A stretch of DNA of 64,000 nt from Candidatus Marithrix sp. (GTDB lineage Bacteria; Pseudomonadota; Gammaproteobacteria; Beggiatoales; Beggiatoaceae): the NCBI GenBank assembly GCA_016744775.1, contig JADGDS010000002.1, positions 62,001-126,000 of the forward strand, written 5' to 3'. Under the pieces are notes generated by a model. That model worked only from the letters and a program-made list of their open reading frames with translations. It did not search any database and had not been told where the DNA came from. The translations under genes and the position numbers were made by a program. Below, piece after piece: positions 1-64,000 of this stretch (within the stretch, counting starts at the first letter, position 1; every line of letters starts with the position of its first letter).

Positions 1-73
1 TGTTAGAATAGATACATGGGACGAAGAAGCTGATAAATGGGTTGAACGTAAAGCTGAAGAAAAAGCCGCTTAA
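1..73 (+). CDS. dsrA: DsrA, C-terminal end only (dissimilatory sulfite reductase alpha)
   Basis: Only the last 23 codons and the TAA stop are inside the window. The visible tail is acidic and basic (VRIDTWDEEADKWVERK followed by AEEKAA), which suits the C-terminus of a reverse-type DsrA. The assignment rests mainly on position: it lies directly upstream of and in the same direction as dsrB, and dsrA-dsrB is the invariant order in sulfur oxidisers. DsrA and DsrB form the alpha2beta2 cytoplasmic siroheme enzyme that oxidises DsrC-bound persulfide to sulfite. The short tail alone would not identify the gene. Confidence 0.75.
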   Translation, partial: VRIDTWDEEADKWVERKAEEKAA

Positions 74-80
74 TTTTTAA

Positions 81-113
81 AGAGCTGTCAGGTTTTAAAA
101 ACCTGACAGCTCT
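81..113. repeat. Perfect inverted repeat in the dsrA-dsrB spacer
   Basis: Two 16-nt arms (AGAGCTGTCAGGTTTT and its exact complement) are separated by a single A, so the RNA would fold into a strong hairpin with a small A/U loop. No T-tract follows, so it is a poor intrinsic terminator inside this operon and more likely affects mRNA processing or stability. The core CCTGACAGG recurs in a second long palindrome at 45349-45381 and a shorter one near 51180, so this is a dispersed palindrome family. Confidence 0.85.
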
Positions 114-148
114 GAGAGTATTTAACATAATATTAATAGGAGAACTTT

Positions 149-1219
149 ATGGCTGCACCACGGATGCCAATCGAAAGTGGAGTACCTGATCCATTTCAAT
201 ACATGCACCCCGTAATGATCAAAAACTACGGTGCTTGGAAATCACATCATCGTCCTCGCCCCGGTGTTTTATGTCACTTAGCTAAAAGTGGTGATCAAAT
301 CTGGACTGTACGTGCTGGTACTCAGCGTCAAATGGATTTATATACCATTCGTAATTTATGTGATATTGCGGATGAGTATGCTGATGGTTATATGCGTTTT
401 ACTATTCGCAGTAACATTGAATTCATGGTTGATGAAGAATCAAAAGTTAATCCATTAATTGAAAAATTAATAGCAGAAGGATTTCCTGTAGGTGGTACTG
501 GTCCTTCTGTAACCATGATTGCTCATACTCAAGGTTGGTTACATTGCGATATTCCAGCAACTGATGCTTCAGGTGTTGTAAAATCATTGATGGATGAGTT
601 ACATGAAGAATTCATCAAAGAAGATATGCCTAACCGCGTACACATTACAACTTCTTGTTGTCAAATTAACTGCGGTGGTCAAGGTGACATTGCGATTAAT
701 ATTCAACATACTAAGCCACCAAAGATTAATCATGACTTAGTTGCAAACGTATGTGAACGTCCTTCAGTTGTAGCACGTTGTCCAGTTGCCGCTATTCGTC
801 CAGCTCTAGTGAATGGTAAACCTTCATTAGAAGTAGATGAGAAAAAATGTATTTGTTGTGGTGCTTGTTTCCCTCCATGCCCACCTATGCAAATTAATGA
901 TCCTGAACATTCTAAGCTAGCAATATGGGTTGGTGGAAACCACTCTAATGCTCGTAGCAAGCCAAGTTTCCAAAAATTAGTAGCTGCTGGGATTCCTAAT
1001 AATCCACCTCGTTGGCCTGAAGCCGCCGAAGTAGTTAAAAATATCTTGAAGGTCTATAAAGAAGATGCGAAAGATTGGGAACGTATTTCTGACTGGGTAG
1101 AACGTATTGGTTGGCCACGTTTCTTTGAGTTGACAGAATTACCATTTACCAAGTTCCATATTGATAACTGGCGTGGTGCTCGTCGCAGCTTGAATTCCTC
1201 AACACATATTCGTTTTTAA
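149..1219 (+). CDS. dsrB: DsrB, dissimilatory sulfite reductase beta subunit (oxidative type)
   Basis: 356 residues, the usual DsrB length. It forms the cytoplasmic alpha2beta2 enzyme with DsrA and works in the sulfite-forming direction in sulfur oxidisers. The siroheme/[4Fe-4S] ligand region is visible (TTSCCQINCGGQGDIA near residue 170, then CERPSVVARCPVAAI near 202). The inserted ferredoxin domain follows (CICCGACFPPCPP near residue 232). An AGGAG box lies 4-5 bases before the ATG. The gene is followed by dsrEFH, which occur only in organisms using the pathway for sulfur oxidation. That linkage, rather than DsrB itself, fixes the oxidative direction. Confidence 0.97.
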   Translation: MAAPRMPIESGVPDPFQYMHPVMIKNYGAWKSHHRPRPGVLCHLAKSGDQIWTVRAGTQRQMDLYTIRNLCDIADEYADGYMRFTIRSNIEFMVDEESKVNPLIEKLIAEGFPVGGTGPSVTMIAHTQGWLHCDIPATDASGVVKSLMDELHEEFIKEDMPNRVHITTSCCQINCGGQGDIAINIQHTKPPKINHDLVANVCERPSVVARCPVAAIRPALVNGKPSLEVDEKKCICCGACFPPCPPMQINDPEHSKLAIWVGGNHSNARSKPSFQKLVAAGIPNNPPRWPEAAEVVKNILKVYKEDAKDWERISDWVERIGWPRFFELTELPFTKFHIDNWRGARRSLNSSTHIRF

Positions 1220-1228
1220 ATTTTAAAT

Positions 1229-1268
1229 CCCCCCTAACCCCCCTTTGTTAAAGGGAGGTTAGGGGGGG
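1229..1268. repeat. C-tract/G-tract inverted repeat (CCCCCCTAACCCCCC family)
   Basis: The dsrB-dsrE spacer is largely one imperfect hairpin: C6-TAA-C6-TTTG followed by TTAAAGGGAGGTTA-G7. Related copies lie at 14576-14650, 44039-44104 and, shorter, 10927-10946. All sit in gene-gene junctions, usually touching a stop codon or supplying DNA next to a ribosome binding site. This looks like a dispersed palindromic repeat that survives in transcribed intergenic spots. Confidence 0.85.
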
Positions 1269-1296
1269 TTTCACTTATTTAGGAGAAGTCTATATA

Positions 1297-1689
1297 ATGA
1301 AGTTTGGTATTTTGGTCAATGAAGGACCATATCAACATCAAGCGTCTGATTCTGCTTATCAATTTACTAAAGCAGCTTTAGAAAAAGGGCATGAAATTTT
1401 TCGTGTCTTTTTTTATCATGACGGTGTTAATAATGCTACACGCTTAACAGTGCCACCACGAGATGATCGTAATATTGTGGATCGTTGGTCTGAATTGGCT
1501 AAACAGCATAACTTAGATTTAGTTGTCTGTATAGCCGCTGCGCAACGACGTGGTCTGTTAGATGAAAATGAAGCTAAACGTCAGGGCAAAGATGCGAATA
1601 ACATCGCTGAAGGTTTTCGTATTTCCGGTTTAGGTCAATTGATTGAAGCTGGTATCCAATCAGAACGTTTAGTTGTATTCGGAGACTAA
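1297..1689 (+). CDS. dsrE: DsrE, sulfurtransferase subunit of DsrEFH
   Basis: 130 residues, the same length as Allochromatium DsrE. It is the alpha subunit of the cytoplasmic DsrE2F2H2 sulfur-transfer hexamer that loads persulfide sulfur onto DsrC. The conserved active-site cysteine is at residue 78 in LVVCIAAAQRRG, exactly the position reported as essential in DsrE of sulfur oxidisers. A ribosome site (AGGAG) sits 10-15 bases upstream of the ATG, after the C/G-tract palindrome. The tight dsrE-dsrF-dsrH run (12-13 nt gaps) argues for co-translation. The cysteine makes a functional sulfur-oxidation role very likely. Confidence 0.96.
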   Translation: MKFGILVNEGPYQHQASDSAYQFTKAALEKGHEIFRVFFYHDGVNNATRLTVPPRDDRNIVDRWSELAKQHNLDLVVCIAAAQRRGLLDENEAKRQGKDANNIAEGFRISGLGQLIEAGIQSERLVVFGD

Positions 1690-1701
1690 AAGGAGAACAT
1701 A

Positions 1702-2097
1702 ATGGAAGATGAAATGATGGATGAGGAAGTAATTAAAAAATTTCTCTATGTCAACCGTAAGGCACCTTATGGTACTGTCTATGCTTTAGAATCATTAGAA
1801 GTAGTATTGATTGGTGCAGCATTTGACCAAGATGTTAGTTTAGCTTTTATTGATGATGGTGTGTATCAACTTAAGAAAGATCAAAACACATCAGTAGATG
1901 CTGGTGCTGGTATGAAGAATTTTTCTAAAACTTATCGCGCTCTTGAAGCTTATGATGTTGAAAAACTCTATGTAGATAAGAAATCTATGGATGAACGTGG
2001 ATTGTCTGTTGATGATTTACTTGTAGATGTAGAAATCTTAGATGAAGCAAAAATGGCTGAAATGATGGGACAACAAGACGTTGTCTTGAGTTTCTAG
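1702..2097 (+). CDS. dsrF: DsrF, structural subunit of DsrEFH
   Basis: 131 residues of the DsrE/F/TusC fold, placed between dsrE and dsrH. No cysteine is present, which agrees with the known division of labour: DsrF is the non-catalytic partner in the DsrEFH hexamer, while DsrE and DsrH carry cysteines. The middle (VVLIGAAFDQDVSLAFIDDG) is the hydrophobic beta-strand region of the fold. The start is an ATG 10 nt behind GGAG. An internal ATG a few codons downstream (MMDEE) is possible but has no better ribosome site. Confidence 0.95.
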   Translation: MEDEMMDEEVIKKFLYVNRKAPYGTVYALESLEVVLIGAAFDQDVSLAFIDDGVYQLKKDQNTSVDAGAGMKNFSKTYRALEAYDVEKLYVDKKSMDERGLSVDDLLVDVEILDEAKMAEMMGQQDVVLSF

Positions 2098-2110
2098 GCG
2101 GGAGAATAAT

Positions 2111-2413
2111 ATGTTACATACAGTAAATAAATCACCGTTTGAAAAAAATTCATTAGAAACTTGCTTGCGTTTAGCTAGTGCCGGTAACGCAATTTTATTA
2201 TTTGAAGATGGCGTTTATGGTGCTGTAAAAGGCACACGTTTTGAACCAACTGTTTCTAACGCTTTAACAAATAATAAAGTTTATGTCTTAGTATCTGATC
2301 TTGAAGCAAGAGGCATGAATACAGACAATGTTATTGATGGTATAGAAACAGTTGATTATGCTGGTTTTGTAGATCTAGTTGCAGATAACAAATCAGTACA
2401 ATCTTGGTTATAA
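2111..2413 (+). CDS. dsrH: DsrH, small subunit of DsrEFH
   Basis: 100 residues, the usual size for DsrH/TusB. It starts MLHTVNKSPF, typical of the family, and carries a cysteine at residue 18 (SLETCLRLA) equivalent to the conserved DsrH cysteine near position 20. DsrH completes the DsrE2F2H2 sulfur-relay complex that interacts with DsrC. It follows dsrF after 13 nt with a GGGAG ribosome site and is followed by dsrC. No anomaly is seen. Confidence 0.95.
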   Translation: MLHTVNKSPFEKNSLETCLRLASAGNAILLFEDGVYGAVKGTRFEPTVSNALTNNKVYVLVSDLEARGMNTDNVIDGIETVDYAGFVDLVADNKSVQSWL

Positions 2414-2447
2414 ATTTTAATACACAACATAAAGAGGTCAATATAAA

Positions 2448-2780
2448 ATGGCAATTGAAGTAAACGGTAAAACAGTTGAAACTGATGAAGAAGATTACTT
2501 AGTAAATTTATCTGATTGGACTAAGGAAATTGCAGAAGTTTTAGCAAAGCAAGATGAATTAGAACTTACAGAGCAACATTGGGAAATTATCACTTATTTA
2601 CGTGATTACTACGAAGAATACCAAATTGCTCCAGCAGTTCGTGTCTTGACCAAAGCAATTGGTAAGAAATTTGGTAAAGATAAGGGTAATAGTAAATACT
2701 TATATAGTTTATTCCCTTATGGCCCCGGCAAACAAGCATGTCGTTTTGCTGGTTTACCTAAACCAACTGGCTGTATCTAA
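2448..2780 (+). CDS. dsrC: DsrC, sulfur-carrier protein
   Basis: 110 residues ending GKQACRFAGLPKPTGCI. The two redox cysteines are Cys98 and the penultimate Cys109, spaced CX10C as in true DsrC and unlike the single-cysteine TusE/RspA relatives. The flexible C-terminal arm carries a persulfide or trisulfide. DsrEFH loads it, DsrAB oxidises the sulfur, and DsrMKJOP reduces or oxidises the cysteine pair. The ribosome site is AGAGG upstream of the ATG. A stable hairpin directly 3' of the stop may raise the level of dsrC mRNA above that of the downstream genes. Confidence 0.97.
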   Translation: MAIEVNGKTVETDEEDYLVNLSDWTKEIAEVLAKQDELELTEQHWEIITYLRDYYEEYQIAPAVRVLTKAIGKKFGKDKGNSKYLYSLFPYGPGKQACRFAGLPKPTGCI

Positions 2781-2787
2781 AGATCAT

Positions 2788-2835
2788 CCCTTACTCCGGC
2801 CCCGACTCATGGTAAATCAGAACCGGAGTGAGGGG
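2788..2835. repeat. Hairpin 3' of dsrC
   Basis: The arm CCCTTACTCCGG (2788-2799) pairs with CCGGAGTGAGGG (2823-2834), one position being G-U, around a 23-nt loop. No T-run follows, so it is unlikely to stop transcription fully before dsrM. Its place directly after the gene for the stoichiometric sulfur carrier fits an mRNA-stabilising or partial-attenuation role. That role is inferred from position only. Confidence 0.7.
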
Positions 2836-2856
2836 AAATGAGGATATATAAACATA

Positions 2857-3591
2857 ATGGGATTTTGGACGGAGTTTTACGCTCTCTCATTTTATCTAGC
2901 TACTCTAATTTTATTAGCGGGCTTAGCTCACAAGATTTATCAATACGCTAAAACACCTGCCCCTTTAAAAGTACCCACCATGCCAGCTCCTTTAACGCAA
3001 CGCGGTGTTGTATTGCGTGTATTGAGTGAGGTTGTTTTATTTCGTAGTTTATTTCGTGCTAATAAATGGATTTGGCTGTTCGGAATGTTATTTCATGCCG
3101 CTTTATGGCTAGTTCTCATGCGTCATTTACGTTATTTCACCGAACCTGTCTGGACTTGGGTTGTATTAATACAACCTATTGGTCAATATGCTAGTTTTGC
3201 AATGATGATAGGTTTAGTAGGTTTATTAGTACGACGCATTTTTGTCGAAAGAATTCGCTATATAAGTAGTCCATCTGATTATTTAATGCTCATTTTATTA
3301 CTAGTTATTGGTGGTAGTGGCATGATGATGACTTTTGTTGCACATACCGATATTGTTCAATTTAAAGCATTTGTATTGGGTGTTATGTATTTTGATTGGC
3401 AAGCAATTCCTACAGATAGTATCTTACTAGTACATTTAGGTGCAATTTTATTATTAATGATAATTTTCCCTTTTAGTAAATTATTACATGCACCGGGGGT
3501 ATTTTTTAGTCCTAGTCGTAATCAAGTGGATAATTCTAGAGAAAAACGCCATGTTGCTAAATGGGCTATTAAAAAATTTGAAAGCAAGTAG
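2857..3591 (+). CDS. dsrM: DsrM, membrane cytochrome b subunit of DsrMKJOP
   Basis: 244 residues with about five to six hydrophobic segments, of the NarI/HdrE family that carries two b hemes. Conserved histidines lie in or near the membrane segments (LAHKIY, FHAALW, MRHLRYF, FVAHTD, LVHLGA and LLHAPG). DsrM exchanges electrons between the quinone pool and DsrK. GAGG precedes the ATG. The gene sits between dsrC and dsrK with a 15-nt gap to dsrK, the usual operon place. The final K-rich tail is cytoplasmic. Confidence 0.95.
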   Translation: MGFWTEFYALSFYLATLILLAGLAHKIYQYAKTPAPLKVPTMPAPLTQRGVVLRVLSEVVLFRSLFRANKWIWLFGMLFHAALWLVLMRHLRYFTEPVWTWVVLIQPIGQYASFAMMIGLVGLLVRRIFVERIRYISSPSDYLMLILLLVIGGSGMMMTFVAHTDIVQFKAFVLGVMYFDWQAIPTDSILLVHLGAILLLMIIFPFSKLLHAPGVFFSPSRNQVDNSREKRHVAKWAIKKFESK

Positions 3592-3606
3592 AATTAAGGA
3601 TGATAT

Positions 3607-5106
3607 ATGGTTAAGGTAAAATTTGAAACACCTGAAGTAAGACCATATCCGGTCATACCTATCTTGAAACCAGATGTAATGAAGGGAAATGGTCCTTTTG
3701 TTGCTAAGCCTCCAATGCAAGAAGCATTAGGTTATCCGGGAGAATTGGTTGATAATTGGCAAGAAGTCGCCATTGATAAAATGGGTGATTTGCTAGGAAA
3801 ATATCGTTCCTTACGAGTATATTTAGACTCTTGTGTTAAATGTGGAGCTTGTACTGATAAGTGTCATTACATGCAAGGTACACAAGATCCTAAAAATATG
3901 CCGGTTGCTCGCCAAGATTTATTACGACAAGTTTATCGCCGTTATTTCACCTTACCGGGCAAATTGTTTCCGAAATTAGTTGGCGCAAAAGATCTAACTA
4001 AAGATGTACTTGATGATTGGTATAATTATTATCATCAGTGTTCACAATGTCGCCGCTGTTCAGTATATTGCCCTTATGGAATAGATACCGCTGATATTTC
4101 AATGGCTGCCCGTGAAATCTTGGATACAGTAGGTAAAGGTCAGAAATATTGTAATGAAATTATCGGCAAAGTCTTTAAAATCGGTAATAATTTAGGATTA
4201 CCTGAACCTGCATTACGCGATACTTTAGAAGGCATCGAAGAAGATATTAAAGATGAAACTGATATTGATGTACGTTTGCCTTTAGATGTAGAAGGTGCTG
4301 ACATACTATTAATTACTCCATCTGCTGACTTTTTTGCTGAACCACATGTTGACGGTTTAATTGGTTATGCCAAAGTATTTCATCAAGCAGGCGTTTCTTG
4401 GACAATAAGTTCTCATGCTTCCGAAGCAGCTAATTTTGGTTTGTTTATCGGTAGTTATGAAAATATGCGGCAAGTTGCTTTACGTATTCGTGAAGCTGCG
4501 ATAGATCTTAAAGTAAAACGGATTGTATTTGGAGAATGTGGTCATGCTTGGCGGGTGGCTTATAGCTTCTTAAATACTTTAGCTGGTCCCTTTGATTTTC
4601 TGGATCAACGTTATCCAATTCCGCAACATATTTGTGAATTTACTTACGATTTAATTAAACAAGGCAAATTGCAGTTTGATAAATCGAAGAATGATGATCG
4701 TCGAATGACTTTTCATGATTCCTGTAATGTAGCACGAGCTTCCCGTATGGGTGATATACCCGGCGGTCAATTTATGATTCCTCGTGAGATTATTAAGGCA
4801 ACTTGTAATCATTTTTATGATATGCCTTCTGATACCATTCATGATGAAACATATTGCTGTGGTGGCGGTGGTGGTTTATTAACCGATGATCTTATGGAAT
4901 TACGTGTTAAAGGTGCCTTGCCGCGTATGGAAGCCTTAAAACATGTGGTTGAAACTAATGGTGTTACTCACATGGCAGCAATTTGTGCTATTTGTAAAAC
5001 CCAATTTAGTAAAACATTACCTTTTTATGGATTCCAAATGGATCAAATCATCAGTCTTCATCAATTAGTAGGTGATGCACTGATCTTAGAAGCTAACGAT
5101 AACTGA
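3607..5106 (+). CDS. dsrK: DsrK, HdrD-like catalytic Fe-S subunit
   Basis: 499 residues. Two cubane ligand motifs, CVKCGACTDKCHYM (about residue 76) and CSQCRRCSVYCPYG (about residue 147), are followed by two CCG-type segments. These are GECGHAWR, HDSCNVARASRMGD, YCCGGGGGLL and ICAICKTQF, the ligands of the non-cubane [4Fe-4S] centre shared with heterodisulfide reductase HdrD. DsrK acts on the DsrC disulfide at the cytoplasmic face and passes electrons to DsrM. The gene is complete and in the canonical place. Confidence 0.96.
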   Translation: MVKVKFETPEVRPYPVIPILKPDVMKGNGPFVAKPPMQEALGYPGELVDNWQEVAIDKMGDLLGKYRSLRVYLDSCVKCGACTDKCHYMQGTQDPKNMPVARQDLLRQVYRRYFTLPGKLFPKLVGAKDLTKDVLDDWYNYYHQCSQCRRCSVYCPYGIDTADISMAAREILDTVGKGQKYCNEIIGKVFKIGNNLGLPEPALRDTLEGIEEDIKDETDIDVRLPLDVEGADILLITPSADFFAEPHVDGLIGYAKVFHQAGVSWTISSHASEAANFGLFIGSYENMRQVALRIREAAIDLKVKRIVFGECGHAWRVAYSFLNTLAGPFDFLDQRYPIPQHICEFTYDLIKQGKLQFDKSKNDDRRMTFHDSCNVARASRMGDIPGGQFMIPREIIKATCNHFYDMPSDTIHDETYCCGGGGGLLTDDLMELRVKGALPRMEALKHVVETNGVTHMAAICAICKTQFSKTLPFYGFQMDQIISLHQLVGDALILEANDN

Positions 5107-5124
5107 TAACTTAATGGAGATAAT

Positions 5125-7116
5125 ATGTCTGTTAAAGCCGAAGAAATAGAATCAAAAACAACCGATCTAACTTTCCGTAAATATGAAGATGGCGATCACG
5201 CTCATCCTGAATGGAAAGATGAAATTTTCCAAGCTAGTTGGACTCATAAATGTCCAACTTACGTACACCGTACTCCACCTTGTCAAGGTAGTTGTCCATC
5301 CGGTGAAGATATACGTGGCTGGTTAGGTATTGTTCGTGGTATGGAAAAACCACCTGAAGGTGTAGAATGGCAAGAATATGCTTTTCAACGCTCCACTGAC
5401 GCTAATCCATTTCCATCTATAATGGGTCGCGTTTGTCCAGCACCTTGTCAAACTGGTTGTAATCGTAATGCAGTTGAAGATTTTGTGGGTATTAATGCTG
5501 TTGAACAATTTATCGGTGATAATGCTTTAGATAAAGGTTATAAACTGGCTGCTGCTGGTGAAGATACTGGTAAAAAAGTAGCTATTATTGGCGGTGGTCC
5601 AGCTGGATTAGCAGCAGCTTATCAACTACGTCGTAAAGGTCATGCTTGCACTGTTTTTGATGATCATAAAGAATTAGGTGGCATGATGATGTATGGTATT
5701 CCCGGATATCGTACTCCTCGTGACAAACTTGGTGGTGAAATTCAACGTATTCTGGATATGGGTGTTGAAGTCCGTATGAATACTTGGGTTGGTAAAGATA
5801 TTAGTATTGCTGATTTAGAAAAAGAATACGATGCTATATTGTGGGCGATTGGTTGTCAATCTGGTCGCGCTTTACCAGTACCCGGTGGTGATGCACCTAA
5901 TTGTGTTTCTGGTGTTGCCTTCTTAAGTGAATTTAACAATAAAGCTAAAGACTCAGTACCTAAACGAGTAGTAGTAGTTGGTGGTGGTGATACATCTATC
6001 GACGTTGCCTCTGTAGCACGACGCTTAGGTTATAATCATATCACTGAAGAGCAATTAAAAAACTCCGTACAAGATAATTCATCTCAAGGTTCACAACTGG
6101 GTTATGTAGCTCATGATGCTGCTGAATTAGGTGCGCGTGAAGGGGCTGATGTTACTTTGACATCATTATTCCCAATTGAAAATATGACTGCTGCTGAACA
6201 TGAAGTCCAAGATGCACTTCGTGAAGGTGTGGATATTCAAGGTAGCGTAATGCCTACAGAAGTCATATTAGATGATCAAGGGCGTGCTACTGGCTTGAAG
6301 ATGGTTAAATGTACATTGGATAGTAAAGGTGCCCCTACAGCGATTGAAGGCACAGAATATACCATTGAAACCGACTTAGTAGTTTCTGCAATTGGACAAT
6401 ATGGTGATTTCAGCGAAGGTTTAGAAGAATTAAATAATGGACGTGGCTTTATTGACACTGATGCAATTTATCAAGTCAAAGGGCGTGAAGGTCATTTTGT
6501 AGCAGGCGATATTGTTAGACCACATCTATTAACAACTGCTATTGGACAAGCCTCAGTTGCGACTGATACTATTGATCATTATCTTCAACATCAAGAACAA
6601 ACCAAGCGTCCAAAAGTTGATGTGCATCATTTCCAATTATTAGCTAAACTGAATGAAACAAATTTAGCACCAGAAGAATTTGTTGCTGAAAAAGCAGGGG
6701 ATTTACGTGGTACCTCTGATAATAATTATGCAGTGCATAATTATGAAGATCGTTCAGCCAATGATGTGATTGCACCAGAAGCTTTATTTTTAGGGCATTT
6801 CCCTTACGAAGAACGTAAGTTACGTGAAGATATGCCAGTCAGTTCTGATGAAGTGTTAGGACATTTTGGTGAACGCATTAAGGGTTTAGCTACTGATGAA
6901 GCAGTGGATGAAGCTAAGCGTTGCATGAGTTGCGGTATGTGCTTTGAATGTGATAACTGTGTTTTATTCTGCCCACAAGACGCTGTCTTGCGTACTCCGA
7001 AAAAAGATTCAACAACTGGACGCTATGTTTATACCGATTATGGTCGTTGCGTTGGTTGTCATATTTGTGCAGACGTTTGTCCAACTGGTTACATTAACAT
7101 GGGTATGGGTGAGTAA
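5125..7116 (+). CDS. dsrL: DsrL, FAD/Fe-S NAD(P)H oxidoreductase
   Basis: 663 residues, GltD-like. The N-terminal Fe-S region has CQGSCPSGEDIRGW and VCPAPCQTGCNR. FAD binding is shown by AIIGGGPAGLAAAYQL (about residue 152), and a second dinucleotide site by VVVGGGDTSIDVASVARRL (about residue 290). The C-terminal extension carries a ferredoxin domain with CMSCGMCFECDNCVLFCP and CVGCHICADVCPTGY. Known DsrL proteins couple sulfite formation by DsrAB to NAD(P)+ reduction. The dehydrogenase/ferredoxin order fits this. It follows dsrK after 18 nt and its stop is followed within 3 nt by the TTG start of dsrJ. Confidence 0.95.
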   Translation: MSVKAEEIESKTTDLTFRKYEDGDHAHPEWKDEIFQASWTHKCPTYVHRTPPCQGSCPSGEDIRGWLGIVRGMEKPPEGVEWQEYAFQRSTDANPFPSIMGRVCPAPCQTGCNRNAVEDFVGINAVEQFIGDNALDKGYKLAAAGEDTGKKVAIIGGGPAGLAAAYQLRRKGHACTVFDDHKELGGMMMYGIPGYRTPRDKLGGEIQRILDMGVEVRMNTWVGKDISIADLEKEYDAILWAIGCQSGRALPVPGGDAPNCVSGVAFLSEFNNKAKDSVPKRVVVVGGGDTSIDVASVARRLGYNHITEEQLKNSVQDNSSQGSQLGYVAHDAAELGAREGADVTLTSLFPIENMTAAEHEVQDALREGVDIQGSVMPTEVILDDQGRATGLKMVKCTLDSKGAPTAIEGTEYTIETDLVVSAIGQYGDFSEGLEELNNGRGFIDTDAIYQVKGREGHFVAGDIVRPHLLTTAIGQASVATDTIDHYLQHQEQTKRPKVDVHHFQLLAKLNETNLAPEEFVAEKAGDLRGTSDNNYAVHNYEDRSANDVIAPEALFLGHFPYEERKLREDMPVSSDEVLGHFGERIKGLATDEAVDEAKRCMSCGMCFECDNCVLFCPQDAVLRTPKKDSTTGRYVYTDYGRCVGCHICADVCPTGYINMGMGE

Positions 7117-7119
7117 TAA

Positions 7120-7500
7120 TTGAAATTGTATTTACTATTAACTCAAATAGGATTTGGATTATTATTGAGTTTAGCAGTTAATGCTATTGAAAAACCAACT
7201 CCACCTAAAGCTAATAAACAATTTTCTACTGAGCAAGCTTGCGTAGAACCAATTGATATTATGCGCCGTTATCATGGGCATTTTCTAAAACATCATCGTG
7301 ATGATACTATGCATAGTGGTGTACGTACCACACAACATAGTCTTGTAGAGTGCATTAACTGTCATGTTACGGCAGATGATCATGGAAATTATCCTAGTGT
7401 TAAGGATGGTTCGGAACATTTCTGTAGAAGTTGTCATAATTATGCAGCTGTCACTATTGATTGTTTTCAATGTCATGCTAGCAAACCAGAGAAAAAATAA
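7120..7500 (+). CDS. dsrJ: DsrJ, periplasmic triheme cytochrome c (TTG start)
   Basis: 126 residues from a TTG start three bases after the dsrL stop. The N-terminus (LYLLLTQIGFGLLLSLAV) is an uncleaved or cleavable signal/anchor. Three heme c motifs are present: CINCH, CRSCH and CFQCH. A lone cysteine at residue 41 (EQACVEP) matches in place the unusual Cys heme ligand described in Allochromatium DsrJ (His/Cys ligation). DsrJ belongs to the DsrMKJOP complex. No ATG is available upstream of the hydrophobic segment, so TTG is the only start that keeps the signal. Confidence 0.93.
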   Translation: MKLYLLLTQIGFGLLLSLAVNAIEKPTPPKANKQFSTEQACVEPIDIMRRYHGHFLKHHRDDTMHSGVRTTQHSLVECINCHVTADDHGNYPSVKDGSEHFCRSCHNYAAVTIDCFQCHASKPEKK

Positions 7501-7538
7501 ATAATATAGCAAGCGATAATTATCGCTTGCTATATTAT
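7501..7538. terminator. Perfect 38-bp palindrome directly after dsrJ
   Basis: ATAATATAGCAAGCGATAA is followed immediately by its complete reverse complement, so RNA would form a hairpin of up to 17 bp with an AATT loop. It starts at the base after the dsrJ stop. The following ATATTTTTAACG has a modest T-run, so partial termination is plausible. If it works, dsrO and dsrP need another promoter; a candidate lies at 7613-7641. Confidence 0.6.
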
Positions 7539-7612
7539 TGATATTTTTAACGTTTACTTTTAAGTATCACCCTCCCATCCTCATTAATTTAGAACAACTC
7601 ATAAGGTTTTGC

Positions 7613-7641
7613 TTGCACTTCTCTCAATTTACTTTTAACAT
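7613..7641 (+). promoter_or_regulatory. Possible sigma70-like promoter before the gene inserted in the dsr operon
   Basis: TTGCAC and TAACAT are separated by 17 bases. They lie between the post-dsrJ palindrome and the inserted gene whose ATG is at 7712. The motif match is only moderate in such AT-rich DNA. It would explain continued expression of dsrO and dsrP after the palindrome. Confidence 0.3.
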
Positions 7642-7711
7642 AATGGTCACATTGATTATTTATAGAATCAAAAATCAATGATTTTTAATAGCCGTTATTT
7701 TGGAGAAAAAA

Positions 7712-8914
7712 ATGCCAGAGTTTGAAAAACAAGTTGAGACATTTGCTAAAAAAATTATAGACCTACATGGATTCCGTTTTAATGAAGGATTTTCTTGTTT
7801 AATTCCTGATGATAAAGTTTATCCTGTTAATGAAGGATTGTTTTTATGGGGTTTTAATAAAAAACGTATGCGTTTTGAAACTAAGATTGAGAAGTTTCAT
7901 ACCGGTTCAAGAATCAATCGCATAAAAGAGATGCTGGATGTCCCTGAAAAGGAATACAAAAAAATCTACAGTGCTATAGATTCTTATTTAAAGTCTCTGA
8001 AAAAACTTGGTTTTACCGAAATTGGTAAAGGCGTTGCTATCTTTGGTAGAGGCAAACTCTTTAATGTTACTGCTGAAGCTAAAATTTTTGAAAATAATGT
8101 AGAAGCTTTGAAAGAATTTGAAAAAATTACTATCAACAGTCAGATTATGAAGTTTGCTGAAGCAAATAATTATTTCAAAGCTACAAATAAAACTAAGTCG
8201 GCATGGGATAGTGTATTTGGCTCACCTTCTTCAAAACCATCTACAACTAAACGTGCTGCTGCTAAAGCGAAGCCAAAAGTTGCTAAAGTTGTTGCACCAA
8301 AGCCTAAAGCTGCACCAAAGACAGTAGCTAAGAAACTTGCATCGAAGGCAGCACCGAAGGCAGCACCAAAGGTAGCACCAAAGGTAGCACCAAAGGCTAA
8401 ACCTGTCGCCAAGAAACCAGCAGTATCTAAGCGATCAGCAACACTTGCTGATAAATTCAAGCAAATGGCAACTGCTAACAAACCCAAGGCTTCTAAAAAT
8501 ACAGATTCTGGCTCACAAATGTGGGTGAAAGAAGTCAATGGTTTGCATAAGACTATCAAAACATGGCTAAATGAATATAGTAAAAATGGCTATATTACTT
8601 TTAGTACTAGAAAGGTTAAATTACATGATGAAGATAGTGGTAATTATGAAGTAAATGCTTTGGAATTAGATATTCTAGGTGGTCATAAGATTGTGTTTCA
8701 GCCAATTGAAATTGGTTTCATAGGTGCAATTGGTAGAATTGATGTAACACATATCAGCCCTGATGATAATGGTCATAAACATATGATGTTATTGATTAAA
8801 GATTCTAAGGACAACCTGCATTGGAAATTATGGAAGAACCTGAACATAGGTAATCAACTAGCATTTACTAAACAAATGTTAGATGAATTATTAAATCAAT
8901 GGATTGAATTTTAA
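7712..8914 (+). CDS. Unknown two-domain protein with Lys/Ala/Pro linker, inserted between dsrJ and dsrO
   Basis: I do not recognise this 400-residue protein. The ATG at 7712 is chosen because GGAG lies six bases upstream; a TTG at 7700 is also in frame. Residues about 1-165 form a basic, probably alpha/beta domain. Residues about 170-255 are a low-complexity linker of K/A/P/V repeats (PKAAPK, KVAPK, AAPKAAPK), resembling histone H1-like or nucleic-acid-binding tails. Residues about 265-400 form a second folded domain. It has no signal peptide, membrane segment or cysteine pattern expected of a Dsr electron carrier. It splits the otherwise invariant dsrJ-dsrO junction and has its own flanking hairpins, so it looks like an insertion rather than a Dsr component. 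Confidence 0.85.
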   Translation: MPEFEKQVETFAKKIIDLHGFRFNEGFSCLIPDDKVYPVNEGLFLWGFNKKRMRFETKIEKFHTGSRINRIKEMLDVPEKEYKKIYSAIDSYLKSLKKLGFTEIGKGVAIFGRGKLFNVTAEAKIFENNVEALKEFEKITINSQIMKFAEANNYFKATNKTKSAWDSVFGSPSSKPSTTKRAAAKAKPKVAKVVAPKPKAAPKTVAKKLASKAAPKAAPKVAPKVAPKAKPVAKKPAVSKRSATLADKFKQMATANKPKASKNTDSGSQMWVKEVNGLHKTIKTWLNEYSKNGYITFSTRKVKLHDEDSGNYEVNALELDILGGHKIVFQPIEIGFIGAIGRIDVTHISPDDNGHKHMMLLIKDSKDNLHWKLWKNLNIGNQLAFTKQMLDELLNQWIEF

Positions 8915-8925
8915 TTTAGTCTATT

Positions 8926-8956
8926 CTCCTTATCTATACGGATAAGGAGCTTATTT
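8926..8956 (+). terminator. Hairpin before dsrO
   Basis: CTCCTTATC (8926-8934) pairs with GATAAGGAG (8941-8949) over a 6-nt loop and is followed by CTTATTT. The form fits a weak intrinsic terminator for the inserted upstream gene. It lies only about 12 bases before the dsrO ATG, so it could alternatively act in the dsrO leader. Confidence 0.5.
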
Positions 8957-8968
8957 GAGAGAGTAAAA

Positions 8969-9703
8969 ATGTCACCGACTCAAAATCGCCGTGATTTTCT
9001 TAAAAAAACTGCAACAGTTGCCGGATTAACAACAATTGCGCCCGGCATATTATTTTATAATGTTTCTCAGGCAAAACCTGATGGTGAAGCAGTCACTTCT
9101 AAAGTGCGTTGGGGTATGTTGATTGATACTACTAAATGTGCTACTGGTTGTACTGACTGTGTTGATGCCTGTACTAAAGAACACGGTTTAAATGATAATG
9201 TTAGTGCTGAAGTTGCACCACAGTGGATACGCAAAGTAGGTTTACGTGATAAACAAACTGGTAAAGAAACATCTTTGCCTATGTTATGTCAGCATTGTGA
9301 AGAGCCGCCTTGTGTCGATGTTTGTCCAACTGGAGCTTCATTTAAACGTGCAGATGGGATTGTGCTAGTAGATAAGCATACTTGTATTGGTTGTCGTTAT
9401 TGTATGATGGCTTGCCCTTATAAAGCACGGTCTTTTATTCATGAAACTTTAGAAAATCAAAAGCCACATTCACCACGCGGTAAAGGTACTGTAGAAAGTT
9501 GTACTTTTTGTGTGCATAAAGTAGATAAGGGTGAACAGCCAGCTTGTGTTGAAGCCTGTAGCAATGCTGATCATAATGCTATTATCTTTGGGGATATAAA
9601 AGATCCTGAAAGTGAAATTTCTAAGAAATTAGCTGAAGTAAGTAGTACTGCTTTACGTGCTGATATGAAGTTAAATCCCGGCGTGCGTTATCAAGGAATA
9701 TAG
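8969..9703 (+). CDS. dsrO: DsrO, periplasmic ferredoxin-like Fe-S protein (Tat substrate)
   Basis: 244 residues with a Tat leader (RRDFLKK at residues 8-14, then a hydrophobic stretch and a cleavage region near SQAKP). Four Cys clusters of the NrfC/DMSO-B type are visible: CATGCTDCVDACTKEH, CQHCEEPPCVDVCPTGAS, CIGCRYCMMACPY, and CTFCVHK with CVEACSN. DsrO is the periplasmic Fe-S partner of DsrP and DsrJ in the DsrMKJOP complex. It is 3 nt upstream of dsrP, an expected pairing. The upstream gene is foreign to the usual operon. Confidence 0.95.
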   Translation: MSPTQNRRDFLKKTATVAGLTTIAPGILFYNVSQAKPDGEAVTSKVRWGMLIDTTKCATGCTDCVDACTKEHGLNDNVSAEVAPQWIRKVGLRDKQTGKETSLPMLCQHCEEPPCVDVCPTGASFKRADGIVLVDKHTCIGCRYCMMACPYKARSFIHETLENQKPHSPRGKGTVESCTFCVHKVDKGEQPACVEACSNADHNAIIFGDIKDPESEISKKLAEVSSTALRADMKLNPGVRYQGI

Positions 9704-9706
9704 TTT

Positions 9707-10918
9707 ATGAAGGAAATTAATTTTCAAGAACTTGAAGGCAAGAGTGCAGGTTTTTATGCTTTATTAGCAGTATCAGGCTTCTTTCTGCTACTTGGTTTAT
9801 ATGCCGCTTATAATTTGGAACATCATGGTCATATTATAAGTGGTATGAATAATCAAATTGTGTGGGGAATACCACATGTTTTTGCAATTTTTCTTATTTT
9901 AGCCGCTTCTGGTGTATTGAATGTTGCTTCAATCAGTTCGGTGTTTCGTAAAACTTTTTATAATCCATTAGCGCGTTTATCAGTATTATTAGCAATAACC
10001 TTATTGTTAGGTGGTTTAACTGTTTTAGTGCTTGATTTGGGTCGTCCAGATCGTTTAATAGTTGCAATGACCACTTATAATTTTAAATCTATTTTTGCAT
10101 GGAATATCATTCTATATAATGGATTTTTATTAATTTCAATTATTTATTTGTGGTTTATGATGGAACGACGTATGAAGCAATATTATCCTACTGCGGGTTT
10201 AGTTGCTTTTGTTTGGCGTATTCTTTTAACCACTGGTACTGGTTCTATTTTTGGTTTTCTAGTAGCACGAGAAGCTTATAATGCTGCAATCATGGCACCT
10301 TTATTTATTGCCTTATCTTTAGCATTAGGATTAGCAGTATTTTTATTAGTCTTATTGATTGATTGTTGGCAAACACATTGTTCATTAGGAGAAGGAATAT
10401 TACAACGTCCTAAAAAATTATTAGCAGTATTTATTGTTGCTGTATTTTATTTTGTATTAGCTTATCATTTGACTAATTTATATATCACTGGTCGTCATGG
10501 AGTTGAGTACTTTATTTTAGCAAATGGTGGTATTTATACTGTTTTATTTTGGGGTGGTTATATATTTTTAGGGACGATAATGCCACTATTATTGCTTTAC
10601 CATGACAGATTTACTCAGAGTCGTACTAGTATTGCTGCTGCTGCCTTATTGACTATCTTAGGTGGTTTTTCATTATTGTATGTAATTATTGTCGGTGGTC
10701 AAGCATATCCTTTAGATATATTTCCGGGAATGGAAGTAACATCTTCAAGTTTTTTTGATGGTGTTGTAAATAGTTACACTCCCAGTGTTTGGGAAATATT
10801 GTTGGGTATTGGTGGAGTTTCTCTTTTTGTGTTACTAACCACTTTAGCTTTAAAAATTCTTCCATTTTTACCTCGTAGCTTGGCTGATAGTGATATTGAG
10901 CCTGAATTTAGAAATTAA
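9707..10918 (+). CDS. dsrP: DsrP, NrfD/PsrC-like integral membrane subunit
   Basis: 403 residues with about ten hydrophobic helices, of the NrfD/PsrC family that interacts with menaquinone or ubiquinone and receives electrons from a periplasmic ferredoxin (here DsrO). Landmarks are HGHIISGMNN near residue 37 and LDLGRPDRLIVAM near 105, the latter being the family's conserved DLGRP loop. It begins 3 nt after dsrO. The usual followers dsrN, dsrR and dsrS do not come next; a TrpD2-like gene does. Confidence 0.95.
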   Translation: MKEINFQELEGKSAGFYALLAVSGFFLLLGLYAAYNLEHHGHIISGMNNQIVWGIPHVFAIFLILAASGVLNVASISSVFRKTFYNPLARLSVLLAITLLLGGLTVLVLDLGRPDRLIVAMTTYNFKSIFAWNIILYNGFLLISIIYLWFMMERRMKQYYPTAGLVAFVWRILLTTGTGSIFGFLVAREAYNAAIMAPLFIALSLALGLAVFLLVLLIDCWQTHCSLGEGILQRPKKLLAVFIVAVFYFVLAYHLTNLYITGRHGVEYFILANGGIYTVLFWGGYIFLGTIMPLLLLYHDRFTQSRTSIAAAALLTILGGFSLLYVIIVGGQAYPLDIFPGMEVTSSSFFDGVVNSYTPSVWEILLGIGGVSLFVLLTTLALKILPFLPRSLADSDIEPEFRN

Positions 10919-10926
10919 TTTTCTTA

Positions 10927-10946
10927 AACCCCCTTAAGGGGGGGGG
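10927..10946. repeat. Short C/G-tract palindrome between dsrP and the next gene
   Basis: AACCCCCTTAAGGGGGGGGG, the short form of the C/G-tract repeat seen at 1229, 14576 and 44039. Its G-run ends ten bases before the ATG at 10956 and is the only purine-rich stretch that could pair with 16S rRNA. The repeat therefore seems to provide the ribosome binding site of the downstream gene while also forming a hairpin after dsrP. Confidence 0.7.
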
Positions 10947-10955
10947 TATTTTATT

Positions 10956-11969
10956 ATGCTAACAACTACATTCTATGAAGAACATCCTTTCGCCCAATAT
11001 GTCCGTATTTTAGGTAAGGGAAAAAATGGTTCCCGTCCCTTAACTCAAGATGAAGCTTATCAATCTATGCTTATTATTTTGAAGGGGGAAGTTGAACCTG
11101 CGCAGTTAGGTGCATTTATGATGCTGATGCGGGTTAAAGAAGAAACACGCGAAGAACTTGCGGGTTTTATTCAAGCAGCGCGTGATTCTTTCCAATTACC
11201 AAGTGGCATGGCAAATGTTGATTTAGATTGGTCATCTTATGCTGGTAAGCGTCGTCATTTACCTTGGTTTCTATTATCTGCTTTGTTATTAGCAGCTAAG
11301 GGTATTAAGGTTTTTATGCACGGTAGTGGAGGACATACCAATGATCGTATTTATACTCAAGATGTATTGTCATATTTGAATATTGACTATGCTACTTCAT
11401 TTGAGCAAGCGTCTGAACAATTAGAACAAACAAATTTTAGTTATTTGCCGCTAGAATATCTTAGCCCAAAATTACATGAAATTATTGAAATGCGTTCATT
11501 AATGGGTTTACGTTCGCCGGTGCATACTTTGGCGCGTATGATAAATCCATTAAATGCCTCTTATGTTATTCAAGGTATTTTCCATCCGGGTTATAGTCCA
11601 GTTCACCAAGAGGCTGCTTTATTATTGAATATGCCTCACCTAGCTGTTATGAAGGGAGAAGGTGGCGAGATTGAGCGTAATCCAGATATGGAATGTTTGG
11701 TACAAAGCGTCCATAATGCTGAACTTTCTGATGAAATATGGCCTCCATTATTTAAAAAACGCCATGTCAAAGAACCAATATTAGAACCTAAACGTTTAGT
11801 AAGCTTATGGCGTGGAGAAATTGAGGATGAATATGCTGAAGCTGCAATCGTGGGAACAACTGCTATAGCTTTGAGATTGATGGAAAAAGCAAATAGTGTT
11901 GATGAGGCACATCAATTGGCGCAACAAATGTGGGATAATCGCGTGAAGGAGAAAATATGTCTTGGTTAA
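10956..11969 (+). CDS. TrpD2/YbiB-like glycosyltransferase-family protein
   Basis: 337 residues of the anthranilate phosphoribosyltransferase fold, the YbiB/TrpD2 branch. Typical features are the N-terminal helical domain (LTQDEAYQSMLIILKGEVEPAQLGAFMM region), the KVFMHGSGGHTNDRIYTQDVL loop in place of the true TrpD GTGGD loop, and the MKGEGGEIERNPD segment. E. coli YbiB is reported to bind nucleic acid rather than make tryptophan, so an enzymatic role is doubtful. It overlaps the next small gene by 13 nt. The start depends on the G-run of the preceding repeat. Confident in family, not in function. Confidence 0.85.
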   Translation: MLTTTFYEEHPFAQYVRILGKGKNGSRPLTQDEAYQSMLIILKGEVEPAQLGAFMMLMRVKEETREELAGFIQAARDSFQLPSGMANVDLDWSSYAGKRRHLPWFLLSALLLAAKGIKVFMHGSGGHTNDRIYTQDVLSYLNIDYATSFEQASEQLEQTNFSYLPLEYLSPKLHEIIEMRSLMGLRSPVHTLARMINPLNASYVIQGIFHPGYSPVHQEAALLLNMPHLAVMKGEGGEIERNPDMECLVQSVHNAELSDEIWPPLFKKRHVKEPILEPKRLVSLWRGEIEDEYAEAAIVGTTAIALRLMEKANSVDEAHQLAQQMWDNRVKEKICLG

Positions 11970-12175
11970 ATAAGCTCCCTTGGGGGCTATTAATTATTGG
12001 TTCACTGTTTTTAGGTTTAGCACCTTTTGTTCCTGAACCACATTTATTTGAAAAAGTCAGAATGTTATTTGATGGTAGTTTACATAAACCAATTGATATT
12101 TTTGATTTGTTTTTGCATGGTACTCTTCCATTGTTATTGTCGTTGAAAATTCTTTATTCTATTATTATTAAATAG
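11957..12175 (+). CDS. Small two-helix membrane protein
   Basis: 72 residues with two hydrophobic segments (LLIIGSLFLGLAPFV and LPLLLSLKILYSIIIK) joined by EPHLFEKVRMLFDGSLHKPIDIFDL. Similar small proteins (PEPHL..EK..ML, plus PIDIFDL..H) are widespread in sulfur-oxidising and related proteobacteria and are often mislabelled as RND transporters; I know of no proven function. It overlaps the 3' end of the TrpD2-like gene by 13 nt, implying translational coupling. Its TAG stop lies inside a 26-bp stem-loop. Confidence 0.8.
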   Translation: MSWLNKLPWGLLIIGSLFLGLAPFVPEPHLFEKVRMLFDGSLHKPIDIFDLFLHGTLPLLLSLKILYSIIIK

Positions 12176-12230
12176 TACAACGAATTTACGGAATAAACAA
12201 ATCCGTTTATTCCGTAAATTCGTTGTACTA
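12173..12230. terminator. 26-bp perfect stem-loop covering the stop codon
   Basis: Two exact 26-nt arms (starting TAGTACAACGAATTTACGG) flank a 6-nt AAATCC loop. The first three bases are the stop codon of the small membrane protein. No long T-run follows, so it may be a palindromic element serving as an RNA 3' end protector or terminator. The length is far above what a normal intrinsic terminator needs. Confidence 0.7.
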
Positions 12231-12314
12231 TATAGATATATATCCGCCACTACTGAGTTACAATTGGTTTTTAATACAATTAATTGGATTTTTCAGGAAA
12301 TATCCTAAACAATA

Positions 12315-13184
12315 ATGCGAGTTTTCATAATTAAATGCTTATTGCATCTATTTGCCCTATTACCCTTAGCCATAACACACGCTATTGCCAACATCTTAGC
12401 TAGATTATTAGCCCGATGTTCATCATTACGTATCACCAAAGTAACACGTACCAATATTAGTTTGTGTTTTCCTAACTTATCTGCCGCTGAACAAGCAAAT
12501 TTAGTTAAACACAGTCTAATTGAAACCTGTAAAACCTTTATAGAAATAGGTAAAATCTGGTTATCGCCGCTTGATAAAGCATTGGCTTTGGTGCGTGAAG
12601 TAAAAGGTGAAGAATGCGTACAACAAGCATTCGAGCAAGGCAAAGGAGTTATATTTTTAACACCACATTTTGGTGCTTGGGAAATGGCAGCCTTATATGC
12701 CACTTCACGTTATACTATGACTGCCTTATATCGCCCACCTAAATTAACTGGATTAAATGACTTAATTCATACAGCTCGTGAGCGAGCTGGTGGAAAATTA
12801 ATGCCAGTAAATCGTGCCGGTGTACGAGCTTTATATCAACAATTACGGCAAGGAAAAGCCGCTGGAATTTTACCTGATCAAGTTCCCACTGATCATAATG
12901 CTGGAATTTTTGTGCCTTTTTTTGGTGTAAAGGCTTATACTACCGTCTTAGTTTCTCGTTTAGCCAATAAAACTGGTGCAAGCATAATCTTTACTTATGC
13001 AGAACGTCTTCCAAAAAGCCAAGGATTTAAAATTCATTTTTTTCCAGCACCAACCAATATTGCAGCCTCCAATTTAGAACAAGCTTGCACAGCACTCAAT
13101 CAAGGAATCGAACACTGCATAGAAAATTGTCCGGCACAATATCTATGGAGCTATAAACGTTTTAAAATGTCGGTATCTTATTAA
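12315..13184 (+). CDS. LpxL/HtrB-like lipid A acyltransferase family protein
   Basis: 289 residues. The catalytic motif appears as TPHFGAWEMAALY (about residue 115), the HX4(D/E) pair of this acyltransferase family. The conserved DQVPTDHNAGIFVPFFG segment (about residue 190) binds the lipid acceptor. An N-terminal hydrophobic stretch (LLHLFALLPLAITHAIANILARLL) anchors it at the inner membrane. The family adds secondary acyl chains to Kdo2-lipid IVA; the exact acyl specificity cannot be read from the sequence. It stands alone between two stem-loop-rich spacers. Confidence 0.88.
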   Translation: MRVFIIKCLLHLFALLPLAITHAIANILARLLARCSSLRITKVTRTNISLCFPNLSAAEQANLVKHSLIETCKTFIEIGKIWLSPLDKALALVREVKGEECVQQAFEQGKGVIFLTPHFGAWEMAALYATSRYTMTALYRPPKLTGLNDLIHTARERAGGKLMPVNRAGVRALYQQLRQGKAAGILPDQVPTDHNAGIFVPFFGVKAYTTVLVSRLANKTGASIIFTYAERLPKSQGFKIHFFPAPTNIAASNLEQACTALNQGIEHCIENCPAQYLWSYKRFKMSVSY

Positions 13185-13294
13185 GCCAAAATTCCACCTA
13201 GCTGCTATAATAATCTGATATATAATATATAACGATTAGACCATATTAATCGTCATATATTTGATTCCTTTCATAAAATTATCCATAAATAAAC

Positions 13295-14587
13295 GTGAAT
13301 AAAAAAATAATATATAGATTATTTGCTATTCTATTATTCAGTACCCTCTTATTGAGTAATAAAATTTTTGCAAGCGAAGAAGATATTTTTAAACAAGCCC
13401 TTGCTTATACTGTTAAAATTAAAACCAGAATTGACAAACCATTTCTTGGAGACGAAAAAGGCGCATTTACCGCCGCTGGATTTTTAGTTGATGTTAAGCA
13501 ACGATTAGTAATGACAAATGCACATGTAGTAGCGCGTTCTCCTTCGCATATATCGGTTGCATTTTATAATGGACATTATTATAAAGCGCGAAAACTTTAT
13601 GTTGATCCATTTTTAGACTTAGCATTATTAGAATTACCTGAAAATTCTATACCTAAAGGAATAAAAGAAGCTGAATTAGAATGTAATAATATACCAGCAG
13701 TTGGACATCCTGTTGGCGCATTAGGACATCCTTGGGGTATATTTTTTACTGGAACTCGTGGAGTAATTTCTGGTCTTACTGATAAATTTGGGGGCGAGTT
13801 TTTACAAACAGACGCTCCAATTAATAGCGGTAACTCAGGTGGACCATTAATTAGCATGAAAACCGCAAAAGTAGTAGGTATTAATACATCTAGTTTAAAT
13901 AAAAACCAAGATCAAAATACCAATTTTGCCACACCAATGAAATATGCTTGTAAAGTATTACAATTATTGCAAATAGGCAAAAATCCATCACCACCAGAAT
14001 TACCAATTCTATTTCAGCTTGATATTGATGATAATAACAAACTGATTGTGGCTAGCACCCATTTAGCTTCAGATTTAATAGCATTAGAAAACGGTGATAT
14101 AATTGACGGTTTTAAAAATGAAACTCAATTTATTCATGCGCTTAGAGGTAAATTAGATCATTTTAGTTTAACCATTACTCGTCAAAATAAAAAAATGATT
14201 CTATCAGGTAAATTCAATGTCATGCAATTAGTTACAGAACGTCAGGGCGTATTTGTATCAGGAATAGTGATTGCGCCTTGGTGGATACGTGATTGGCAAG
14301 AAGTTAATTTGCCACCTTTAGTTGTTAATAATGTAGAAGCTGGCTCTATTGGAGATGATCAAAAAATTCAAAATTGGGATAATTTAGTTGCTATTGATAG
14401 AAAACCAATGAAAAATTTAAAAGAATTATTTACTTATTTAAAAGAGGCTGAATTACAAAAGAAAAAGGTACATATTACACTTAAACGTTTTAGTGATTTA
14501 GATGATCGTTTATATGATTACTTGGAACGCCCTTTAAAAGTTGTAAATTTAAAATATTTTGGTGGTAAAAAATCCAGCCCCCCCTAA
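13295..14587 (+). CDS. Secreted S1C trypsin-like serine protease (GTG start)
   Basis: 430 residues from GTG. A signal peptide occupies residues 1-26 (LFAILLFSTLLLSNKIFA). The catalytic triad is His77 (TNAHVVA), Asp108 (FLDLALLEL) and Ser181 (NSGNSGGPL). This gives a DegP-like chymotrypsin domain at about residues 35-225. The remaining 200 residues contain PDZ-like stretches (LENGDIIDGF and WDNLVAIDRKPMKNLKEL) but no strong GLGF motif. A role in periplasmic protein quality control or processing is likely. The last residues (SSPP) and the stop come from the C/G-tract repeat at 14576, so the native C-terminus has been altered by it. Confidence 0.88.
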   Translation: MNKKIIYRLFAILLFSTLLLSNKIFASEEDIFKQALAYTVKIKTRIDKPFLGDEKGAFTAAGFLVDVKQRLVMTNAHVVARSPSHISVAFYNGHYYKARKLYVDPFLDLALLELPENSIPKGIKEAELECNNIPAVGHPVGALGHPWGIFFTGTRGVISGLTDKFGGEFLQTDAPINSGNSGGPLISMKTAKVVGINTSSLNKNQDQNTNFATPMKYACKVLQLLQIGKNPSPPELPILFQLDIDDNNKLIVASTHLASDLIALENGDIIDGFKNETQFIHALRGKLDHFSLTITRQNKKMILSGKFNVMQLVTERQGVFVSGIVIAPWWIRDWQEVNLPPLVVNNVEAGSIGDDQKIQNWDNLVAIDRKPMKNLKELFTYLKEAELQKKKVHITLKRFSDLDDRLYDYLERPLKVVNLKYFGGKKSSPP

Positions 14588-14650
14588 CCCCCCCTAAAGG
14601 GTGGGGAATAAATGCTAATATTCCCCCCTTTAGGGGGGCTAGGGGGGCTA
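14576..14650. repeat. C/G-tract inverted repeat spanning a stop codon
   Basis: AGC-C7-TAA-C7-TAAAGGG on the left is matched by CCCTTTA-G6-CTA-G6-CT on the right around a short AT-rich loop. It contains the stop codon of the S1C protease and ends directly before the ribosome site of the GspF-like gene. It is the longest of the four copies in the window. Confidence 0.85.
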
Positions 14651-14665
14651 AAGAGGCTTTATCTA

Positions 14666-15862
14666 ATGTATCAATATTTTTCATATAAAGCAATGGATCC
14701 TGACGGGCAAATTGTTAAGGGCAATCTAGGCGCAAATAATATTTATGATTTAGAAAAACGTTTGGCGCGTATGGGTTTAGATATTATCTCTTATCGCCCT
14801 AAAAAACCGCCGAAATATTTATTTAAGCAAATTTATCGTAGAGATTTGATTAATTTTTGTTTTCAAATGGAAACTTTGCTACGTGCAGGTATTCCATTGT
14901 TAAATGGTTTAACTGATTTGCGTGATAGTCATCCGCAATCAGGATTTCGAGAAATATTATCAACCTTAATTGAAAATATTTCTGGAGGAGCGCGTTTCTT
15001 TGAAAGTTTAGCTGAATATCCAAATGTTTTTGATCCTATATTTGTCAATTTAATTCGTGTTGGAGAAGAAAGTGGTCAATTAGATGTTGTGTTTAAACAT
15101 TTGATAGAAAATCTAAAATGGCAAGATGAAATAATCGCCAAAACTAAAAAACTTCTCATATATCCAGCAATATTATTGATTACGATTATTGGTTTATTAT
15201 TTTTTCTAATGATCTATTTAGTACCTCAACTAGTTACATTTATCAACGAGATAAACGCTGAATTACCATTACAAACTCGTCTTCTAATTTATATTTCCGA
15301 AATCTTTCAACAGTATTGGTATCTGATTTTGATAGTGCCATTGCTAGTCATTGTTTTATTCAAAATTACAATCAAATTTAGTATTCGCTTTTGCTATCAG
15401 ATTGATCACCTGAAATTACGGATATTTGGTGGAATTTTGCAAAAAATTATCTTGGCGCGTTTTGCAACTTTTTTTGCATTATTATATAGCAGCGGCATCC
15501 CTATATTAGAAAGTCTGGAACTTTGCAAAAAGATTAGCGGCAATTTAGTCATTGAAAATGCTTTAGAAGATGTGAAAACTAATATTTCAGAAGGCATGAA
15601 TATTTATGAGAGTTTTAAATCGACACAATTATTTCCACCATTGATATTAAGCATGTTAAAAGTTGGAGAAACTACTGGTGAATTAGATACTGCATTTCTC
15701 AATGTCAGTTATTTTTATAATCGCGATATAACTGAATCTATTGACAAACTTCAAAGTCTTATTGAACCAGTTATGACGGTAGTTTTAGGCTTATTATTGG
15801 CATGGGTAATTTTATCAATTTTGGGACCAATTTATGATACGATCAGCATCAATTCTAAATAA
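14666..15862 (+). CDS. GspF/PilC-family inner membrane protein (type II secretion or type IV pilus type)
   Basis: 398 residues. The ATG at 14666 (MYQYFSYKAMDPDGQ) is preferred over an upstream ATG inside the repeat, because AAGAGG lies nine bases before it and family members begin this way. Two T2SSF domains are visible: residues about 60-190 (FCFQMETLLRAGIPLLNGL) and about 265-390 (FATFFALLYSSGIPILESL). Each is followed by membrane helices (ILLITIIGLLFFLMIYLVP, WYLILIVPLLVIVLFK and VMTVVLGLLLAWVILSI). GspF is the inner membrane platform protein. No other gsp or pil gene lies nearby, so which machine it serves is unknown. Confidence 0.9.
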   Translation: MYQYFSYKAMDPDGQIVKGNLGANNIYDLEKRLARMGLDIISYRPKKPPKYLFKQIYRRDLINFCFQMETLLRAGIPLLNGLTDLRDSHPQSGFREILSTLIENISGGARFFESLAEYPNVFDPIFVNLIRVGEESGQLDVVFKHLIENLKWQDEIIAKTKKLLIYPAILLITIIGLLFFLMIYLVPQLVTFINEINAELPLQTRLLIYISEIFQQYWYLILIVPLLVIVLFKITIKFSIRFCYQIDHLKLRIFGGILQKIILARFATFFALLYSSGIPILESLELCKKISGNLVIENALEDVKTNISEGMNIYESFKSTQLFPPLILSMLKVGETTGELDTAFLNVSYFYNRDITESIDKLQSLIEPVMTVVLGLLLAWVILSILGPIYDTISINSK

Positions 15863-15866
15863 GTTA
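15841..15866. repeat. 26-bp direct repeat, left copy (3' end of gspF-like gene)
   Basis: GATCAGCATCAATTCTAAATAAGTTA's first copy covers the last codons and TAA stop of the GspF-like gene. An identical 26-bp copy lies at 16549-16574, directly behind the PIN toxin gene. Neither repeat extends further on either side. Confidence 0.95.
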
Positions 15867-15882
15867 GACAGGAATATATAAA

Positions 15883-16116
15883 ATGACACTTAAAAGAAAA
15901 TTTGTATTTGAACATACAGTAGCACATCATTTATATGAGTTATCAATTATAGAAAATAAGTCAATGAATGCTTTAATACGAGATATGATAGAAGAGCGTT
16001 ATGAAAAGCTAAAAAAACAAAAAAGACTTGAGAATTTTTATAGTGGTATCGGATTATCTACTGGGTTAATCGGAAATACTTCTGTTCAGGAAATTAAGGC
16101 AAATAGAAATGTATAA
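15883..16116 (+). CDS. Putative ribbon-helix-helix antitoxin
   Basis: 77 residues: a short basic N-terminal strand (LKRKFVFEHTVAHHLYELSI) followed by helices (NKSMNALIRDMIEERYEKLKKQ). This is the pattern of ribbon-helix-helix DNA-binding antitoxins. It overlaps the start of the PIN-domain gene by 8 nt, the usual antitoxin-toxin arrangement, and would bind its own promoter and neutralise the toxin. The pair lies between exact 26-bp repeats. The family call depends mostly on size, helix pattern and partner. Confidence 0.65.
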   Translation: MTLKRKFVFEHTVAHHLYELSIIENKSMNALIRDMIEERYEKLKKQKRLENFYSGIGLSTGLIGNTSVQEIKANRNV

Positions 16117-16540
16117 AAACATCTTTTTGGATGCAAATATTCTACTTGATTATGCTGATAAAGATAGAATATTTCATGATGTTAGTACAAAATGTATTGA
16201 ATATTGTTTAAAACAAAATATAGACTTATATACAAGTTGCGATTTAATTACTACGATTTATTATGTAGTATCAAAACAAAACAAAATTAAGGCATTGGAA
16301 GAAGTGCAAAGGATTAATAATTTTTGTAATGTTATTGAATTTTCAAATACTGATATTGAGAAAACCTGTAATTTAATGTTACAAGATTCAGATTACCAAG
16401 ATTTAGAAGATACCGTACAATATCTTTTAGCCAAGAAAAGTAAATGTGACTTAATTGTATCAAATGATGAAAACTTTATATCAAAAAGTATCAAATTAAT
16501 TTCTTCATCTGATTTTTGTAATGAGTATAACCTGCTATAG
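16109..16540 (+). CDS. PIN-domain toxin (VapC-like RNase)
   Basis: 143 residues. The PIN signature starts the protein (NIFLDANILLDYADKDR, Asp8 and Asp13), with further acidic residues at LEDTVQYLLAKKSKCDLIVSNDENF (Glu/Asp of the Mg2+ site). It ends with the conserved S-x-D-F element. Such proteins are Mg2+-dependent RNases, often cutting tRNA or rRNA, held in check by the antitoxin encoded upstream. The start codon overlaps the antitoxin end by 8 nt. It is complete and low in GC. Confidence 0.85.
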   Translation: MYKNIFLDANILLDYADKDRIFHDVSTKCIEYCLKQNIDLYTSCDLITTIYYVVSKQNKIKALEEVQRINNFCNVIEFSNTDIEKTCNLMLQDSDYQDLEDTVQYLLAKKSKCDLIVSNDENFISKSIKLISSSDFCNEYNLL

Positions 16541-16548
16541 TTGCTATT

Positions 16549-16574
16549 GATCAGCATCAATTCTAAATAAGTTA
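16549..16574. repeat. 26-bp direct repeat, right copy
   Basis: Identical to 15841-15866. The sequence following it (TAAATAAGTTATTGAATAAATTT overlapping its 3' half) is found again near 32421-32442 in the repeat-filled region, so the junction also carries a dispersed sequence. Confidence 0.95.
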
Positions 16575-16637
16575 TTGAATAAATTTCATTATTAAGATAA
16601 CCTTTGCAGTAAGAGAATATTTATAGGATTTAATAAA

Positions 16638-17870
16638 ATGAAATTTATTCATGCTGCTGATATTCATTTAGATAGCCCTTTACGTGGTTTATCCCGTTAT
16701 GAAGGGGCACCAGTTGAACTTATGCAAACTGCTACCCGACGTGCTTTTATCAATATGATTGATTTGGCATGTAAAGAAGCGGTTGATTTTATATTATTAG
16801 CTGGTGATTTGTATGATGGTGATTGGAAAGATTATAATAGCGGCTTATTTTTTAATCAGCAAATGAGCCGCTTACGTGAAGCTAATATTCAAGTTTTCAT
16901 GGTATTAGGTAATCATGACGCTAGCAATGCTATCACTAGGCAATTACGATTGCCAGATAATGTGATTGAATTTAGTGATCAAGAGCCTGAGACTAAATAT
17001 TTAGAAAATTTAGGAGTGGCAATACATGGGCAAAGTTTTGCCAATAAAGCCATTACAGATGATCTGAGTGCAAATTATCCTGATGCTATTTCTGATTATT
17101 TTAATATTGGTGTACTTCACACTGCCTTAAATGGGCGTAATGGTCATGATAATTACGCGCCTTGCACAATTCCCGGTTTATTATCACATGCTTATGATTA
17201 TTGGGCACTTGGGCATGTGCATCAACGCGAAATTATACATGAAAAACCTTGGATCGTTTTTTCAGGTAACTTGCAAGGCAGACATGTGCGTGAAACTGGT
17301 GCCAAAGGTTGCACCTTAGTAACAGTAGAAAATGGACAAACTGAGTTGACTCATGTGCCAGTGGATGTATTACGATGGCAAGTATGCCAACTGGATGCTA
17401 GTGAAATTACAGTGACAGATGACTTACTAGATAAGGCACATTCAGCAGTAACTACGGCTTTAGAGGGTGCAGAAGGCAGACCATTAGCTTTACGCTTTCT
17501 TATAACAGGAGCATCTCCAATTCATAATGAATTACATAGTAATGCAGAACGAAGCTTAAATGAAATTCGTGCTGTTGCGACTGATGCTGGTTTAGCTAAA
17601 GTGTGGATAGAAAAAATTAATTTACAAACTACCAAGCAAACTCAGAACAGACAAGGAGCATTAGGAGAAATAGGCAAATTTTTAGATAATCTTCCTCAAG
17701 AAAGTGAAATGTTAGAAACTTTAAGCACTGAATTTAAAGGTTTAAAAAATGCCCTACCCTTAGAAGCGCGAGTCAACAACACAGAAACAATTGATCCAGA
17801 AACAATTTGCCGCTTCTTAGATAATGGTGTAGAAGAATTATTGATGGCACGCTTATTGGCTAATGGGTAG
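16638..17870 (+). CDS. SbcD/YhaO-like metallophosphoesterase (DNA repair exonuclease family)
   Basis: 410 residues. The calcineurin-like motifs are in order: D-x-H (AADIHLDSPLRG at residue 7), GD-x2-D (LAGDLYDGDW, about 54), GNHD (LGNHDAS, about 92) and GH-x-H (ALGHVHQREI, about 195). The layout and length match the YhaO/SbcD branch, which pairs with an SMC-like ATPase (YhaN or SbcC). No such ATPase gene follows; the next gene is a penicillin-binding protein 9 nt downstream. Either the partner is elsewhere or this protein works alone. Confidence 0.85.
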   Translation: MKFIHAADIHLDSPLRGLSRYEGAPVELMQTATRRAFINMIDLACKEAVDFILLAGDLYDGDWKDYNSGLFFNQQMSRLREANIQVFMVLGNHDASNAITRQLRLPDNVIEFSDQEPETKYLENLGVAIHGQSFANKAITDDLSANYPDAISDYFNIGVLHTALNGRNGHDNYAPCTIPGLLSHAYDYWALGHVHQREIIHEKPWIVFSGNLQGRHVRETGAKGCTLVTVENGQTELTHVPVDVLRWQVCQLDASEITVTDDLLDKAHSAVTTALEGAEGRPLALRFLITGASPIHNELHSNAERSLNEIRAVATDAGLAKVWIEKINLQTTKQTQNRQGALGEIGKFLDNLPQESEMLETLSTEFKGLKNALPLEARVNNTETIDPETICRFLDNGVEELLMARLLANG

Positions 17871-17879
17871 TAACTAACA

Positions 17880-20243
17880 ATGCAAGACTATTTATGGCAT
17901 ATACGATTAAAATTGCTAGGTTTTTATGAAGAATATCTTCAGATGGTCTGGCATTATAAACTAAGCTTAGGCATATATAACCCAAAGTTTATAACTGAAA
18001 TATCAGTTTCTGAAAGATTTAAACCCCTGTTTAAATTTTTATATTTTTTGGTTCTGTTTCTCGAAGTATTGCTAGTATTACTCACATTGTTGCTATGGCG
18101 TAGAGTTGTCTTAGTAATTGCACTAGTTTTTGCTGTCATTGGAATATTTATTTATACTTACATAATCAGTGCTAATTATTTGATCTTTGAAGATTATCGC
18201 ATGGCTCATCAAAGATTTCATGGCACCGGTGTTTATGATCAAACCGATAAATTCTTAGGCATTATACCGGCGCAATTAGATGTTGAAAGTGCAGAACAAG
18301 ATCATAAAAGTTTATATGTTACTGAGGTTCCGGATGCTTGGTGGGAAGTGCTGAAGGCTTTAGAGGATCGACATATTGATGATCGTAGCCGCTCATGGGC
18401 TGGAATTGATGTTTTTGCTTTAGCTCAACGTAGTTTGGGATTTTTAGGCGGTGATGATTCTAAAGGTGCATCATCATTAACAATGATGCTGATTCGTTCT
18501 ATGCGTCATGAAAGTGCTAATCCTAATGATTCTAAATTTAAAAAATTTCGACGTAAATTCACAGAATTATTGCACGCGCCGATTTTATTTAAAAATTTAT
18601 ATCCTCATGATTTAAAAATTTGGTTAGCCATGCACGTTCCATTAGTAAATGGCGCACCGGGTTCTAAAATGGGAGCGGCTCTTTATGGAATTGGTATCAC
18701 CGCTCGTATCGTATTTGGTAAAGCACCCAAAGATTTGACTGTAGCTGAACAAGCTATGTTAGCCGCCGCTTTTAAAAGACCAATTTTATTAGCTCCTTTA
18801 AATGATGCAGCAGCTCAAAAAATGGCGAAAAAACGTTGGGAATATTTAAAAGACCGTGCTAAAAAAGGCATTAAAATCGCCTACCCAAACCAAGAATTAA
18901 CGGCTATTGATGAATTGAAATTCCCTTTTCAACCATATAGCCCAGTTAGAGTGGCAAACTTATTACCAAAGGATGAACTGCAAAAATTTGGCATTTTGGC
19001 TAATCCTTATAGACGCAGTTTATTTTTTGTACGTGGAGAAATGATTCAAGCAATTGGAGAATTGCAAGAACAGTATGGTATGAAATGGCGCGATAAAGTT
19101 TATGCTATACATTTAAACACCAATACTGTTGATAACGTTAAATTTAAACGCAAAGTCGAAAAAACCTTAAAAAGCATAGAAACCAACCTAAAAATAGAAC
19201 AACGTTTAGCACTAAATTTATTACCAAATAAAAAAGATGAAATGGCGCAAGTAGTTTTAGCTTTAGCAAATGCTGATGGTAAATTATTACGTTACTATTC
19301 TAATTCTCAGGATACTATTTATTCTGGCGAACAATCAGAACGTAAAGATGGAAAATATAATATAGACAATGAAACACGCCAAGTTGCTTCAATAGGAAAA
19401 CTAGCAGCGGCAGTGTTTTTAGGAGCGGCAGCAGATAATGCTAAAAAACCAACTTATTGTAATAAAAGGATTAATGGTGTACATAACCCGGGACCATATG
19501 GTAGTCCAAAAGGATTAAAAAACTGTTCAGTAAGATTCTCCAATTATAGCCCCACTATGGTTTTTGGACGTTCATTGAATTTACCTCTAATTAATAGACT
19601 AAAAACAATTAAAAAACAGAAATTAGCTTTATTACTAAACAACTTTGGCTTAAAATTCAATGCTAAAGATAAAACCCCTTTAAGCACAGCAATAACTTTA
19701 GGCTTAGTCAATGCTTCACCTCATACTCTTCATGGAATAATACATAGTATTACCACTGGTATTATTGCGACTCCGACTGCTTTGCAACCAAGCATAGTGC
19801 AACAAGTCCAAATTATTACAGAAGAAGGTGTAATTGCAAAACAACAAATGCCGATTATGAATAATCCTGATCTGAGTGGAATAGGAGATTATTTTGCGAA
19901 ACCGAATACTAGTGAATTTGTAAAAACAGTATTAAGTGCATCATTAAAAGGCGGTAATATGCGCGGTACTCTAAAATCTTTAGAAGATTGGACACCTGAA
20001 CAAAACAGTCAGGTACAATTACATATTGCCAAAACAGGTACCTCAACTTTAGGAAAAACATCCAAAAATTGGATTTCGCCAATATTGGATAAATATATAG
20101 TCGGAGGCATAGTTTTTAGGAGTAAACTTTACAGCTATTTTGTATTAGTCGGACATTCTGATCCTAAAAAACCACTTGGTAAGCGGATTAGTGGTAATCA
20201 TTTATCACCGTTGGTTCGGGTTATGTTGGATAGTTTAAAATAA
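17880..20243 (+). CDS. Divergent class A penicillin-binding protein (transglycosylase/transpeptidase)
   Basis: 787 residues. There is an N-terminal cytoplasmic stretch, then two hydrophobic segments at about residues 55-100 (FLYFLVLFLEVLLVLLTLLLW and LVIALVFAVIGIFIYTYII). A GT51-like domain follows with the catalytic Glu in ALEDRHIDDR (Glu162) and KGASSLTMMLIR in place of the usual G-G-S-T-I-T-Q-Q. The C-terminal half has the acyl-serine motif SIGK (Ser504) and the KTG triad (AKTGTST, about 718), so both activities are plausible. The sequence is far from the PBP1a/1b norm. Its last 80 bases are repeated twice downstream, around 27146 and 29803. Confidence 0.82.
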   Translation: MQDYLWHIRLKLLGFYEEYLQMVWHYKLSLGIYNPKFITEISVSERFKPLFKFLYFLVLFLEVLLVLLTLLLWRRVVLVIALVFAVIGIFIYTYIISANYLIFEDYRMAHQRFHGTGVYDQTDKFLGIIPAQLDVESAEQDHKSLYVTEVPDAWWEVLKALEDRHIDDRSRSWAGIDVFALAQRSLGFLGGDDSKGASSLTMMLIRSMRHESANPNDSKFKKFRRKFTELLHAPILFKNLYPHDLKIWLAMHVPLVNGAPGSKMGAALYGIGITARIVFGKAPKDLTVAEQAMLAAAFKRPILLAPLNDAAAQKMAKKRWEYLKDRAKKGIKIAYPNQELTAIDELKFPFQPYSPVRVANLLPKDELQKFGILANPYRRSLFFVRGEMIQAIGELQEQYGMKWRDKVYAIHLNTNTVDNVKFKRKVEKTLKSIETNLKIEQRLALNLLPNKKDEMAQVVLALANADGKLLRYYSNSQDTIYSGEQSERKDGKYNIDNETRQVASIGKLAAAVFLGAAADNAKKPTYCNKRINGVHNPGPYGSPKGLKNCSVRFSNYSPTMVFGRSLNLPLINRLKTIKKQKLALLLNNFGLKFNAKDKTPLSTAITLGLVNASPHTLHGIIHSITTGIIATPTALQPSIVQQVQIITEEGVIAKQQMPIMNNPDLSGIGDYFAKPNTSEFVKTVLSASLKGGNMRGTLKSLEDWTPEQNSQVQLHIAKTGTSTLGKTSKNWISPILDKYIVGGIVFRSKLYSYFVLVGHSDPKKPLGKRISGNHLSPLVRVMLDSLK

Positions 20244-20248
20244 AGTAC
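20166..20248. repeat. PBP 3'-end repeat, copy A (parent copy)
   Basis: The 83 bases that end the PBP gene and run five bases past its stop are found again at 29803-29885 with three differences. The first 54 are also at 27146-27199 with one difference. This copy is the intact gene end, so it is the likely source. Confidence 0.95.
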
Positions 20249-20290
20249 AAGATAATAAACATATTTTGTGCGCGTTTATACTTTTTATGG

Positions 20291-20330
20291 TATAATATTC
20301 CTATAAAAAATATAGGAATATAGGAATATT
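20291..20330 (+). promoter_or_regulatory. TATAAT box overlapping an inverted repeat before the aldolase cluster
   Basis: TATAAT at 20291-20296 overlaps the arm AATATTCCTATA (20294-20305), which pairs exactly with TATAGGAATATT (20319-20330). TATAGGAA is in addition repeated in tandem. The -35 element is weak (TTGTGC, 19 bases upstream). A -10 box covered by a palindrome suggests operator control of the five-gene cluster that starts at 20345. The stretch TACTTTTTATG before the box is also found at 29883-29893. Confidence 0.5.
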
Positions 20331-20344
20331 AGTTCTGCAAGTAG

Positions 20345-21124
20345 ATGAAAAATAATAAAATTATTGCACTTAAAAATAAAATAACAAAATTACAACAAGA
20401 TCATGGTTTACTATCTTTAAAGGCAGGAACTGAATGGGAAGATATGGATTATCAGGAAATTGCTTGTTTGCAGGCATTAGGTGAAGCTAAACTGCCCTTG
20501 ATGGTGAAAATAGCAGGTCCAGAAGCAAAAGTAGATTTACGTAATATGCAAGCCATTGGTGTCACTGGTATTTTAGCTCCAATGATTGAATCAGAATATG
20601 CTTTAGAAAAATTTATCACCATTGTTACTGAGCATTATGAAGGGGCGAAAGAACCGCCGTTATTGGCGATTAATCTGGAAACGATTCAGGCTTATCATCA
20701 GTTAGATGATATTCTCAATAGTAGATTTTTTGATCTTGTTGACTTGGTGGTGATTGGGCGTTTGGATTTGTCATTGTCGATGCATATTAAGGATGTTGAC
20801 CACACGGATGTAGCCAAAGTCACGCAAGACATTGTTAATAAAGTGAGAGCGAAAGGCAAATCTATTTCAATTGGTGGTTTTGTCAATCCCTGCAGTGCAG
20901 CAGTTATTAAAAATACATTTAATGCAAATCGTTTGAATACCATTCATACCTTGTTTGATTTGGATAAAACCCAAGATATAGCTGCCGCTGTTTGGAAAGC
21001 GATTGAATTTGAAATGGCTTTTTATGAGTATTTGCAAGAAATCAATCCAAATCGACACGATTTTTATCAAACCCGTATTGAAACCAGTCAAAGTAAATTG
21101 GATAAAGCGGTTGAATTAAACTGA
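20345..21124 (+). CDS. HpcH/HpaI-family aldolase
   Basis: 259 residues. Landmarks of the class II (metal-dependent) HpcH/HpaI/citrate lyase fold are MVKIAGPEAKVDLRNMQ, GVTGILAPMIESEYALEKF, LAINLETIQAY and VVIGRLDLSLS. Members cleave or form C-C bonds of 2-oxo-4-hydroxy acids with pyruvate or acetyl groups. The branch with KI-G-EA and V-GR-DLS is often found in cell-surface or specialised metabolite clusters. It is the first gene of a five-gene run (next ATG overlaps the stop by 1 nt). A decayed copy of its first 29 codons lies at 27218-27304. The substrate is unknown. Confidence 0.85.
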   Translation: MKNNKIIALKNKITKLQQDHGLLSLKAGTEWEDMDYQEIACLQALGEAKLPLMVKIAGPEAKVDLRNMQAIGVTGILAPMIESEYALEKFITIVTEHYEGAKEPPLLAINLETIQAYHQLDDILNSRFFDLVDLVVIGRLDLSLSMHIKDVDHTDVAKVTQDIVNKVRAKGKSISIGGFVNPCSAAVIKNTFNANRLNTIHTLFDLDKTQDIAAAVWKAIEFEMAFYEYLQEINPNRHDFYQTRIETSQSKLDKAVELN

Positions 21125-22101
21125 TGAGTACAAAAAATCGTTTATTCCAAGATCCCTATAGTGTTTTAGATGCCACTTTGCGCGATGCAGGTTACATGAA
21201 TAACTGGGCATTTTCGCGTGAAGAAATTTTTAATGTGGTCGGTGGTGTAGCAAAAACAGGTGCTGAAGCGGTTGAAGTGGGTTATATCAGCGATAAACCC
21301 AACCGTACACCCGCCGCTTGTTGTCGCGCAGAACTGTTACATGAATTACATGAGCATACAGATAATGCCATTAATTTAGCGGTGATGGTTAGCTTGACAG
21401 AACAAAATATTGATAACTTGTTTGCCAGTCGTCATGAACAAATTGATTTAGTCCGTATTCCCAGCACCTTTGAAGAAATCCCCATTGCTTTACGTTTTGC
21501 AGAAATGGCTAAACGCTATGAACTTGCCTGTAGCTTTAATTTAGTAAATATTTCAACCTTAAGTGACCAGCAATTAATTGACATTGTCCATGAAGTTCAG
21601 CAAACAGGTTTGGTCGATATTTTTTATTTGGCGGATTCACGCGGTGCTTGTCGCCCTGAAGAAGTCAGCCATATTGTTGAAGTTGTACGCCAACATTGGG
21701 ATGGTTTGTTGGGGTTTCATGCTCATGACAATACAGGCTTTGCCACAGTTAATCCCTTAATGGCATTGGATGCAGGTTGTCAGATTATTGATGGCACAGT
21801 CAATGGTTTGGGCTTGGGCAGTGGCAATACTAATTTAGCCCATGCTTTGTCTTTAGTGGCACAACGGACAGATAAAAATTACAACCACGCGCCTTTGGAT
21901 GCGTTAAGACAGGCAATTACTGTCCCGATGTCTGCTGAAAAAAGTTATTTATATTATTTAGTCGGCGCGAAAAATTTTGCCCAACTTTGGGTTGAACCGT
22001 TGATTGAACGCTATGGCAACGACACTGCCCGTTATCTACAACGCATTCCGCGTAAAGCTTATACCCAAATTGAACAAATCATTCAAGAGATTGAGGCATG
22101 A
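21124..22101 (+). CDS. HMGL-like (DRE-TIM) aldolase/synthase
   Basis: 325 residues starting with the family hallmark DATLRDAGYMNNWAFS (metal and substrate site, residues 14-29). LLGFHAHDNTGFATVNPLMAL (the metal-binding H-x-H near residue 198) and GLGLGSGNTNLA follow. This is the 4-hydroxy-2-oxovalerate aldolase-like branch of the DRE-TIM lyases. It joins or cleaves 2-oxo acids. Directly coupled to a second aldolase upstream (1-nt overlap) and to a methyltransferase downstream (4-nt ATGA overlap), it probably acts in one short pathway. No acylating aldehyde dehydrogenase is present, so the classic meta-cleavage role is unlikely. Confidence 0.87.
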   Translation: MSTKNRLFQDPYSVLDATLRDAGYMNNWAFSREEIFNVVGGVAKTGAEAVEVGYISDKPNRTPAACCRAELLHELHEHTDNAINLAVMVSLTEQNIDNLFASRHEQIDLVRIPSTFEEIPIALRFAEMAKRYELACSFNLVNISTLSDQQLIDIVHEVQQTGLVDIFYLADSRGACRPEEVSHIVEVVRQHWDGLLGFHAHDNTGFATVNPLMALDAGCQIIDGTVNGLGLGSGNTNLAHALSLVAQRTDKNYNHAPLDALRQAITVPMSAEKSYLYYLVGAKNFAQLWVEPLIERYGNDTARYLQRIPRKAYTQIEQIIQEIEA

Positions 22102-22736
22102 GCGATTTAAAATTATCCGACCTTACCCAAACGGATTTAAATAAACTGGATGTGGTTGAACGTTATACCCATTTTGCCCCTGTTTATAATCAATCTGTCA
22201 ATGATTGGGGATATCAGTGTTACCGTACTGCCACTGATGCCTTGCAACATTATGTGGCAACCGAACAAGCAATTTTAGATGCAGGTTGTGGTACAGGTTT
22301 GGTTGGACAAGCATTAAAAGAACGGGGTTATCATCAAGTCAGCGGTATTGATATTTCAGCCGAAATGCTCAATCAGGCTGAAACAGTAGGGGCTTATCAA
22401 CAACTGTTATTACAAGATTTAAGTAAAACACCTTATCCATTTGAAACCAATCAATTTAGTGCGATTACTTGTGTTGGTGTATTTTCTTTGATTGCCAACC
22501 CAAGCCATGTATTACAGGAATTTTGCCGTTTAGTACGTCCGCAAGGCTATTTGGTTTTTACCCAGCAAGAAACTTTATTTGAACAATATGGTTATGCAGA
22601 AATTTTGCAGGATTTTGAACAGCGTGGTGAATTACGTTGTGAAAGTATCAGTGAGCCTGTGGCTTATTTACCCCACCGTGCAGGACATCAAGACCGCAAA
22701 GTCATTTATTGTGTTTATCAGGTGATAAAGGATTAA
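22098..22736 (+). CDS. SAM-dependent class I methyltransferase
   Basis: 212 residues. SAM-binding motif I is AILDAGCGTGLVGQAL (about residues 57-72), and the acidic end of strand 2 is HQVSGIDISAEML. FSAITCVGVFSLI and VRPQGYLVFTQQE complete the methyltransferase 11/25-type core. The start overlaps the preceding aldolase gene by 4 nt and the next start follows after 4 nt, so it is translationally coupled in the cluster. The acceptor is probably the product of the aldolases, but that is an inference from operon order. Confidence 0.87.
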   Translation: MSDLKLSDLTQTDLNKLDVVERYTHFAPVYNQSVNDWGYQCYRTATDALQHYVATEQAILDAGCGTGLVGQALKERGYHQVSGIDISAEMLNQAETVGAYQQLLLQDLSKTPYPFETNQFSAITCVGVFSLIANPSHVLQEFCRLVRPQGYLVFTQQETLFEQYGYAEILQDFEQRGELRCESISEPVAYLPHRAGHQDRKVIYCVYQVIKD

Positions 22737-22740
22737 TTCC

Positions 22741-23697
22741 ATGAAAAAAAAATGTTTGATTTTAAATAACCGCGAACCCATTGCCGAAAACCATTTAGAT
22801 AATTTAAGTCAACAACTTGACATTGTTTGGTATCAAAAAACAGGCACAGATTTTTCTTTAGCAGAAGCGGTTAAAACCAACCCAGATACCCGCATCATCA
22901 TCACCACTTACATGGATTTAACTGCTGATTATTTACAGCAACTGCCCCAACTAGAAGCCATCATTGCTACCACCATTTCTACCCATTTTATTGATTCTAA
23001 TTATTGTCGTCAGCACGATATTCAAATTTTTAACAGTGAAAACTATACAGGGGCATCGGTGGCAGAACACGCGGTGGCACTGATGATGTCAGCAATGCGA
23101 AAAATTCCCGCCATTGACAGCCAAATTCGACAAGGCAATGTGGATTGTTTTGATTATGCAGGCACTGAACTGGCAGGAAAAACCGTGGGCATTATCGGTT
23201 TTGGTAATATTGGCAGTTATGTTGCACAATTATTAAGTGGTTTTAACATGCAATTACAATATTACAATCGTTCTGCTAAAAATAGTGCTATAGCCGATGC
23301 GGTGAGTTTAGAAACCCTGTTAAAAACATCCGATATGGTTTTTTTAACCACACCGTTAAACCATGATTCGCATTACATCATCAATGCCAATGCACTCAAA
23401 CAAATGAAAACTTCTGCATTGTTGGTCAACATTTCACCTGATGATGTCATGGACAGGGTTGCAGTACAATCAGCTTTAGAAAAAGGCGAAATTGGCGGTG
23501 TGGCACTGGATTTATTGCTTGTCGATGGTTTCCTCAATACCCCCAATACGGTGTTGACCTCTCGTCGCGCATGGTTTACGAGTGAATGCTTTAATCGCCG
23601 TATTAATATGTGGAAAACTACTTTATATAATTACTTGCAAGGACAGCAACAGACAAGCCTCAACAAGCTTGATTTTGTTCCTCTATCTAAAAAATAA
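22741..23697 (+). CDS. D-2-hydroxyacid dehydrogenase-like protein with an altered catalytic site
   Basis: 318 residues with the family's NAD fold: TVGIIGFGNIGSYVAQLL (about residue 150) and FLTTPLNHDSHYIINANAL. The family's catalytic Arg (N-x-x-R-G), Glu (D-V-F-E) and His (T-P-H) are not there. The aligned segments read LVNISPDDV, VALDLLLVDGF and LTSRRAWFT. NAD binding therefore seems kept while the classic chemistry is doubtful; it may be a sensor, a different oxidoreductase or a dead enzyme. It is the fourth gene of the cluster, 4 nt behind the methyltransferase gene. Confidence 0.82.
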   Translation: MKKKCLILNNREPIAENHLDNLSQQLDIVWYQKTGTDFSLAEAVKTNPDTRIIITTYMDLTADYLQQLPQLEAIIATTISTHFIDSNYCRQHDIQIFNSENYTGASVAEHAVALMMSAMRKIPAIDSQIRQGNVDCFDYAGTELAGKTVGIIGFGNIGSYVAQLLSGFNMQLQYYNRSAKNSAIADAVSLETLLKTSDMVFLTTPLNHDSHYIINANALKQMKTSALLVNISPDDVMDRVAVQSALEKGEIGGVALDLLLVDGFLNTPNTVLTSRRAWFTSECFNRRINMWKTTLYNYLQGQQQTSLNKLDFVPLSKK

Positions 23698-23727
23698 CCA
23701 ATACAAGATGACTGGTAATTTTAACTT

Positions 23728-24849
23728 ATGCCAAAAAACATCAACCACATTAGTATAAAAGTAATTACTGACAATGACTTATGTATAAGTTGTGGGGCAT
23801 GTTCTCATATTTGCCCTTATAAAATAATTGATATGATTTTTAATAAAAATCAATCTAAATGGGAACCTTTTGTTAGGGAAGAAAGTATTTGTAACAATCG
23901 CTGTAATGGAAAAGAATTATGTTTATCAGTTTGTCCTTCATATAATGTAGATTATATGCAAATTGCCAACAGCCATGAAAACAAAATGCTCGGTAAAATA
24001 CAAAATGTATATACAGGTTATGCGACAGATGCAACTATTCGTTACAGCAGTTCTTCAGGGGGATTTATTTACCCATTATGTCAGTCATTAATTGAAAATG
24101 GCACCATTAATGGGATTATTGCGATGACCCATGATGGTGGCATGGAATATACCCCAAAAATAATTAATGAACTTGAACAAATGCCACGTTCTGTATATCA
24201 CAATACAAACTTTGAAAATGCGCTTAATCTAATTAAAAATTATGATGGAAGATTTTTATTAATTGCACTGCCTTGCCATATTACATCAATAGAACTCTTT
24301 CTTAATAAGAAAAAAAATAAAAAGTTAAAATCTAAAATTTACGCGAAAATTGCACTTATTTGTGGTTATTTACATGACCGAGCAAACGTTGAAGCCTTTG
24401 CTTCTTATCACGCATTTGACGTAAAAGAAGCAAGCTATAGAGGTAAAGGACGCGCTTTACGCATAAGATTAAATAACGATAAAAAAACTATAGAATACAA
24501 CACATTTTATCCAAAAACCCTTACACAAGCTATTAATAATAGGATGATGTTTGATAATTTTTTACCCCAACAAGGGTGCATTAATTGTGTTGACCACCTT
24601 GGTTATTGTGCTGATTTAGTTGTAGGTGATGCTTGGTTAAAAAAATATGCTGATGATAAAATAGGTACAAGTTTACTTTTTAGTCGTACAGGATTAGGTG
24701 AAAATATTATTAAAAGTATCAAAGGATTTAATTTCTTTAAATCATCAAAACAAGAGATTATGGAATCTCAAGGTATACACTGTGCGTTAGGCGCAAGTGC
24801 AGAAGGAATTAAAGATATTCCATTAAAAATAAATGCTTTTATACCATAA
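23728..24849 (+). CDS. FrhB-like Fe-S protein (coenzyme F420 hydrogenase/dehydrogenase beta family)
   Basis: 373 residues. An N-terminal ferredoxin region (CISCGACSHICPYKI, then CNNRCNGKELCLSVCPS) is followed by FrhB N- and C-terminal domains (YSSSSGGFIYPLCQSL, LIALPCHITSIEL, GCINCVDHLGYCADLVVGDAW). Bacterial members without F420 are common in polysaccharide and surface-glycan clusters as putative reductases. It follows the dehydrogenase-like gene after 30 nt. The frame stays open for 85 more codons behind its TAA (24850-25107), so the protein may be a truncated form. Confidence 0.82.
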   Translation: MPKNINHISIKVITDNDLCISCGACSHICPYKIIDMIFNKNQSKWEPFVREESICNNRCNGKELCLSVCPSYNVDYMQIANSHENKMLGKIQNVYTGYATDATIRYSSSSGGFIYPLCQSLIENGTINGIIAMTHDGGMEYTPKIINELEQMPRSVYHNTNFENALNLIKNYDGRFLLIALPCHITSIELFLNKKKNKKLKSKIYAKIALICGYLHDRANVEAFASYHAFDVKEASYRGKGRALRIRLNNDKKTIEYNTFYPKTLTQAINNRMMFDNFLPQQGCINCVDHLGYCADLVVGDAWLKKYADDKIGTSLLFSRTGLGENIIKSIKGFNFFKSSKQEIMESQGIHCALGASAEGIKDIPLKINAFIP

Positions 24850-25107
24850 AAAACAAGAACTAATAATCCAAAAGACATTGTAAAACATAAATTTCGCTTC
24901 AAAGACAAGATAAAAGTAAAATATGTAAAAAAACTATTACATCAGAAAAAATTTAAACGTGCAAAAATTTTATTTGTTTTACTTGAAATTCCTTATTTTA
25001 TTAGGTATTTATTAAAAAGATATCCTGCTGATGGTTTTTTTCCGCCTTTTGATTTTCTTCCAGGATTGGAACAAAAAAGTCAGTCATCAAAAAAAGATAA
25101 AAAATAA
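24850..25107 (+). pseudogene. In-frame basic tail cut off from the FrhB-like gene by a TAA stop
   Basis: Directly behind the TAA at 24847-24849 the same frame runs open for 85 codons to TAA at 25105. It encodes a Lys/Arg-rich, plausible protein sequence (KYVKKLLHQKKFKRAKILFV, then a YFIRYLLKRYP and PFDFLPGLE stretch). There is no ATG, GTG or good ribosome site, so it is not an independent gene. The simplest reading is a nonsense mutation near the C-terminus of an originally about 459-residue protein; readthrough is an alternative. Confidence 0.6.
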
Positions 25108-25161
25108 GAATAATTGTTTGAGGTTTGATATATCTTTACTATAGATTAATTGGTAATTATT

Positions 25162-27147
25162 ATGCTAATAGAACTTGGAATTATTTTAAGTACTTATACT
25201 AGTTTTCGTCTTTTAGAAAAGAAAAATGAAAAAAAATATAAAATCAGGAAAAACAAGTTTTTACTAGATAGAAAAAATAAAGCATTAACTAAAAAAACTA
25301 ATAAAGAGATAATAAAATCAGAAAAAAACATAGCGGTTCCAGCCAAAAAAGAGCTAAATATTGCCTTCATCAGTTTAGGTTCAGCTATATTACAACCTAT
25401 TTTTTTACCACATTTGGCATTAATCAATGCTATTTTACTAAGTTACAGCAGTTATCCCTATCTAAAAGGAGCTGAAAAGGCATTAAAAAACAAAAAATTT
25501 AGTAATGATGTGCTGGGTGCAGGTTGGACAATATTTGCTGTTGGCAGTGGACAATATTTTGCTGCCGCATTAGGTAATGTTGTTTACCATATCGGTACTG
25601 ATTTTATTGAAAAAACCCGTGACCAATCCCGTCAATCCATTGTCCATATTTTTGACCGACAAGATCGCCAAGTTTGGTTATTAAAAAATAATATTGAAAT
25701 TGAAATCCCACTGTCAAAGGTATTACTTAACGACATTGTGATTGTTAATAGTGGTGAAATGATTCCTGTTGATGGAAAAATTGTGTATGGTGTAGCACGT
25801 ATTGATGAACACATTCTAACGGGTGAATCACAAACTGTAGAAAAATCACAAGATGAACCAGTATTTGCATCAACTTTGTTAATCAGTGGCACAATTCATA
25901 TTCAAGTTGAAAAAGCAGGCAACGACACCGCTGTTGCAAAGATTGAAAAAGTACTCAATCAAACCACTGATTTCAAAAGCACCTTGCAACTTAAAGGCGA
26001 AGAATGGGCAGATAAATCAGCCCCTTATTTATTAGGGACAGCAGGATTAACCGCCGTAACTTTTGGTTTTGCACCTGCTGCCGCTGTTTTAGTTGCCAAC
26101 TTTGGTTATCAAATAAGAATGGTTACGCCGTTAAGTACCTTGCGTCATCTATCTAAAGCAAGCAAAGCAGGTATTTTAATCAAAGACGGGCGTTCCTTGG
26201 AGCGATTAAATGATATTGACACCATTTTATTTGATAAAACAGGTACATTAACCGAGGAACAACCGCAAGTGGGTGAAATTATCAGTTGGGGAAATTATAG
26301 TTCAGAAGAAATTTTAAGATGTGCTGCCACTGCCGAAGTGAAATTAAAACACCCAATTGCCAAAGCGATTTTACAAGCCTATGAGACTTACAATAATCCC
26401 CTAGATGAAATTGATGATGCCCATTATGAAATCGGTTTTGGTACTAAAATACAGCTAAATAAGCAAACCATACGGGTGGGCAGTTTGCGTTTCATGCAAA
26501 ATGAAGGTTTGCAATGGGATGACGAAAAACAAGCCACACTTGAACCTATTTATCAACAAGGACATTCTATCGTCATGGTTGGCATTGATAATAAAATTGC
26601 AGGTGCAATTGAAATTAAACCCACCATTCGCTCTGAAATACCCCAATTAATTAAACAACTCAAAAAACGGGGTATAAAACATCTGATGATTGTTTCAGGC
26701 GACCACAGCAAACCCACTCATCAACTCGCCGAAAAATTAGGTATTCCCGAATATTCTGCTGAAGTTCTACCGGAAAATAAAGCGACAATTGTCAGTGAGT
26801 TACAACAACAAGGACGTAAAGTGTGTTTTATCGGTGATGGCATCAACGATACCATCGCCATGAAACAAGCCGATGTTTCTATTTCCTTACAAGGTGCATC
26901 AACTATTGCCACCGATACAGCGGATGTTATCTTAATGAATGGTGACTTAACTCACCTTAATTCACTGTTTAATATTGCCGACAGCACCAACAGTATCATG
27001 AAAAAAAGTGCCGCAATGGTTATTTTACCAGCAGGTCTTATTTTAATAGGCAGTATTGGTTTTCAAATGGGTTTATTAGTGGCGGTTGTTATAAAACAAA
27101 GTTTTTTAGGGGCAAATATACTGTATGTACTGAAACGTTCTAAATAA
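25162..27147 (+). CDS. P1B-like P-type ATPase without a CPC motif (first of two)
   Basis: 661 residues from ATG at 25162 (an in-frame TTG lies four codons upstream). The catalytic parts are complete: TGES (about residue 220), DKTGTLT (about 358), the P1B-type HP dipeptide (LKHPIAKA) and GDGINDT. However, the helix that in heavy-metal pumps carries CPC, SPC or TPC reads QIRMVTPLSTLRHL, with no cysteine. No N-terminal metal-binding domain or CXXC is present; the N-terminus is one helix plus a Lys-rich stretch. The transported ion is therefore unclear. It is followed by a repeat copy and by a second, related ATPase. Confidence 0.85.
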   Translation: MLIELGIILSTYTSFRLLEKKNEKKYKIRKNKFLLDRKNKALTKKTNKEIIKSEKNIAVPAKKELNIAFISLGSAILQPIFLPHLALINAILLSYSSYPYLKGAEKALKNKKFSNDVLGAGWTIFAVGSGQYFAAALGNVVYHIGTDFIEKTRDQSRQSIVHIFDRQDRQVWLLKNNIEIEIPLSKVLLNDIVIVNSGEMIPVDGKIVYGVARIDEHILTGESQTVEKSQDEPVFASTLLISGTIHIQVEKAGNDTAVAKIEKVLNQTTDFKSTLQLKGEEWADKSAPYLLGTAGLTAVTFGFAPAAAVLVANFGYQIRMVTPLSTLRHLSKASKAGILIKDGRSLERLNDIDTILFDKTGTLTEEQPQVGEIISWGNYSSEEILRCAATAEVKLKHPIAKAILQAYETYNNPLDEIDDAHYEIGFGTKIQLNKQTIRVGSLRFMQNEGLQWDDEKQATLEPIYQQGHSIVMVGIDNKIAGAIEIKPTIRSEIPQLIKQLKKRGIKHLMIVSGDHSKPTHQLAEKLGIPEYSAEVLPENKATIVSELQQQGRKVCFIGDGINDTIAMKQADVSISLQGASTIATDTADVILMNGDLTHLNSLFNIADSTNSIMKKSAAMVILPAGLILIGSIGFQMGLLVAVVIKQSFLGANILYVLKRSK

Positions 27148-27199
27148 AACCACTTGGTAAGCGGATTAGTGGTAATAATTTATCACCGTTGGTTCGGGA
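27146..27199. repeat. PBP 3'-end repeat, copy B
   Basis: 54 bases matching 20167-20220 with one mismatch, overlapping the TAA of the first ATPase gene. It is followed after about 20 bases by a decayed start of the aldolase gene, reproducing the order PBP end then aldolase start seen at 20.2-20.4 kb. Confidence 0.92.
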
Positions 27200-27217
27200 T
27201 TTTACGAAGTATAGGAA

Positions 27218-27304
27218 ATGATAAACAATAAAATTGTTGCAAATAAACTCACTAAATTACAACAAAATCATGGTTTATGATCTTTAAAGGCAGTTCCTGA
27301 AGCA
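27218..27304 (+). pseudogene. Remnant of the HpcH/HpaI aldolase 5' end
   Basis: 29 codons from ATG read MINNKIVANKLTKLQQNHGL, stop, SLKAVPEA. They align with the start of the aldolase at 20345 (MKNNKIIALKNKITKLQQDH, then GLLSLKAGTE). An in-frame TGA and loss of the rest make it non-functional. It proves duplication of the PBP-aldolase junction. Confidence 0.88.
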
Positions 27305-27371
27305 ATTTTAATTTGTATGAAACATAAACTAGCAAATCAAAGAGACTTTACTGATTGGCAGTGCCATTTTT

Positions 27372-29271
27372 ATGGGTTTGAAACAGAAACGCCAGCTTAA
27401 AACTTTATCTACTAATGTATTAGTACCACGAAAAACACAACTCGATAATAAGACAAAGCGTTATTTTCAATTAAGTACGGTTGCGGTTGGTATTACGGGA
27501 TTGACACTTATCACACCCATTTTACAACCTGTTAGTCTTGCTTTGTTAGCTTACCTTTGCCTTCCTATTTTTAAGTCCACTTGGGTACAATGGCATAAAA
27601 AAAATAGGGCATGACATGTTAGTAAGCCTATTATTTGCGATAGGCTTTTTTTCTGGTCAATTATTTGCATTAGCCATCGCCTTATTTTTTTACCATCTAG
27701 GTAAAAAAATACTGGCTCAAACGCAAAATCATTCTAAAGCCATGTTAAGTGATTTATTTAATCAACGCATTGATAAAGTTTGGCTTCTTCGCGATCAAGT
27801 AGAATTGGAAGTGCCTTTAGAGACGGTGCGTGAGCATGATTGTGTTGTGGTTAATACGGGCGATATGATACCGATTGATGGAGTGGTAATCGAAGGAATG
27901 TCGCTGGTTGATCAGCAAACCTTAACAGGTGAATCACAACCAGTAGAAAAATTACCACAACATCAGGTATTTGCTGCAACCCAAGTCATTAGCGGACGTA
28001 TTGTGATACGAGTTGAAAAAACAGGGACAGAAACAACAGCAACCAAAATTGCTGAAATGCTCAATCGTACTGCTGATTATAAAGTCGCTTTATTAAGCAA
28101 AGGTGAAACACAAGCCAATCAAATTGCCTTACCATTGATTGCTTTATCGGCAATAACAATGCATTTTTTGGGATTAGTGGCTGCCAGTGGTGTATTGAAT
28201 GCTACTTTTGGCAATCGCTTACAACTCACTGCACCGTTAAGTGTTTTGAACCACCTTAATCTTGCCATGCAAAAAGGTATTATGGTGAAAGATGGACGCG
28301 CCTTGGAAACCTTATCAAAAGTTGATACCATCTTATTTGATAAAACAGGTACATTAACCGCAGAGCAGCCAATAGTAAGCCATATTATTGTTTGTGCTAA
28401 CGATTATCAAGCAGAACAATTGTTAGCACAAGCTGCTGCTGCTGAATCAAAACTAGCCCATCCAATTGCTAAAGCTATTGTTGCCAAAGCACATTCACAG
28501 GGGTTGGTTTTACCGACGATTGATGAATCTGATTTCGAAATAGGTTTAGGTGTTAGCGTCACTATTGACAATAAAATTGTCCGCGTAGGCAGCCTACGTT
28601 TTATGCAACAAAATGAGATTGCAATACCAATAACAATACAACAACAAATGGAAACAGCCTACACAATAGGCAATTCCATCATATTTGTTGCCGCAGAAAA
28701 TGAACTGAAAGGCATCTTAGAAATTGAACCAGCTATTCGCCCTGAAATAAAAGATATGATTGTAAAATTACGCCAACGCTGGATAAAACATCTGGCAATT
28801 GTTTCTGGTGACCATGAAAAATCCACCAAAAAACTGGCAGAACAATTGGAAATGGATGATTATTTTGCTGAAGTGATGCCAGAAGATAAGGCGAAAATTG
28901 TGTCAGGTTTACAGCAACAAGGAGGTACCGTTTGTTTTATTGGCGATGGTATTAATGATGCGATAGCAATTAAACAGGCTGATGTGTCTATCTCTCTTGA
29001 AGGTGCAACCACTATCGCCCGTGATTTAGCCCAAATTGTTTTCATGGATGGTCGTTTAAAACATTTATATCTGCTATTCGATATAGCGACTAGTCTGGAA
29101 AAAAACTTGCAAGACACCGTAAAAACCTTATATACCCCTGTTTTGATCAATTTTGGGGGTACTTTATTTTTTGGCTTTGGCTTAATGATCACTGTGATTA
29201 TTAATAATAGCTCATTATTATTGGCCTTAAGAAAAACCAAACAACATAATTTAGGAAAAATAGATTCATGA
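27372..29271 (+). pseudogene. Second P1B-like ATPase, split by a frameshift at an A8 run
   Basis: The first 80 codons (27372-27614) encode the leading membrane part (YFQLSTVAVGITGLTLITPI) and run into TGA. A second frame (27616-29271, 551 residues) continues with the rest: TGES, DKTGTLT, SKLAHPIAKA and GDGINDA. The switch point is an A8 run (27597-27604). Removing one A joins the frames and gives KKIGHDMLVSLLFAIGFFSG, which aligns residue for residue with KKFSNDVLGAGWTIFAVGSG of the first ATPase. As in that protein, the metal helix lacks CPC (RLQLTAPLSVLNHL). It could be a pseudogene, a sequencing indel or a product of slippage. Confidence 0.85.
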
Positions 29272-29759
29272 TTTCACCCGCTTTTATAGGAAAAATTGCG
29301 ATTCTAGCAGAAACGTATCATGGAGAAAAGCGCGTCTCTATTACACCCCAAATAGCAGAAAGATTAATCAAATCAGGATTAAAAGTTTATGTGGAATTTA
29401 ATGCTGGGATTGCGGCTGGATTTAGCAATGAAGATTATATAGCGAACGGACTAAAATAAAAGTAGAACAGTTGCTCAAAGGGACTTTTATTAAATTACCC
29501 AACGAAGAAATAACAACAGATACTGAATCTGTTTTAAAACAACAACAAACAATTATCAAACAGTGTTGTTATGGATCTTACTGCCAGTGTCGGTGGTAAT
29601 ACAGCAATCACCGTTTTTAATAAAAATGTGTGTACTGCCAATGGCGTGTGGGTTTGTAATAAAAGTAATTATCCAAGTGCAGAAGCTAAACAAGCAAGCA
29701 TAGCTTATGCTAAATGCCTCGCTGAAATTATAAAATCACACGTGAAGTTGCTTCAATAG
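29268..29759 (+). pseudogene. Remnant of NAD(P) transhydrogenase alpha / alanine dehydrogenase-like gene
   Basis: The first 63 codons, starting at ATG overlapping the ATPase stop, read AILAETYHGEKRVSITPQIA and SGLKVYVEFNAGIAAGFSNE, the N-terminus of PntA. They end at a stop at 29459. At about 29565 a later part reappears: VVMDLTASVGGNTAITVFNK and SNYPSAEAKQASIAYAKCLA, matching the conserved NAD-domain segment near the end of that domain. The NAD-binding core in between is deleted. The gene cannot make a working enzyme. Confidence 0.8.
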
Positions 29760-29885
29760 CAAAAACAACAAATGCCAATTATTAGTCGGAGATTCTGATC
29801 AAAAAAAACCACTTGGTAAGCGGATTAGTGGTAATAATTTATCACCGTTGGTTAGGATTATGTTGGATAGTTTAAAATAAAGTAC
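29735..29885 (+). pseudogene. Mosaic remnant of the PBP gene ending in 3'-end repeat copy C
   Basis: Three separate pieces of the PBP gene at 17880 are joined here in the original order. They match the SIGK region (AGTTGCTTCAATAG, compare 19383), a later piece (AACAACAAATGCC, compare 19840) and the last about 100 bases (29780-29885). The final 83 bases differ from copy A at three positions. It is a duplicate of the PBP 3' half with internal deletions. Confidence 0.85.
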
Positions 29886-29894
29886 TTTTTATGC

Positions 29895-29900
29895 TATAAT
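29895..29900 (+). promoter_or_regulatory. Possible -10 box before the secreted protein gene
   Basis: TATAAT preceded by TACTTTTTATGC, the same context as the box at 20291 upstream of the aldolase cluster. No good -35 element is visible (TTAAAA at 17 bases). It seems to be the original promoter downstream of the PBP gene end. Confidence 0.4.
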
Positions 29901-29949
29901 ATGTCTGTGAATATCGTTTATTTAACTATTAAATATATCAGGAAATTTT

Positions 29950-30462
29950 ATGAAGCGCGTAATAATTATATTTTCTTTATTTTTTTCATTAATGTCGGCA
30001 GCTATGTCTTGGGAAAATACTCCCAAGTATAAGGATTCTAAAGTTTATAAAATATATAAAGGGAAAAATCATTCACTGAGAATCGATGGCTTTGGAAGGA
30101 TGTATAAAACCAGATTAAGATATGCAATTAAACATGGAAAGCCTAGTTTTGCAGGTAAATATATTGTTACTGGCTGGGGATGTGGTACCAGTGGTTGTAA
30201 TACAGGAGCAGTAATAAATGCAAAAACTGGAAAGGCAACTCCTTGGCCTGTTGCATTGTCATCTGTTTATCCACTTAAGCCAGAATTTGAAAATGAAGAT
30301 GGACAAGAACACTTATACAGATTAAACAGTCGCTTAATGATATTTGCAGGAAATTTAGACGGGGCTGCAAAAGGAAGTGGAGATGATTCTGTTGAATTTT
30401 ATGATTTTAAAAATGGCAGGTTTATATTTTTAAAGTCAAAGCCATATGGAAAACATAGGTAA
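29950..30462 (+). CDS. Secreted protein with GWGCGTSGC motif, unknown function
   Basis: 170 residues with a signal peptide (VIIIFSLFFSLMSAAMSW). The mature part contains PSFAGKYIVTGWGCGTSGCN and later GAVINAKTGKATPWP and LIFAGNLDG-like segments (here LMIFAGNLDG). Similar small periplasmic proteins with a W-G-C-G-x-x-C core are common in proteobacteria without an assigned role. The paired cysteines suggest a disulfide in the periplasm. It stands alone behind a PBP-end repeat and before a GTAGGGTCGG repeat. Confidence 0.75.
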   Translation: MKRVIIIFSLFFSLMSAAMSWENTPKYKDSKVYKIYKGKNHSLRIDGFGRMYKTRLRYAIKHGKPSFAGKYIVTGWGCGTSGCNTGAVINAKTGKATPWPVALSSVYPLKPEFENEDGQEHLYRLNSRLMIFAGNLDGAAKGSGDDSVEFYDFKNGRFIFLKSKPYGKHR

Positions 30463-30475
30463 ATATTAAAGTATC

Positions 30476-30548
30476 TGTAGGGTCGGTGGAGTTTACGGAA
30501 CCGATCAATAGCTTTGACCCAAAATGGTCGGTTATCACCAACCCTACA
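30476..30548. repeat. TGTAGGGTCGGT inverted repeat
   Basis: The outer arms TGTAGGGTCGGT and ACCAACCCTACA form an imperfect palindrome, with TTTACGGAACCGAT inside. The same words recur at 32128-32153, 32497-32514, 32640-32674 and 57828-57855, always outside intact genes. This is a small dispersed repeat family. Confidence 0.8.
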
Positions 30549-31188
30549 AGGCTTATCTTTTTATCCTTGACTATATACTATCCATATAGTCAAGGATAGA
30601 GAAGTATTTTAAATAAGGTAAACCAAAATATGAAATCAATAATATTAACAATAACTTTATTACCCTTAGCCGCATATGCTTTTGGTCCATCGGGACCACC
30701 GGGTGATCCTTCTACTGCTATGTATAGTATTCCTGATGTTTGTCAGCGTTTAGAGTCTGGTGCTGCTGGTGAGAAGCGGGTTTTTCGTGGTCCAAGTTCT
30801 GCTCCGGGTACTAGAAGTGGTTGTAATTTGAATGAGTTAATGGATAAGGCTCCTGCTATTGATGATTCTAATGGTGCTGTTCCGGGTCATGTTATTGGTA
30901 GTAGGACTTATTGGGGTTTAGTTAATGGTAATTGGGGTTTGCAAACTGGTACTATGCCTGTTCATGGTGCTAAGACTTATGTTCCTCAAGCGGCTGATCA
31001 GGGTATTGCCGCTGGTTATTATCAGGCTGGTGTTGTGAAAGGTGATGCTAATTTAAAGCCTGAAAATATTCGCGCTGGTGTTACTATTTTTGGTGTAGTT
31101 GGTACTTATACTCCAGAACCTGCAACTCCAACTGCTGGCTCTACTTTTCGTGATACTTTGAAGGATGGTAGCTCTGGTCCAGAAATGG

Positions 31189-31231
31189 TTTCGAGGCTAA
31201 AGTTTTTTGAAAAAAAACTTTAGCCTCGAAA
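31189..31231. repeat. Palindromic element inserted in the FGE gene
   Basis: TTTCGAGGCTAAAGTTTTTT and AAAAAAACTTTAGCCTCGAAA face each other around a G. It interrupts what would otherwise read GPEMV-MIPAGSF, the standard start of an FGE domain. The insert length is not a multiple of three and shifts the frame. The words GAGGCTTTAGCCTCG occur in the long repeats at 51016 and 58370. Confidence 0.88.
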
Positions 31232-31778
31232 TGATTCCTGCTGGTTCTTTTAGAATGGGTGATATTCAAGGTGGTGGTGATAGTGATGAACAGCCTGTGC
31301 ATTCTGTTTCTGTAGGGCAGTTTGCTATGGGGAAATTTGAAGTAACCTTTGCTGAATATGATAAGTTTGCTGATGCTACTGGTAGAAGTAAGCCTTCTGA
31401 TAGTGGTTGGGGGCGCGGTAATCGTCCGGTGATTAATGTTTCTTGGAATGATGCGACTGCATATACAGAATGGCTAAGTAGTCAAACTGGTAAACAATAT
31501 CGTTTGCCTACTGAGGCGGAGTGGGAATATGCAGCTCGTGCTGGTACAGAAACCAAATATTGGTGGGGTAATGATATTGGTACAAATAAGGCTAATTGTT
31601 ATGGTGATGATTGTGGAGATAGTTTTGAATATACTTCAGATGTAGGGTATTTTGCAGATAATAAATTTTATTTATATTGTACTCAATATAATTAATATAA
31701 GTGGACTTGCTCTGAATATGAAGGTAAATATAACGGTAAATAAAAAGTGTGTTTAGATAAAAATAGCAATAAAACCCG

Positions 31779-31893
31779 AGTGTTGCGTGGCGGATCGTGG
31801 GACAACGACCCGGGGGGCATTCGTGCCGCCGACCGCAGCAGGAATACCGCAACGACTACCTCGGCTTCCGTGTCGTTCTTGCGGCTGCGTGGA
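31779..31893 (+). other. GC-rich variable-repeat-like end of the FGE gene
   Basis: Base composition jumps from AT-rich to strongly GC-rich exactly over the codons for RVLRGGSWDNDPGGIRAADR and the terminal YRNDYLGFRVVLAAA. This is the segment where DGR variable repeats sit in FGE/CLec target proteins, and it is rich in the Asp/Asn/Gly/Tyr codons that adenine mutagenesis gives. No reverse transcriptase or template repeat was found in the window. Confidence 0.5.
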
Positions 31894-31940
31894 CTAATTA
31901 GCCCTTGGCCCTTTTGCCCTTGTGCCCTTTTTAAGTTTTT

Positions 31941-31979
31941 ATCCTACATTCATAATGTTGAATGTAGGATTTATTTTTT
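31941..31979 (+). terminator. Intrinsic terminator after the FGE pseudogene
   Basis: ATCCTACATTCA (31941-31952) pairs with TGAATGTAGGAT (31959-31970), a 12-bp stem with a 6-nt loop, followed by TTATTTTTT. This has the classic intrinsic terminator form. Confidence 0.75.
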
Positions 31980-31999
31980 GTACTTAAAACAATCAAAAG

Positions 32000-32120
32000 G
32001 CTCGAACCTTGATTTTTAAGGATTAGCCTGATTACCTTGATTTGTTTAAATCAAGCTAATCAAGGAAATCAAGTTAAATCAAGGTTTAAGTAGTTAAAAA
32101 AAGGCTCTAACCTTGATTTA
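32000..32120. repeat. Cluster of AATCAAGG/CCTTGATT words
   Basis: CCTTGATTT appears at 32007, 32035 and 32111, and AATCAAG(G) several times between 32049 and 32095 in the opposite sense, so the region can fold in many ways. Another CCTTGATTTT is near 32288. No gene is visible here. From 32121 to 32316 only a GGTTCCGTAAACTCC repeat (32128-32153) and AT-rich DNA are seen. Confidence 0.7.
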
Positions 32121-32316
32121 AAATAATCGGTTCCGTAAACTCCATCGATCCTACAGCGTCTAATTGTCATCCCGACGAAAGGAGGGATCTTATGCTTTGT
32201 AAATACTAACAATGACAAAGCTTGGCTTTGAACTCCTGATATTCTGTAAATTCTGATTCAGACAATTTTACTTAATTTTTTTTAAACCTTGATTTTATTC
32301 ACACGATCTCACATAA

Positions 32317-32339
32317 TCTCACATTGATTCAATGTGAGA
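32317..32339. repeat. Small inverted repeat TCTCACATTG
   Basis: TCTCACATTG and CAATGTGAGA form a 10-bp stem with an ATT loop; a partial third copy (CTCACATAAT) lies just before. It is followed by AAAAATTATGG, which is not a terminator T-run on the plus strand. Confidence 0.6.
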
Positions 32340-32530
32340 AAAATTATGGATTGGAATAATATTATCTGAGTTTTATCCCTGTTTATATGCAATCCCTGTA
32401 GTGGAAAGCGAAGTCAATTATAAATAAGTTATTGAATAAATTTAATTGTCTTTAGGCCAAAATCTTTATCTGAAAAACTATACAAGCAAAATGGTTGGTT
32501 ATCACCGACCCTACAGCTCATGTTACGCAT

Positions 32531-32616
32531 TGTAGGTTGGGCTGACGAAAGGAAGCCCAACTAATCGTGGAATTGTGGTGAAATTGTTGGGCTTCCTTTC
32601 GTCAGCCCAACCTACA
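32531..32616. mobile_element. MITE-like element with 31-bp perfect terminal inverted repeats
   Basis: A 31-nt arm starting TGTAGGTTGGGCTGACGAAA is exactly complementary to 32586-32616, around a 24-nt spacer. It encodes nothing. The GTAGGTTGGGCTGACG word with flanking AT sequence resembles non-autonomous palindromic elements common in large sulfur bacteria and cyanobacteria. No transposase is present nearby. Confidence 0.75.
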
Positions 32617-32639
32617 TAATATATCACAGATAGAAGCCT

Positions 32640-32674
32640 TGTAGGGTCGGTTCCGTAAACTCCACCGATCCTAC
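32640..32674. repeat. TGTAGGGTCGG repeat copy
   Basis: TGTAGGGTCGGTTCCGTAAA and the following CTCCACCGATCCTACT form an inverted repeat of the same family as 30476-30548. The gap 32617-32740 holds otherwise only AT-rich DNA and the leader of the caspase-like pseudogene. Confidence 0.75.
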
Positions 32675-32740
32675 TTTCCTTACTTTGAACTCCAGAGTAT
32701 TAAGTGATATAATAGCCAATAATCCCAAAAGGATTCAAAA

Positions 32741-33563
32741 ATGAAAAAATTCCTAATATACGTAATACTATTAATATCACCATCTATATTAATAGCGGCA
32801 AATAACATTGATAGCAATAATAAATATGCTTGGAATAAAAAATTTTGTTGGGTAATGTTTCAATCGGATCATTCTCAAGTTAAAATTAACTGGTTGGATA
32901 AGCTTCAATGGCGATTCATATAAAGTTCAAATGGAAAAGCCAGAAAAACCATTAGATAGTTTTGGACAAGTCATAAATATACTCAAGATTTCTATCGTCT
33001 TCTCAAAGAACGAGGCTTTAAAGATGAAGAAATTGCCTATATGAATCCACAAGCTCCAGATATTAATCTTGATCTTCGTCTTGAAGACGAATTGCTAGAC
33101 TATAATTTTTTTGATCCTGAAGCAGAATTAAAAGCAGCCTTTGAACAAGCGGCAAGTAAATTAACAACTGGACAACAATTTATATTTTTTCTACATGGAC
33201 ATGCCAGCCCCAACAACTTCTTGATAATGAACAACTATCAACTCTCAGCTACATATTTACAACAATTGCTAGCCATGTTACCAACTGATATACAACAAAT
33301 TTTAATCCTAGATAGTTGTTACAGCGGCTCCTTCTTTGACGAACTAACTCAACAAGGGCGAATATTGATAAGTAGTTCTGACGACATACAAAACCAACTT
33401 AAAAATAGAAGGAAAAAAAACCTACCAAATAAGCCTAAACTTACCAAAAACTAGCCCACTAGGAAAATACCAAACATGCGGAGTACTAGTACAACAATCC
33501 GCAGAACCTCTAGTATTAGAAAATTGGATAGACATCAACTGTGGAGAGTTTGAAGTTAATTAA
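32741..33563 (+). pseudogene. Caspase/legumain-like peptidase, degenerate
   Basis: The start has a signal peptide (FLIYVILLISPSILIAA) but stops at 32923. A second frame (33041 on) carries the peptidase core: FFLHGHASPNNFLIMN with the catalytic His and ILILDSCYSGSFFDEL with the catalytic Cys, the clan CD pattern. At about 33395 the frame shifts again and the conserved tail (YQTCGVLVQQSAEPLV, then WIDINCGEFEVN) ends at 33563. At least two frame breaks make it a pseudogene of a secreted clan CD peptidase. A different, intact caspase-like gene lies at 37967-38893. Confidence 0.82.
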
Positions 33564-33576
33564 TAATAATGCAAAA

Positions 33577-35034
33577 TTAAGTTTTCTCAGCCCGAGCTTT
33601 TGCAATTTCTGCTTTGATCGCTGCTTTACTTTTGGTAGCCGCTTTTTTATGACGTTCAGCGCGTTCTTTCTTTTCTCTTTCTATACGAAAGTTTCTAAAA
33701 TCATGTCGTTGTCGTGCTAATTCGGATTTTTTAGCTTCAGATTTGTTAATATGAATTTCTGATTTAGCATAATGATAATAACTGACTAAAGGTATAGAAC
33801 TTGGACATACATAGGAACAAGCTCCGCATTCAATACAATCAAATATCTTATATTCTTCTACTTTTTGAAAGTCTTTCGCTTTAGTAAACCAATATAATTG
33901 TTGCGGTAATAAATCCATAGGACATATTTCTGCGCAAGAACCACAGCGTATGCAAGGCATTGTAGAAGCTGCTATTTCATTTTCTTCAGAGGCAATTAAA
34001 CAATTAGTGGTTTTAATAATAGGTATATCATCATTAGGCAGACTCAAACCCATCATTGAACCGCCCATGATTAATCTATTGACTTTGCTTGTTACTTCAC
34101 ATTGTTCTAGCACAAAACGCATAGATGTACCTAATAAAACTGCCATATTTTGCGGTTTATGTACGCCACTACCTGTGACAGTCACAATGCGTGATAACAA
34201 AGGTTCGCCATATTCTATTGCTCGATATACCGCGCTGGCAGTTTCAACATTTTGTACCACAATACCAATACTAGCTGGTAAATTTGAACGTGATAGTTTG
34301 TTACCAGTTAATACTTCTATTAATTGAGTTTCCCCACCCATAGGGTAGATTGTAGGAACTTTTATGATTTCTACATTGCTATTAGCAGAAGCAATTAATA
34401 AAGCTTGATAAGCATCAACTTTATTATCTTCAACAGCAATAATACAGCGTTTTACACCGCCTAAAGTATGACTAATAATTTCTGCGCCAAGCACAACTTC
34501 TTTAGCACGTTCACGCATCAAACGATCATCACAAGTAATATAAGGTTCACATTCCGCACCATTGATAATTAAAGTAGCTATTTTTGTAGGCTTTAATTTA
34601 ATATGAGTAGGAAAACCTGCGCCGCCTAAACCGACAATACCAGCTTTTGCAATATGTTGACGAACTTCATCGGCTGATAAGCTTGTATAATCACTAATAG
34701 GCTCTAATTCTAGCCATTGATCTTTAGCATCAGTTTCAATGACAATACAGTCAACTTTTAAACCAGAAGGATGAGGAATATTATGAGCTTCAATAGCTAT
34801 AACAGTGCCTGAACTTGAGGCATGAATAGAAGAAGCTGCATTTTGTGCAATAATTTGACCCTTGAAAACATAATCGCCGACTTTCACAATAGGATCAGCC
34901 GGTTCACCTTTATGTTGTAATAAAGGTAATACTAAAAATTGGGGTATTTTAGCTTGAATAATTGGTTTATCACAAGAAAGTGTTTTATGCCCATCAAGCT
35001 TAATACCGCCATGAAATTTCCATAAATGTGTCAT
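33577..35034 (-). CDS. rnfC: RnfC, electron transport complex subunit
   Basis: 485 residues. The ATG at 35034 ([17 protein letters not shown]) overlaps the rnfB stop as ATGA and matches family starts. The FMN/NADH-binding core contains [13 protein letters not shown] and [17 protein letters not shown]. Two [4Fe-4S] motifs follow, [15 protein letters not shown] and [15 protein letters not shown] charged Lys/Arg/Glu tail is shorter than in E. coli RsxC. RnfC is the peripheral subunit that receives electrons from NADH or passes them to it. rnfD, rnfG and rnfE do not follow; a caspase-like pseudogene converges on this end instead. Confidence 0.95.
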
Positions 35035-35564
35035 ATAAGTGAAGGATATTTCCAAGTTTTGATATTAGGTGATATTGGCAGCATTTCAATACAATCAACC
35101 GGGCAAGGTGGCAAACAAAGATCACAACCAGTACATTCTTCAGCAATAACAGTATGCATAAGTTTAGGCGCACCTAAAATCGCATCAACTGGGCAAGCTT
35201 TAATACATAAAGTACAACCAATACAAGTTTGTTCATCAATTACCGCCACCATTGGCACTGCTGCTTCAGCTTCTTCGTCTAAGGCTTTAGGTTCACGATC
35301 TAATAAATCTGCTAAAGCTAGCATGGCAGTTTCACCGCCCGGTGTGCATTTGTTGATTTCTTCTTCTTCTTTAACTATTGCTTCTGCATAAGGGCGACAT
35401 CCCGGATAATCACATTTACCACATTGTTGTTGTGGCAATAGTGCATCAACTTTGTCAACAATTGGATCACCTTCTACTTTAAAGCGTATTCCTGCATAAG
35501 CTAGTAACAAACCAAAAATTAAGGCTAATCCAGTAAGTACTAATAAGGCTATTATTATGGTCAT
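35031..35564 (-). CDS. rnfB: RnfB, ferredoxin-like subunit
   Basis: 177 residues. There is an N-terminal membrane helix ([21 protein letters not shown]), a Fe-S (DUF/Fer4-16 type) domain with [15 protein letters not shown], then two ferredoxin motifs, [16 protein letters not shown] and [17 protein letters not shown]. RnfB is the electron entry or exit subunit that docks soluble ferredoxin. It overlaps rnfA by 4 nt and rnfC by 4 nt. Confidence 0.96.
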
Positions 35565-36142
35565 AATTTAACTAAACCTGCAAAACCCATAAATGCAATT
35601 GACATAATACCAGCGGTTATTAAGGCAATTGGTGCGCCTTTAAAAGCTAGAGGTACGTCTGCAACCACAACGCGCTCACGTAATCCTGCAAATAACACTA
35701 AAACTAGTGAAAATCCAATAGCGGCACTAAAACCGTAAATGGCAGATTCTATAAAACCATTTTTTTCTTGTATGTTTAATAAAGCAACACCTAAAACTGC
35801 ACAATTTGTAGTAATTAACGGTAAAAAAATCCCTAAAATTTGATATAACATAGGGCTAGTTTTATGAACAAACATTTCTGTAAATTGTACCACCACTGCA
35901 ATTGCTAAAATAAATGCAATAGTGCGTAAAAACTCTATGTCTAATGGCATTAATATATATTCATTAATCAGATAACTGCTAACAGACGATAAAGTGAGTA
36001 CGAAAGTAGTGGCAAGCCCCATGCCAATAGCGGTTTCTAGTTTAGTAGAAACACTCATAAAAGGGCATAAACCTAAAAATTTTACCAGAACAATATTATT
36101 TACTAAAACAGTACTTACAAAGATAAGTAGATATTCACTCAT
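35561..36142 (-). CDS. rnfA: RnfA, integral membrane subunit
   Basis: 193 residues and six hydrophobic helices, the standard RnfA/NqrE fold. Examples are the N-terminal [20 protein letters not shown] and the conserved GLCPFMSVS and [11 protein letters not shown] segments with half-helix cysteines. It forms with RnfE the intramembrane Fe-S site of the Na+/H+-pumping complex. First gene of the rnfABC run; a 25-bp palindrome lies 16 bp upstream of its start codon. Confidence 0.96.
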
Positions 36143-36157
36143 TTATAGATTTCTTAT

Positions 36158-36182
36158 AATATTAAAATTGAATTTTAATATT
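36158..36182. promoter_or_regulatory. Perfect palindrome upstream of rnfA
   Basis: AATATTAAAATT-G-AATTTTAATATT, 12-bp arms, 16-40 bases upstream of the rnfA ATG on the minus strand. Its place and symmetry would suit an operator or a leader hairpin. The intergenic region 36143-36323 also serves the divergent gene at 36324. Confidence 0.4.
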
Positions 36183-36323
36183 GTTTCATTATGAAAATAA
36201 TCAAGTTAGCAAGATTAATCAAAAAATATTTTCAAAAAAATTTGAATTTATAAAAATCATCAATTAGACTTACAACTAAGATATTTCATTTATCAAACAA
36301 GTAGTCTTGTTAAGGTTAATATT

Positions 36324-37274
36324 ATGAGTAAGTCAATGAATTCCGCAAAAACCTTCATGTTAGTTTCCGCTGGCAAACTTGCCACTATACCGGGTACTAG
36401 TGCCGCCGCTGGTAAAGAAGAAGCCCCTCAAGAAAGACCCGCATTAGCTTTACATGAAATGGCTAACCCTATTGATGCTATTGTTCCACCAATGAATAAT
36501 AAGGATTATGAATCTAAAGGTACTCGTTTTGAGCAAAGTGGTGAAGATTTTAAAGGTGCAGGGCTTATTTTTGCTGGTGATAAGGGTGAGCAGCTACGTT
36601 TAGACTTTATAATAAATCACCTGTACTTTGCTGAAGATGTTAATGAATTGGATGTTTTTGTCGCTTATAGTTCTACTGTTGGCTATTTTGAAGATAATGA
36701 ACATTTGCCCGGGCTTGGTGACGAGGATGATTATGATGAAAAAGCTCTAGGTCAACCGGGTCAACCGGGTCAACCGGGTCAATTAGATCAAGATGATAAT
36801 GATAAGCGGGGTAAAAGACCAGTATATAAACCGGGTAAAGCTTTAGGTGATCGTGTAAAACCTAACAAACAAGCTCCTAAACCTCCTCAAGTTGGTGCTG
36901 GTAAACTTTGTTTGGATATGAGTAATGTTCAAATATTGGCAGGTGTTCGTGTTAAAGCTCTACAACAATTAGTTGATGCTCCAACTCCATTAGGTCAAGC
37001 TCTGCCAAATCCTAATTCAGTTTCAGTTTCTGTAAATTTGTCAGATTTACAGAATTTTGAAGGTGATGAATTATATTTCCAAGCTATGGCTGTTCCTGTT
37101 GGTGAAACAATAAATTTTCCAGAAGCACAAGTTTCTGAATGTGATCGCTTTTTAATTGTTAAACCAGAAGCAGATAAACCGGGTAGTGGTAGTAAAACCG
37201 ATCCATTTAGTAATTCTTCTACCGGAACTACTGATGGTCAAACTAATACTACTCCGGGTAAAATTCAAGAATAA
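36324..37274 (+). CDS. Unknown protein with Gly-Gln-Pro repeat
   Basis: 316 residues, not recognised. The N-terminus (MLVSAGKLATIPGTSAAAG) is weakly hydrophobic and not a clear signal peptide. An acidic middle (DEDDYDEKA) leads into a perfect GQP repeat (GQPGQPGQPGQ, about residues 143-153) and a basic Pro-rich linker. Then comes a second domain (KLCLDMSNVQILAGVRVKAL and SVSVNLSDLQNFEGDELYFQ) with a beta-rich look. The Thr/Ser/Gly tail resembles flexible ends of secreted or surface proteins. It starts 10 nt before a GNAT acetyltransferase gene and may act with it. Confidence 0.75.
   Translation: MSKSMNSAKTFMLVSAGKLATIPGTSAAAGKEEAPQERPALALHEMANPIDAIVPPMNNKDYESKGTRFEQSGEDFKGAGLIFAGDKGEQLRLDFIINHLYFAEDVNELDVFVAYSSTVGYFEDNEHLPGLGDEDDYDEKALGQPGQPGQPGQLDQDDNDKRGKRPVYKPGKALGDRVKPNKQAPKPPQVGAGKLCLDMSNVQILAGVRVKALQQLVDAPTPLGQALPNPNSVSVSVNLSDLQNFEGDELYFQAMAVPVGETINFPEAQVSECDRFLIVKPEADKPGSGSKTDPFSNSSTGTTDGQTNTTPGKIQE
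36750..36782 (+). repeat. 9-bp tandem repeat encoding Gly-Gln-Pro
   Basis: GGTCAACCG repeated 3.7 times without error inside the gene at 36324. A unit of nine bases keeps the frame, so copy number can change by slippage and vary the length of the linker. Confidence 0.95.
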
Positions 37275-37284
37275 AGGATTTATC

Positions 37285-37980
37285 ATGGAATTTGCCCCAG
37301 TTGGGCTTCAAGCTCTGCAAGGATGCAGAGTTGTTTTAGAACGTTCTGCACCTGAACATGCACCGTTTTTGCGGGAATGTTATCAGAATGAAGAATTTAT
37401 GGATTTATATAGATTGGCGCAGAATCGTAATGAAACAGAAGCTCAAATTAGAGAACGTTTAGTTAAAGAACAGCAACATTTACCTCAACAATTAAAAGGT
37501 GTTGAATGGGTAATTCATCATTTAGATGATGGGCAAAAACAACCTATAGGTTTAGCCGCTTTGGTTGATTATAAAGAATCTCACCAACGCGCTGAGTTGT
37601 TATTTGGTATTGCTGATAGTAAGTATAGAGGAACTGGTAGCAGTTTAGAATCGTATTTGTTAATCTTAGAATTTGCCTTTAATGTTATTAAACTTCATAA
37701 AGTAACAGCTTTAATTTATGGTTATAATAATAAAGCTCAAAAAAATGTAGAACACTTAGGATTTGTTAAAGAAGGCTTGTTAAGAGATCATATTAATACA
37801 CCCAAAGGCTTTCTTGACATGTATTTCAATGGCTTAACTGAAAATGACTTTCGTAGCAGTAAATCCATGCAAAGATTATCAAAACACTATTTAAAAAGAG
37901 ATGTTACTGCAACACCTCTCTTAGTTGAACCTCTTACTGATGATTATTTAGCAAAAGCAGAACAAGCTATTCGCATGTAG
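37285..37980 (+). CDS. GNAT-family N-acetyltransferase
   Basis: 231 residues from ATG at 37285 (AAAGGA seven bases upstream; an earlier in-frame ATG lies inside the preceding gene). The acetyl-CoA fold of the RimJ/SpeG type is seen in LLFGIADSKYRGTGSSLESY, LHKVTALIYGYNNKAQKNVE and HLGFVKEGLLRDHI. The RxxGT variant (KYRGTGS) replaces the usual Q/RxxGxG/A. The substrate could be a protein N-terminus, an amino sugar or a cofactor. The 3' end overlaps the convergent caspase-like gene by 14 nt. Confidence 0.85.
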   Translation: MEFAPVGLQALQGCRVVLERSAPEHAPFLRECYQNEEFMDLYRLAQNRNETEAQIRERLVKEQQHLPQQLKGVEWVIHHLDDGQKQPIGLAALVDYKESHQRAELLFGIADSKYRGTGSSLESYLLILEFAFNVIKLHKVTALIYGYNNKAQKNVEHLGFVKEGLLRDHINTPKGFLDMYFNGLTENDFRSSKSMQRLSKHYLKRDVTATPLLVEPLTDDYLAKAEQAIRM

Positions 37981-38893
37981 TACCTGTTGGGCGGCGACAA
38001 CATAGAGAACCTCTATTATTATAGTAATAATAACATTTTTCTTCTTGTATAATAGGTTGTTCGCATGTGGTTCCGGTAGATTTACGACAACAAAGAATGC
38101 CTCTACGATTATAATAGTAATAACATTTTTCTGTTGTATTAAGCTTGGTAAAGTTTTTAATCTTAAGTTCAGATTGGGGGTTTTGTTCTATACCATAAGG
38201 TAATCGTATTGGTACCTCAGCGCGTTTTACTAATTGATTCCAATTTGGCGAATTAGAGCTAGCCAGTTCCTTATTTAAACTTTCTAGTAATTGATAAGTA
38301 AAAAAACCTCCATGTTGAGCATTGCCCCACGCATATTCTCCCGGTTTAGCCGCACCCATAATTATGGTTCCTTGACGTTTTAAAAATAGCTGTTGATAAT
38401 TTTGCGTTTTAGGAGCTTCAATACTTCGTAAACTCATGAAATTATTTAAACTGGAACCACGACTAGTAAGATTATTACAACTATCAGCTATGATTACTAG
38501 TAAACGCGGTTTTTTAGCTTTTAAACTCCAAATTACATTATCTAATTTTAATTTGCGAGTTTTCAAATTTAATGCAGGCCATTTAGTTCCAGAATTGTTA
38601 CTATGACCAGAATAATAAAACATAACTACATCATCTGGTCTTACCGAGATATTATTTAAATTACGTTTTACTGTGTCATAATTAAAGTCATATCCATATA
38701 TATTATGTTGTATTAACGTTAAACCGGTGTTGCTAGCAATATTTTGAGTTAAGGTATTGATTTTCCGTTTATCAATAATAACACTGTTACCTATGGTTTT
38801 ATCATTGGTATCAGCAACAATAATGGCATGAAAATTAGCTGCTAAAGAATTAGCTGACAATAACATTAGTAAGATTAAAATTAAGTTTTTCAT
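37967..38893 (-). CDS. Secreted caspase-like (C14) peptidase with Cys-rich tail repeats
   Basis: 308 residues from ATG at 38893; upstream codons belong to a repeat. A signal peptide (LILILLMLLSANSLA) leads to a peptidase C14 domain. The catalytic His is in VVMFYYSGHSNN (about residue 98) and the Cys in LLVIIADSCNN (about 139). The domain is about 230 residues. The C-terminus has two copies of a 22-residue motif of the form CYYYYN-RG-LCCR-TGTTCE (about residues 263 and 293), each with four cysteines. I know no named domain for it; it is likely a disulfide-bonded extracellular module. Metacaspase-like proteins are numerous in large sulfur bacteria. Confidence 0.83.
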   Translation of the reverse strand: MKNLILILLMLLSANSLAANFHAIIVADTNDKTIGNSVIIDKRKINTLTQNIASNTGLTLIQHNIYGYDFNYDTVKRNLNNISVRPDDVVMFYYSGHSNNSGTKWPALNLKTRKLKLDNVIWSLKAKKPRLLVIIADSCNNLTSRGSSLNNFMSLRSIEAPKTQNYQQLFLKRQGTIIMGAAKPGEYAWGNAQHGGFFTYQLLESLNKELASSNSPNWNQLVKRAEVPIRLPYGIEQNPQSELKIKNFTKLNTTEKCYYYYNRRGILCCRKSTGTTCEQPIIQEEKCYYYYNNRGSLCCRRPTGTTCE

Positions 38894-38899
38894 TTTTTT

Positions 38900-39043
38900 T
38901 CTCGTTCCCACGCTCCAGCGTGGGAATGCATGTCCAGACGCTCCAGCGTCAAGTCAGATTTAAATTCCTATGGCAATTATATTGTGCTACTGGACGCTGG
39001 AGCGTCCACACACGCATTCCCACGCTGGAGCGTGGGAACGAGA
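38900..39043. mobile_element. 144-bp inverted-repeat element, copy 1 (inside the 3' end of purN)
   Basis: The ends TCTCGTTCCCACGCTCCAGC and its complement GCTGGAGCGTGGGAACGAGA form a long terminal inverted repeat. The arms contain further GACGCTCCAGCGTC palindromes. The inner part is AT-rich. A copy of equal length and about 96% identity is at 39626-39769. It carries no gene and looks like a MITE or large REP element. The purN reading frame runs into it. Confidence 0.9.
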
Positions 39044-39610
39044 AAAATATTTCTCTGCAAATAATTGTATAGCTTCTGGATAAATTTTATGTTCTTGTTG
39101 CAAAACTCGTGCTGCTAAACTTTCTTCAGTATCATCTGCTAATATTGGAACCCGCGCTTGAAGAATTATTGGTCCAGCGTCTAAGTCTTCTGTTACAAAG
39201 TGTACGCTAGCTCCATGTTCTTTTTCACCTGCTTCTATAGCGCGTTTGTGAGTATCTAAACCTTTAAATTTAGGCAATAGAGATGGATGAATGTTTATTA
39301 AGCGACCTTTATAATGTTTGACAAATTCGCTACTTAAAATACGCATAAATCCAGCCAATACAACTAGTTGTGGTTGATATTGATCTATACATTGCTGTAG
39401 CGCAGTATCGAATTCTAATCGTGTTGCAAAGTCTTTATGATCCAATACTTCAGTGTTAATTCCTGCTTGTTGAGCATAGTTTAAACCAGCAGCTTGCGGA
39501 CGATTACTGATAACTGCACTAATATTAACTAAAGGATTAGCAGCGTCAATAATTGCTTTTAAATTACTACCTCGTCCAGAAATTAGAGCTACTATAGATA
39601 ATTTTTTCAT
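38987..39610 (-). CDS. purN: PurN, phosphoribosylglycinamide formyltransferase
   Basis: 207 residues. Motifs are VALISGRGSNLKAIIDA (residues 7-23), LAGFMRILS, NIHPSLLPKFKGLDTHKRAI (catalytic Asn/His), and HFVTEDLDAGPII with the catalytic Asp. It transfers formyl from 10-formyl-THF to GAR in purine synthesis. The family part ends at AEKYF; the final 18 residues (SRSHAPAWECVCGRSSVQ) and the stop codon are encoded by the inserted 144-bp element. It is downstream of purM in the usual purMN order, with a second element between them. Confidence 0.94.
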   Translation of the reverse strand: MKKLSIVALISGRGSNLKAIIDAANPLVNISAVISNRPQAAGLNYAQQAGINTEVLDHKDFATRLEFDTALQQCIDQYQPQLVVLAGFMRILSSEFVKHYKGRLINIHPSLLPKFKGLDTHKRAIEAGEKEHGASVHFVTEDLDAGPIILQARVPILADDTEESLAARVLQQEHKIYPEAIQLFAEKYFSRSHAPAWECVCGRSSVQ

Positions 39611-39625
39611 TTTTTACCTCCTTTT

Positions 39626-39769
39626 TCTCGTTCCCACGCTCCAGCGTGGGAATGCATGTCCAGACGCTCCAGCGTCAAGTCAGATTTAAATTCCTATAGC
39701 CATTACATTGTGCTACTGGACGCTGGAGCGTCCACACATGCGTTCCCACGCTGGAGCGTGGGAACGAGA
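39626..39769. mobile_element. 144-bp inverted-repeat element, copy 2 (between purM and purN)
   Basis: Same element as 38900-39043, in the same orientation, filling almost the whole purM-purN spacer. On the transcript it would form a very long hairpin between the two coding regions. Shorter derivatives lie at 50528-50594 and 60132-60220. Confidence 0.9.
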
Positions 39770-39784
39770 AAATATTTTTGATCA

Positions 39785-40783
39785 TTATACAATTTTGATT
39801 TGTTGCTTAGAATTGCTGTCAATATTTCCAATATGCCAAGCTGTTTCGCCTAATTCTGTTAGTAAGTTTAAAGCCTTATTTGTTTGATCGGCTGGAATAC
39901 AAATTACCATTCCAATGCCACAATTAAAGGTACGATACATTTCTGTATCAGTAATATTACCTTGTTCTTGTAACCAATCGAAAATCACTGGGCGTGACCA
40001 ACTCTTACTATTAATATTAGCACAACAATCTGAAGGTAATACACGTGGTATATTTTCTAATAAGCCTCCACCAGTTATATGTGCTAAAGCGTGTACTGGT
40101 ATTTGTGAAATCAGTTCTAGTAAGGGTTTGACGTAAATACGAGTAGGTTTTAATAAACTATTAATAATATTCTTATTCACGTCTGGTTCTAAAATTTTTC
40201 TAATTAATGAATAACCATTGGAATGTGGACCACTAGAAGCTAGACCAATTAGGGCATCACCAGCTTGAACCTTACTACCATCAATAATAGCATTCTTTTC
40301 AACTATACCAACCGCAAATCCTGCTAAATCATAATCTCCCTGACTATACATACCGGGCATTTCGGCAGTTTCGCCACCAACTAAAGCCGCTCCAGCTAAT
40401 TCACAACCTGTACCAATACCAGTAACAACTTGACTAGCCACTTCTACATCAAGTTTTCCAGTAGCGTAATAGTCTAAAAAGAATAGTGGTTCGGCACCAG
40501 AAGTAACAATATCATTAACACACATTGCAACTAAGTCAATACCTATTGTGTCATATTTAGCATAAGTTTGTGCTAATTTTAATTTTGTACCCACACCATC
40601 TGTGCCGGAAACTAGAACAGGTTTCTTATAACGATCTAGTGGAATTTCAAATAAAGCTCCAAATCCACCTAAGTTGCCTAACATTTCTGGGCGGCGAGTA
40701 CGAGCAGCAATTGGTTTAATCTGTTCAACTAGTAAATTACCGTTATCAATATTAACACCAGCGTCGCGATAAGAATTTGTCAT
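39785..40783 (-). CDS. purM: PurM, phosphoribosylformylglycinamidine cyclo-ligase
   Basis: 332 residues. Family landmarks are [52 protein letters not shown] (ATP site) and [12 protein letters not shown]. Further ones are [33 protein letters not shown] and [17 protein letters not shown]. It converts FGAM to AIR in purine synthesis. It is slightly shorter than E. coli PurM (345). It forms an operon with purN, separated by a 144-bp element. It is divergent from the DUF1800 gene across 79 bp. Confidence 0.95.
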
Positions 40784-40806
40784 ATTTATTTTTTATAAAC
40801 TTGTAT

Positions 40807-40835
40807 TTGTGAGTATATTGTGATTATAATATAAT
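40807..40835 (+). promoter_or_regulatory. Sigma70-like promoter of the DUF1800-DUF1501 pair
   Basis: TTGTGA (40807-40812) and TATAAT (40830-40835) with 17 bases between them, a second TATAAT overlapping by one base (40825), and a strong AGGAGAG ribosome site at 40851. The -10 ends 27 bases before the ATG, giving a short leader. Confidence 0.6.
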
Positions 40836-40862
40836 CTATAAAAAAAAGTTAGGAGAGTTGTC

Positions 40863-42620
40863 ATGTTAAAAAAAATATTGACTACAGCGTCTGTTATATT
40901 GATCACTTATAATAATAGTTACGCTGCTGGTTTTCAGACTATCAATAATGCTGATTGGGATGAAGGGGCAGTACGTCGCGTATTACATGCTTTTGCTTAT
41001 GGAGGTCAGACTAATGAAGCTATGATTATTAAGCTTGCTAAGATGTCACCTCAAGCTGCAATTAAAAAAATGCTTACTTTTGGTAAGTCTAATGGTAATA
41101 TTTCTAAACTAGCTAAAATTGATGCTGCTAGATTGTCTAAAAAAACTAATGGTAGTTTACGTGGTTTAGGTGAATTTTGGTCTTCAGATGATCCTGATAA
41201 TGATGTGCCTGAAAATAAGCGTTATAAATATTCTGTTGCATTAGATACTAATGCAAGACCCGCTGAGTTATGGTTACGAGCTGCTGTTAGTCATGGCTTA
41301 AATCCATTTCGTCAAAAAGTTGGTCTCTGGGAAACCAACTATCATATGGCTGTTAATCTCCAATCTTCTGTAAATACTCAACAAATGCTCACTTATTATG
41401 ATGATGTGGTTAAAAGTTTAGGTAATACAAAACGTGCTTATCATAAAACTCTTACTACTGCTGCAACTTCAGCCGCTGTTGCTGAACATTATGGTCATAG
41501 GAATAATGTCTATAAAAATGATGTGTGTTTATGTAATGAAGATTTTGCTCGTGAGTATTTTCAATTGTTTTTTGGTATTTTAGGTGATGAAGATCCTGAT
41601 TATCATGAAGAAATAACTATTAAAAATACTGCTAAAGCTTTGACTGATATGAAAATTGAATATGTATCGGGTCAAGGTAGAGTGGATCATGTAACTTTTG
41701 GTACTGAATTCCATACTCCGGGTACTTTGGATATTCTTTATAGTCTTAATAAAGGCCGTAATGCTTTAAAGAGAATTCAGAAATTGTCTCAAGTTGCAAT
41801 GTTTCATCATGAAAGTAGAGATAATTTACCTGTTATCATTATAAGTGGCTTAGCAGATGATAATTTAAGTGATGCTGATATTGCTGAAATTCGTGCTGCA
41901 TGGTCTTCTATGAAGACTAAAAATCTTTTGTCTTTCTTACGCGCTTATGCCATTTCTACTCAATTTCATAACGCTAGTCGAGTTAAATATTTGACCAGTA
42001 TTGATAGACGTATGCTTATTAATACTCAATTTATTTTGAACAATGCTGAAATTGATCGTTATTATCTTCCTGCTTATTTAAGAGAAGAACAAGCTTATCC
42101 GTTTGAACCGATACATAATGTTTTTGGTGGTCAAACTGGTGAAGAGGCTGCAAATAGTAGTGATATTTTTCGTGCTCATTACAATAGTGTAACTGAGAAA
42201 AATTATGTTTTTACTAAAGTGGCTGCTGATACATGGCGTAAAGATTGGGCTTCTGTACTATCTAAAAAATTAAGTATTAAATATGAAGTCGATAAAATTG
42301 GTGAATTTCTCTGGGATCGCTTTATTGGTGATGGCTTGAAAAATTATGGAATTTTGGAACGTAGTTATGTCAATTCATTGTTAGCTTCTGGTAAAGACTT
42401 GGCTTATTTTATTGATGACAATGATTTAGACCGAGTATTCACAACTGAAGAGTTGGAAACAGACGCTGATCTGATTAGTATCTTGGAGAATTTAGCTTCT
42501 ACAAAAATGGCTTTAAAAAGTAAGGATGATCAAGAACGTCAAGCAGCTAATCGAAATGTAGGTTTAGCAGTAAGTTTTATTTTAGGTACACCATATCTAT
42601 TTGCACGCGAGGGACGCTAA
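40863..42620 (+). CDS. DUF1800-family secreted protein
   Basis: 585 residues with a signal peptide (ILTTASVILITYNNSYAA). The DUF1800 pattern is present: RRVLHAFAYGG near the start, RPAELWLRAAVSHGLNPFRQK, LWETNYHMAV, then NEDFAREYFQLFFGILGDED (the conserved N-x-N-x-R-E-x-L-E-L region in altered form) and TAKALTDM. These large proteins are usually encoded with a DUF1501 partner, as here 2 nt downstream, and are predicted to be exported. The biochemical role is unproven. A good promoter lies upstream. Confidence 0.85.
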   Translation: MLKKILTTASVILITYNNSYAAGFQTINNADWDEGAVRRVLHAFAYGGQTNEAMIIKLAKMSPQAAIKKMLTFGKSNGNISKLAKIDAARLSKKTNGSLRGLGEFWSSDDPDNDVPENKRYKYSVALDTNARPAELWLRAAVSHGLNPFRQKVGLWETNYHMAVNLQSSVNTQQMLTYYDDVVKSLGNTKRAYHKTLTTAATSAAVAEHYGHRNNVYKNDVCLCNEDFAREYFQLFFGILGDEDPDYHEEITIKNTAKALTDMKIEYVSGQGRVDHVTFGTEFHTPGTLDILYSLNKGRNALKRIQKLSQVAMFHHESRDNLPVIIISGLADDNLSDADIAEIRAAWSSMKTKNLLSFLRAYAISTQFHNASRVKYLTSIDRRMLINTQFILNNAEIDRYYLPAYLREEQAYPFEPIHNVFGGQTGEEAANSSDIFRAHYNSVTEKNYVFTKVAADTWRKDWASVLSKKLSIKYEVDKIGEFLWDRFIGDGLKNYGILERSYVNSLLASGKDLAYFIDDNDLDRVFTTEELETDADLISILENLASTKMALKSKDDQERQAANRNVGLAVSFILGTPYLFAREGR

Positions 42621-42622
42621 TC

Positions 42623-44038
42623 ATGAAACGTCGTAATTTTATTAAATCTACTCTGGTATCCAGCGCACTTTATGGTGTAGGTGGTTTTTCTTTGTTTAAT
42701 CAAATCGCACGTGCTAGTGCTGGCGGTTTTCCTACACTTAGTAGCCGTGTATTAGTCGATCTAATGTTATCTGGTGGAGCGAATTTACGGCATTTAATGC
42801 CACCTCCTTATGAGTCAGATCCTAATAGTTTTGGTTATCGTTATTGGCAGGTAAATGCCAAAACTCATAATTTACCGGCGGATGATCCAGCGGCTTGGGA
42901 ACAACGTTGGGAAAATGATTATTATCATTTAACTGATGGTACTACTAGTTTTGGTTTGCTTAAAGAGGCAACTTGGTTAAAAACTATGTGGGATGCTGGT
43001 TTTCTGGCGATTGTTAATAATGTGATTGGCAGTAATAGTCGCGATCATTCTTATTGCCAAATGATTAAGGATCAGGGTAATGTGAATGCGGGGCGTAATG
43101 ATTCTGGTAATCCCGGTTGGGGCGGTAAATTAGCTTATACAACTGGTGGTAATGTTTTAGCATTAACATCAAGTCCGCGTAATTTTTGTTTTGGACCCAA
43201 TCCTAATAACCTGAGCCAACGTTCTAATGATAATGTAATTTCAGCGGCTGATACTAGAAAAATGCGATTATATCATCCCTCAGCAGCTAAAGAAAAGACT
43301 TATCAGGGGCGTATAGCTAGAAGCCTCAGAACGTATTATGCAGCTAAGCGTGAAGAAATAGCTTCAGATTCAATATATAAGCGGTTTACCGATATAGAAT
43401 ATAAATCCCGCCAGTTTGGTAATGCGATTGATGATCGCTTAAGTCAATTTGCTATTCCAGCTAATATTGAAGGACTTTATACTGCTGGTAGTTCCAATGT
43501 ATTAAATAATCGCGGTTTAGGTAAACAAATCAGAAATTTATATGATAGCCTAGCATTTAGCGATATTGTCAATCTGCGAGCAGCATCTTTAGCAATGGGT
43601 GGCTGGGATACGCATAAAGATCAAAAAGTTGTTATTGAAAAGAATTTTAGTGACTTATTTGGAGCTAACAAAGCATTTGATGCTTTATCTCAAAACCTTC
43701 CAACAGTAGTAAGAGAAAATTCAGTATTATTAATAGGTGGAGAATTTGGTCGTCAATTAAAAGCAAATGGTAATAATGGTACTGATCATGGGCGAGGCAC
43801 ATCGTTTTTGGTAATTGGTGATAGTGTAAATGGTGGAATTTATGGAGATATGTATCCAGAAACAGAACTAGCCAGATTAGATGATAGTAGCCCTGATATT
43901 ACTGGATTAACAGAATATGACCACATATTTGCACCAATTTGTGATTGGATTGCGCCAAATAGCGGCAATATTATTTTTCCAAATCAAGCTGCTGCTAAAT
44001 TAGAAGCTGGCGTTGATTTGGGGCAGTTGTTTGTTTAA
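42623..44038 (+). CDS. DUF1501-family protein (Tat substrate)
   Basis: 471 residues. The Tat-like leader is KRRNFIKSTLVSSALYGVGG. DUF1501 features are VLVDLMLSGGANLRHLMPP, NVIGSNSRDHSYCQMIKDQG, MGGWDTHKDQK and IGGEFGRQLKANGNNGTDHG, ending in RGTSFLVIGDSV. The fold belongs to the alkaline phosphatase/sulfatase clan, and GTDHGRG is the metal-site-like motif. It is 2 nt behind the DUF1800 gene, the widespread pairing. The last bases run into a C/G-tract repeat. Confidence 0.87.
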   Translation: MKRRNFIKSTLVSSALYGVGGFSLFNQIARASAGGFPTLSSRVLVDLMLSGGANLRHLMPPPYESDPNSFGYRYWQVNAKTHNLPADDPAAWEQRWENDYYHLTDGTTSFGLLKEATWLKTMWDAGFLAIVNNVIGSNSRDHSYCQMIKDQGNVNAGRNDSGNPGWGGKLAYTTGGNVLALTSSPRNFCFGPNPNNLSQRSNDNVISAADTRKMRLYHPSAAKEKTYQGRIARSLRTYYAAKREEIASDSIYKRFTDIEYKSRQFGNAIDDRLSQFAIPANIEGLYTAGSSNVLNNRGLGKQIRNLYDSLAFSDIVNLRAASLAMGGWDTHKDQKVVIEKNFSDLFGANKAFDALSQNLPTVVRENSVLLIGGEFGRQLKANGNNGTDHGRGTSFLVIGDSVNGGIYGDMYPETELARLDDSSPDITGLTEYDHIFAPICDWIAPNSGNIIFPNQAAAKLEAGVDLGQLFV

Positions 44039-44104
44039 AGCCCCCCTAACCCCCCTAAAGGGGGGAATTACAAATTAAATCCACTTTAGGGGGCTAGGGG
44101 GCTT
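44039..44104. repeat. C/G-tract inverted repeat between the DUF1501 gene and gmhB
   Basis: AGC-C5-TAA-C6-TAAAGGGGGG on the left and CTTTA-G5-CTA-G5-CTT on the right with an AT-rich centre. It begins at the base after the DUF1501 stop and ends 5 bases before the gmhB ATG. Same family as 14576-14650. Confidence 0.85.
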
Positions 44105-44109
44105 AAGAA

Positions 44110-44646
44110 ATGAAAAAAATAATAATCTTAGATCGGGATGGTGTCATTAATTACGATTCTGATGATTTCATCAAATCCGCTGATGAATGGCAACCGCTTC
44201 CCGGTAGTTTGGAGGCAATTGCTCGACTTAATCATGCAGGTTATCAGGTATTTGTGGCTTCTAATCAATCTGGCATCGCACGCGGTTTATTTACCTTAGA
44301 TGATTTAAATCAAATTCATAGTAAACTACATCAGCAACTTGCTCAAGTTAATGGTAAAATTGAGGCAATCTTCTTTTGTCCACATGGTCCAAAAGATAAT
44401 TGCTTATGTCGTAAACCGCTGCCGGGTTTATTTCATCAGATTGCTAGTTATGTGGATTCTACATTAATTGATCTAGTAGCAGTAGGAGATTCATTGCGCG
44501 ATTTACAAGCGGCTAATGCAGTTGGTGCTAAACCAATTTTAGTATTAACTGGGAAAGGTAAACGCACTATAAATCAATTAACAGACAAAGTAGCAATCTA
44601 TGATGATTTAGCCGCTGTAGTTGAAAATTTATTAACTGATAACTAA
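44110..44646 (+). CDS. gmhB: GmhB, D-glycero-D-manno-heptose 1,7-bisphosphate 7-phosphatase
   Basis: 178 residues. HAD motif I is ILDRDGVINYDSDDFIKS (nucleophile Asp7, acid Asp9), with FVASNQSGIARGLF as motif II. The zinc ligands characteristic of GmhB appear as FFCPHGPKDNCLCRKPLPGL, and motif IV is VAVGDSLRDLQAA. It removes the 7-phosphate in ADP-heptose synthesis for the LPS inner core. The next gene, plsC, follows after 4 nt, a pairing common in gammaproteobacteria. Confidence 0.95.
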   Translation: MKKIIILDRDGVINYDSDDFIKSADEWQPLPGSLEAIARLNHAGYQVFVASNQSGIARGLFTLDDLNQIHSKLHQQLAQVNGKIEAIFFCPHGPKDNCLCRKPLPGLFHQIASYVDSTLIDLVAVGDSLRDLQAANAVGAKPILVLTGKGKRTINQLTDKVAIYDDLAAVVENLLTDN

Positions 44647-44650
44647 AAAA

Positions 44651-45346
44651 ATGCTAGGTTCATTATTATTTATTATAGGGCAAGTATTAGCTACATTAAT
44701 ATTTGCTATTTTAGCTCTGCTAATTTTTCCTTTACCATTCCGATACCGTTATACCATTATGACAGGTTGGGCACGGTTTGTAGTTTGGTGGTTAGAAAAA
44801 ACTTGTCATATTACTTATGAAATAGAAGGCTTAGAAAATATTCCCTCTGGTGCTGCAATATTATTAAGTAAACATCAATCTGCTTTTGAAACCATAGTAT
44901 TTCAAAAAATTTTTCCTATACAAGTTTTTTTATTAAAACGTGAATTATTCTTTATACCCTTATTTGGTTGGGCTTTAGCAAGTCTGGAACCGATTGCAAT
45001 TAATCGTAACAAGCGTCATCAGGCGATGCAAGAATTAATAAAACAAGGAACAGAACGTTTATCACGTGGTTTATGGGTGGTAATATATCCTGAAGGAACC
45101 CGCGTAGTTCCGGGGAAAAGAGAACGCTATCGTGTAGGTGGAGCATTATTAGCAGAAAAAAGCGGCTATCCAATAGTGCCAGTTGCAATTAACTCAGGAA
45201 AATTTTGGCCACGTAATAGTCTTATTAAAAAACAGGGTACCATAAAAATAGTAATTGGTCCGGTAATTGATCCTAAAGATAAAGATTATAAAGAAATAAA
45301 TCAATTAGTTGAGGAATGGATTGAAGGGGAAATGTTGAAAATGTAG
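44651..45346 (+). CDS. plsC: PlsC-like 1-acylglycerol-3-phosphate acyltransferase
   Basis: 231 residues. An N-terminal membrane segment (FIIGQVLATLIFAILALLIF) is followed by the acyltransferase blocks: LLSKHQSAFETIVF (HX4D-type block with Gln-Ser-Ala-Phe-Glu), LLKRELFFIPLFGW, and VVIYPEGTRVVPGKRERYR. It makes phosphatidic acid from lysophosphatidic acid. It is co-transcribed with gmhB. The transcript ends at the palindrome 45349-45381. Confidence 0.9.
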   Translation: MLGSLLFIIGQVLATLIFAILALLIFPLPFRYRYTIMTGWARFVVWWLEKTCHITYEIEGLENIPSGAAILLSKHQSAFETIVFQKIFPIQVFLLKRELFFIPLFGWALASLEPIAINRNKRHQAMQELIKQGTERLSRGLWVVIYPEGTRVVPGKRERYRVGGALLAEKSGYPIVPVAINSGKFWPRNSLIKKQGTIKIVIGPVIDPKDKDYKEINQLVEEWIEGEMLKM

Positions 45347-45348
45347 TT

Positions 45349-45381
45349 AAACCTGACAGGTTTTAAAAACCTGTCAGGTTT
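45349..45381. terminator. CCTGACAGG palindrome between convergent genes
   Basis: AAACCTGACAGGTTTT-A-AAAACCTGTCAGGTTT, 16-bp perfect arms, with TT following on the plus strand and AA on the other side. It lies three bases after the plsC stop and four before the amidase stop, so it could end both transcripts. The same core makes the hairpin between dsrA and dsrB. Confidence 0.75.
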
Positions 45382-45385
45382 TTGG

Positions 45386-46120
45386 TTATTTTGTATTTAT
45401 ATACAAGACACGATTTTCTTCATCCCAAAGGATGTTATCATCTTCATCTGTTTCGGTATGTAACCAGATTTCTTTGCCGTCTTTAATGACGCGAATGTCA
45501 TTATCTGGCTTGTCGTCATCTTCTTCTTTTGGTTCTTCTACCTTAGATGGATCATAACCTTCTAATAAGGCTTTTGCCTTTTCCATTACGATTTCGGCAT
45601 AGTCAGCTTCTGTACCACCACCATAAATTGGTACTCCACGATCCCAAGGGCGTGAGGTTTTATATTTATGTCCAACACTAAAACCTATGGTTCCACCTTT
45701 AGGAAAGGCTTCTATGATACTATCAGCAAGAATTTTGGCGAGTTTATCTTGTCCCTTGCTACTACGAATAATTTCAGCGTGTTGGGGATTGCTACCAAAT
45801 AAAGGTTCTAATAAAATGGCTGGCATTTTGGTATGTTTGACATTACCATTACCACGACCACCATAACCTCCAACCATTATGCCACTTCTACCTCCTACCG
45901 GTACACCAAATACTTTTCCTACTTGTTGAGCATACCAACGCCCCCAATTGCGGCTAGTTTGAGATGAACGATAACCTGTTATTACCATTGAATAACCGGC
46001 ACGACGATTAGCAGCTCCATTAAAATGTTGTTCGACATAAGCTACACAACGATCTCGGTTAGCTTGTCTTTGTCGCCATCTATAATCGCCTTTATAAAAA
46101 CGCACTTTATAATTAGACAT
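45386..46120 (-). CDS. Probable N-acetylmuramoyl-L-alanine amidase (amidase_3-like), cytosolic or phage-type
   Basis: 244 residues. YVEQHFNGAANRRAGYS and ILLEPLFGSNPQHAEII resemble the zinc-ligand segments of amidase_3 enzymes (His in EQHFN, Glu in LLEPLF). The first His-Glu pair is less obvious, so the call is moderate. No signal peptide is present. The C-terminal 70 residues are very acidic and repetitive (EEPKEEDDDKPDNDI), then a short beta domain (WDEENRVLYI). The lack of a leader and the single-domain layout recall phage-type endolysins. It is 13 nt downstream of dapE on the same strand. Confidence 0.6.
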   Translation of the reverse strand: MSNYKVRFYKGDYRWRQRQANRDRCVAYVEQHFNGAANRRAGYSMVITGYRSSQTSRNWGRWYAQQVGKVFGVPVGGRSGIMVGGYGGRGNGNVKHTKMPAILLEPLFGSNPQHAEIIRSSKGQDKLAKILADSIIEAFPKGGTIGFSVGHKYKTSRPWDRGVPIYGGGTEADYAEIVMEKAKALLEGYDPSKVEEPKEEDDDKPDNDIRVIKDGKEIWLHTETDEDDNILWDEENRVLYINTK

Positions 46121-46132
46121 ATATTATATTTC

Positions 46133-47257
46133 CTATAATAATTGCTTTATAATTGCTTGATAAATATCAGATAATTTATCAAGATCCTCCACACTTACAC
46201 ATTCATTAACTTTATGAATAGTATTATTAAGTGGTCCTACTTCAATTACTTGTGCCCCTGTAGGCGCGATAAAGCGTCCATCAGATGTGCCACCAGCAGT
46301 TGATAAAGTCGGTTCATAACCACATACATGATGAATGCTTTTTACGGTTGCCGCTACTAACTCTCCGGGTTGAGTTAGAAATGGCAGACCGCTATGCCTC
46401 CATGCTAAATCGTATTTAAGTCCATATTCATTTAACAAGCTGGTCACTTGTTGTTGCAATTGCGTATGAGTGACTTCGGTACTATAACGAAAATTAAATA
46501 AAATTTCCAATTCACCGGGAATGACATTATCTACACCTGTTCCAGCTTTAATATTAGAAATCTGAAAACTGGTTGGTGGGAAAAATTCATTACCTTGATC
46601 CCATTCAGTTTCACATAATATTTTTAGTACTGGTGCCGCTTTATGAATTGGATTTTCAGCTAGATGGGGATAGGCAACATGACCTTGTAAACCTTTGATT
46701 GTTAAGCTTCCGCCTAAAGAACCACGCCGTCCGTTTTTAACTATATCACCTAAACGATCAGTGCTAGAAGGTTCTCCGACTAGACACCAATCAATTTTTT
46801 CCCCTTTAGCTTGTAAATGTTCAATCACTTTAACCGTACCATCGATTCCCGGACCCTCTTCATCGCTAGTTATTAAGAATGCGATTGAGCCTTTATGTTG
46901 AGGATTTTCAGTGATAAAACGTTCACAAGCAGTAAGCATTGCTGCAATACTGCCTTTCATATCAGCAGCTCCGCGCCCATACAATAAACCATTGTCTATA
47001 GTTGGTTCAAAAGGCGGGAATTGCCAATTTTCTATTGGACCAGTTGGTACAACATCGGTATGCCCTGCAAATACAAATAGAGGCTTTGTCTCCCCATGTC
47101 TAGCCCATAGATTATCAACTTCACCAAAGCGCAAATGTTCTATGCTAAAGCCAAGTTTTTTTAAACGTTCTGCAATCAATATTTGACAACCGGCATCATT
47201 AGGAGTGACTGATGCGCGGCTGATTAAGTCAATTGCCAGTTCTAAGGTTTTTGACAT
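46133..47257 (-). CDS. dapE: DapE, succinyl-diaminopimelate desuccinylase
   Basis: 374 residues, the E. coli size. Dinuclear zinc ligands and catalytic residues are clear: [12 protein letters not shown] (His and Asp), [15 protein letters not shown] (Asp), [12 protein letters not shown] (Glu-Glu), and the C-terminal [12 protein letters not shown] (His). It makes LL-diaminopimelate for lysine and peptidoglycan. The start overlaps the stop of the PpiC gene by 1 nt. All expected residues are present. Confidence 0.96.
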
Positions 47258-48045
47258 TATTTAATTATTTTGATTTTTGCTTTAGTTCTTAGCTGATCAC
47301 TATATTGTTGCATTTGTTGATTTTGTAAGCCACTTCTAATCTGTTCTTTAACTAGATTAAATGCTGGTGCTGGTTGAGATTTAACGCCTTCAACTTTAAT
47401 AATATGCCAACCAAATCTACTTTTTACCGGTGTTTTGGTATATTCACCTTTGGCTAATTTTTCCATTGCATTACCAAATGCTGGTACTAGTGTTTGTTTT
47501 GTTACCCAACCTAAATCACCATTTTGTTTGGCTGATCCTACGTCAGTAGATTTTGCTTTTGCTAGTTCACCAAAAGATTTGCCTTTGTTAATTTCAGCAA
47601 TAATTTCTTTAGCTTCTGCTTCAGTTTCTACTAAAATATGCCTTGCTTTATATTGTTTTGGCATTTTTATTTGGGTAATTCGTTGATTGTAGAAATTTCT
47701 AACCGTGGCATCAGTTATCTTATGAGTTTCTAAGTAACTTTGCAATGCAATTGACATCAGTAGATTATCACGCAATTGTTTTAATTGCTCAATAAATTTA
47801 GGATTTTTATCCAACTTTTTATTAAGAGCATCTTGTCTCAACAATTCGCGATCAATCATTTCTTCAATGATTGTCTGCTTGTCAGGTGTGACATTGGTTT
47901 TGGTTTTTTTGGTGCGTATGTCAAGATATTGATCATAATCTTGTTGAGTCAGAGTAGTGCCATTTATTGTTACTACTGGTGCTGCATAGGCATTTAAAGA
48001 TACCAAGCATGATAATAGACTAACGCGAATGAAAGGTTTAAACAT
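47257..48045 (-). CDS. PpiC/parvulin-type peptidyl-prolyl isomerase, periplasmic
   Basis: 262 residues with a signal peptide ([17 protein letters not shown]). A SurA-like N-terminal helical part ([17 protein letters not shown]) is followed by the rotamase domain: [37 protein letters not shown] and [16 protein letters not shown]. It helps folding of exported proteins. It is encoded between bolA (12 nt) and dapE (1-nt overlap). Confidence 0.92.
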
Positions 48046-48057
48046 AATTTAACTATC

Positions 48058-48336
48058 CTAATTTGATGAAAATTCTTCTGGTGTTTGAGCATTAATACTT
48101 AAAGCGTGAATTTCGGTATTCATTAACTGATCTACAGCAGCATAAACTATACGATGACGCTGAATCAAGCTTTTATCTTTGAATTCTGAGCTTACAATAT
48201 TGAGATTAAAATGTCCACCGCCATCACGCGCACCGACATGACCAGCATGTTTATGACTATCATCAATAATTTCTATATGACTAACTTCAAGCGCGGTGGT
48301 TAATTTTTGTTTTATTAGATTTATTCTATCAGTCAT
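48058..48336 (-). CDS. bolA: BolA-family protein
   Basis: 92 residues. The BolA fold is recognisable by EVSHIEIIDDSHKHAGHVGA and GGHFNLNIVSSEFKDKSLIQ, with RHRIVYAAVDQLM and IHALSINAQTP at the end. BolA proteins work with monothiol glutaredoxins in Fe-S transfer and stress. The ATG overlaps the stop of the YciI gene by 1 nt, so translation is coupled. Between BolA and IbaG subtypes I cannot decide. Confidence 0.92.
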   Translation of the reverse strand: MTDRINLIKQKLTTALEVSHIEIIDDSHKHAGHVGARDGGGHFNLNIVSSEFKDKSLIQRHRIVYAAVDQLMNTEIHALSINAQTPEEFSSN

Positions 48337-48635
48337 TATGGTAATACTTTTTTAAATGGTTTTACTGTAACTTTAGCGTACACGCCAGTTTCATAATATG
48401 GATCAGCGTCAGCCCATGCTTGTGCATCTTCTAATGATGGAAATTCTGCAATAATTAAACTGCCGCTAAATCCAGCAGTACCGGGATCCATCGCGTCAAT
48501 AGCTGGATGTGGTCCAGCTAATACTAGACGACCTTCAGACTTTAAAATTTCTAAACGCTCTATATGAACTGGACGAGTTTTGATTCGTATTTCAAGACTG
48601 TTAGCAACATCTTCACTTATAATAGCATAAAGCAT
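48336..48635 (-). CDS. YciI-family protein
   Basis: 99 residues with the YciI pattern [48 protein letters not shown] and [20 protein letters not shown]. The fold is a ferredoxin-like dimer with a conserved His-Asp pair; the function is unproven. In gammaproteobacteria it is regularly next to yciB (septation protein A) and bolA, as here, 2 nt downstream of yciB. Confidence 0.92.
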
Positions 48636-48637
48636 TT

Positions 48638-49171
48638 TTATTTCTCTTTTATATAACGGGCTAAATAAATACCTTGACCAATTACAAAAATTAAGGTTAA
48701 TCCCATTAAACCAAATAATTTAAAATTGACCCAAGTATTAGTATCAAAATTAAATGCTACATATAGGTTTATAATTCCCATTGTAACAAAAAATGCTACC
48801 CATGCGATATTTAATACTTTCCAAACATGTTGTTTTGTGACTTCAATTTGGCTATCTAACATTCTTTGTAGCAAAGTTTTTTGACCGATAAAATGACTGC
48901 CAAAGAATGCAATCGCAAATGCCCAATTGACTATAGTAGGTTTCCATTTAATGAAGTTTTCATCGTGTAAGAATATGGTTGCTCCACCTAATGTTACAAC
49001 TAATACTAATGTAATTAAGTGCATTTTTTCAATGCGATGATGTTTAAACCAAAACCAGACAACTTGAATTATCGAAGCAACAATTATTACAGCGGTAGCT
49101 ACATATATATCATATAATTTATATGCTATAAAGAATAATACAATTGGAAAAAGATCAAATAGAAATTTCAT
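48638..49171 (-). CDS. yciB: YciB/IspZ, inner membrane septation protein A family
   Basis: 177 residues and five predicted membrane helices: [77 protein letters not shown] and [26 protein letters not shown] and W-K-P-T-I-V-N-W are family marks. It contributes to cell envelope integrity and septation. First gene of the minus-strand run yciB-yciI-bolA-ppiC-dapE, divergent from prmC by about 36 bp. Confidence 0.94.
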
Positions 49172-49207
49172 TAATTATTGTTAATCCACAGTTTAAAAAA
49201 TATTTTT

Positions 49208-50029
49208 ATGCGTCTAAATCAAGTTATATCAACCGCTATTAATAAATTATCACATTCTGATACCCCGCGTTTAGATGCTGAAGTATTATTATGTAATGTA
49301 TTAGATGTTACACGCAGTTATTTGTATGCTTGGTCTGATAAAGTTATTACTGCTAATCAATATAATCAATTTCAAGAATTATTGGAACATCGCATTAAGG
49401 GTGTGCCTATTGCTTATATTCTGGGTAATAAAGAATTTTGGTCATTAGACTTGCAAGTTTCTGAAAACACTCTTATTCCTAGACCCGAAACAGAATTATT
49501 AGTTGAGTTAGTCTTAGCACGTTTAGATTCTGATAGTCAAGCTACAATTATAGATTTAGGTACAGGTAGCGGTGCCATTGCTTTGGCAATTGCAAAAGAG
49601 CGTGTAAATTGTAATGTTATAGCAACTGATAAATCTACCACAGCATTAGCTATAGCAAAACAAAACGCAAAAAATTTAGGCTTAGAAACAGTGAAGTTTA
49701 TAGAAAGTGATTGGTTAAGCAATTTAGGGCTAGCAGATGTGATTGTATCGAATCCACCATATATAGCAACCGCAGATCCTCATTTAAACCAAGGAGATGT
49801 TCAATATGAACCACGAAGTGCTTTGGTAGCTGGCAATGATGGATTGGCAGATATTAGAACTATAATTGCTCAGGCTCCTAAACATCTTACAGATGGTGGA
49901 TGTTTATTATTAGAGCATGGTTATGATCAAGCTGCTGCGGTACGTGATTTGTTGAAGCAATTTCAATCTGTTGAAACTTATCAGGATTTAGCTGGCTGGG
50001 ATCGAGTTACTGTGGGCGTAAAAAATTAG
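49208..50029 (+). CDS. prmC: PrmC/HemK, release-factor glutamine methyltransferase
   Basis: 273 residues. The ATG at 49208 (MRLNQVISTAI) is preferred to an upstream TTG because it fits the family start. An N-terminal helical domain is followed by IPRPETELLVE, the SAM site IIDLGTGSGAIALAIA and the catalytic IVSNPPYI. It methylates the GGQ glutamine of RF1 and RF2. The usual neighbour prfA is not here. Confidence 0.95.
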   Translation: MRLNQVISTAINKLSHSDTPRLDAEVLLCNVLDVTRSYLYAWSDKVITANQYNQFQELLEHRIKGVPIAYILGNKEFWSLDLQVSENTLIPRPETELLVELVLARLDSDSQATIIDLGTGSGAIALAIAKERVNCNVIATDKSTTALAIAKQNAKNLGLETVKFIESDWLSNLGLADVIVSNPPYIATADPHLNQGDVQYEPRSALVAGNDGLADIRTIIAQAPKHLTDGGCLLLEHGYDQAAAVRDLLKQFQSVETYQDLAGWDRVTVGVKN

Positions 50030-50047
50030 CGGAAATTAGAAAATTTT

Positions 50048-50490
50048 ATGAATAATGATATAAGATGGATACAGCGTTTTTCTAATTATAAAAAAGCATT
50101 GGGTCAATTAGAAGCAGCGGTAAAAATTAGTATAGAACGACAATTATCTGATTTAGAAAAGCAAGGTATTATTCAAGGTTTTGAATATACTCATGAATTA
50201 GCATGGAATACTTTAAAATATTATTTAGAATATCAGGGTAATAATAGTATTAAAGGTTTAAGAGATGCTATCAGAGAAGCATTTAAGGTTGAACTAATTT
50301 CTGATGGTGAAACTTGGATGGATATGATCAAAAGTCGAAATTTATAAATACTTATTTTCCCTTATTTGTTGAGTTACAAACAATCATGCAAACTCTAATT
50401 CAAAAAGAAATAGAAGAAAATGAAATTTGGATTGAAAGAACAGACAATAAGTCAACTACCCCTGAGCTAAAGAATGGGCTTGAATCGTGA
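50048..50490 (+). pseudogene. HI0074-like nucleotidyltransferase substrate-binding protein, internally deleted
   Basis: The first 99 codons (IQRFSNYKKALGQLEAAV, LEKQGIIQGFEYTHELAWNT and SDGETWMDMIKSRNL) are the HI0074 antitoxin-like helix bundle. They stop at 50347 where the family continues with T-S-H-x-Y. In another frame from 50353 the end of the same protein is found: YFPLFVELQTIMQTLIQKEI to TGA at 50490. About 20 codons are lost at the joint. No MNT-type nucleotidyltransferase partner is next to it. Confidence 0.78.
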
Positions 50491-50527
50491 GATTCGAGAT
50501 AGGTCTTAGGACTGAATAGGTGATTTA

Positions 50528-50594
50528 TCTCGTTCCCACGCTCTAGCGTGGTAACGCATGGATGGACGCTCCAGCGTCCACTAGCAAATTATTT
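50528..50594. mobile_element. Truncated/variant copy of the 144-bp element
   Basis: TCTCGTTCCCACGCTCTAGC to TCCACTAGCAAATTATTT. The left half resembles the 38900 element, while the rest differs and matches 60132-60220 almost exactly from CCCACGCTCTAGC on. Both copies adjoin fragments of the same small secreted protein family. Confidence 0.8.
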
Positions 50595-50940
50595 ATTGAC
50601 AAAGGTTTTTATCAATAGCTACATTATTTGTGATTTTTAATATGCCATTTTTTTGTGTAGTTGCTGTATTTAAAGTTACTTCGTAGCAATCTGGTGCTAC
50701 TGATATGGTTTTTCCACCGGGTAACACTGCTACTTTGGGAACTTCTAGGCTCGGAATACAAAATTTATTGTTTCCATTGGCAGACGAACGTCTTTAAAGC
50801 CGGGATCTTTATTTTTTTGTATTTTTAATATACATTTTTATTTGTTGGCAGTCATGTTGTAGTAGGATGTCGCTGCCATTTGGTAAGTTAAGCATGTTAG
50901 GTACTTTTATATTAGGAATACAGAAGGTTTCTTGTACTCT
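50595..50940 (-). pseudogene. Fragments of the small secreted protein family (parent 56928-57581)
   Basis: Read on the minus strand, 50595-50770 encodes FCIPSLEVPKVAVLPGGKTI and APDCYEVTLNTATTQKNGIL, close to the C-terminus of the gene at 56928. The piece 50800-50940 encodes ETFCIPNIKVPNMLNLPNGS, a second, more diverged copy of the same segment, joined via DPGFKDVRLPME. Stops and frame changes between them make it a remnant of two tandem family members. Confidence 0.75.
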
Positions 50941-50942
50941 TT

Positions 50943-51112
50943 AAAATTATGAGGTGTATTCGTTGTAAGTATTCTAATTGACTTTAGAATATGATTATGA
51001 ATAAAATAGGAAGTGAGGCTTTAGCCTCGCCCTAAAAAACTACAGGGATTGCATTTAAGCAAGGATACCTGTATATGCAATCCCTGCTTACATGCAATCC
51101 CTGTAGTTATTA
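50943..51112. repeat. About 170-bp dispersed repeat, copy 1
   Basis: From AAAATTATGAGGTGTATTCG to TGCAATCCCTGTAGTTATTA it matches 58296-58464 with few mismatches. Inside are GAGGCTTTAGCCTC and inverted CTACAGGGATTGCATTTAAG units. Single units of the latter also occur near 32385, 53563 and 61077. No coding potential is seen. Confidence 0.9.
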
Positions 51113-51117
51113 CCTTC

Positions 51118-51350
51118 TCCAAAAACGCTTAGGTAAATCACTTAAAAAACGTTCAACATATTTGAATTCTATAATATTAAAGACCTGACAGGTCTGATAG
51201 TTTTGTTATCATAAATATATAAACCCTGAAAAAGTTCTTGATTGCCAGAAAATATTTCTGATAATGTTGAAATTAATTTTCAGGCAAATGTTTTTGTGCC
51301 AAAAACTTTTGCCTGAAAAATATTTTCCGAATCTGCGAGGGCGAGATAGA
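51118..51350 (-). pseudogene. Remnant of an AAA-ATPase/PD-(D/E)XK-like gene with a palindrome inside
   Basis: Two stretches match the intact gene at 58505-60064 on the same strand: 51130-51170 its C-terminal coding part and 51225-51350 the N-terminal ATPase part (compare 59850-59950). The large middle is missing. At 51277-51320 a palindrome (TTTTCAGGCAAATGTTTTTG facing CAAAAACTTTTGCCTGAAAA) is inserted exactly between bases that are adjacent in the intact gene. A GACCTGACAGGTC palindrome lies near 51180. From 51351 to 51437 nothing else is visible. Confidence 0.8.
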
Positions 51351-51437
51351 AATGAATGAGATTTTAATATAGTCTAAAAATGAAAAAACGAATATTATAT
51401 AGCGTCGCTTTGTAGAGGCAATCCCTTGTGGTTGCCC

Positions 51438-52679
51438 TTAACTTTTATCATAAGACAGCCAATTTTCAAAACAATAAGGATTAAAAACAGCACGTTCCCA
51501 TAAACTATCGCGTTCATTTGCACTTAATTCAGCTTCATTACAAATATTCAACCAATTATCATTTATTACCGATATTAATCTATTAATGATTTCTTTAGCT
51601 TCTACTGGTTCTAACATGAATAAACTACAAATGGATAGTGCATTGATCAAAGTGGAATGATTGCCTTGTTTTCCTTCTAAATTCATTGCTTGACTGGCTA
51701 TTTGTCCAGTTCTATTTTGTGGACAAATATCATAAGCTGGTGTTAAAGTTAATGTAGTTCCATTCCAAAAAGCGGCATGATTTCTCGCATGATCATCTGT
51801 ATTACCTATCAAAATATTGAAGACAATACGTCTAAAAAGTTCATGTAAAGAAGATTCTGCATTGGGTAAATTATGACGTATAACTTCTGCTAGTTGAGGA
51901 TAACTGGCATAACGAGCTTCCATTTCATTCAATTTCAATAAACTTAAACCGCTTAAAATTAAGCGGCGTTCAATAAAATCATTTTGTATGATTCTATCAA
52001 AACGCTCTACCAGTAAAATATCTTTACCTAAAGAATGTTTTAATTCAACATTAGCTACATCAATACCAGCAAGCTGCGCTAATTTCATTGCCACATATTC
52101 TGCTTTTACTAGATCATAATGATCAGTAGATGAGCTGAATTTAGCAATATATTGTTTGCTATTATCACTAATTAATGCTTTTGGTCTTGCGCCGCCTACG
52201 CTTGTTCCATGTAATAAAGCCCGATCTAATTCTGCTGGCAAAGGCTGTCTTGCTTCTATTAATTGTGCCGCTTGTAATAAATCTTGTAATTGAACTACAG
52301 ATGAATCTCTAGCAGTATAAATTCGATTACTTTGTTGAAAATCCAATGCCCCAATGCGATTACTGCCAGATAACAACATATAATCGACTTCATTAAAATT
52401 CTGTTGTGAATACTTATAATGCAATACGCGCCTGCCCCAAGCATCAGGTGCAGCATCTCTAAGACAAGAATGAATTTCATTAATACCTTCAGGTTCAAAA
52501 GTTGAAACTTGTAATGGCAACTCTATTGGCGATAAAGAAATTGCGTTCTGATTTTGCAAATAAGATTTAGCATAAATAAAATGGTATTTGCCTTGTTGAA
52601 AGTTAATTTTTCCAGCAACTACTGGCTCAGAACATTTAGGCAACCATATCCAAACAAAAGCATCTAAACTAGAAGTCAT
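51438..52679 (-). CDS. hipA: HipA-like kinase toxin
   Basis: 413 residues from ATG at 52679, which overlaps the end of the HTH gene by 11 nt. HipA marks are LLHGTSVGGARPKALI (Gly-rich/phosphate loop region), ILLVERFDR, VFNILIGNTDDHARNHAAFW (catalytic Asp in the N-D-D-H-x-x-N motif) and LTPAYDICP (metal-binding D). It phosphorylates translation factors such as glutamyl-tRNA synthetase in known systems. The N-terminal HipA domain is present. Complete, so probably a functional toxin with the upstream antitoxin. Confidence 0.92.
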   Translation of the reverse strand: MTSSLDAFVWIWLPKCSEPVVAGKINFQQGKYHFIYAKSYLQNQNAISLSPIELPLQVSTFEPEGINEIHSCLRDAAPDAWGRRVLHYKYSQQNFNEVDYMLLSGSNRIGALDFQQSNRIYTARDSSVVQLQDLLQAAQLIEARQPLPAELDRALLHGTSVGGARPKALISDNSKQYIAKFSSSTDHYDLVKAEYVAMKLAQLAGIDVANVELKHSLGKDILLVERFDRIIQNDFIERRLILSGLSLLKLNEMEARYASYPQLAEVIRHNLPNAESSLHELFRRIVFNILIGNTDDHARNHAAFWNGTTLTLTPAYDICPQNRTGQIASQAMNLEGKQGNHSTLINALSICSLFMLEPVEAKEIINRLISVINDNWLNICNEAELSANERDSLWERAVFNPYCFENWLSYDKS

Positions 52680-53025
52680 TATCAAGTTCCACCTTTTTGC
52701 CGACTCGTTTTGAAGGTAAAATTTCTATTAAATTAGCAATAGCTTGAGAAACTTTAGTCATTTGACGTACATCGTCTTCCATTATAGGAATACCCACAAT
52801 AATTGCAGATTCTAAAACAGTACCAATCCCTACATTAGGGTTTCCTTTTTCCAATAAACTTATTGTATAGCGGCTCACACCGACACGTTCAGCCAAATTA
52901 GCTTGTGACATATTACGTTCAATACGCCCAGCTTTAATCATTCCACCTAATACCTGTAAAACTATTTCTGCACGTTTTGATAGTGGTTTTATGCGTTTTC
53001 GATTCATGTTGATTCTAACCATCAT
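52669..53025 (-). CDS. hipB: HipB-like XRE-family antitoxin
   Basis: 118 residues. The helix-turn-helix is MSQANLAERVGVSRYTISLLEKGNPNV's core, SQANLAERVGVSRYTISLLE (about residues 39-58), the Cro/XRE type. It is translated just ahead of and overlapping hipA, the standard hipBA order, and would repress the operon and bind HipA. Several in-frame starts exist (M1, M2, M7); MNRKRIKPLSKRAEI is the most protein-like start. The C-terminus ends VELDNDF. Confidence 0.87.
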   Translation of the reverse strand: MMVRINMNRKRIKPLSKRAEIVLQVLGGMIKAGRIERNMSQANLAERVGVSRYTISLLEKGNPNVGIGTVLESAIIVGIPIMEDDVRQMTKVSQAIANLIEILPSKRVGKKVELDNDF

Positions 53026-53091
53026 TCCTGTATTATATGATCATTATAATCAACATTATTGATTATTACTTAAAAATTACGAGCATGAAAT

Positions 53092-53265
53092 CTCTAATAT
53101 TCAATTTGATAACCAATTTCTTTCCCCAAAACCCCCACACCAAGATAATTATCTTTGATTTGTTTAATAGCTTTATTAGTCAATCTATCCATTTTAGTTC
53201 CTTTTTCAGCATATTTGAATTCTATCAAATAAATTTGGTTCTCAAATTCCAATACGTATTTATTT
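53092..53265 (-). pseudogene. Remnant of the AAA-ATPase/PD-(D/E)XK-like gene, C-terminal part
   Basis: 53097-53260 is close to 58505-58700, encoding the end of the nuclease-like domain (IYLIEFKYAEKGTKMDSLTN region and the final KEIGYQIEY). An inner deletion of about 30 bases and loss of all upstream parts are visible. It is upstream of hipB, so hipBA lies between two remnants of this family. Confidence 0.78.
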
Positions 53266-53285
53266 TGAAACTAAGAGGAATTAAA

Positions 53286-53559
53286 ATGTCAACACGTTCA
53301 AGAATTAAATTTATGAATGGAAAAAAAGTATTAGGAGCGGTTTATTTTTCAATAGATGGTCATGTGTGGGGATTTGCACCAAAATTAATTGCCGCGCTGA
53401 AAGCAACCACACCTCAATATATTTTGAAAAAATCAAAAACTTATTCAACTTATAGGAAAAGAGGGCTTGCATGGCGAAGATGATGATTTTCTGGATTATT
53501 TATGTGAAGTTGATATATCACAAAATGATTATGTATTTGCTGAAAAATACATTAAATAA
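53286..53559 (+). pseudogene. Small unknown protein, frameshifted
   Basis: From ATG at 53286 behind GAGG the frame reads MSTRSRIKFMNGKKVLGAVY, FSIDGHVWGFAPKLIAAL and stops at 53483. In the other frame GEDDDFLDYLCEVDISQNDY to VFAEKYIK ends at 53559 and looks like the true C-terminus. Not recognised. The conserved look on both sides of the shift suggests recent decay of a small acidic-ended protein, perhaps phage related. Confidence 0.6.
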
Positions 53560-53638
53560 AAACTACAGGGATTGCATATAAGCATGGATTATATAGGCAT
53601 ATATATTACAGACAATCTAATATTTTCACAAGGTTTTT

Positions 53639-56600
53639 CTAATTATAGAGGATTTGCCACAAAATTTGCTTTGCTCCATTAGGATATTTTATTAAGTAGT
53701 TTTTACTATCCGTAATTGCTTCAACTTTTAGTGCCTTATTTTTTGGCACTGTTCCTTGTTTTACTAAATAATCTAATTTGCCTTCATAGCTAATCGTTTC
53801 TAGTTTAAAGCTTAAAATTCCTTCTGTTGTTAAATCCACCTCTTGAGCAACTTTAACTAAAGTTGTTAAATCATATGGTGCTGGATAAAAATTTTGTTCA
53901 CGTTTTTTACCATCTTTATCAATAAATACTAAGCTAACTACATTATTTTCTTTGACAGATAATCCAGCTTTAGTATCACTTTCTACTTCTATTGAAACGA
54001 AATTGGCTCTGGCACTGAACCATTCTGGTTTTTTATCTTTAGCTTTGACGTGAATAGTACCAATATTATCAATGTCAATTTTAAATTCTTTTAAAGCTAT
54101 TTGTAATGCTTCAGGTGCTTGTATAGCCGGTAGTGCAAATACATCAATTTCTGTATCAGTCTTAAAACGAATATTTTGCCCAATTTCTAGCAATAAATTA
54201 GGTGAATCAGATAAATGTTTAACTATTTTAGGATTGACTGCATAACGTTTATCTTCTATATCAAGATATAAATATCCGGTTTTGCTTTGTTTAACTGTTA
54301 AATTAGACGCTGTAAATTCAGGCAAACGATTAATAGCTGGTAAAATTCCTTCACCACCTACAACCACATCAATAGATAAATCTACACTAGTGTTCAATTT
54401 TGGTAATACTGAAGTTAAGTCTAAACCTTCAGGTATATTTTCTTTACTAGTAAAACGTACTCCTAATCCTAAATTCACTTGTTTAGGAAGTTCTACCCCA
54501 TCAGCAATAATAACATCAGTTAAATGACTATTTTCTTCAATAATAAGATGTTGCAACACCGCTGGTGATTGTTTATCACCTTTAATTCTGCCTGTCAGTT
54601 TACCACCAGTGATAGTTGTATTTGCACCTAAAGATACATCTTTGATTACTGTTGCTGAACCTGTTACTCTAATATTGCCGCTTAAATGATTACCAGTTAT
54701 TGAAGCACCCCGTAATTCGACATTATGTAAGGATACATCAGCAGCTAATTTTACATCTTGTGTCAGAATCACATTTGTCAGTAAAGCGGGAGCTTTTTTA
54801 TCAGTAGTAATTTTGCCAGATACCTTACCACCATCAACATGAGCGTTAGCTCCTAAATGAACATCTTTTATCACACCTTCATTCTTAATATTACCGCTTA
54901 CTATTCCTCCAATAACAACCCCTTCTGTTGTTATTGTAATATCAGATACTTGACCATTATTAGTAATTTTGCCAGCTTCTAAATTAACATCTTTTATCAC
55001 GCCTTCATTCTTAATATTACCGCTTACTATTCCTCCAATAACAACCCCTTCTGTTGTTATTGTAATATCAGATACTTGACCATTATTATTGAGAATATGA
55101 TCTAAAATTCCATTAGATAGATGATCGTTTGTCTTTACTTTAATTTCAGTAATGACTTTTCCATCCTTATTTATTGTAATAGGATTATTTTTAGGTGGAG
55201 GCGATGGTGGTTGGGGGATTGATATTGGAGGTGATTTTAGACAATTTGTTGAAGCAGCAGTATTTTTCTTGCCCGGAGTAATGCAACGTAAACTAAAATC
55301 TTGCTTATTATTATTGGTATCAATACCATTCCAACGAGATAATCCAATAGTCTTATTATTATCTCCTATTTCGGTGCCTATAGTTTCTGTATAAGGTGCT
55401 TTAATATTTCCTTCATAACTTATGGTATCTATTAAATATGCTTGGTACAGCAAGTTAGCATCTACTCTATCTTGTTGTTTATAAATTAAAGCAATTGCAT
55501 TTGGTGCGCCATCTTGAATAAAATCTGTTTCTGTGATTTCTTGATCACAATTATCAACTTTAGCCGCGTTACTACAAATTACATAATAATCACCAGCTTT
55601 TAAATTTATTTTTGATAATAGAATATTTTTGTAGGGGCGTGCATGATTATTTTGTTGTTCAATTAGTTGTATTTCATATGATTCTAAATTAATAGGATCA
55701 TTACTAATATTTTTTATTTCTATAAATTCAGAATTATCTGTCGCAGCTTGATCATAATCAATTTCATTAATTATAAGCCCAGTTAATGGCTTAATAGTTT
55801 CATCATTTATTATCCAAGTATAAGTAGCAGGAGTAGGATCAATATTGCCTGCTTCATCAATAGCTCGTACTTTAAAAGTATGTGAACCTTCATTTAAAGA
55901 TTTTATATATATAGGGCTAGTACATTTCTCAAAATTGCCACTATCAAGTTGACATTCATAACTTAGAATCTCATTACCAGAAAATATAAAATGAGCAGGA
56001 TTTTTTTTAGAGGAAGGATTTAAGGGTTTGCTATATATTGTGGTATTTGGTGGAGTTTTATCAATTTTATAAATTTCTCCATCTGTGAAACTTGCTTTTA
56101 AATCTAAATTATTCGTAGATTTAATGGTGTTATTATTAATCAAATCTAACCTTATTGTTCCATCTCCGGTGCCAGTATTAACTGTTACAATATAAGTATC
56201 ATTATTACCAGAAAGGCTGATTATCGACGCGCCGTTTATTTTATGTGTAGTGGTGAGCGCGAAATCCATCAAATCAACTGCTGTTACATTATGGCTAAAT
56301 TTTACGCTGAAATTAATTTCATTCAATCGAGTAGGAGAAGATTTGGTGCGTGTAATTGCTGTAACAGTTGGACAATTTGCGCCACCTTGTTTAGCACCAG
56401 ATAGAATGGCAACAGTTGGACAATCTTCATAAGCATATTCAAATATCTGCCAACCTTCATTTGTTAGCTCAACTTTCAGCCAACCATGATATATGCCATT
56501 ATTTAAAATTCTTTTAAAACCTAGATATTTAGGACCATTATTCCACCATCCAGTAGTTTGTCCATTATCAGTCAGATAACCACATAAAATACCTTCATAC

Positions 56601-56920
56601 TTAGTAATTTGAAATATATCATTATAAGAAATCCAAACAGATTTGTTGCCCGGTTGACATGACATAATTTTCAAACTTGGAGAGCCAAAAGCTTTAGCCA
56701 TTTTTATTATGAAATGTTCTCCATCAAAAATAGCTACATTATCAATAATACTTAATGTTAAGTCAGTGATTCCATCATTTTCAATATCTAATTCTTGTAT
56801 GTTTTTGGGATTTCCATTGGAAATTGCTGTCCAATGGATTTCCGCTTGTGCTTTTTCTGCAATTATATACGAGCAACATAAGAATAAACACAATATCGCT
56901 ATTTTTCTAATGATGCTCAT
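53639..56920 (-). CDS. Large secreted multidomain protein (Ig-like, lamin-tail and beta-solenoid repeats)
   Basis: 1093 residues with a signal peptide (IAILCLFLCCSYIIAEKAQA). Residues about 25-170 form an FG-GAP-like or unknown head (NIQELDIENDGITDLTLSII). About 185-375 are Ig-like stretches, including SYECQLDSGNFEKCTSPIYI and FKVRAIDEAGNIDPTPATYT. About 380-550 form a lamin-tail domain (IINEIDYDQAATDNSEFIEI). A Pro-rich hinge (PPISIPQPPSPPPKNNP) leads to about 200 residues of NI-N-G-I-DV-L type repeats likely to form a beta-solenoid, then a beta-rich C-terminal region. No sortase or PEP-CTERM anchor is seen, so it may be released or bound by another route. Co-directional with the 56928 gene, 7 nt downstream. 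Confidence 0.85.
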   Translation of the reverse strand: MSIIRKIAILCLFLCCSYIIAEKAQAEIHWTAISNGNPKNIQELDIENDGITDLTLSIIDNVAIFDGEHFIIKMAKAFGSPSLKIMSCQPGNKSVWISYNDIFQITKYEGILCGYLTDNGQTTGWWNNGPKYLGFKRILNNGIYHGWLKVELTNEGWQIFEYAYEDCPTVAILSGAKQGGANCPTVTAITRTKSSPTRLNEINFSVKFSHNVTAVDLMDFALTTTHKINGASIISLSGNNDTYIVTVNTGTGDGTIRLDLINNNTIKSTNNLDLKASFTDGEIYKIDKTPPNTTIYSKPLNPSSKKNPAHFIFSGNEILSYECQLDSGNFEKCTSPIYIKSLNEGSHTFKVRAIDEAGNIDPTPATYTWIINDETIKPLTGLIINEIDYDQAATDNSEFIEIKNISNDPINLESYEIQLIEQQNNHARPYKNILLSKINLKAGDYYVICSNAAKVDNCDQEITETDFIQDGAPNAIALIYKQQDRVDANLLYQAYLIDTISYEGNIKAPYTETIGTEIGDNNKTIGLSRWNGIDTNNNKQDFSLRCITPGKKNTAASTNCLKSPPISIPQPPSPPPKNNPITINKDGKVITEIKVKTNDHLSNGILDHILNNNGQVSDITITTEGVVIGGIVSGNIKNEGVIKDVNLEAGKITNNGQVSDITITTEGVVIGGIVSGNIKNEGVIKDVHLGANAHVDGGKVSGKITTDKKAPALLTNVILTQDVKLAADVSLHNVELRGASITGNHLSGNIRVTGSATVIKDVSLGANTTITGGKLTGRIKGDKQSPAVLQHLIIEENSHLTDVIIADGVELPKQVNLGLGVRFTSKENIPEGLDLTSVLPKLNTSVDLSIDVVVGGEGILPAINRLPEFTASNLTVKQSKTGYLYLDIEDKRYAVNPKIVKHLSDSPNLLLEIGQNIRFKTDTEIDVFALPAIQAPEALQIALKEFKIDIDNIGTIHVKAKDKKPEWFSARANFVSIEVESDTKAGLSVKENNVVSLVFIDKDGKKREQNFYPAPYDLTTLVKVAQEVDLTTEGILSFKLETISYEGKLDYLVKQGTVPKNKALKVEAITDSKNYLIKYPNGAKQILWQILYN
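54861..55088 (-). repeat. 126-bp-period internal tandem duplication
   Basis: 54861-54962 and 54987-55088 are identical over 102 bases except one. They encode the unit GQVSDITITTEGVVIGGIVS followed by GNIKNEGVIKDV twice, with a period of 42 residues. Other solenoid units are only similar at protein level, so this is a recent duplication within the repeat region. Confidence 0.95.
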
Positions 56921-56927
56921 ATCTAAT

Positions 56928-57581
56928 TTATGGAGTTGGGCAAGTTATTTTTACTTTTTTCTTTATTTTCAATATTCCAGCTTGTGTTGTTGCTGTATCC
57001 AAATCCATTTTGTAGCAATCTGATGGAAGTCGTTTATTAATACCGCCGGGTAAAACCGCCCATTTTTCTAATAGAACACTAGGAATACAGAGCGTTTCTT
57101 GTTGTTCTGAATAAGCTGGTATATAAGTATCCCTATTAAGACCGGTAGTTAAACTAGTTCCTATTTGTCCAGCAACACATACTGGAACACTTAATTGAGT
57201 TTGACATCTTGAACAATCATTATCCTGTGGAACAATTGTAACTACATCAACAGTTCTTGTATGACCTAAAGCATCAAAGGATTGTGGTGCAATACGAACA
57301 TCACGAAAGCCCGGAAGTACATCAAAAGTAAAGTTGCCAGATTTATAACCCGGTTGAGGGGAAAATTCATTGTTATGTGGTGCATGATACACGGCATATT
57401 CACCAGTAGAATCATCTGTTAATGGATCGTAAATCTCGATCATAATTTTATTAAAGTCAATCTCTGCTGACTTAGCAAGATTACCTGTGATTGGTGTATA
57501 AATGGCTGTTGCTGACCAAGCATTTGATCCAATAGCTAAGATGCTAGCTGACAGCACTGCTGATTTTAATTTATTGTTCAT
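56928..57581 (-). CDS. Small secreted protein, multicopy family, unknown function
   Basis: 217 residues with a signal peptide (AVLSASILAIGSNAWSATA). The mature part reads IDFNKIMIEIYDPLTDDSTG, PGYKSGNFTFDVLPGFRDVR, a CSRCQTQLSVPVCVAG cysteine cluster, and CIPSVLLEKWAVLPGGINKR to DCYKMDLDTATTQAGILKIK. Six cysteines suggest disulfides. I do not recognise the family. Remnants of at least two or three further members lie at 50595-50940 and 60221-60335. It is upstream of the large secreted protein by 7 nt and likely forms an operon with it. Confidence 0.82.
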   Translation of the reverse strand: MNNKLKSAVLSASILAIGSNAWSATAIYTPITGNLAKSAEIDFNKIMIEIYDPLTDDSTGEYAVYHAPHNNEFSPQPGYKSGNFTFDVLPGFRDVRIAPQSFDALGHTRTVDVVTIVPQDNDCSRCQTQLSVPVCVAGQIGTSLTTGLNRDTYIPAYSEQQETLCIPSVLLEKWAVLPGGINKRLPSDCYKMDLDTATTQAGILKIKKKVKITCPTP

Positions 57582-57721
57582 TAGTAAATTCCTTATAGTG
57601 AATGTTAAGAATATTAATTGTTTGAAATTAATCGCTAAGTATCTGGTATATTATAGCGATATTCCAATATTATGCAAAAAAAAAAATACTTTTCAACTAA
57701 AAAATTATTATATAAATAATA

Positions 57722-57822
57722 AAAAATACAAATAGATTTGAATTTCAAAAAACCATGCTAGAAAAAGGTGCTGATGAATTACAGTGGCATATAAGCTTGG
57801 ATGAAATTTTATCCAAAATCAA
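57722..57822 (+). pseudogene. 5' remnant of the small membrane protein gene at 60555
   Basis: About 100 bases (AAAAATACAAATAGATTTGA onward, through GAAAAAGGTGCTGATGAATT) match 60558-60662 at about 85-90%. They are cut off by a TGTAGGGTCGG repeat at 57828. The stretch 57582-57721 is AT-rich leader DNA of the 56928 gene without visible genes. Confidence 0.85.
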
Positions 57823-57935
57823 GTATCTGTAGGGTCGGTTATCACCGACTCTACAAGGCTAACAACATGATTCGTTGCAAAAGCTTGATAGTGTATAATG
57901 GCTATCAAAGATATAAGTATCTGTCGTTTTCTCAT
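57819..57935 (-). CDS. Possible small secreted peptide ending in a repeat (38 residues)
   Basis: On the minus strand AAAGGAG stands 8 bases before an ATG at 57935 and the frame reads a typical signal peptide (QILISLIAIIHYQAFA). It then enters the TGTAGGGTCGG repeat (VESVITDPTDT) and stops. A second mini-frame, MTKKLTLTTIKEKFL behind AAAGGAG, lies just upstream (57935-57979). More likely the start of a gene truncated by the repeat than a functional peptide. Confidence 0.3.
   Translation of the reverse strand: MRKRQILISLIAIIHYQAFATNHVVSLVESVITDPTDT
57828..57855. repeat. TGTAGGGTCGG palindrome copy
   Basis: TGTAGGGTCGGTTATCACCG followed by ACTCTACA, an inverted repeat of the family also at 30476 and 32640. 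From 57980 to 58295 no gene is visible; only a GGAGTTCAAAGCAAAGCTTT stretch near 58253, repeated at 60393. Confidence 0.8.
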
Positions 57936-58295
57936 AAAAATTTCTCCTTTATTGTAGTAAGCGTTAATTTTTTAGTCATAATTGACTCCTTTTAGTTGTG
58001 GTTAATAAAAAATATTAGAAAATGCCTTAAAAAAATTTTTGTTTACATATATAGAATGCTTAGACAAAAAAAAGGTCAGGGTATTTTTTCATTTTTTTAA
58101 AAACAGATAGTTATAATAAAAATTATTATATAAACATATATAATAATGAAATTAAATTTCCAATTTAACTACATATTTTATAGACGGACAGATGAGGATT
58201 TTTTGCCAAAAATATTTATTTCCATAATTTTAATGCTGGCAAATTTAGACTGGAGTTCAAAGCAAAGCTTTGCTGATTGAATGTGATTGACTTGA

Positions 58296-58464
58296 AAATT
58301 ATGAGGTGTATTCGTTGTAAGTCTTCTAATTGACTTTAGATTATGATTATGAATAAAATAGGAAGTGAGGTTTTAGCCTCGTCCTAAAAAACTACAGGGA
58401 TTGCATTTAAGCAAGGATACCTGTATATGCAATCCCTGCTTAAATGCAATCCCTGTAGTTATTA
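58296..58464. repeat. About 170-bp dispersed repeat, copy 2
   Basis: Near-identical partner of 50943-51112. Its first 30 bases and the preceding TGATTGACTTG are found once more at 60412-60449, there with the rest missing. Confidence 0.9.
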
Positions 58465-58504
58465 ATAAGTTGAAAGTTTAGGAAAATTTGTGCTTGTCCC
58501 TAAC

Positions 58505-60064
58505 TTAATATTCAATTTGATAACCAATTTCCTTCCCCAAAACCCCAATACCAAGATAAACACGCTTACGTAAATCATTTAAAAAGCGTTCGCCATAATT
58601 TTTCTCCTTGATTTGCTTAATTGCTTTATTAGTCAAACTATCCATTTTAGTTCCTTTTTCAGCATATTTAAATTCTATCAAATAAATCTTGTTATCAAAT
58701 TCCAATACGCCATCAATACGCCCTTTATCTGTTAATATTTCTAAATCAATCTCAACACCCATTAACACAGCTACCATATAAAATAAAGAATGATAATAAG
58801 CCTCTTTCTTGATATGTAAAGTGTATGGAATTTTAGCAAACAAGGCACGAATGATATTTATAAAACCTTCAATATCATCATTTTCTAAATAATCACGCAA
58901 ATCTTCTGCTGCTGGTTGAATATCTCCTAAATCATTTTTAGTAAAACTATTAAATAGAAAAGTCATAAAAGCTTGTTTTACTTCAAAATTAGGATAATTC
59001 AATACATATTGAATTGTTCTTGATTTTTGATTAATTTCAGTTATGGTCAAATAACCAGTTTGAAATAAAAGTGCGAATATATTTAGGTTTTCAATATTAT
59101 AACTATCAAACAGTATCTTTGATACTTTTTTGTTTTCAAACTGTGTGGTATCAAGTTCTGTTTTTTTGATTAACTTCATCAAAAATGTAGGAGTTCCAGT
59201 TGCAAACCAATAATTATCAAACTGTTGATCTACAAACAAATTCAAAATTGAGAACGGGTTATACATTTTATCTTTAGCATTCCATGAATAACCGTTATAC
59301 CAAGTCTTAATTTTAGTTAGTAAAACTGGTTTTTTTATTTCTAAAACAGTGCCAAGATATTGAATATAAAACTCAAAATTACTTTCTAATTCTTTTTGTG
59401 TATATCCTAATAATGTGGCAAATTGTCTTGAAAAAGTAATATCTCTGACATTGTTTAATTCAGAAAAAATGGAAACACGAGAAAATTTAGAGACTCCAGT
59501 AAGGAATACAAAGCGTAAAAATGGATCAGAAGATTTCAAAATACCAAAAAAATCTCGCATAATTTCACGATTTTTTGTTGCTTTTTCTATATCGTCAATA
59601 TGTTCAACAATTGGTTTATCATATTCATCTATTAAAACCACAACTTTTTGCTGAGTCTTTTTTGAAATCTTTTTAATTAACTCAGCAAATTTATCTTTAA
59701 TTAAAGTTTTTGATAGAATAATTTCATATTCAGCGGCAATCTCATCTAAATATGATAATAATGATGTTTTAAATACTTCATCATTAGTATTAGATATTAG
59801 ATTGAAATCAATTATTATTACCGGATAGGATTGCCATTCAATCTTATCATAGATATATAAGCCTTGAAAAAGTTCTTGATTGCCAGAAAATATTTCTGAT
59901 AATGTTGAAATTAATAAAGATTTTCCGAATCGGCGAGGGCGAGAGAGAAATAAATATTCTCCTGATTCAATTAATTCAAGAATCTGTTGAGTTTTATCTA
60001 CATATAGATAATTGCCTTTTATAATTTTAGAAAATGTTTGAATGCCCGTTGGTAATTTTTTCAT
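58505..60064 (-). CDS. AAA-ATPase-like protein with C-terminal PD-(D/E)XK nuclease-like domain
   Basis: 519 residues. The N-terminal AAA-ATPase-like domain has KIIKGNYLYVDKTQQILELI and the Walker A-like FLSRPRRFGKSLLISTL (about residues 34-50), Walker B VVVLIDEYDKPI (about 140) and the sensor-like FVFLTGVSKFS. The C-terminal part has GRIDGVLEFDNKIYLIEFKY, the D-x-n-E-x-K core of PD-(D/E)XK nucleases. Such proteins (AAA-ATPase_like plus PDDEXK_9) expand strongly in large sulfur bacteria, Bacteroidetes and others; their role is unknown, with defence or mobile behaviour suspected. At least three remnants lie nearby. Confidence 0.9.
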   Translation of the reverse strand: MKKLPTGIQTFSKIIKGNYLYVDKTQQILELIESGEYLFLSRPRRFGKSLLISTLSEIFSGNQELFQGLYIYDKIEWQSYPVIIIDFNLISNTNDEVFKTSLLSYLDEIAAEYEIILSKTLIKDKFAELIKKISKKTQQKVVVLIDEYDKPIVEHIDDIEKATKNREIMRDFFGILKSSDPFLRFVFLTGVSKFSRVSIFSELNNVRDITFSRQFATLLGYTQKELESNFEFYIQYLGTVLEIKKPVLLTKIKTWYNGYSWNAKDKMYNPFSILNLFVDQQFDNYWFATGTPTFLMKLIKKTELDTTQFENKKVSKILFDSYNIENLNIFALLFQTGYLTITEINQKSRTIQYVLNYPNFEVKQAFMTFLFNSFTKNDLGDIQPAAEDLRDYLENDDIEGFINIIRALFAKIPYTLHIKKEAYYHSLFYMVAVLMGVEIDLEILTDKGRIDGVLEFDNKIYLIEFKYAEKGTKMDSLTNKAIKQIKEKNYGERFLNDLRKRVYLGIGVLGKEIGYQIEY

Positions 60065-60131
60065 ATTGTTAAAGTTTATTTTCTCGAAAAAATCTATATT
60101 ACAGACAATCTCACATTTTCACAAGGTTTTT

Positions 60132-60220
60132 ATCTCGTTAGCTTGCGCTGACTGCGTATCCCACGCTCTAGCGTGGTAACGCATGGATGGACGCTCCAGC
60201 GTCCACTAGCAAATTATTTT
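60132..60220. mobile_element. Second truncated/variant copy of the inverted-repeat element
   Basis: TCTCGTTAGCTTGCGCTGAC then CCCACGCTCTAGCGTGGTAA to TCCACTAGCAAATTATTT. From CCCACG on it equals 50534-50594. It joins directly to a fragment of the 56928 gene family, which it truncates. Confidence 0.8.
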
Positions 60221-60335
60221 CGTCTGTTAGCGGATCATATAGTTCAATCATAAATTTATTGAAATTAATCTCGCCTGATTTGGTCAGATCATTTGCTATT
60301 GGCTTGTATGTTGCCGCTTCATTAAATAAATGCTT
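60221..60335 (-). pseudogene. N-terminal fragment of the small secreted protein family
   Basis: On the minus strand the frame reads ATYKPIANDLTKSGEINFNK and FMIELYDPLTDE, matching residues about 24-55 of the protein at 56928 (YTPITGNLAKSAEIDFNKIM). It is cut by the inverted-repeat element. 60336-60554 holds only AT-rich DNA, a GGAGTTCAAAGCAAAGC copy and the short GAGGTGTATTCGTTGTA repeat. Confidence 0.82.
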
Positions 60336-60554
60336 TGCAATTATTTATTTACATATATGTTATATAGGCAAAGACTTGAAAAATTTAAACTGGAGTTCAA
60401 AGCAAAGCTTTGCTGATTGACTTGAAAATTATGAGGTGTATTCGTTGTACTCTATTATAAAATTAATCTAAGAAAGGCTATTTTAGAAGATTTTTTTCGT
60501 ACTAAAAGGGCTTATAATGTATGAATTATATAATTAAGAACGTTATGGAATTTT

Positions 60555-61019
60555 ATGAAAAATACAAGCAGATTTGAATTTCAAAAAACTATGTTAGAGA
60601 AGGGTGCTGATGAATTACAGCGGCATATAAGTCGCTTGGATGAAATATTGTCCAAAATAAAGACAGGTTGCATCACAGTTTGGGTTGCCCTCATAGGTTG
60701 GGCATTTAGTAGTAATAATACTGAGATGGTTTCTTTGGGAGCTATTGTGATTATTGGTTTTTGGTTATTGGAAGGTTTTTTTAGAGGTTTACAGGCTAGA
60801 TATTTAGCCGCTTCTGCGAAACTGACAGAATTTTTGAATGATAAAACAGCTCTTGATAATAGCTTTGAATCTTTAGAGTTTCCAGACGCTGTTGTTTATC
60901 CTATGACATTTTCTGAATCAGAATGGACTAAATTTAGAATGTATTGGCGTGGATTATCTGCTTTATCTACTAGTGTTTTTTATCTGTTTTTGGTGTTTGT
61001 AAATAGTTGCCTTTTATAA
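60555..61019 (+). CDS. Small membrane protein with amphipathic N-terminus
   Basis: 154 residues. A charged helix (KTMLEKGADELQRHISRLDE) precedes two close membrane helices (CITVWVALIGWAFSS and SLGAIVIIGFWLLEGFF). A cytoplasmic stretch and a third helix at the end (STSVFYLFLVFVNSCLL) follow. The layout is like small membrane effectors of the SLATT type in a loose sense, but I cannot assign it. No partner nucleotide-synthesising enzyme is adjacent. A truncated copy of the first 35 codons is at 57722-57822. Confidence 0.65.
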   Translation: MKNTSRFEFQKTMLEKGADELQRHISRLDEILSKIKTGCITVWVALIGWAFSSNNTEMVSLGAIVIIGFWLLEGFFRGLQARYLAASAKLTEFLNDKTALDNSFESLEFPDAVVYPMTFSESEWTKFRMYWRGLSALSTSVFYLFLVFVNSCLL

Positions 61020-61021
61020 AA

Positions 61022-61060
61022 AAGGCAAATGTTTGAATGCCTATCGGTAATTTTTTCATA
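61022..61060 (-). pseudogene. Start of a third AAA-ATPase-like gene remnant
   Basis: AAATGTTTGAATGCCTATCG and GTAATTTTTTCAT on the minus strand encode MKKLPIGIQTF, the first 11 residues of the protein at 58505-60064 with one change. The rest of the gene is replaced by the 3' end of the membrane protein gene at 60555. Confidence 0.8.
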
Positions 61061-61175
61061 TTTTCAATTTATCCCTGCTTATATGCAATCCCTGTAGTTT
61101 TATTATCACTTGATAGGGTGCAATATAGGCTGATTCATGATATGATAGTCTTCGCTTTAATTAAATGGAATCAAA

Positions 61176-62402
61176 ATGATTAAATTTATAACAAAAACAA
61201 TACTTAACAAATACTTCTGGCTAATATTTTTCCCCTTGTTCATTGGCTGGATCATTTTAGCCAATCGCTTAGAAGTCAGAACATACAACGCCATGTATAA
61301 ACAACTCAATTTAGTTAAACAGATATGGGGCGGAAATTTAGCTCAACCAATGCCCTCAGTGCGTTATAAACGCTTTGGTTCAGATGTCTCTTCATTAAAC
61401 AAAGGCGAAATTAACGCTGCGGATATTTCTGTTACACTGGAAATGGATTATAGAAAAAAAGGATTAGTCTATTATACCGGATATAATGCTAAATTTATTG
61501 GCAAATATACTATCAAAAATCCTGAAGATGAAAAGATATACTTATCTTTTATATTCCCATATCCAACTCAACAAGGTGAAGGTGTACTACAAAATGTAAA
61601 ACTTTTAGTCAATGGAAAAGAAGATACAAAAGACACTGAATATCAACCAAATCTCAGTTTATGGACAGGATTACTTGATCCTTTAGATACGCTTGAAATG
61701 ACAGTTGAATATGATGGTAGAGGGCTAAATCAATTTAGTTATGGTTTTGAACCCGGTAAACAGATAAATAACTTTAACATGAAACTTGATGTGCAAGGAG
61801 CAAAAGCCTTAGATTATGCAGAATCAACCATGCCACCCACAGAATCGCCAACAGAAACCCCAGAAGGCAAAATTTTATCTTGGCACTTAGACAAAGCTCT
61901 AACTCAACTCAACATAGGTGTCATATTGCCAGATAAATTCAATATTGAAAAGCAACTATATTTTATGACTTACCGAGCACCTGCTTTCTTTATACTATTT
62001 CTAATCTCCTTGATTCTAATTATTAGATTATTCGGCAAATCACTGAATTTTCTTCAAATTGCCATCACCAGTATTGCTTATTTCTTATTCTACCCATTGT
62101 TTGCTTATTTGCTAATCTACTTGGGCGTGATTTACTCTTTTCTAATATCGTTTGCAATCATTGGATTGATGATATTTAACTATATTAGAATTTTACATAG
62201 TTTCAAAATGGCACTTACCGTAGCAATAGCATATATATTTTATCTAGGCATTACCTCATTAGCAGCATTATTACCAACTTATACCGGATTAATTCTAACA
62301 GTCGAAGGCGTGATATTGATGGGAATTATTATGCAAGTGCTATCACAACATAAAGATTTAAATATTGAATTAATAAAGGAAAATAACAATGAAACAAAAT
62401 AA
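61176..62402 (+). CDS. CreD-like polytopic membrane protein
   Basis: 408 residues. One N-terminal helix (YFWLIFFPLFIGWIILANRL) is followed by a large periplasmic beta domain (about residues 35-260, FIGKYTIKNPEDEKIYLSFI). Six C-terminal helices end in ALLPTYTGLILTVEGVILMG. This topology and the Y-T-G-L-L-L-x-x-E-G-like end are those of the CreD/inner membrane stress family, though the similarity is partial. The next gene overlaps it by 14 nt and shares the theme of a beta-rich exported domain, so they likely act together at the envelope. Confidence 0.6.
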   Translation: MIKFITKTILNKYFWLIFFPLFIGWIILANRLEVRTYNAMYKQLNLVKQIWGGNLAQPMPSVRYKRFGSDVSSLNKGEINAADISVTLEMDYRKKGLVYYTGYNAKFIGKYTIKNPEDEKIYLSFIFPYPTQQGEGVLQNVKLLVNGKEDTKDTEYQPNLSLWTGLLDPLDTLEMTVEYDGRGLNQFSYGFEPGKQINNFNMKLDVQGAKALDYAESTMPPTESPTETPEGKILSWHLDKALTQLNIGVILPDKFNIEKQLYFMTYRAPAFFILFLISLILIIRLFGKSLNFLQIAITSIAYFLFYPLFAYLLIYLGVIYSFLISFAIIGLMIFNYIRILHSFKMALTVAIAYIFYLGITSLAALLPTYTGLILTVEGVILMGIIMQVLSQHKDLNIELIKENNNETK

Positions 62403-64000
62403 AATTTTGCTATTTATAAGCTTGCTATTTATAAGCTTACAACTATTTGCTGAAGAATCAGCGAGCAAAGTCACCTTATCTTGGGAAGAAATGAAACAAC
62501 TACTTCATGAAATTGACACATTAAAACAAGATATTAAGCAATTGAAAGCCAAGCAAGCTAAAGCTAAAATCATAAAAACAGAACCATTGCCAGTTAGCTA
62601 TTCAATTACAGAATCCCATTTTACTGGCGAAGTTCAAGGCAAATCAGCCAAATTTTTGGCTAAATTTTCGGTGCAAATTTTGAAAGATGGCTGGGTAAAA
62701 ATACCATTTTTTAAAAATGATGTTGGTATTGAAACGATAACTCTGAATGAAAATTCAACATTTACACGAGATGATCAAGGCTATTATTTACTAGCAAAGG
62801 GTCCAAAAACATTAACTTTTGAAATAAATTTTAGAGTACCAATCCAAGTGAAAGAACTCACTTATAGCCTTACATTTATCCCGCCGCGTTCGGTGATTAA
62901 TCACATGAGTTTGCGAATTCCTGAAAAGAGTGTAAATATTGTTAAAATGACAGCTCATAGTCAGATGATTCAACAAGATGATTTCACTACAATAAAAAGC
63001 ATACTAAGTGAACGCGATCTTCTCAAATTGAGTTGGAAAGTAGAAAAAGACAATAGCATAAATAGAAAGAGCCAAGCAATAATCAAATCTTTGGCATCAG
63101 TTGATAAATCAGATATTTTGGTTTCAAGCACCATTATACTTAAATACCTTAAATCACTTAATAATATAGCATTTAGTTTACCATTAAACGTAGAAATCCT
63201 AAATGTAAGTAGTTTGCATATTGAACAATGGTCAACTGAAAAATCAGCCAAGGCACAACTGATCAAAATTTCTGGACAATCTGATCTACGCACAGAACTA
63301 AAAATTGACCTATCCTACCGATTACGGCTCTCTAAACTACCAATAGAAACAGCGATACCAAGCGTAAAAATTATAGGCACAGATACAGTAGAAGGCTTTT
63401 TAGGCGTAGAAGCTGTTGGAAATATTGAAGTGAATTCCAAACAAGTAAAAAATGGAATACTAATTCCAGCCAAAAATATACCAAAAACTTTATGGCAAAA
63501 AGCATCAAACCCACTACTTTACGGCTACCAATTTTACAGCAATACCTTCAGTTCTTTGCTTAAAATTAGAGGCTTTCAAGAAATTCAAACTGTAGTTGCC
63601 AATGTAGATTTTGTAGATGGCATGACTCACCGAACCTTAGAAGGCAAAAGTATTACAAGGCTTCTTTACTTCATCCGCAACAATGACCGACAATTTTTAA
63701 CCCTAACTTTACCGAAAAACTCACGCATTTGGCAAGCTTTTATAAACGGTAAACCGGTAAAACCGGCTCAAAAAGACAGCGGCGAAATTCTCATACCGAT
63801 GAAAAAATCAAGCTCACAAGGCGGAGAATTAGAATCATTTTCAATTGAAATTGGCTACATTACTGAAGTAAATAAACTAACTTTAAAAGGTGAAATTCAA
63901 AACCAACTACCAGCGATTGATATTCCGATAAGCTATCTTAGCTGGAGCCTATATCTACCATCATATTATCAATATTCAAAATTTGAAGGCTTGCTCAAAC
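62389..64000 (+). CDS. Exported beta-rich protein, partial (runs off the window)
   Basis: At least 537 codons open to the window end. AAAGGA lies eight bases before the ATG at 62389, which is inside the end of the CreD-like gene (14-nt overlap). The signal peptide contains a perfect 15-bp tandem (LLFISLLFISLQLFA). After a coiled, Lys/Gln-rich segment (EIDTLKQDIKQLKAKQAKAK) come repeated beta domains (SYSITESHFTGEVQGKSAKF and LTFEINFRVPIQVKELTYSL). Not recognised; coupled with the upstream membrane protein, it is probably periplasmic. Confidence 0.75.
   Translation, partial: MKQNKILLFISLLFISLQLFAEESASKVTLSWEEMKQLLHEIDTLKQDIKQLKAKQAKAKIIKTEPLPVSYSITESHFTGEVQGKSAKFLAKFSVQILKDGWVKIPFFKNDVGIETITLNENSTFTRDDQGYYLLAKGPKTLTFEINFRVPIQVKELTYSLTFIPPRSVINHMSLRIPEKSVNIVKMTAHSQMIQQDDFTTIKSILSERDLLKLSWKVEKDNSINRKSQAIIKSLASVDKSDILVSSTIILKYLKSLNNIAFSLPLNVEILNVSSLHIEQWSTEKSAKAQLIKISGQSDLRTELKIDLSYRLRLSKLPIETAIPSVKIIGTDTVEGFLGVEAVGNIEVNSKQVKNGILIPAKNIPKTLWQKASNPLLYGYQFYSNTFSSLLKIRGFQEIQTVVANVDFVDGMTHRTLEGKSITRLLYFIRNNDRQFLTLTLPKNSRIWQAFINGKPVKPAQKDSGEILIPMKKSSSQGGELESFSIEIGYITEVNKLTLKGEIQNQLPAIDIPISYLSWSLYLPSYYQYSKFEGLLK

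Follow-up and report, generated by a model that had tools for sequence, protein, structure and literature searches.

The window analyzed here is a stretch of 64,000 nt from the forward strand of Candidatus Marithrix sp. contig JADGDS010000002.1, and coordinates are positions in this window. The source genome (G000) comprises 3.09 Mb; the same-genus comparison was made with genome G001 alone, and the further relatives compared were G017, G018, G022 and G032. An intact PBP gene (17880..20243; Transgly, PF00912, E 1.5e-15) encodes a protein with an 88% identical counterpart in G001 (C40) and is the source of the repeats described below. Downstream of it lies a metabolic cluster encoding an HpcH/HpaI-type aldolase (20345..21124; PF03328; 62% identity to G022 C191), an HMGL-like enzyme (21124..22101; PF00682; 66% to G022), a SAM methyltransferase (22098..22736; PF08241; 63% to G022), a D-2-hydroxyacid dehydrogenase (22741..23697; PF02826; 67% to G022) and an FrhB/FdhB-like iron-sulfur protein (23728..24849; PF04432, PF04422). 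Two P-type ATPase genes and a PntA/alanine-dehydrogenase-like pseudogene follow, with partial copies of the PBP 3' end at the stop codon of the first ATPase gene and behind the pseudogene. The first gene 3' of the repeats (29950..30462) encodes a small protein of no known family, which has no Pfam or NCBIfam match and only weak homologues in two other relatives. The genes and the copies of the PBP end all lie on the + strand.

G022 keeps the aldolase, HMGL-like enzyme, methyltransferase and 2-hydroxyacid dehydrogenase genes together with an ATPase gene, at 62-67% identity for the enzymes; the G022 cluster showed no counterpart of the FrhB/FdhB-like protein. On contig C3 of G000, a fused remnant (L074:3961-4329) joins an aldolase start to an HMGL end and is followed by a TnpB-like fragment and by cluster genes encoding a dioxygenase, an MR-type enzyme, an ATPase and a flavoprotein. 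The C3 locus is read as a second, decayed copy of the cluster. Combined, the C3 remnant and the window cluster cover most of the G022 cluster.

The surroundings of the PBP gene are poorly conserved. In G001, the part of the window from 1 to 14572 is in the opposite orientation relative to PBP, GspF-SbcD is found on another contig, PBP has other genes on either side, and rnfC comes after a different gene set. PBP thus has new neighbors on both sides compared with G001, and the right flank to rnfC differs as well; 3' of the G001 PBP are a different gene and an NRPS, not the gene at 29950. A related membrane-protein gene adjoins PBP in G001, G018, G017 and G032 and lies about 190 kb away in G000. 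These comparisons show that the PBP neighborhood is a mosaic with several synteny breaks, not a single island in a conserved site. The term genomic island, used in the initial annotation, is therefore too simple, and the empty site predicted there was not found: G001, the single same-genus genome, has no clean empty site.

Other features were noted on either side of the region. Between GspF and SbcD (15883-16540) lie two small genes that look like an antitoxin and a PIN-type toxin; in G001, GspF and SbcD are directly adjacent, without this pair. Repeated elements, probably REP- or MITE-like, occur in the interval 30475-32674; they include TGTAGGGTCGGTGGAGTTTACGGAACCGATC and a perfect 31-nt inverted repeat (32531/32586), and G000, G001 and G018 contain dozens of partial matches to them.

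Copies of the PBP 3' end

A search of the whole genome with the end of the PBP gene (20166-20248) found exactly three places, including the query itself; these are the three copies described in the initial annotation. Copy A (20143..20248) is the end of the intact gene. Copy C (29745..29885) is a PBP pseudogene made of three joined pieces (19381-19400, 19838-19858 and 20143-20248); its part at 29803-29885 matched the query at 96% (E 1.5e-33), and the A/C alignment extends over 106 nt at 94% (20143-20248 against 29780-29885), rather than the 83 nt first given. Copy B (27146..27198) begins at the stop codon of ATPase1 and is 98% identical to the PBP end (E 3.9e-20), with one mismatch in 53 nt, not 54. 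The PBP-end repeats are not due to chance. The A-C divergence (6/106) argues against an assembly duplicate; all copies are located on a single 536 kb contig.

Both additional copies extend across the gene junction. The two discontinuous PBP pieces previously noted 5' of copy C were located at 29745-29764 (matching 19381-19400) and 29762-29782 (matching 19838-19858), each at 95%. Beyond the stop codon, copy C continues into the PBP-aldolase spacer: 29883..29902 corresponds to 20279..20298, the piece with TGnTATAAT upstream of the aldolase gene. Copy B is followed by the decayed start of a second aldolase copy with an internal stop codon (27218..27301), also in agreement with the earlier description; 27218-27241 corresponds to 20345-20368 and 27241-27293 to 20374-20426 (about 88%), and the translation reads MINNKIVANKLTKLQQNHGL*SLKA against MKNNKIIALKNKITKLQQDHGLLSLKA. 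The duplicated stretch therefore comprises PBP end plus spacer in C and PBP end plus aldolase start in B. Since B continues into the aldolase start and C holds PBP interior and spacer, the repeated unit was larger than an attachment core, and the copies are best read as remnants of a duplicated PBP-aldolase junction.

Copy C has lost about 437, 284 and 30 nt in three internal deletions, and at each of its three joints the adjoining pieces overlap by about 3 nt; the breakpoints of the unit have been lost from the copies by deletion. The 131-nt interval separating copy B from ATPase2 has no match elsewhere in G000, G001, G018 or G022. The TATAAT-like box left from copy C is now part of the region upstream of the 29950 gene. 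The number of sites in a promoter scan was not above that in shuffles, so the box is no evidence of function. Two candidate features of the PBP 3' end were rejected: a 71-nt run identical to G001, considered as a conserved DNA site, ranks just second in length among such runs of the gene (P about 0.10), and an inverted repeat in the repeated core (CCACT...AGTGG) shows matching changes of both arms in G018 but is missing from PBPs of more distant genomes and is probably due to chance.

The base differences indicate a relative age. Copy A and G001 differ at seven positions over 106 nt, and C carries the base of A at all seven; A and C differ at six positions, and A carries the G001 base at all six. 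On the simplest reading, A and C parted after the split from G001 and only C changed, which makes the duplication young and places it after the lineage separated from its nearest sequenced relative. Copy B shares one derived base with copy C, a weak hint, from a single base, that B and C may be sisters. DNA comparison found a single PBP end in G001, no repeats and no island; 20250-29700 has no DNA match there beyond the PBP end and ATPase-family similarity.

Two P1B-like ATPases without a CPC motif

ATPase1 (25162..27147; PF00122, PF00702, TIGR01525) is a P1B-like P-type ATPase with the residues NFGYQIRMVTP at the position of the CPC motif. ATPase2 is split into an N-terminal part (27372..27614), recognized by tblastn to family N-termini, and a main part (27616..29271), recognized by profile matches and 58.9% identical to a protein of G018 (C5). 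The split coincides with an apparent one-base frameshift at an A8 run (27597-27604), where the G018 relative is continuous; it may be real or a sequencing error. Identity between the two ATPases is 46%. ATPase1 shares 60-61% identity with the ATPase located in the aldolase-HMGL cluster of G022, and in G018 a PntA/alanine-dehydrogenase-like gene adjoins the ATPase2 relative on its 3' side. That gene matches both ends of the window pseudogene (29292..29720; PF05222) at 49-51%; the pseudogene consists of N- and C-terminal pieces with the middle deleted, and at the DNA level G000 and G001 contain no further copy of it. Because the ATPases share only 46% identity and each is closer to a protein of a different genome, they are not products of the young PBP duplication. 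Each ATPase has its own history and partner genes, and the metabolic cluster and the two ion-pump-like ATPases look as though they came together separately.

With 397 and 388 bits, both ATPases exceed the TIGR01525 cut-off of 346 bits, and both fall far short of the cut-offs of the Cu and Zn equivalogs; their nearest structures by sequence are CopA and Cd and Zn ATPases. They retain TGES, DKTGTLT and GDGxND, and the catalytic motifs TGE, DKTGT and GDGxND are invariant in the alignment. They resemble the P1B heavy-metal P-type ATPases (TIGR01525; CopA, ZntA) in catalytic motifs and TIGR01525 score, but differ from them in that the Pfam scan found no HMA domain and the transport helix has no CPC, CPx or SPC motif, with FGY-type and other sequences instead. 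CPC is absent from every family ORF with a readable motif (62 of 63 ORFs). An AlphaFold model of ATPase1 was set aside (mean pLDDT 62; membrane parts mostly below 50).

The family is large. Up to 23 strong matches occur per genome (E up to 1e-100), and 37 of the 43 genomes of the bacterial family contain at least one, the weakest of which may be ordinary P1B pumps. This bacterial family is presumably Beggiatoaceae, judging by loci assigned to Thioploca and Thiotrichaceae. A profile search of the genome contigs placed at least four loci clearly in the family, the matches listed being mostly other P-type ATPases. The locus L069:10152-15911 contains a tandem of two family ATPases and part of a third, together with an intervening amidinotransferase-like gene, and a CPC-less family ATPase occurs in an uncultured Acidobacteriia genome (L083:8578-11818), again near a methyltransferase. 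A partial survey of the literature returned nothing on a CPC-less ATPase family in Beggiatoaceae.

Operon neighbors of the family include methyltransferases, TauD dioxygenases, MR-type enzymes, an opine-type dehydrogenase, diaminobutyrate enzymes and NRPSs, several of these enzymes being named by visual inspection of their sequences. At least 10 of 56 neighbors have a methyltransferase domain, compared with 3 to 6 of 86 control genes; the Fisher p is 0.005 to 0.04, for neighbors selected by a plain distance rule and for genomes that, being related, are not independent. Many family members have no such enzyme as a neighbor, and the association with small-molecule enzymes is suggestive only, a lead and not a result. 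It is conceivable, if somewhat doubtful, that the CPC-less ATPases are not metal pumps and form a large multi-copy P-type family that would export or serve the products of adjoining small-molecule enzymes (aldolases, methyltransferases, dioxygenases, opine-type dehydrogenase, NRPS). The more lasting interest of the locus lies in this family: relatives of metal pumps without the metal motif, present in many copies and matching the heavy-metal ATPase model.

Origin of the arrangement

The PBP ends are probably remnants of young segmental duplications of the PBP-aldolase junction, internal to the lineage and set in a much-rearranged stretch. The junction would have been duplicated after the split from the nearest sequenced relative; three copies would need at least two duplication steps, and B and C may stem from the later one. 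The additional copies, being functionless, then accumulated point changes and deletions, the latter with about 3 nt of common sequence where the pieces join. PBP, the aldolase-to-ATPase1 cluster and, save for its one-base frameshift, ATPase2 are still intact. Rearrangement would have brought the two ATPases together, each with its own partner genes. It counts against this reading that the second unit would have had to lose its other cluster genes by deletion. Because no intact second unit survives and its borders are gone, the extent of the unit and the order of the steps are no longer readable. The comparisons show the copies, their decay and relative age, their absence from G001 and the different origins of the ATPases; the number and sequence of duplications are inferred, as is the copying process, presumably ordinary tandem or ectopic duplication.

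An integration by homologous single crossover, in which DNA of a related strain carrying a PBP end and cargo recombined once or twice at the chromosomal PBP end, would leave a truncated PBP end after each cargo. The layout agrees with this, having the intact PBP first and a 5'-truncated copy after each cargo, and the cluster can evidently move, since G022 has it at a site separate from PBP and contig C3 of G000 retains a remnant of it. However, the identity of C with A at all seven A/G001 differences means that the donor must have been very close; it would also have needed the cluster already behind its PBP, and no plasmid or phage genes were seen among the ORFs. We consider this route unlikely.

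The two models of the initial annotation are less probable still. Repeated site-specific integration at the PBP 3' end, with the gene end rebuilt each time, would account for direct repeats at a gene end, as many integrative elements insert in this way. However, the ORFs of 20250-29950 include no integrase or recombinase, the copies are unequal (53-106 nt), have different flanks and carry aldolase start or PBP interior, and the stretch identical to G001 is no longer than expected by chance; such integration is very improbable here. The other model, tandem duplication followed by decay, is supported in kind, in that the junction was duplicated, but fails in deriving both ATPases from one PBP-cluster-ATPase unit. 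The order PBP end, aldolase start, ATPase does occur twice; against a whole-unit origin, the PBP copies are 94-98% identical as DNA while the ATPases are 46% identical as proteins and closer to proteins of different genomes, and the neighbors differ, with the PntA-like pseudogene only after ATPase2. Unless ATPase evolution was far more rapid than that of unselected DNA, this divergence refutes the model and leaves it next to no probability.

The repeats show an accessory region that arose through duplication on the spot, rearrangement and decay and not through a clean insertion, and they caution against taking gene-end repeats as attachment sites. The locus is similar to integrative islands at gene 3' ends in that direct gene-end repeats flank accessory genes, but differs from them in lacking a recombinase, in having unequal repeats that exceed an attachment core and in that no empty site was found. 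With bacterial segmental duplication and pseudogene decay it shares partial copies beside an intact gene, short homology at the joints and a young age; here, in contrast, three copies persist, their ends are unequal, and they are mixed with genes of other origin.
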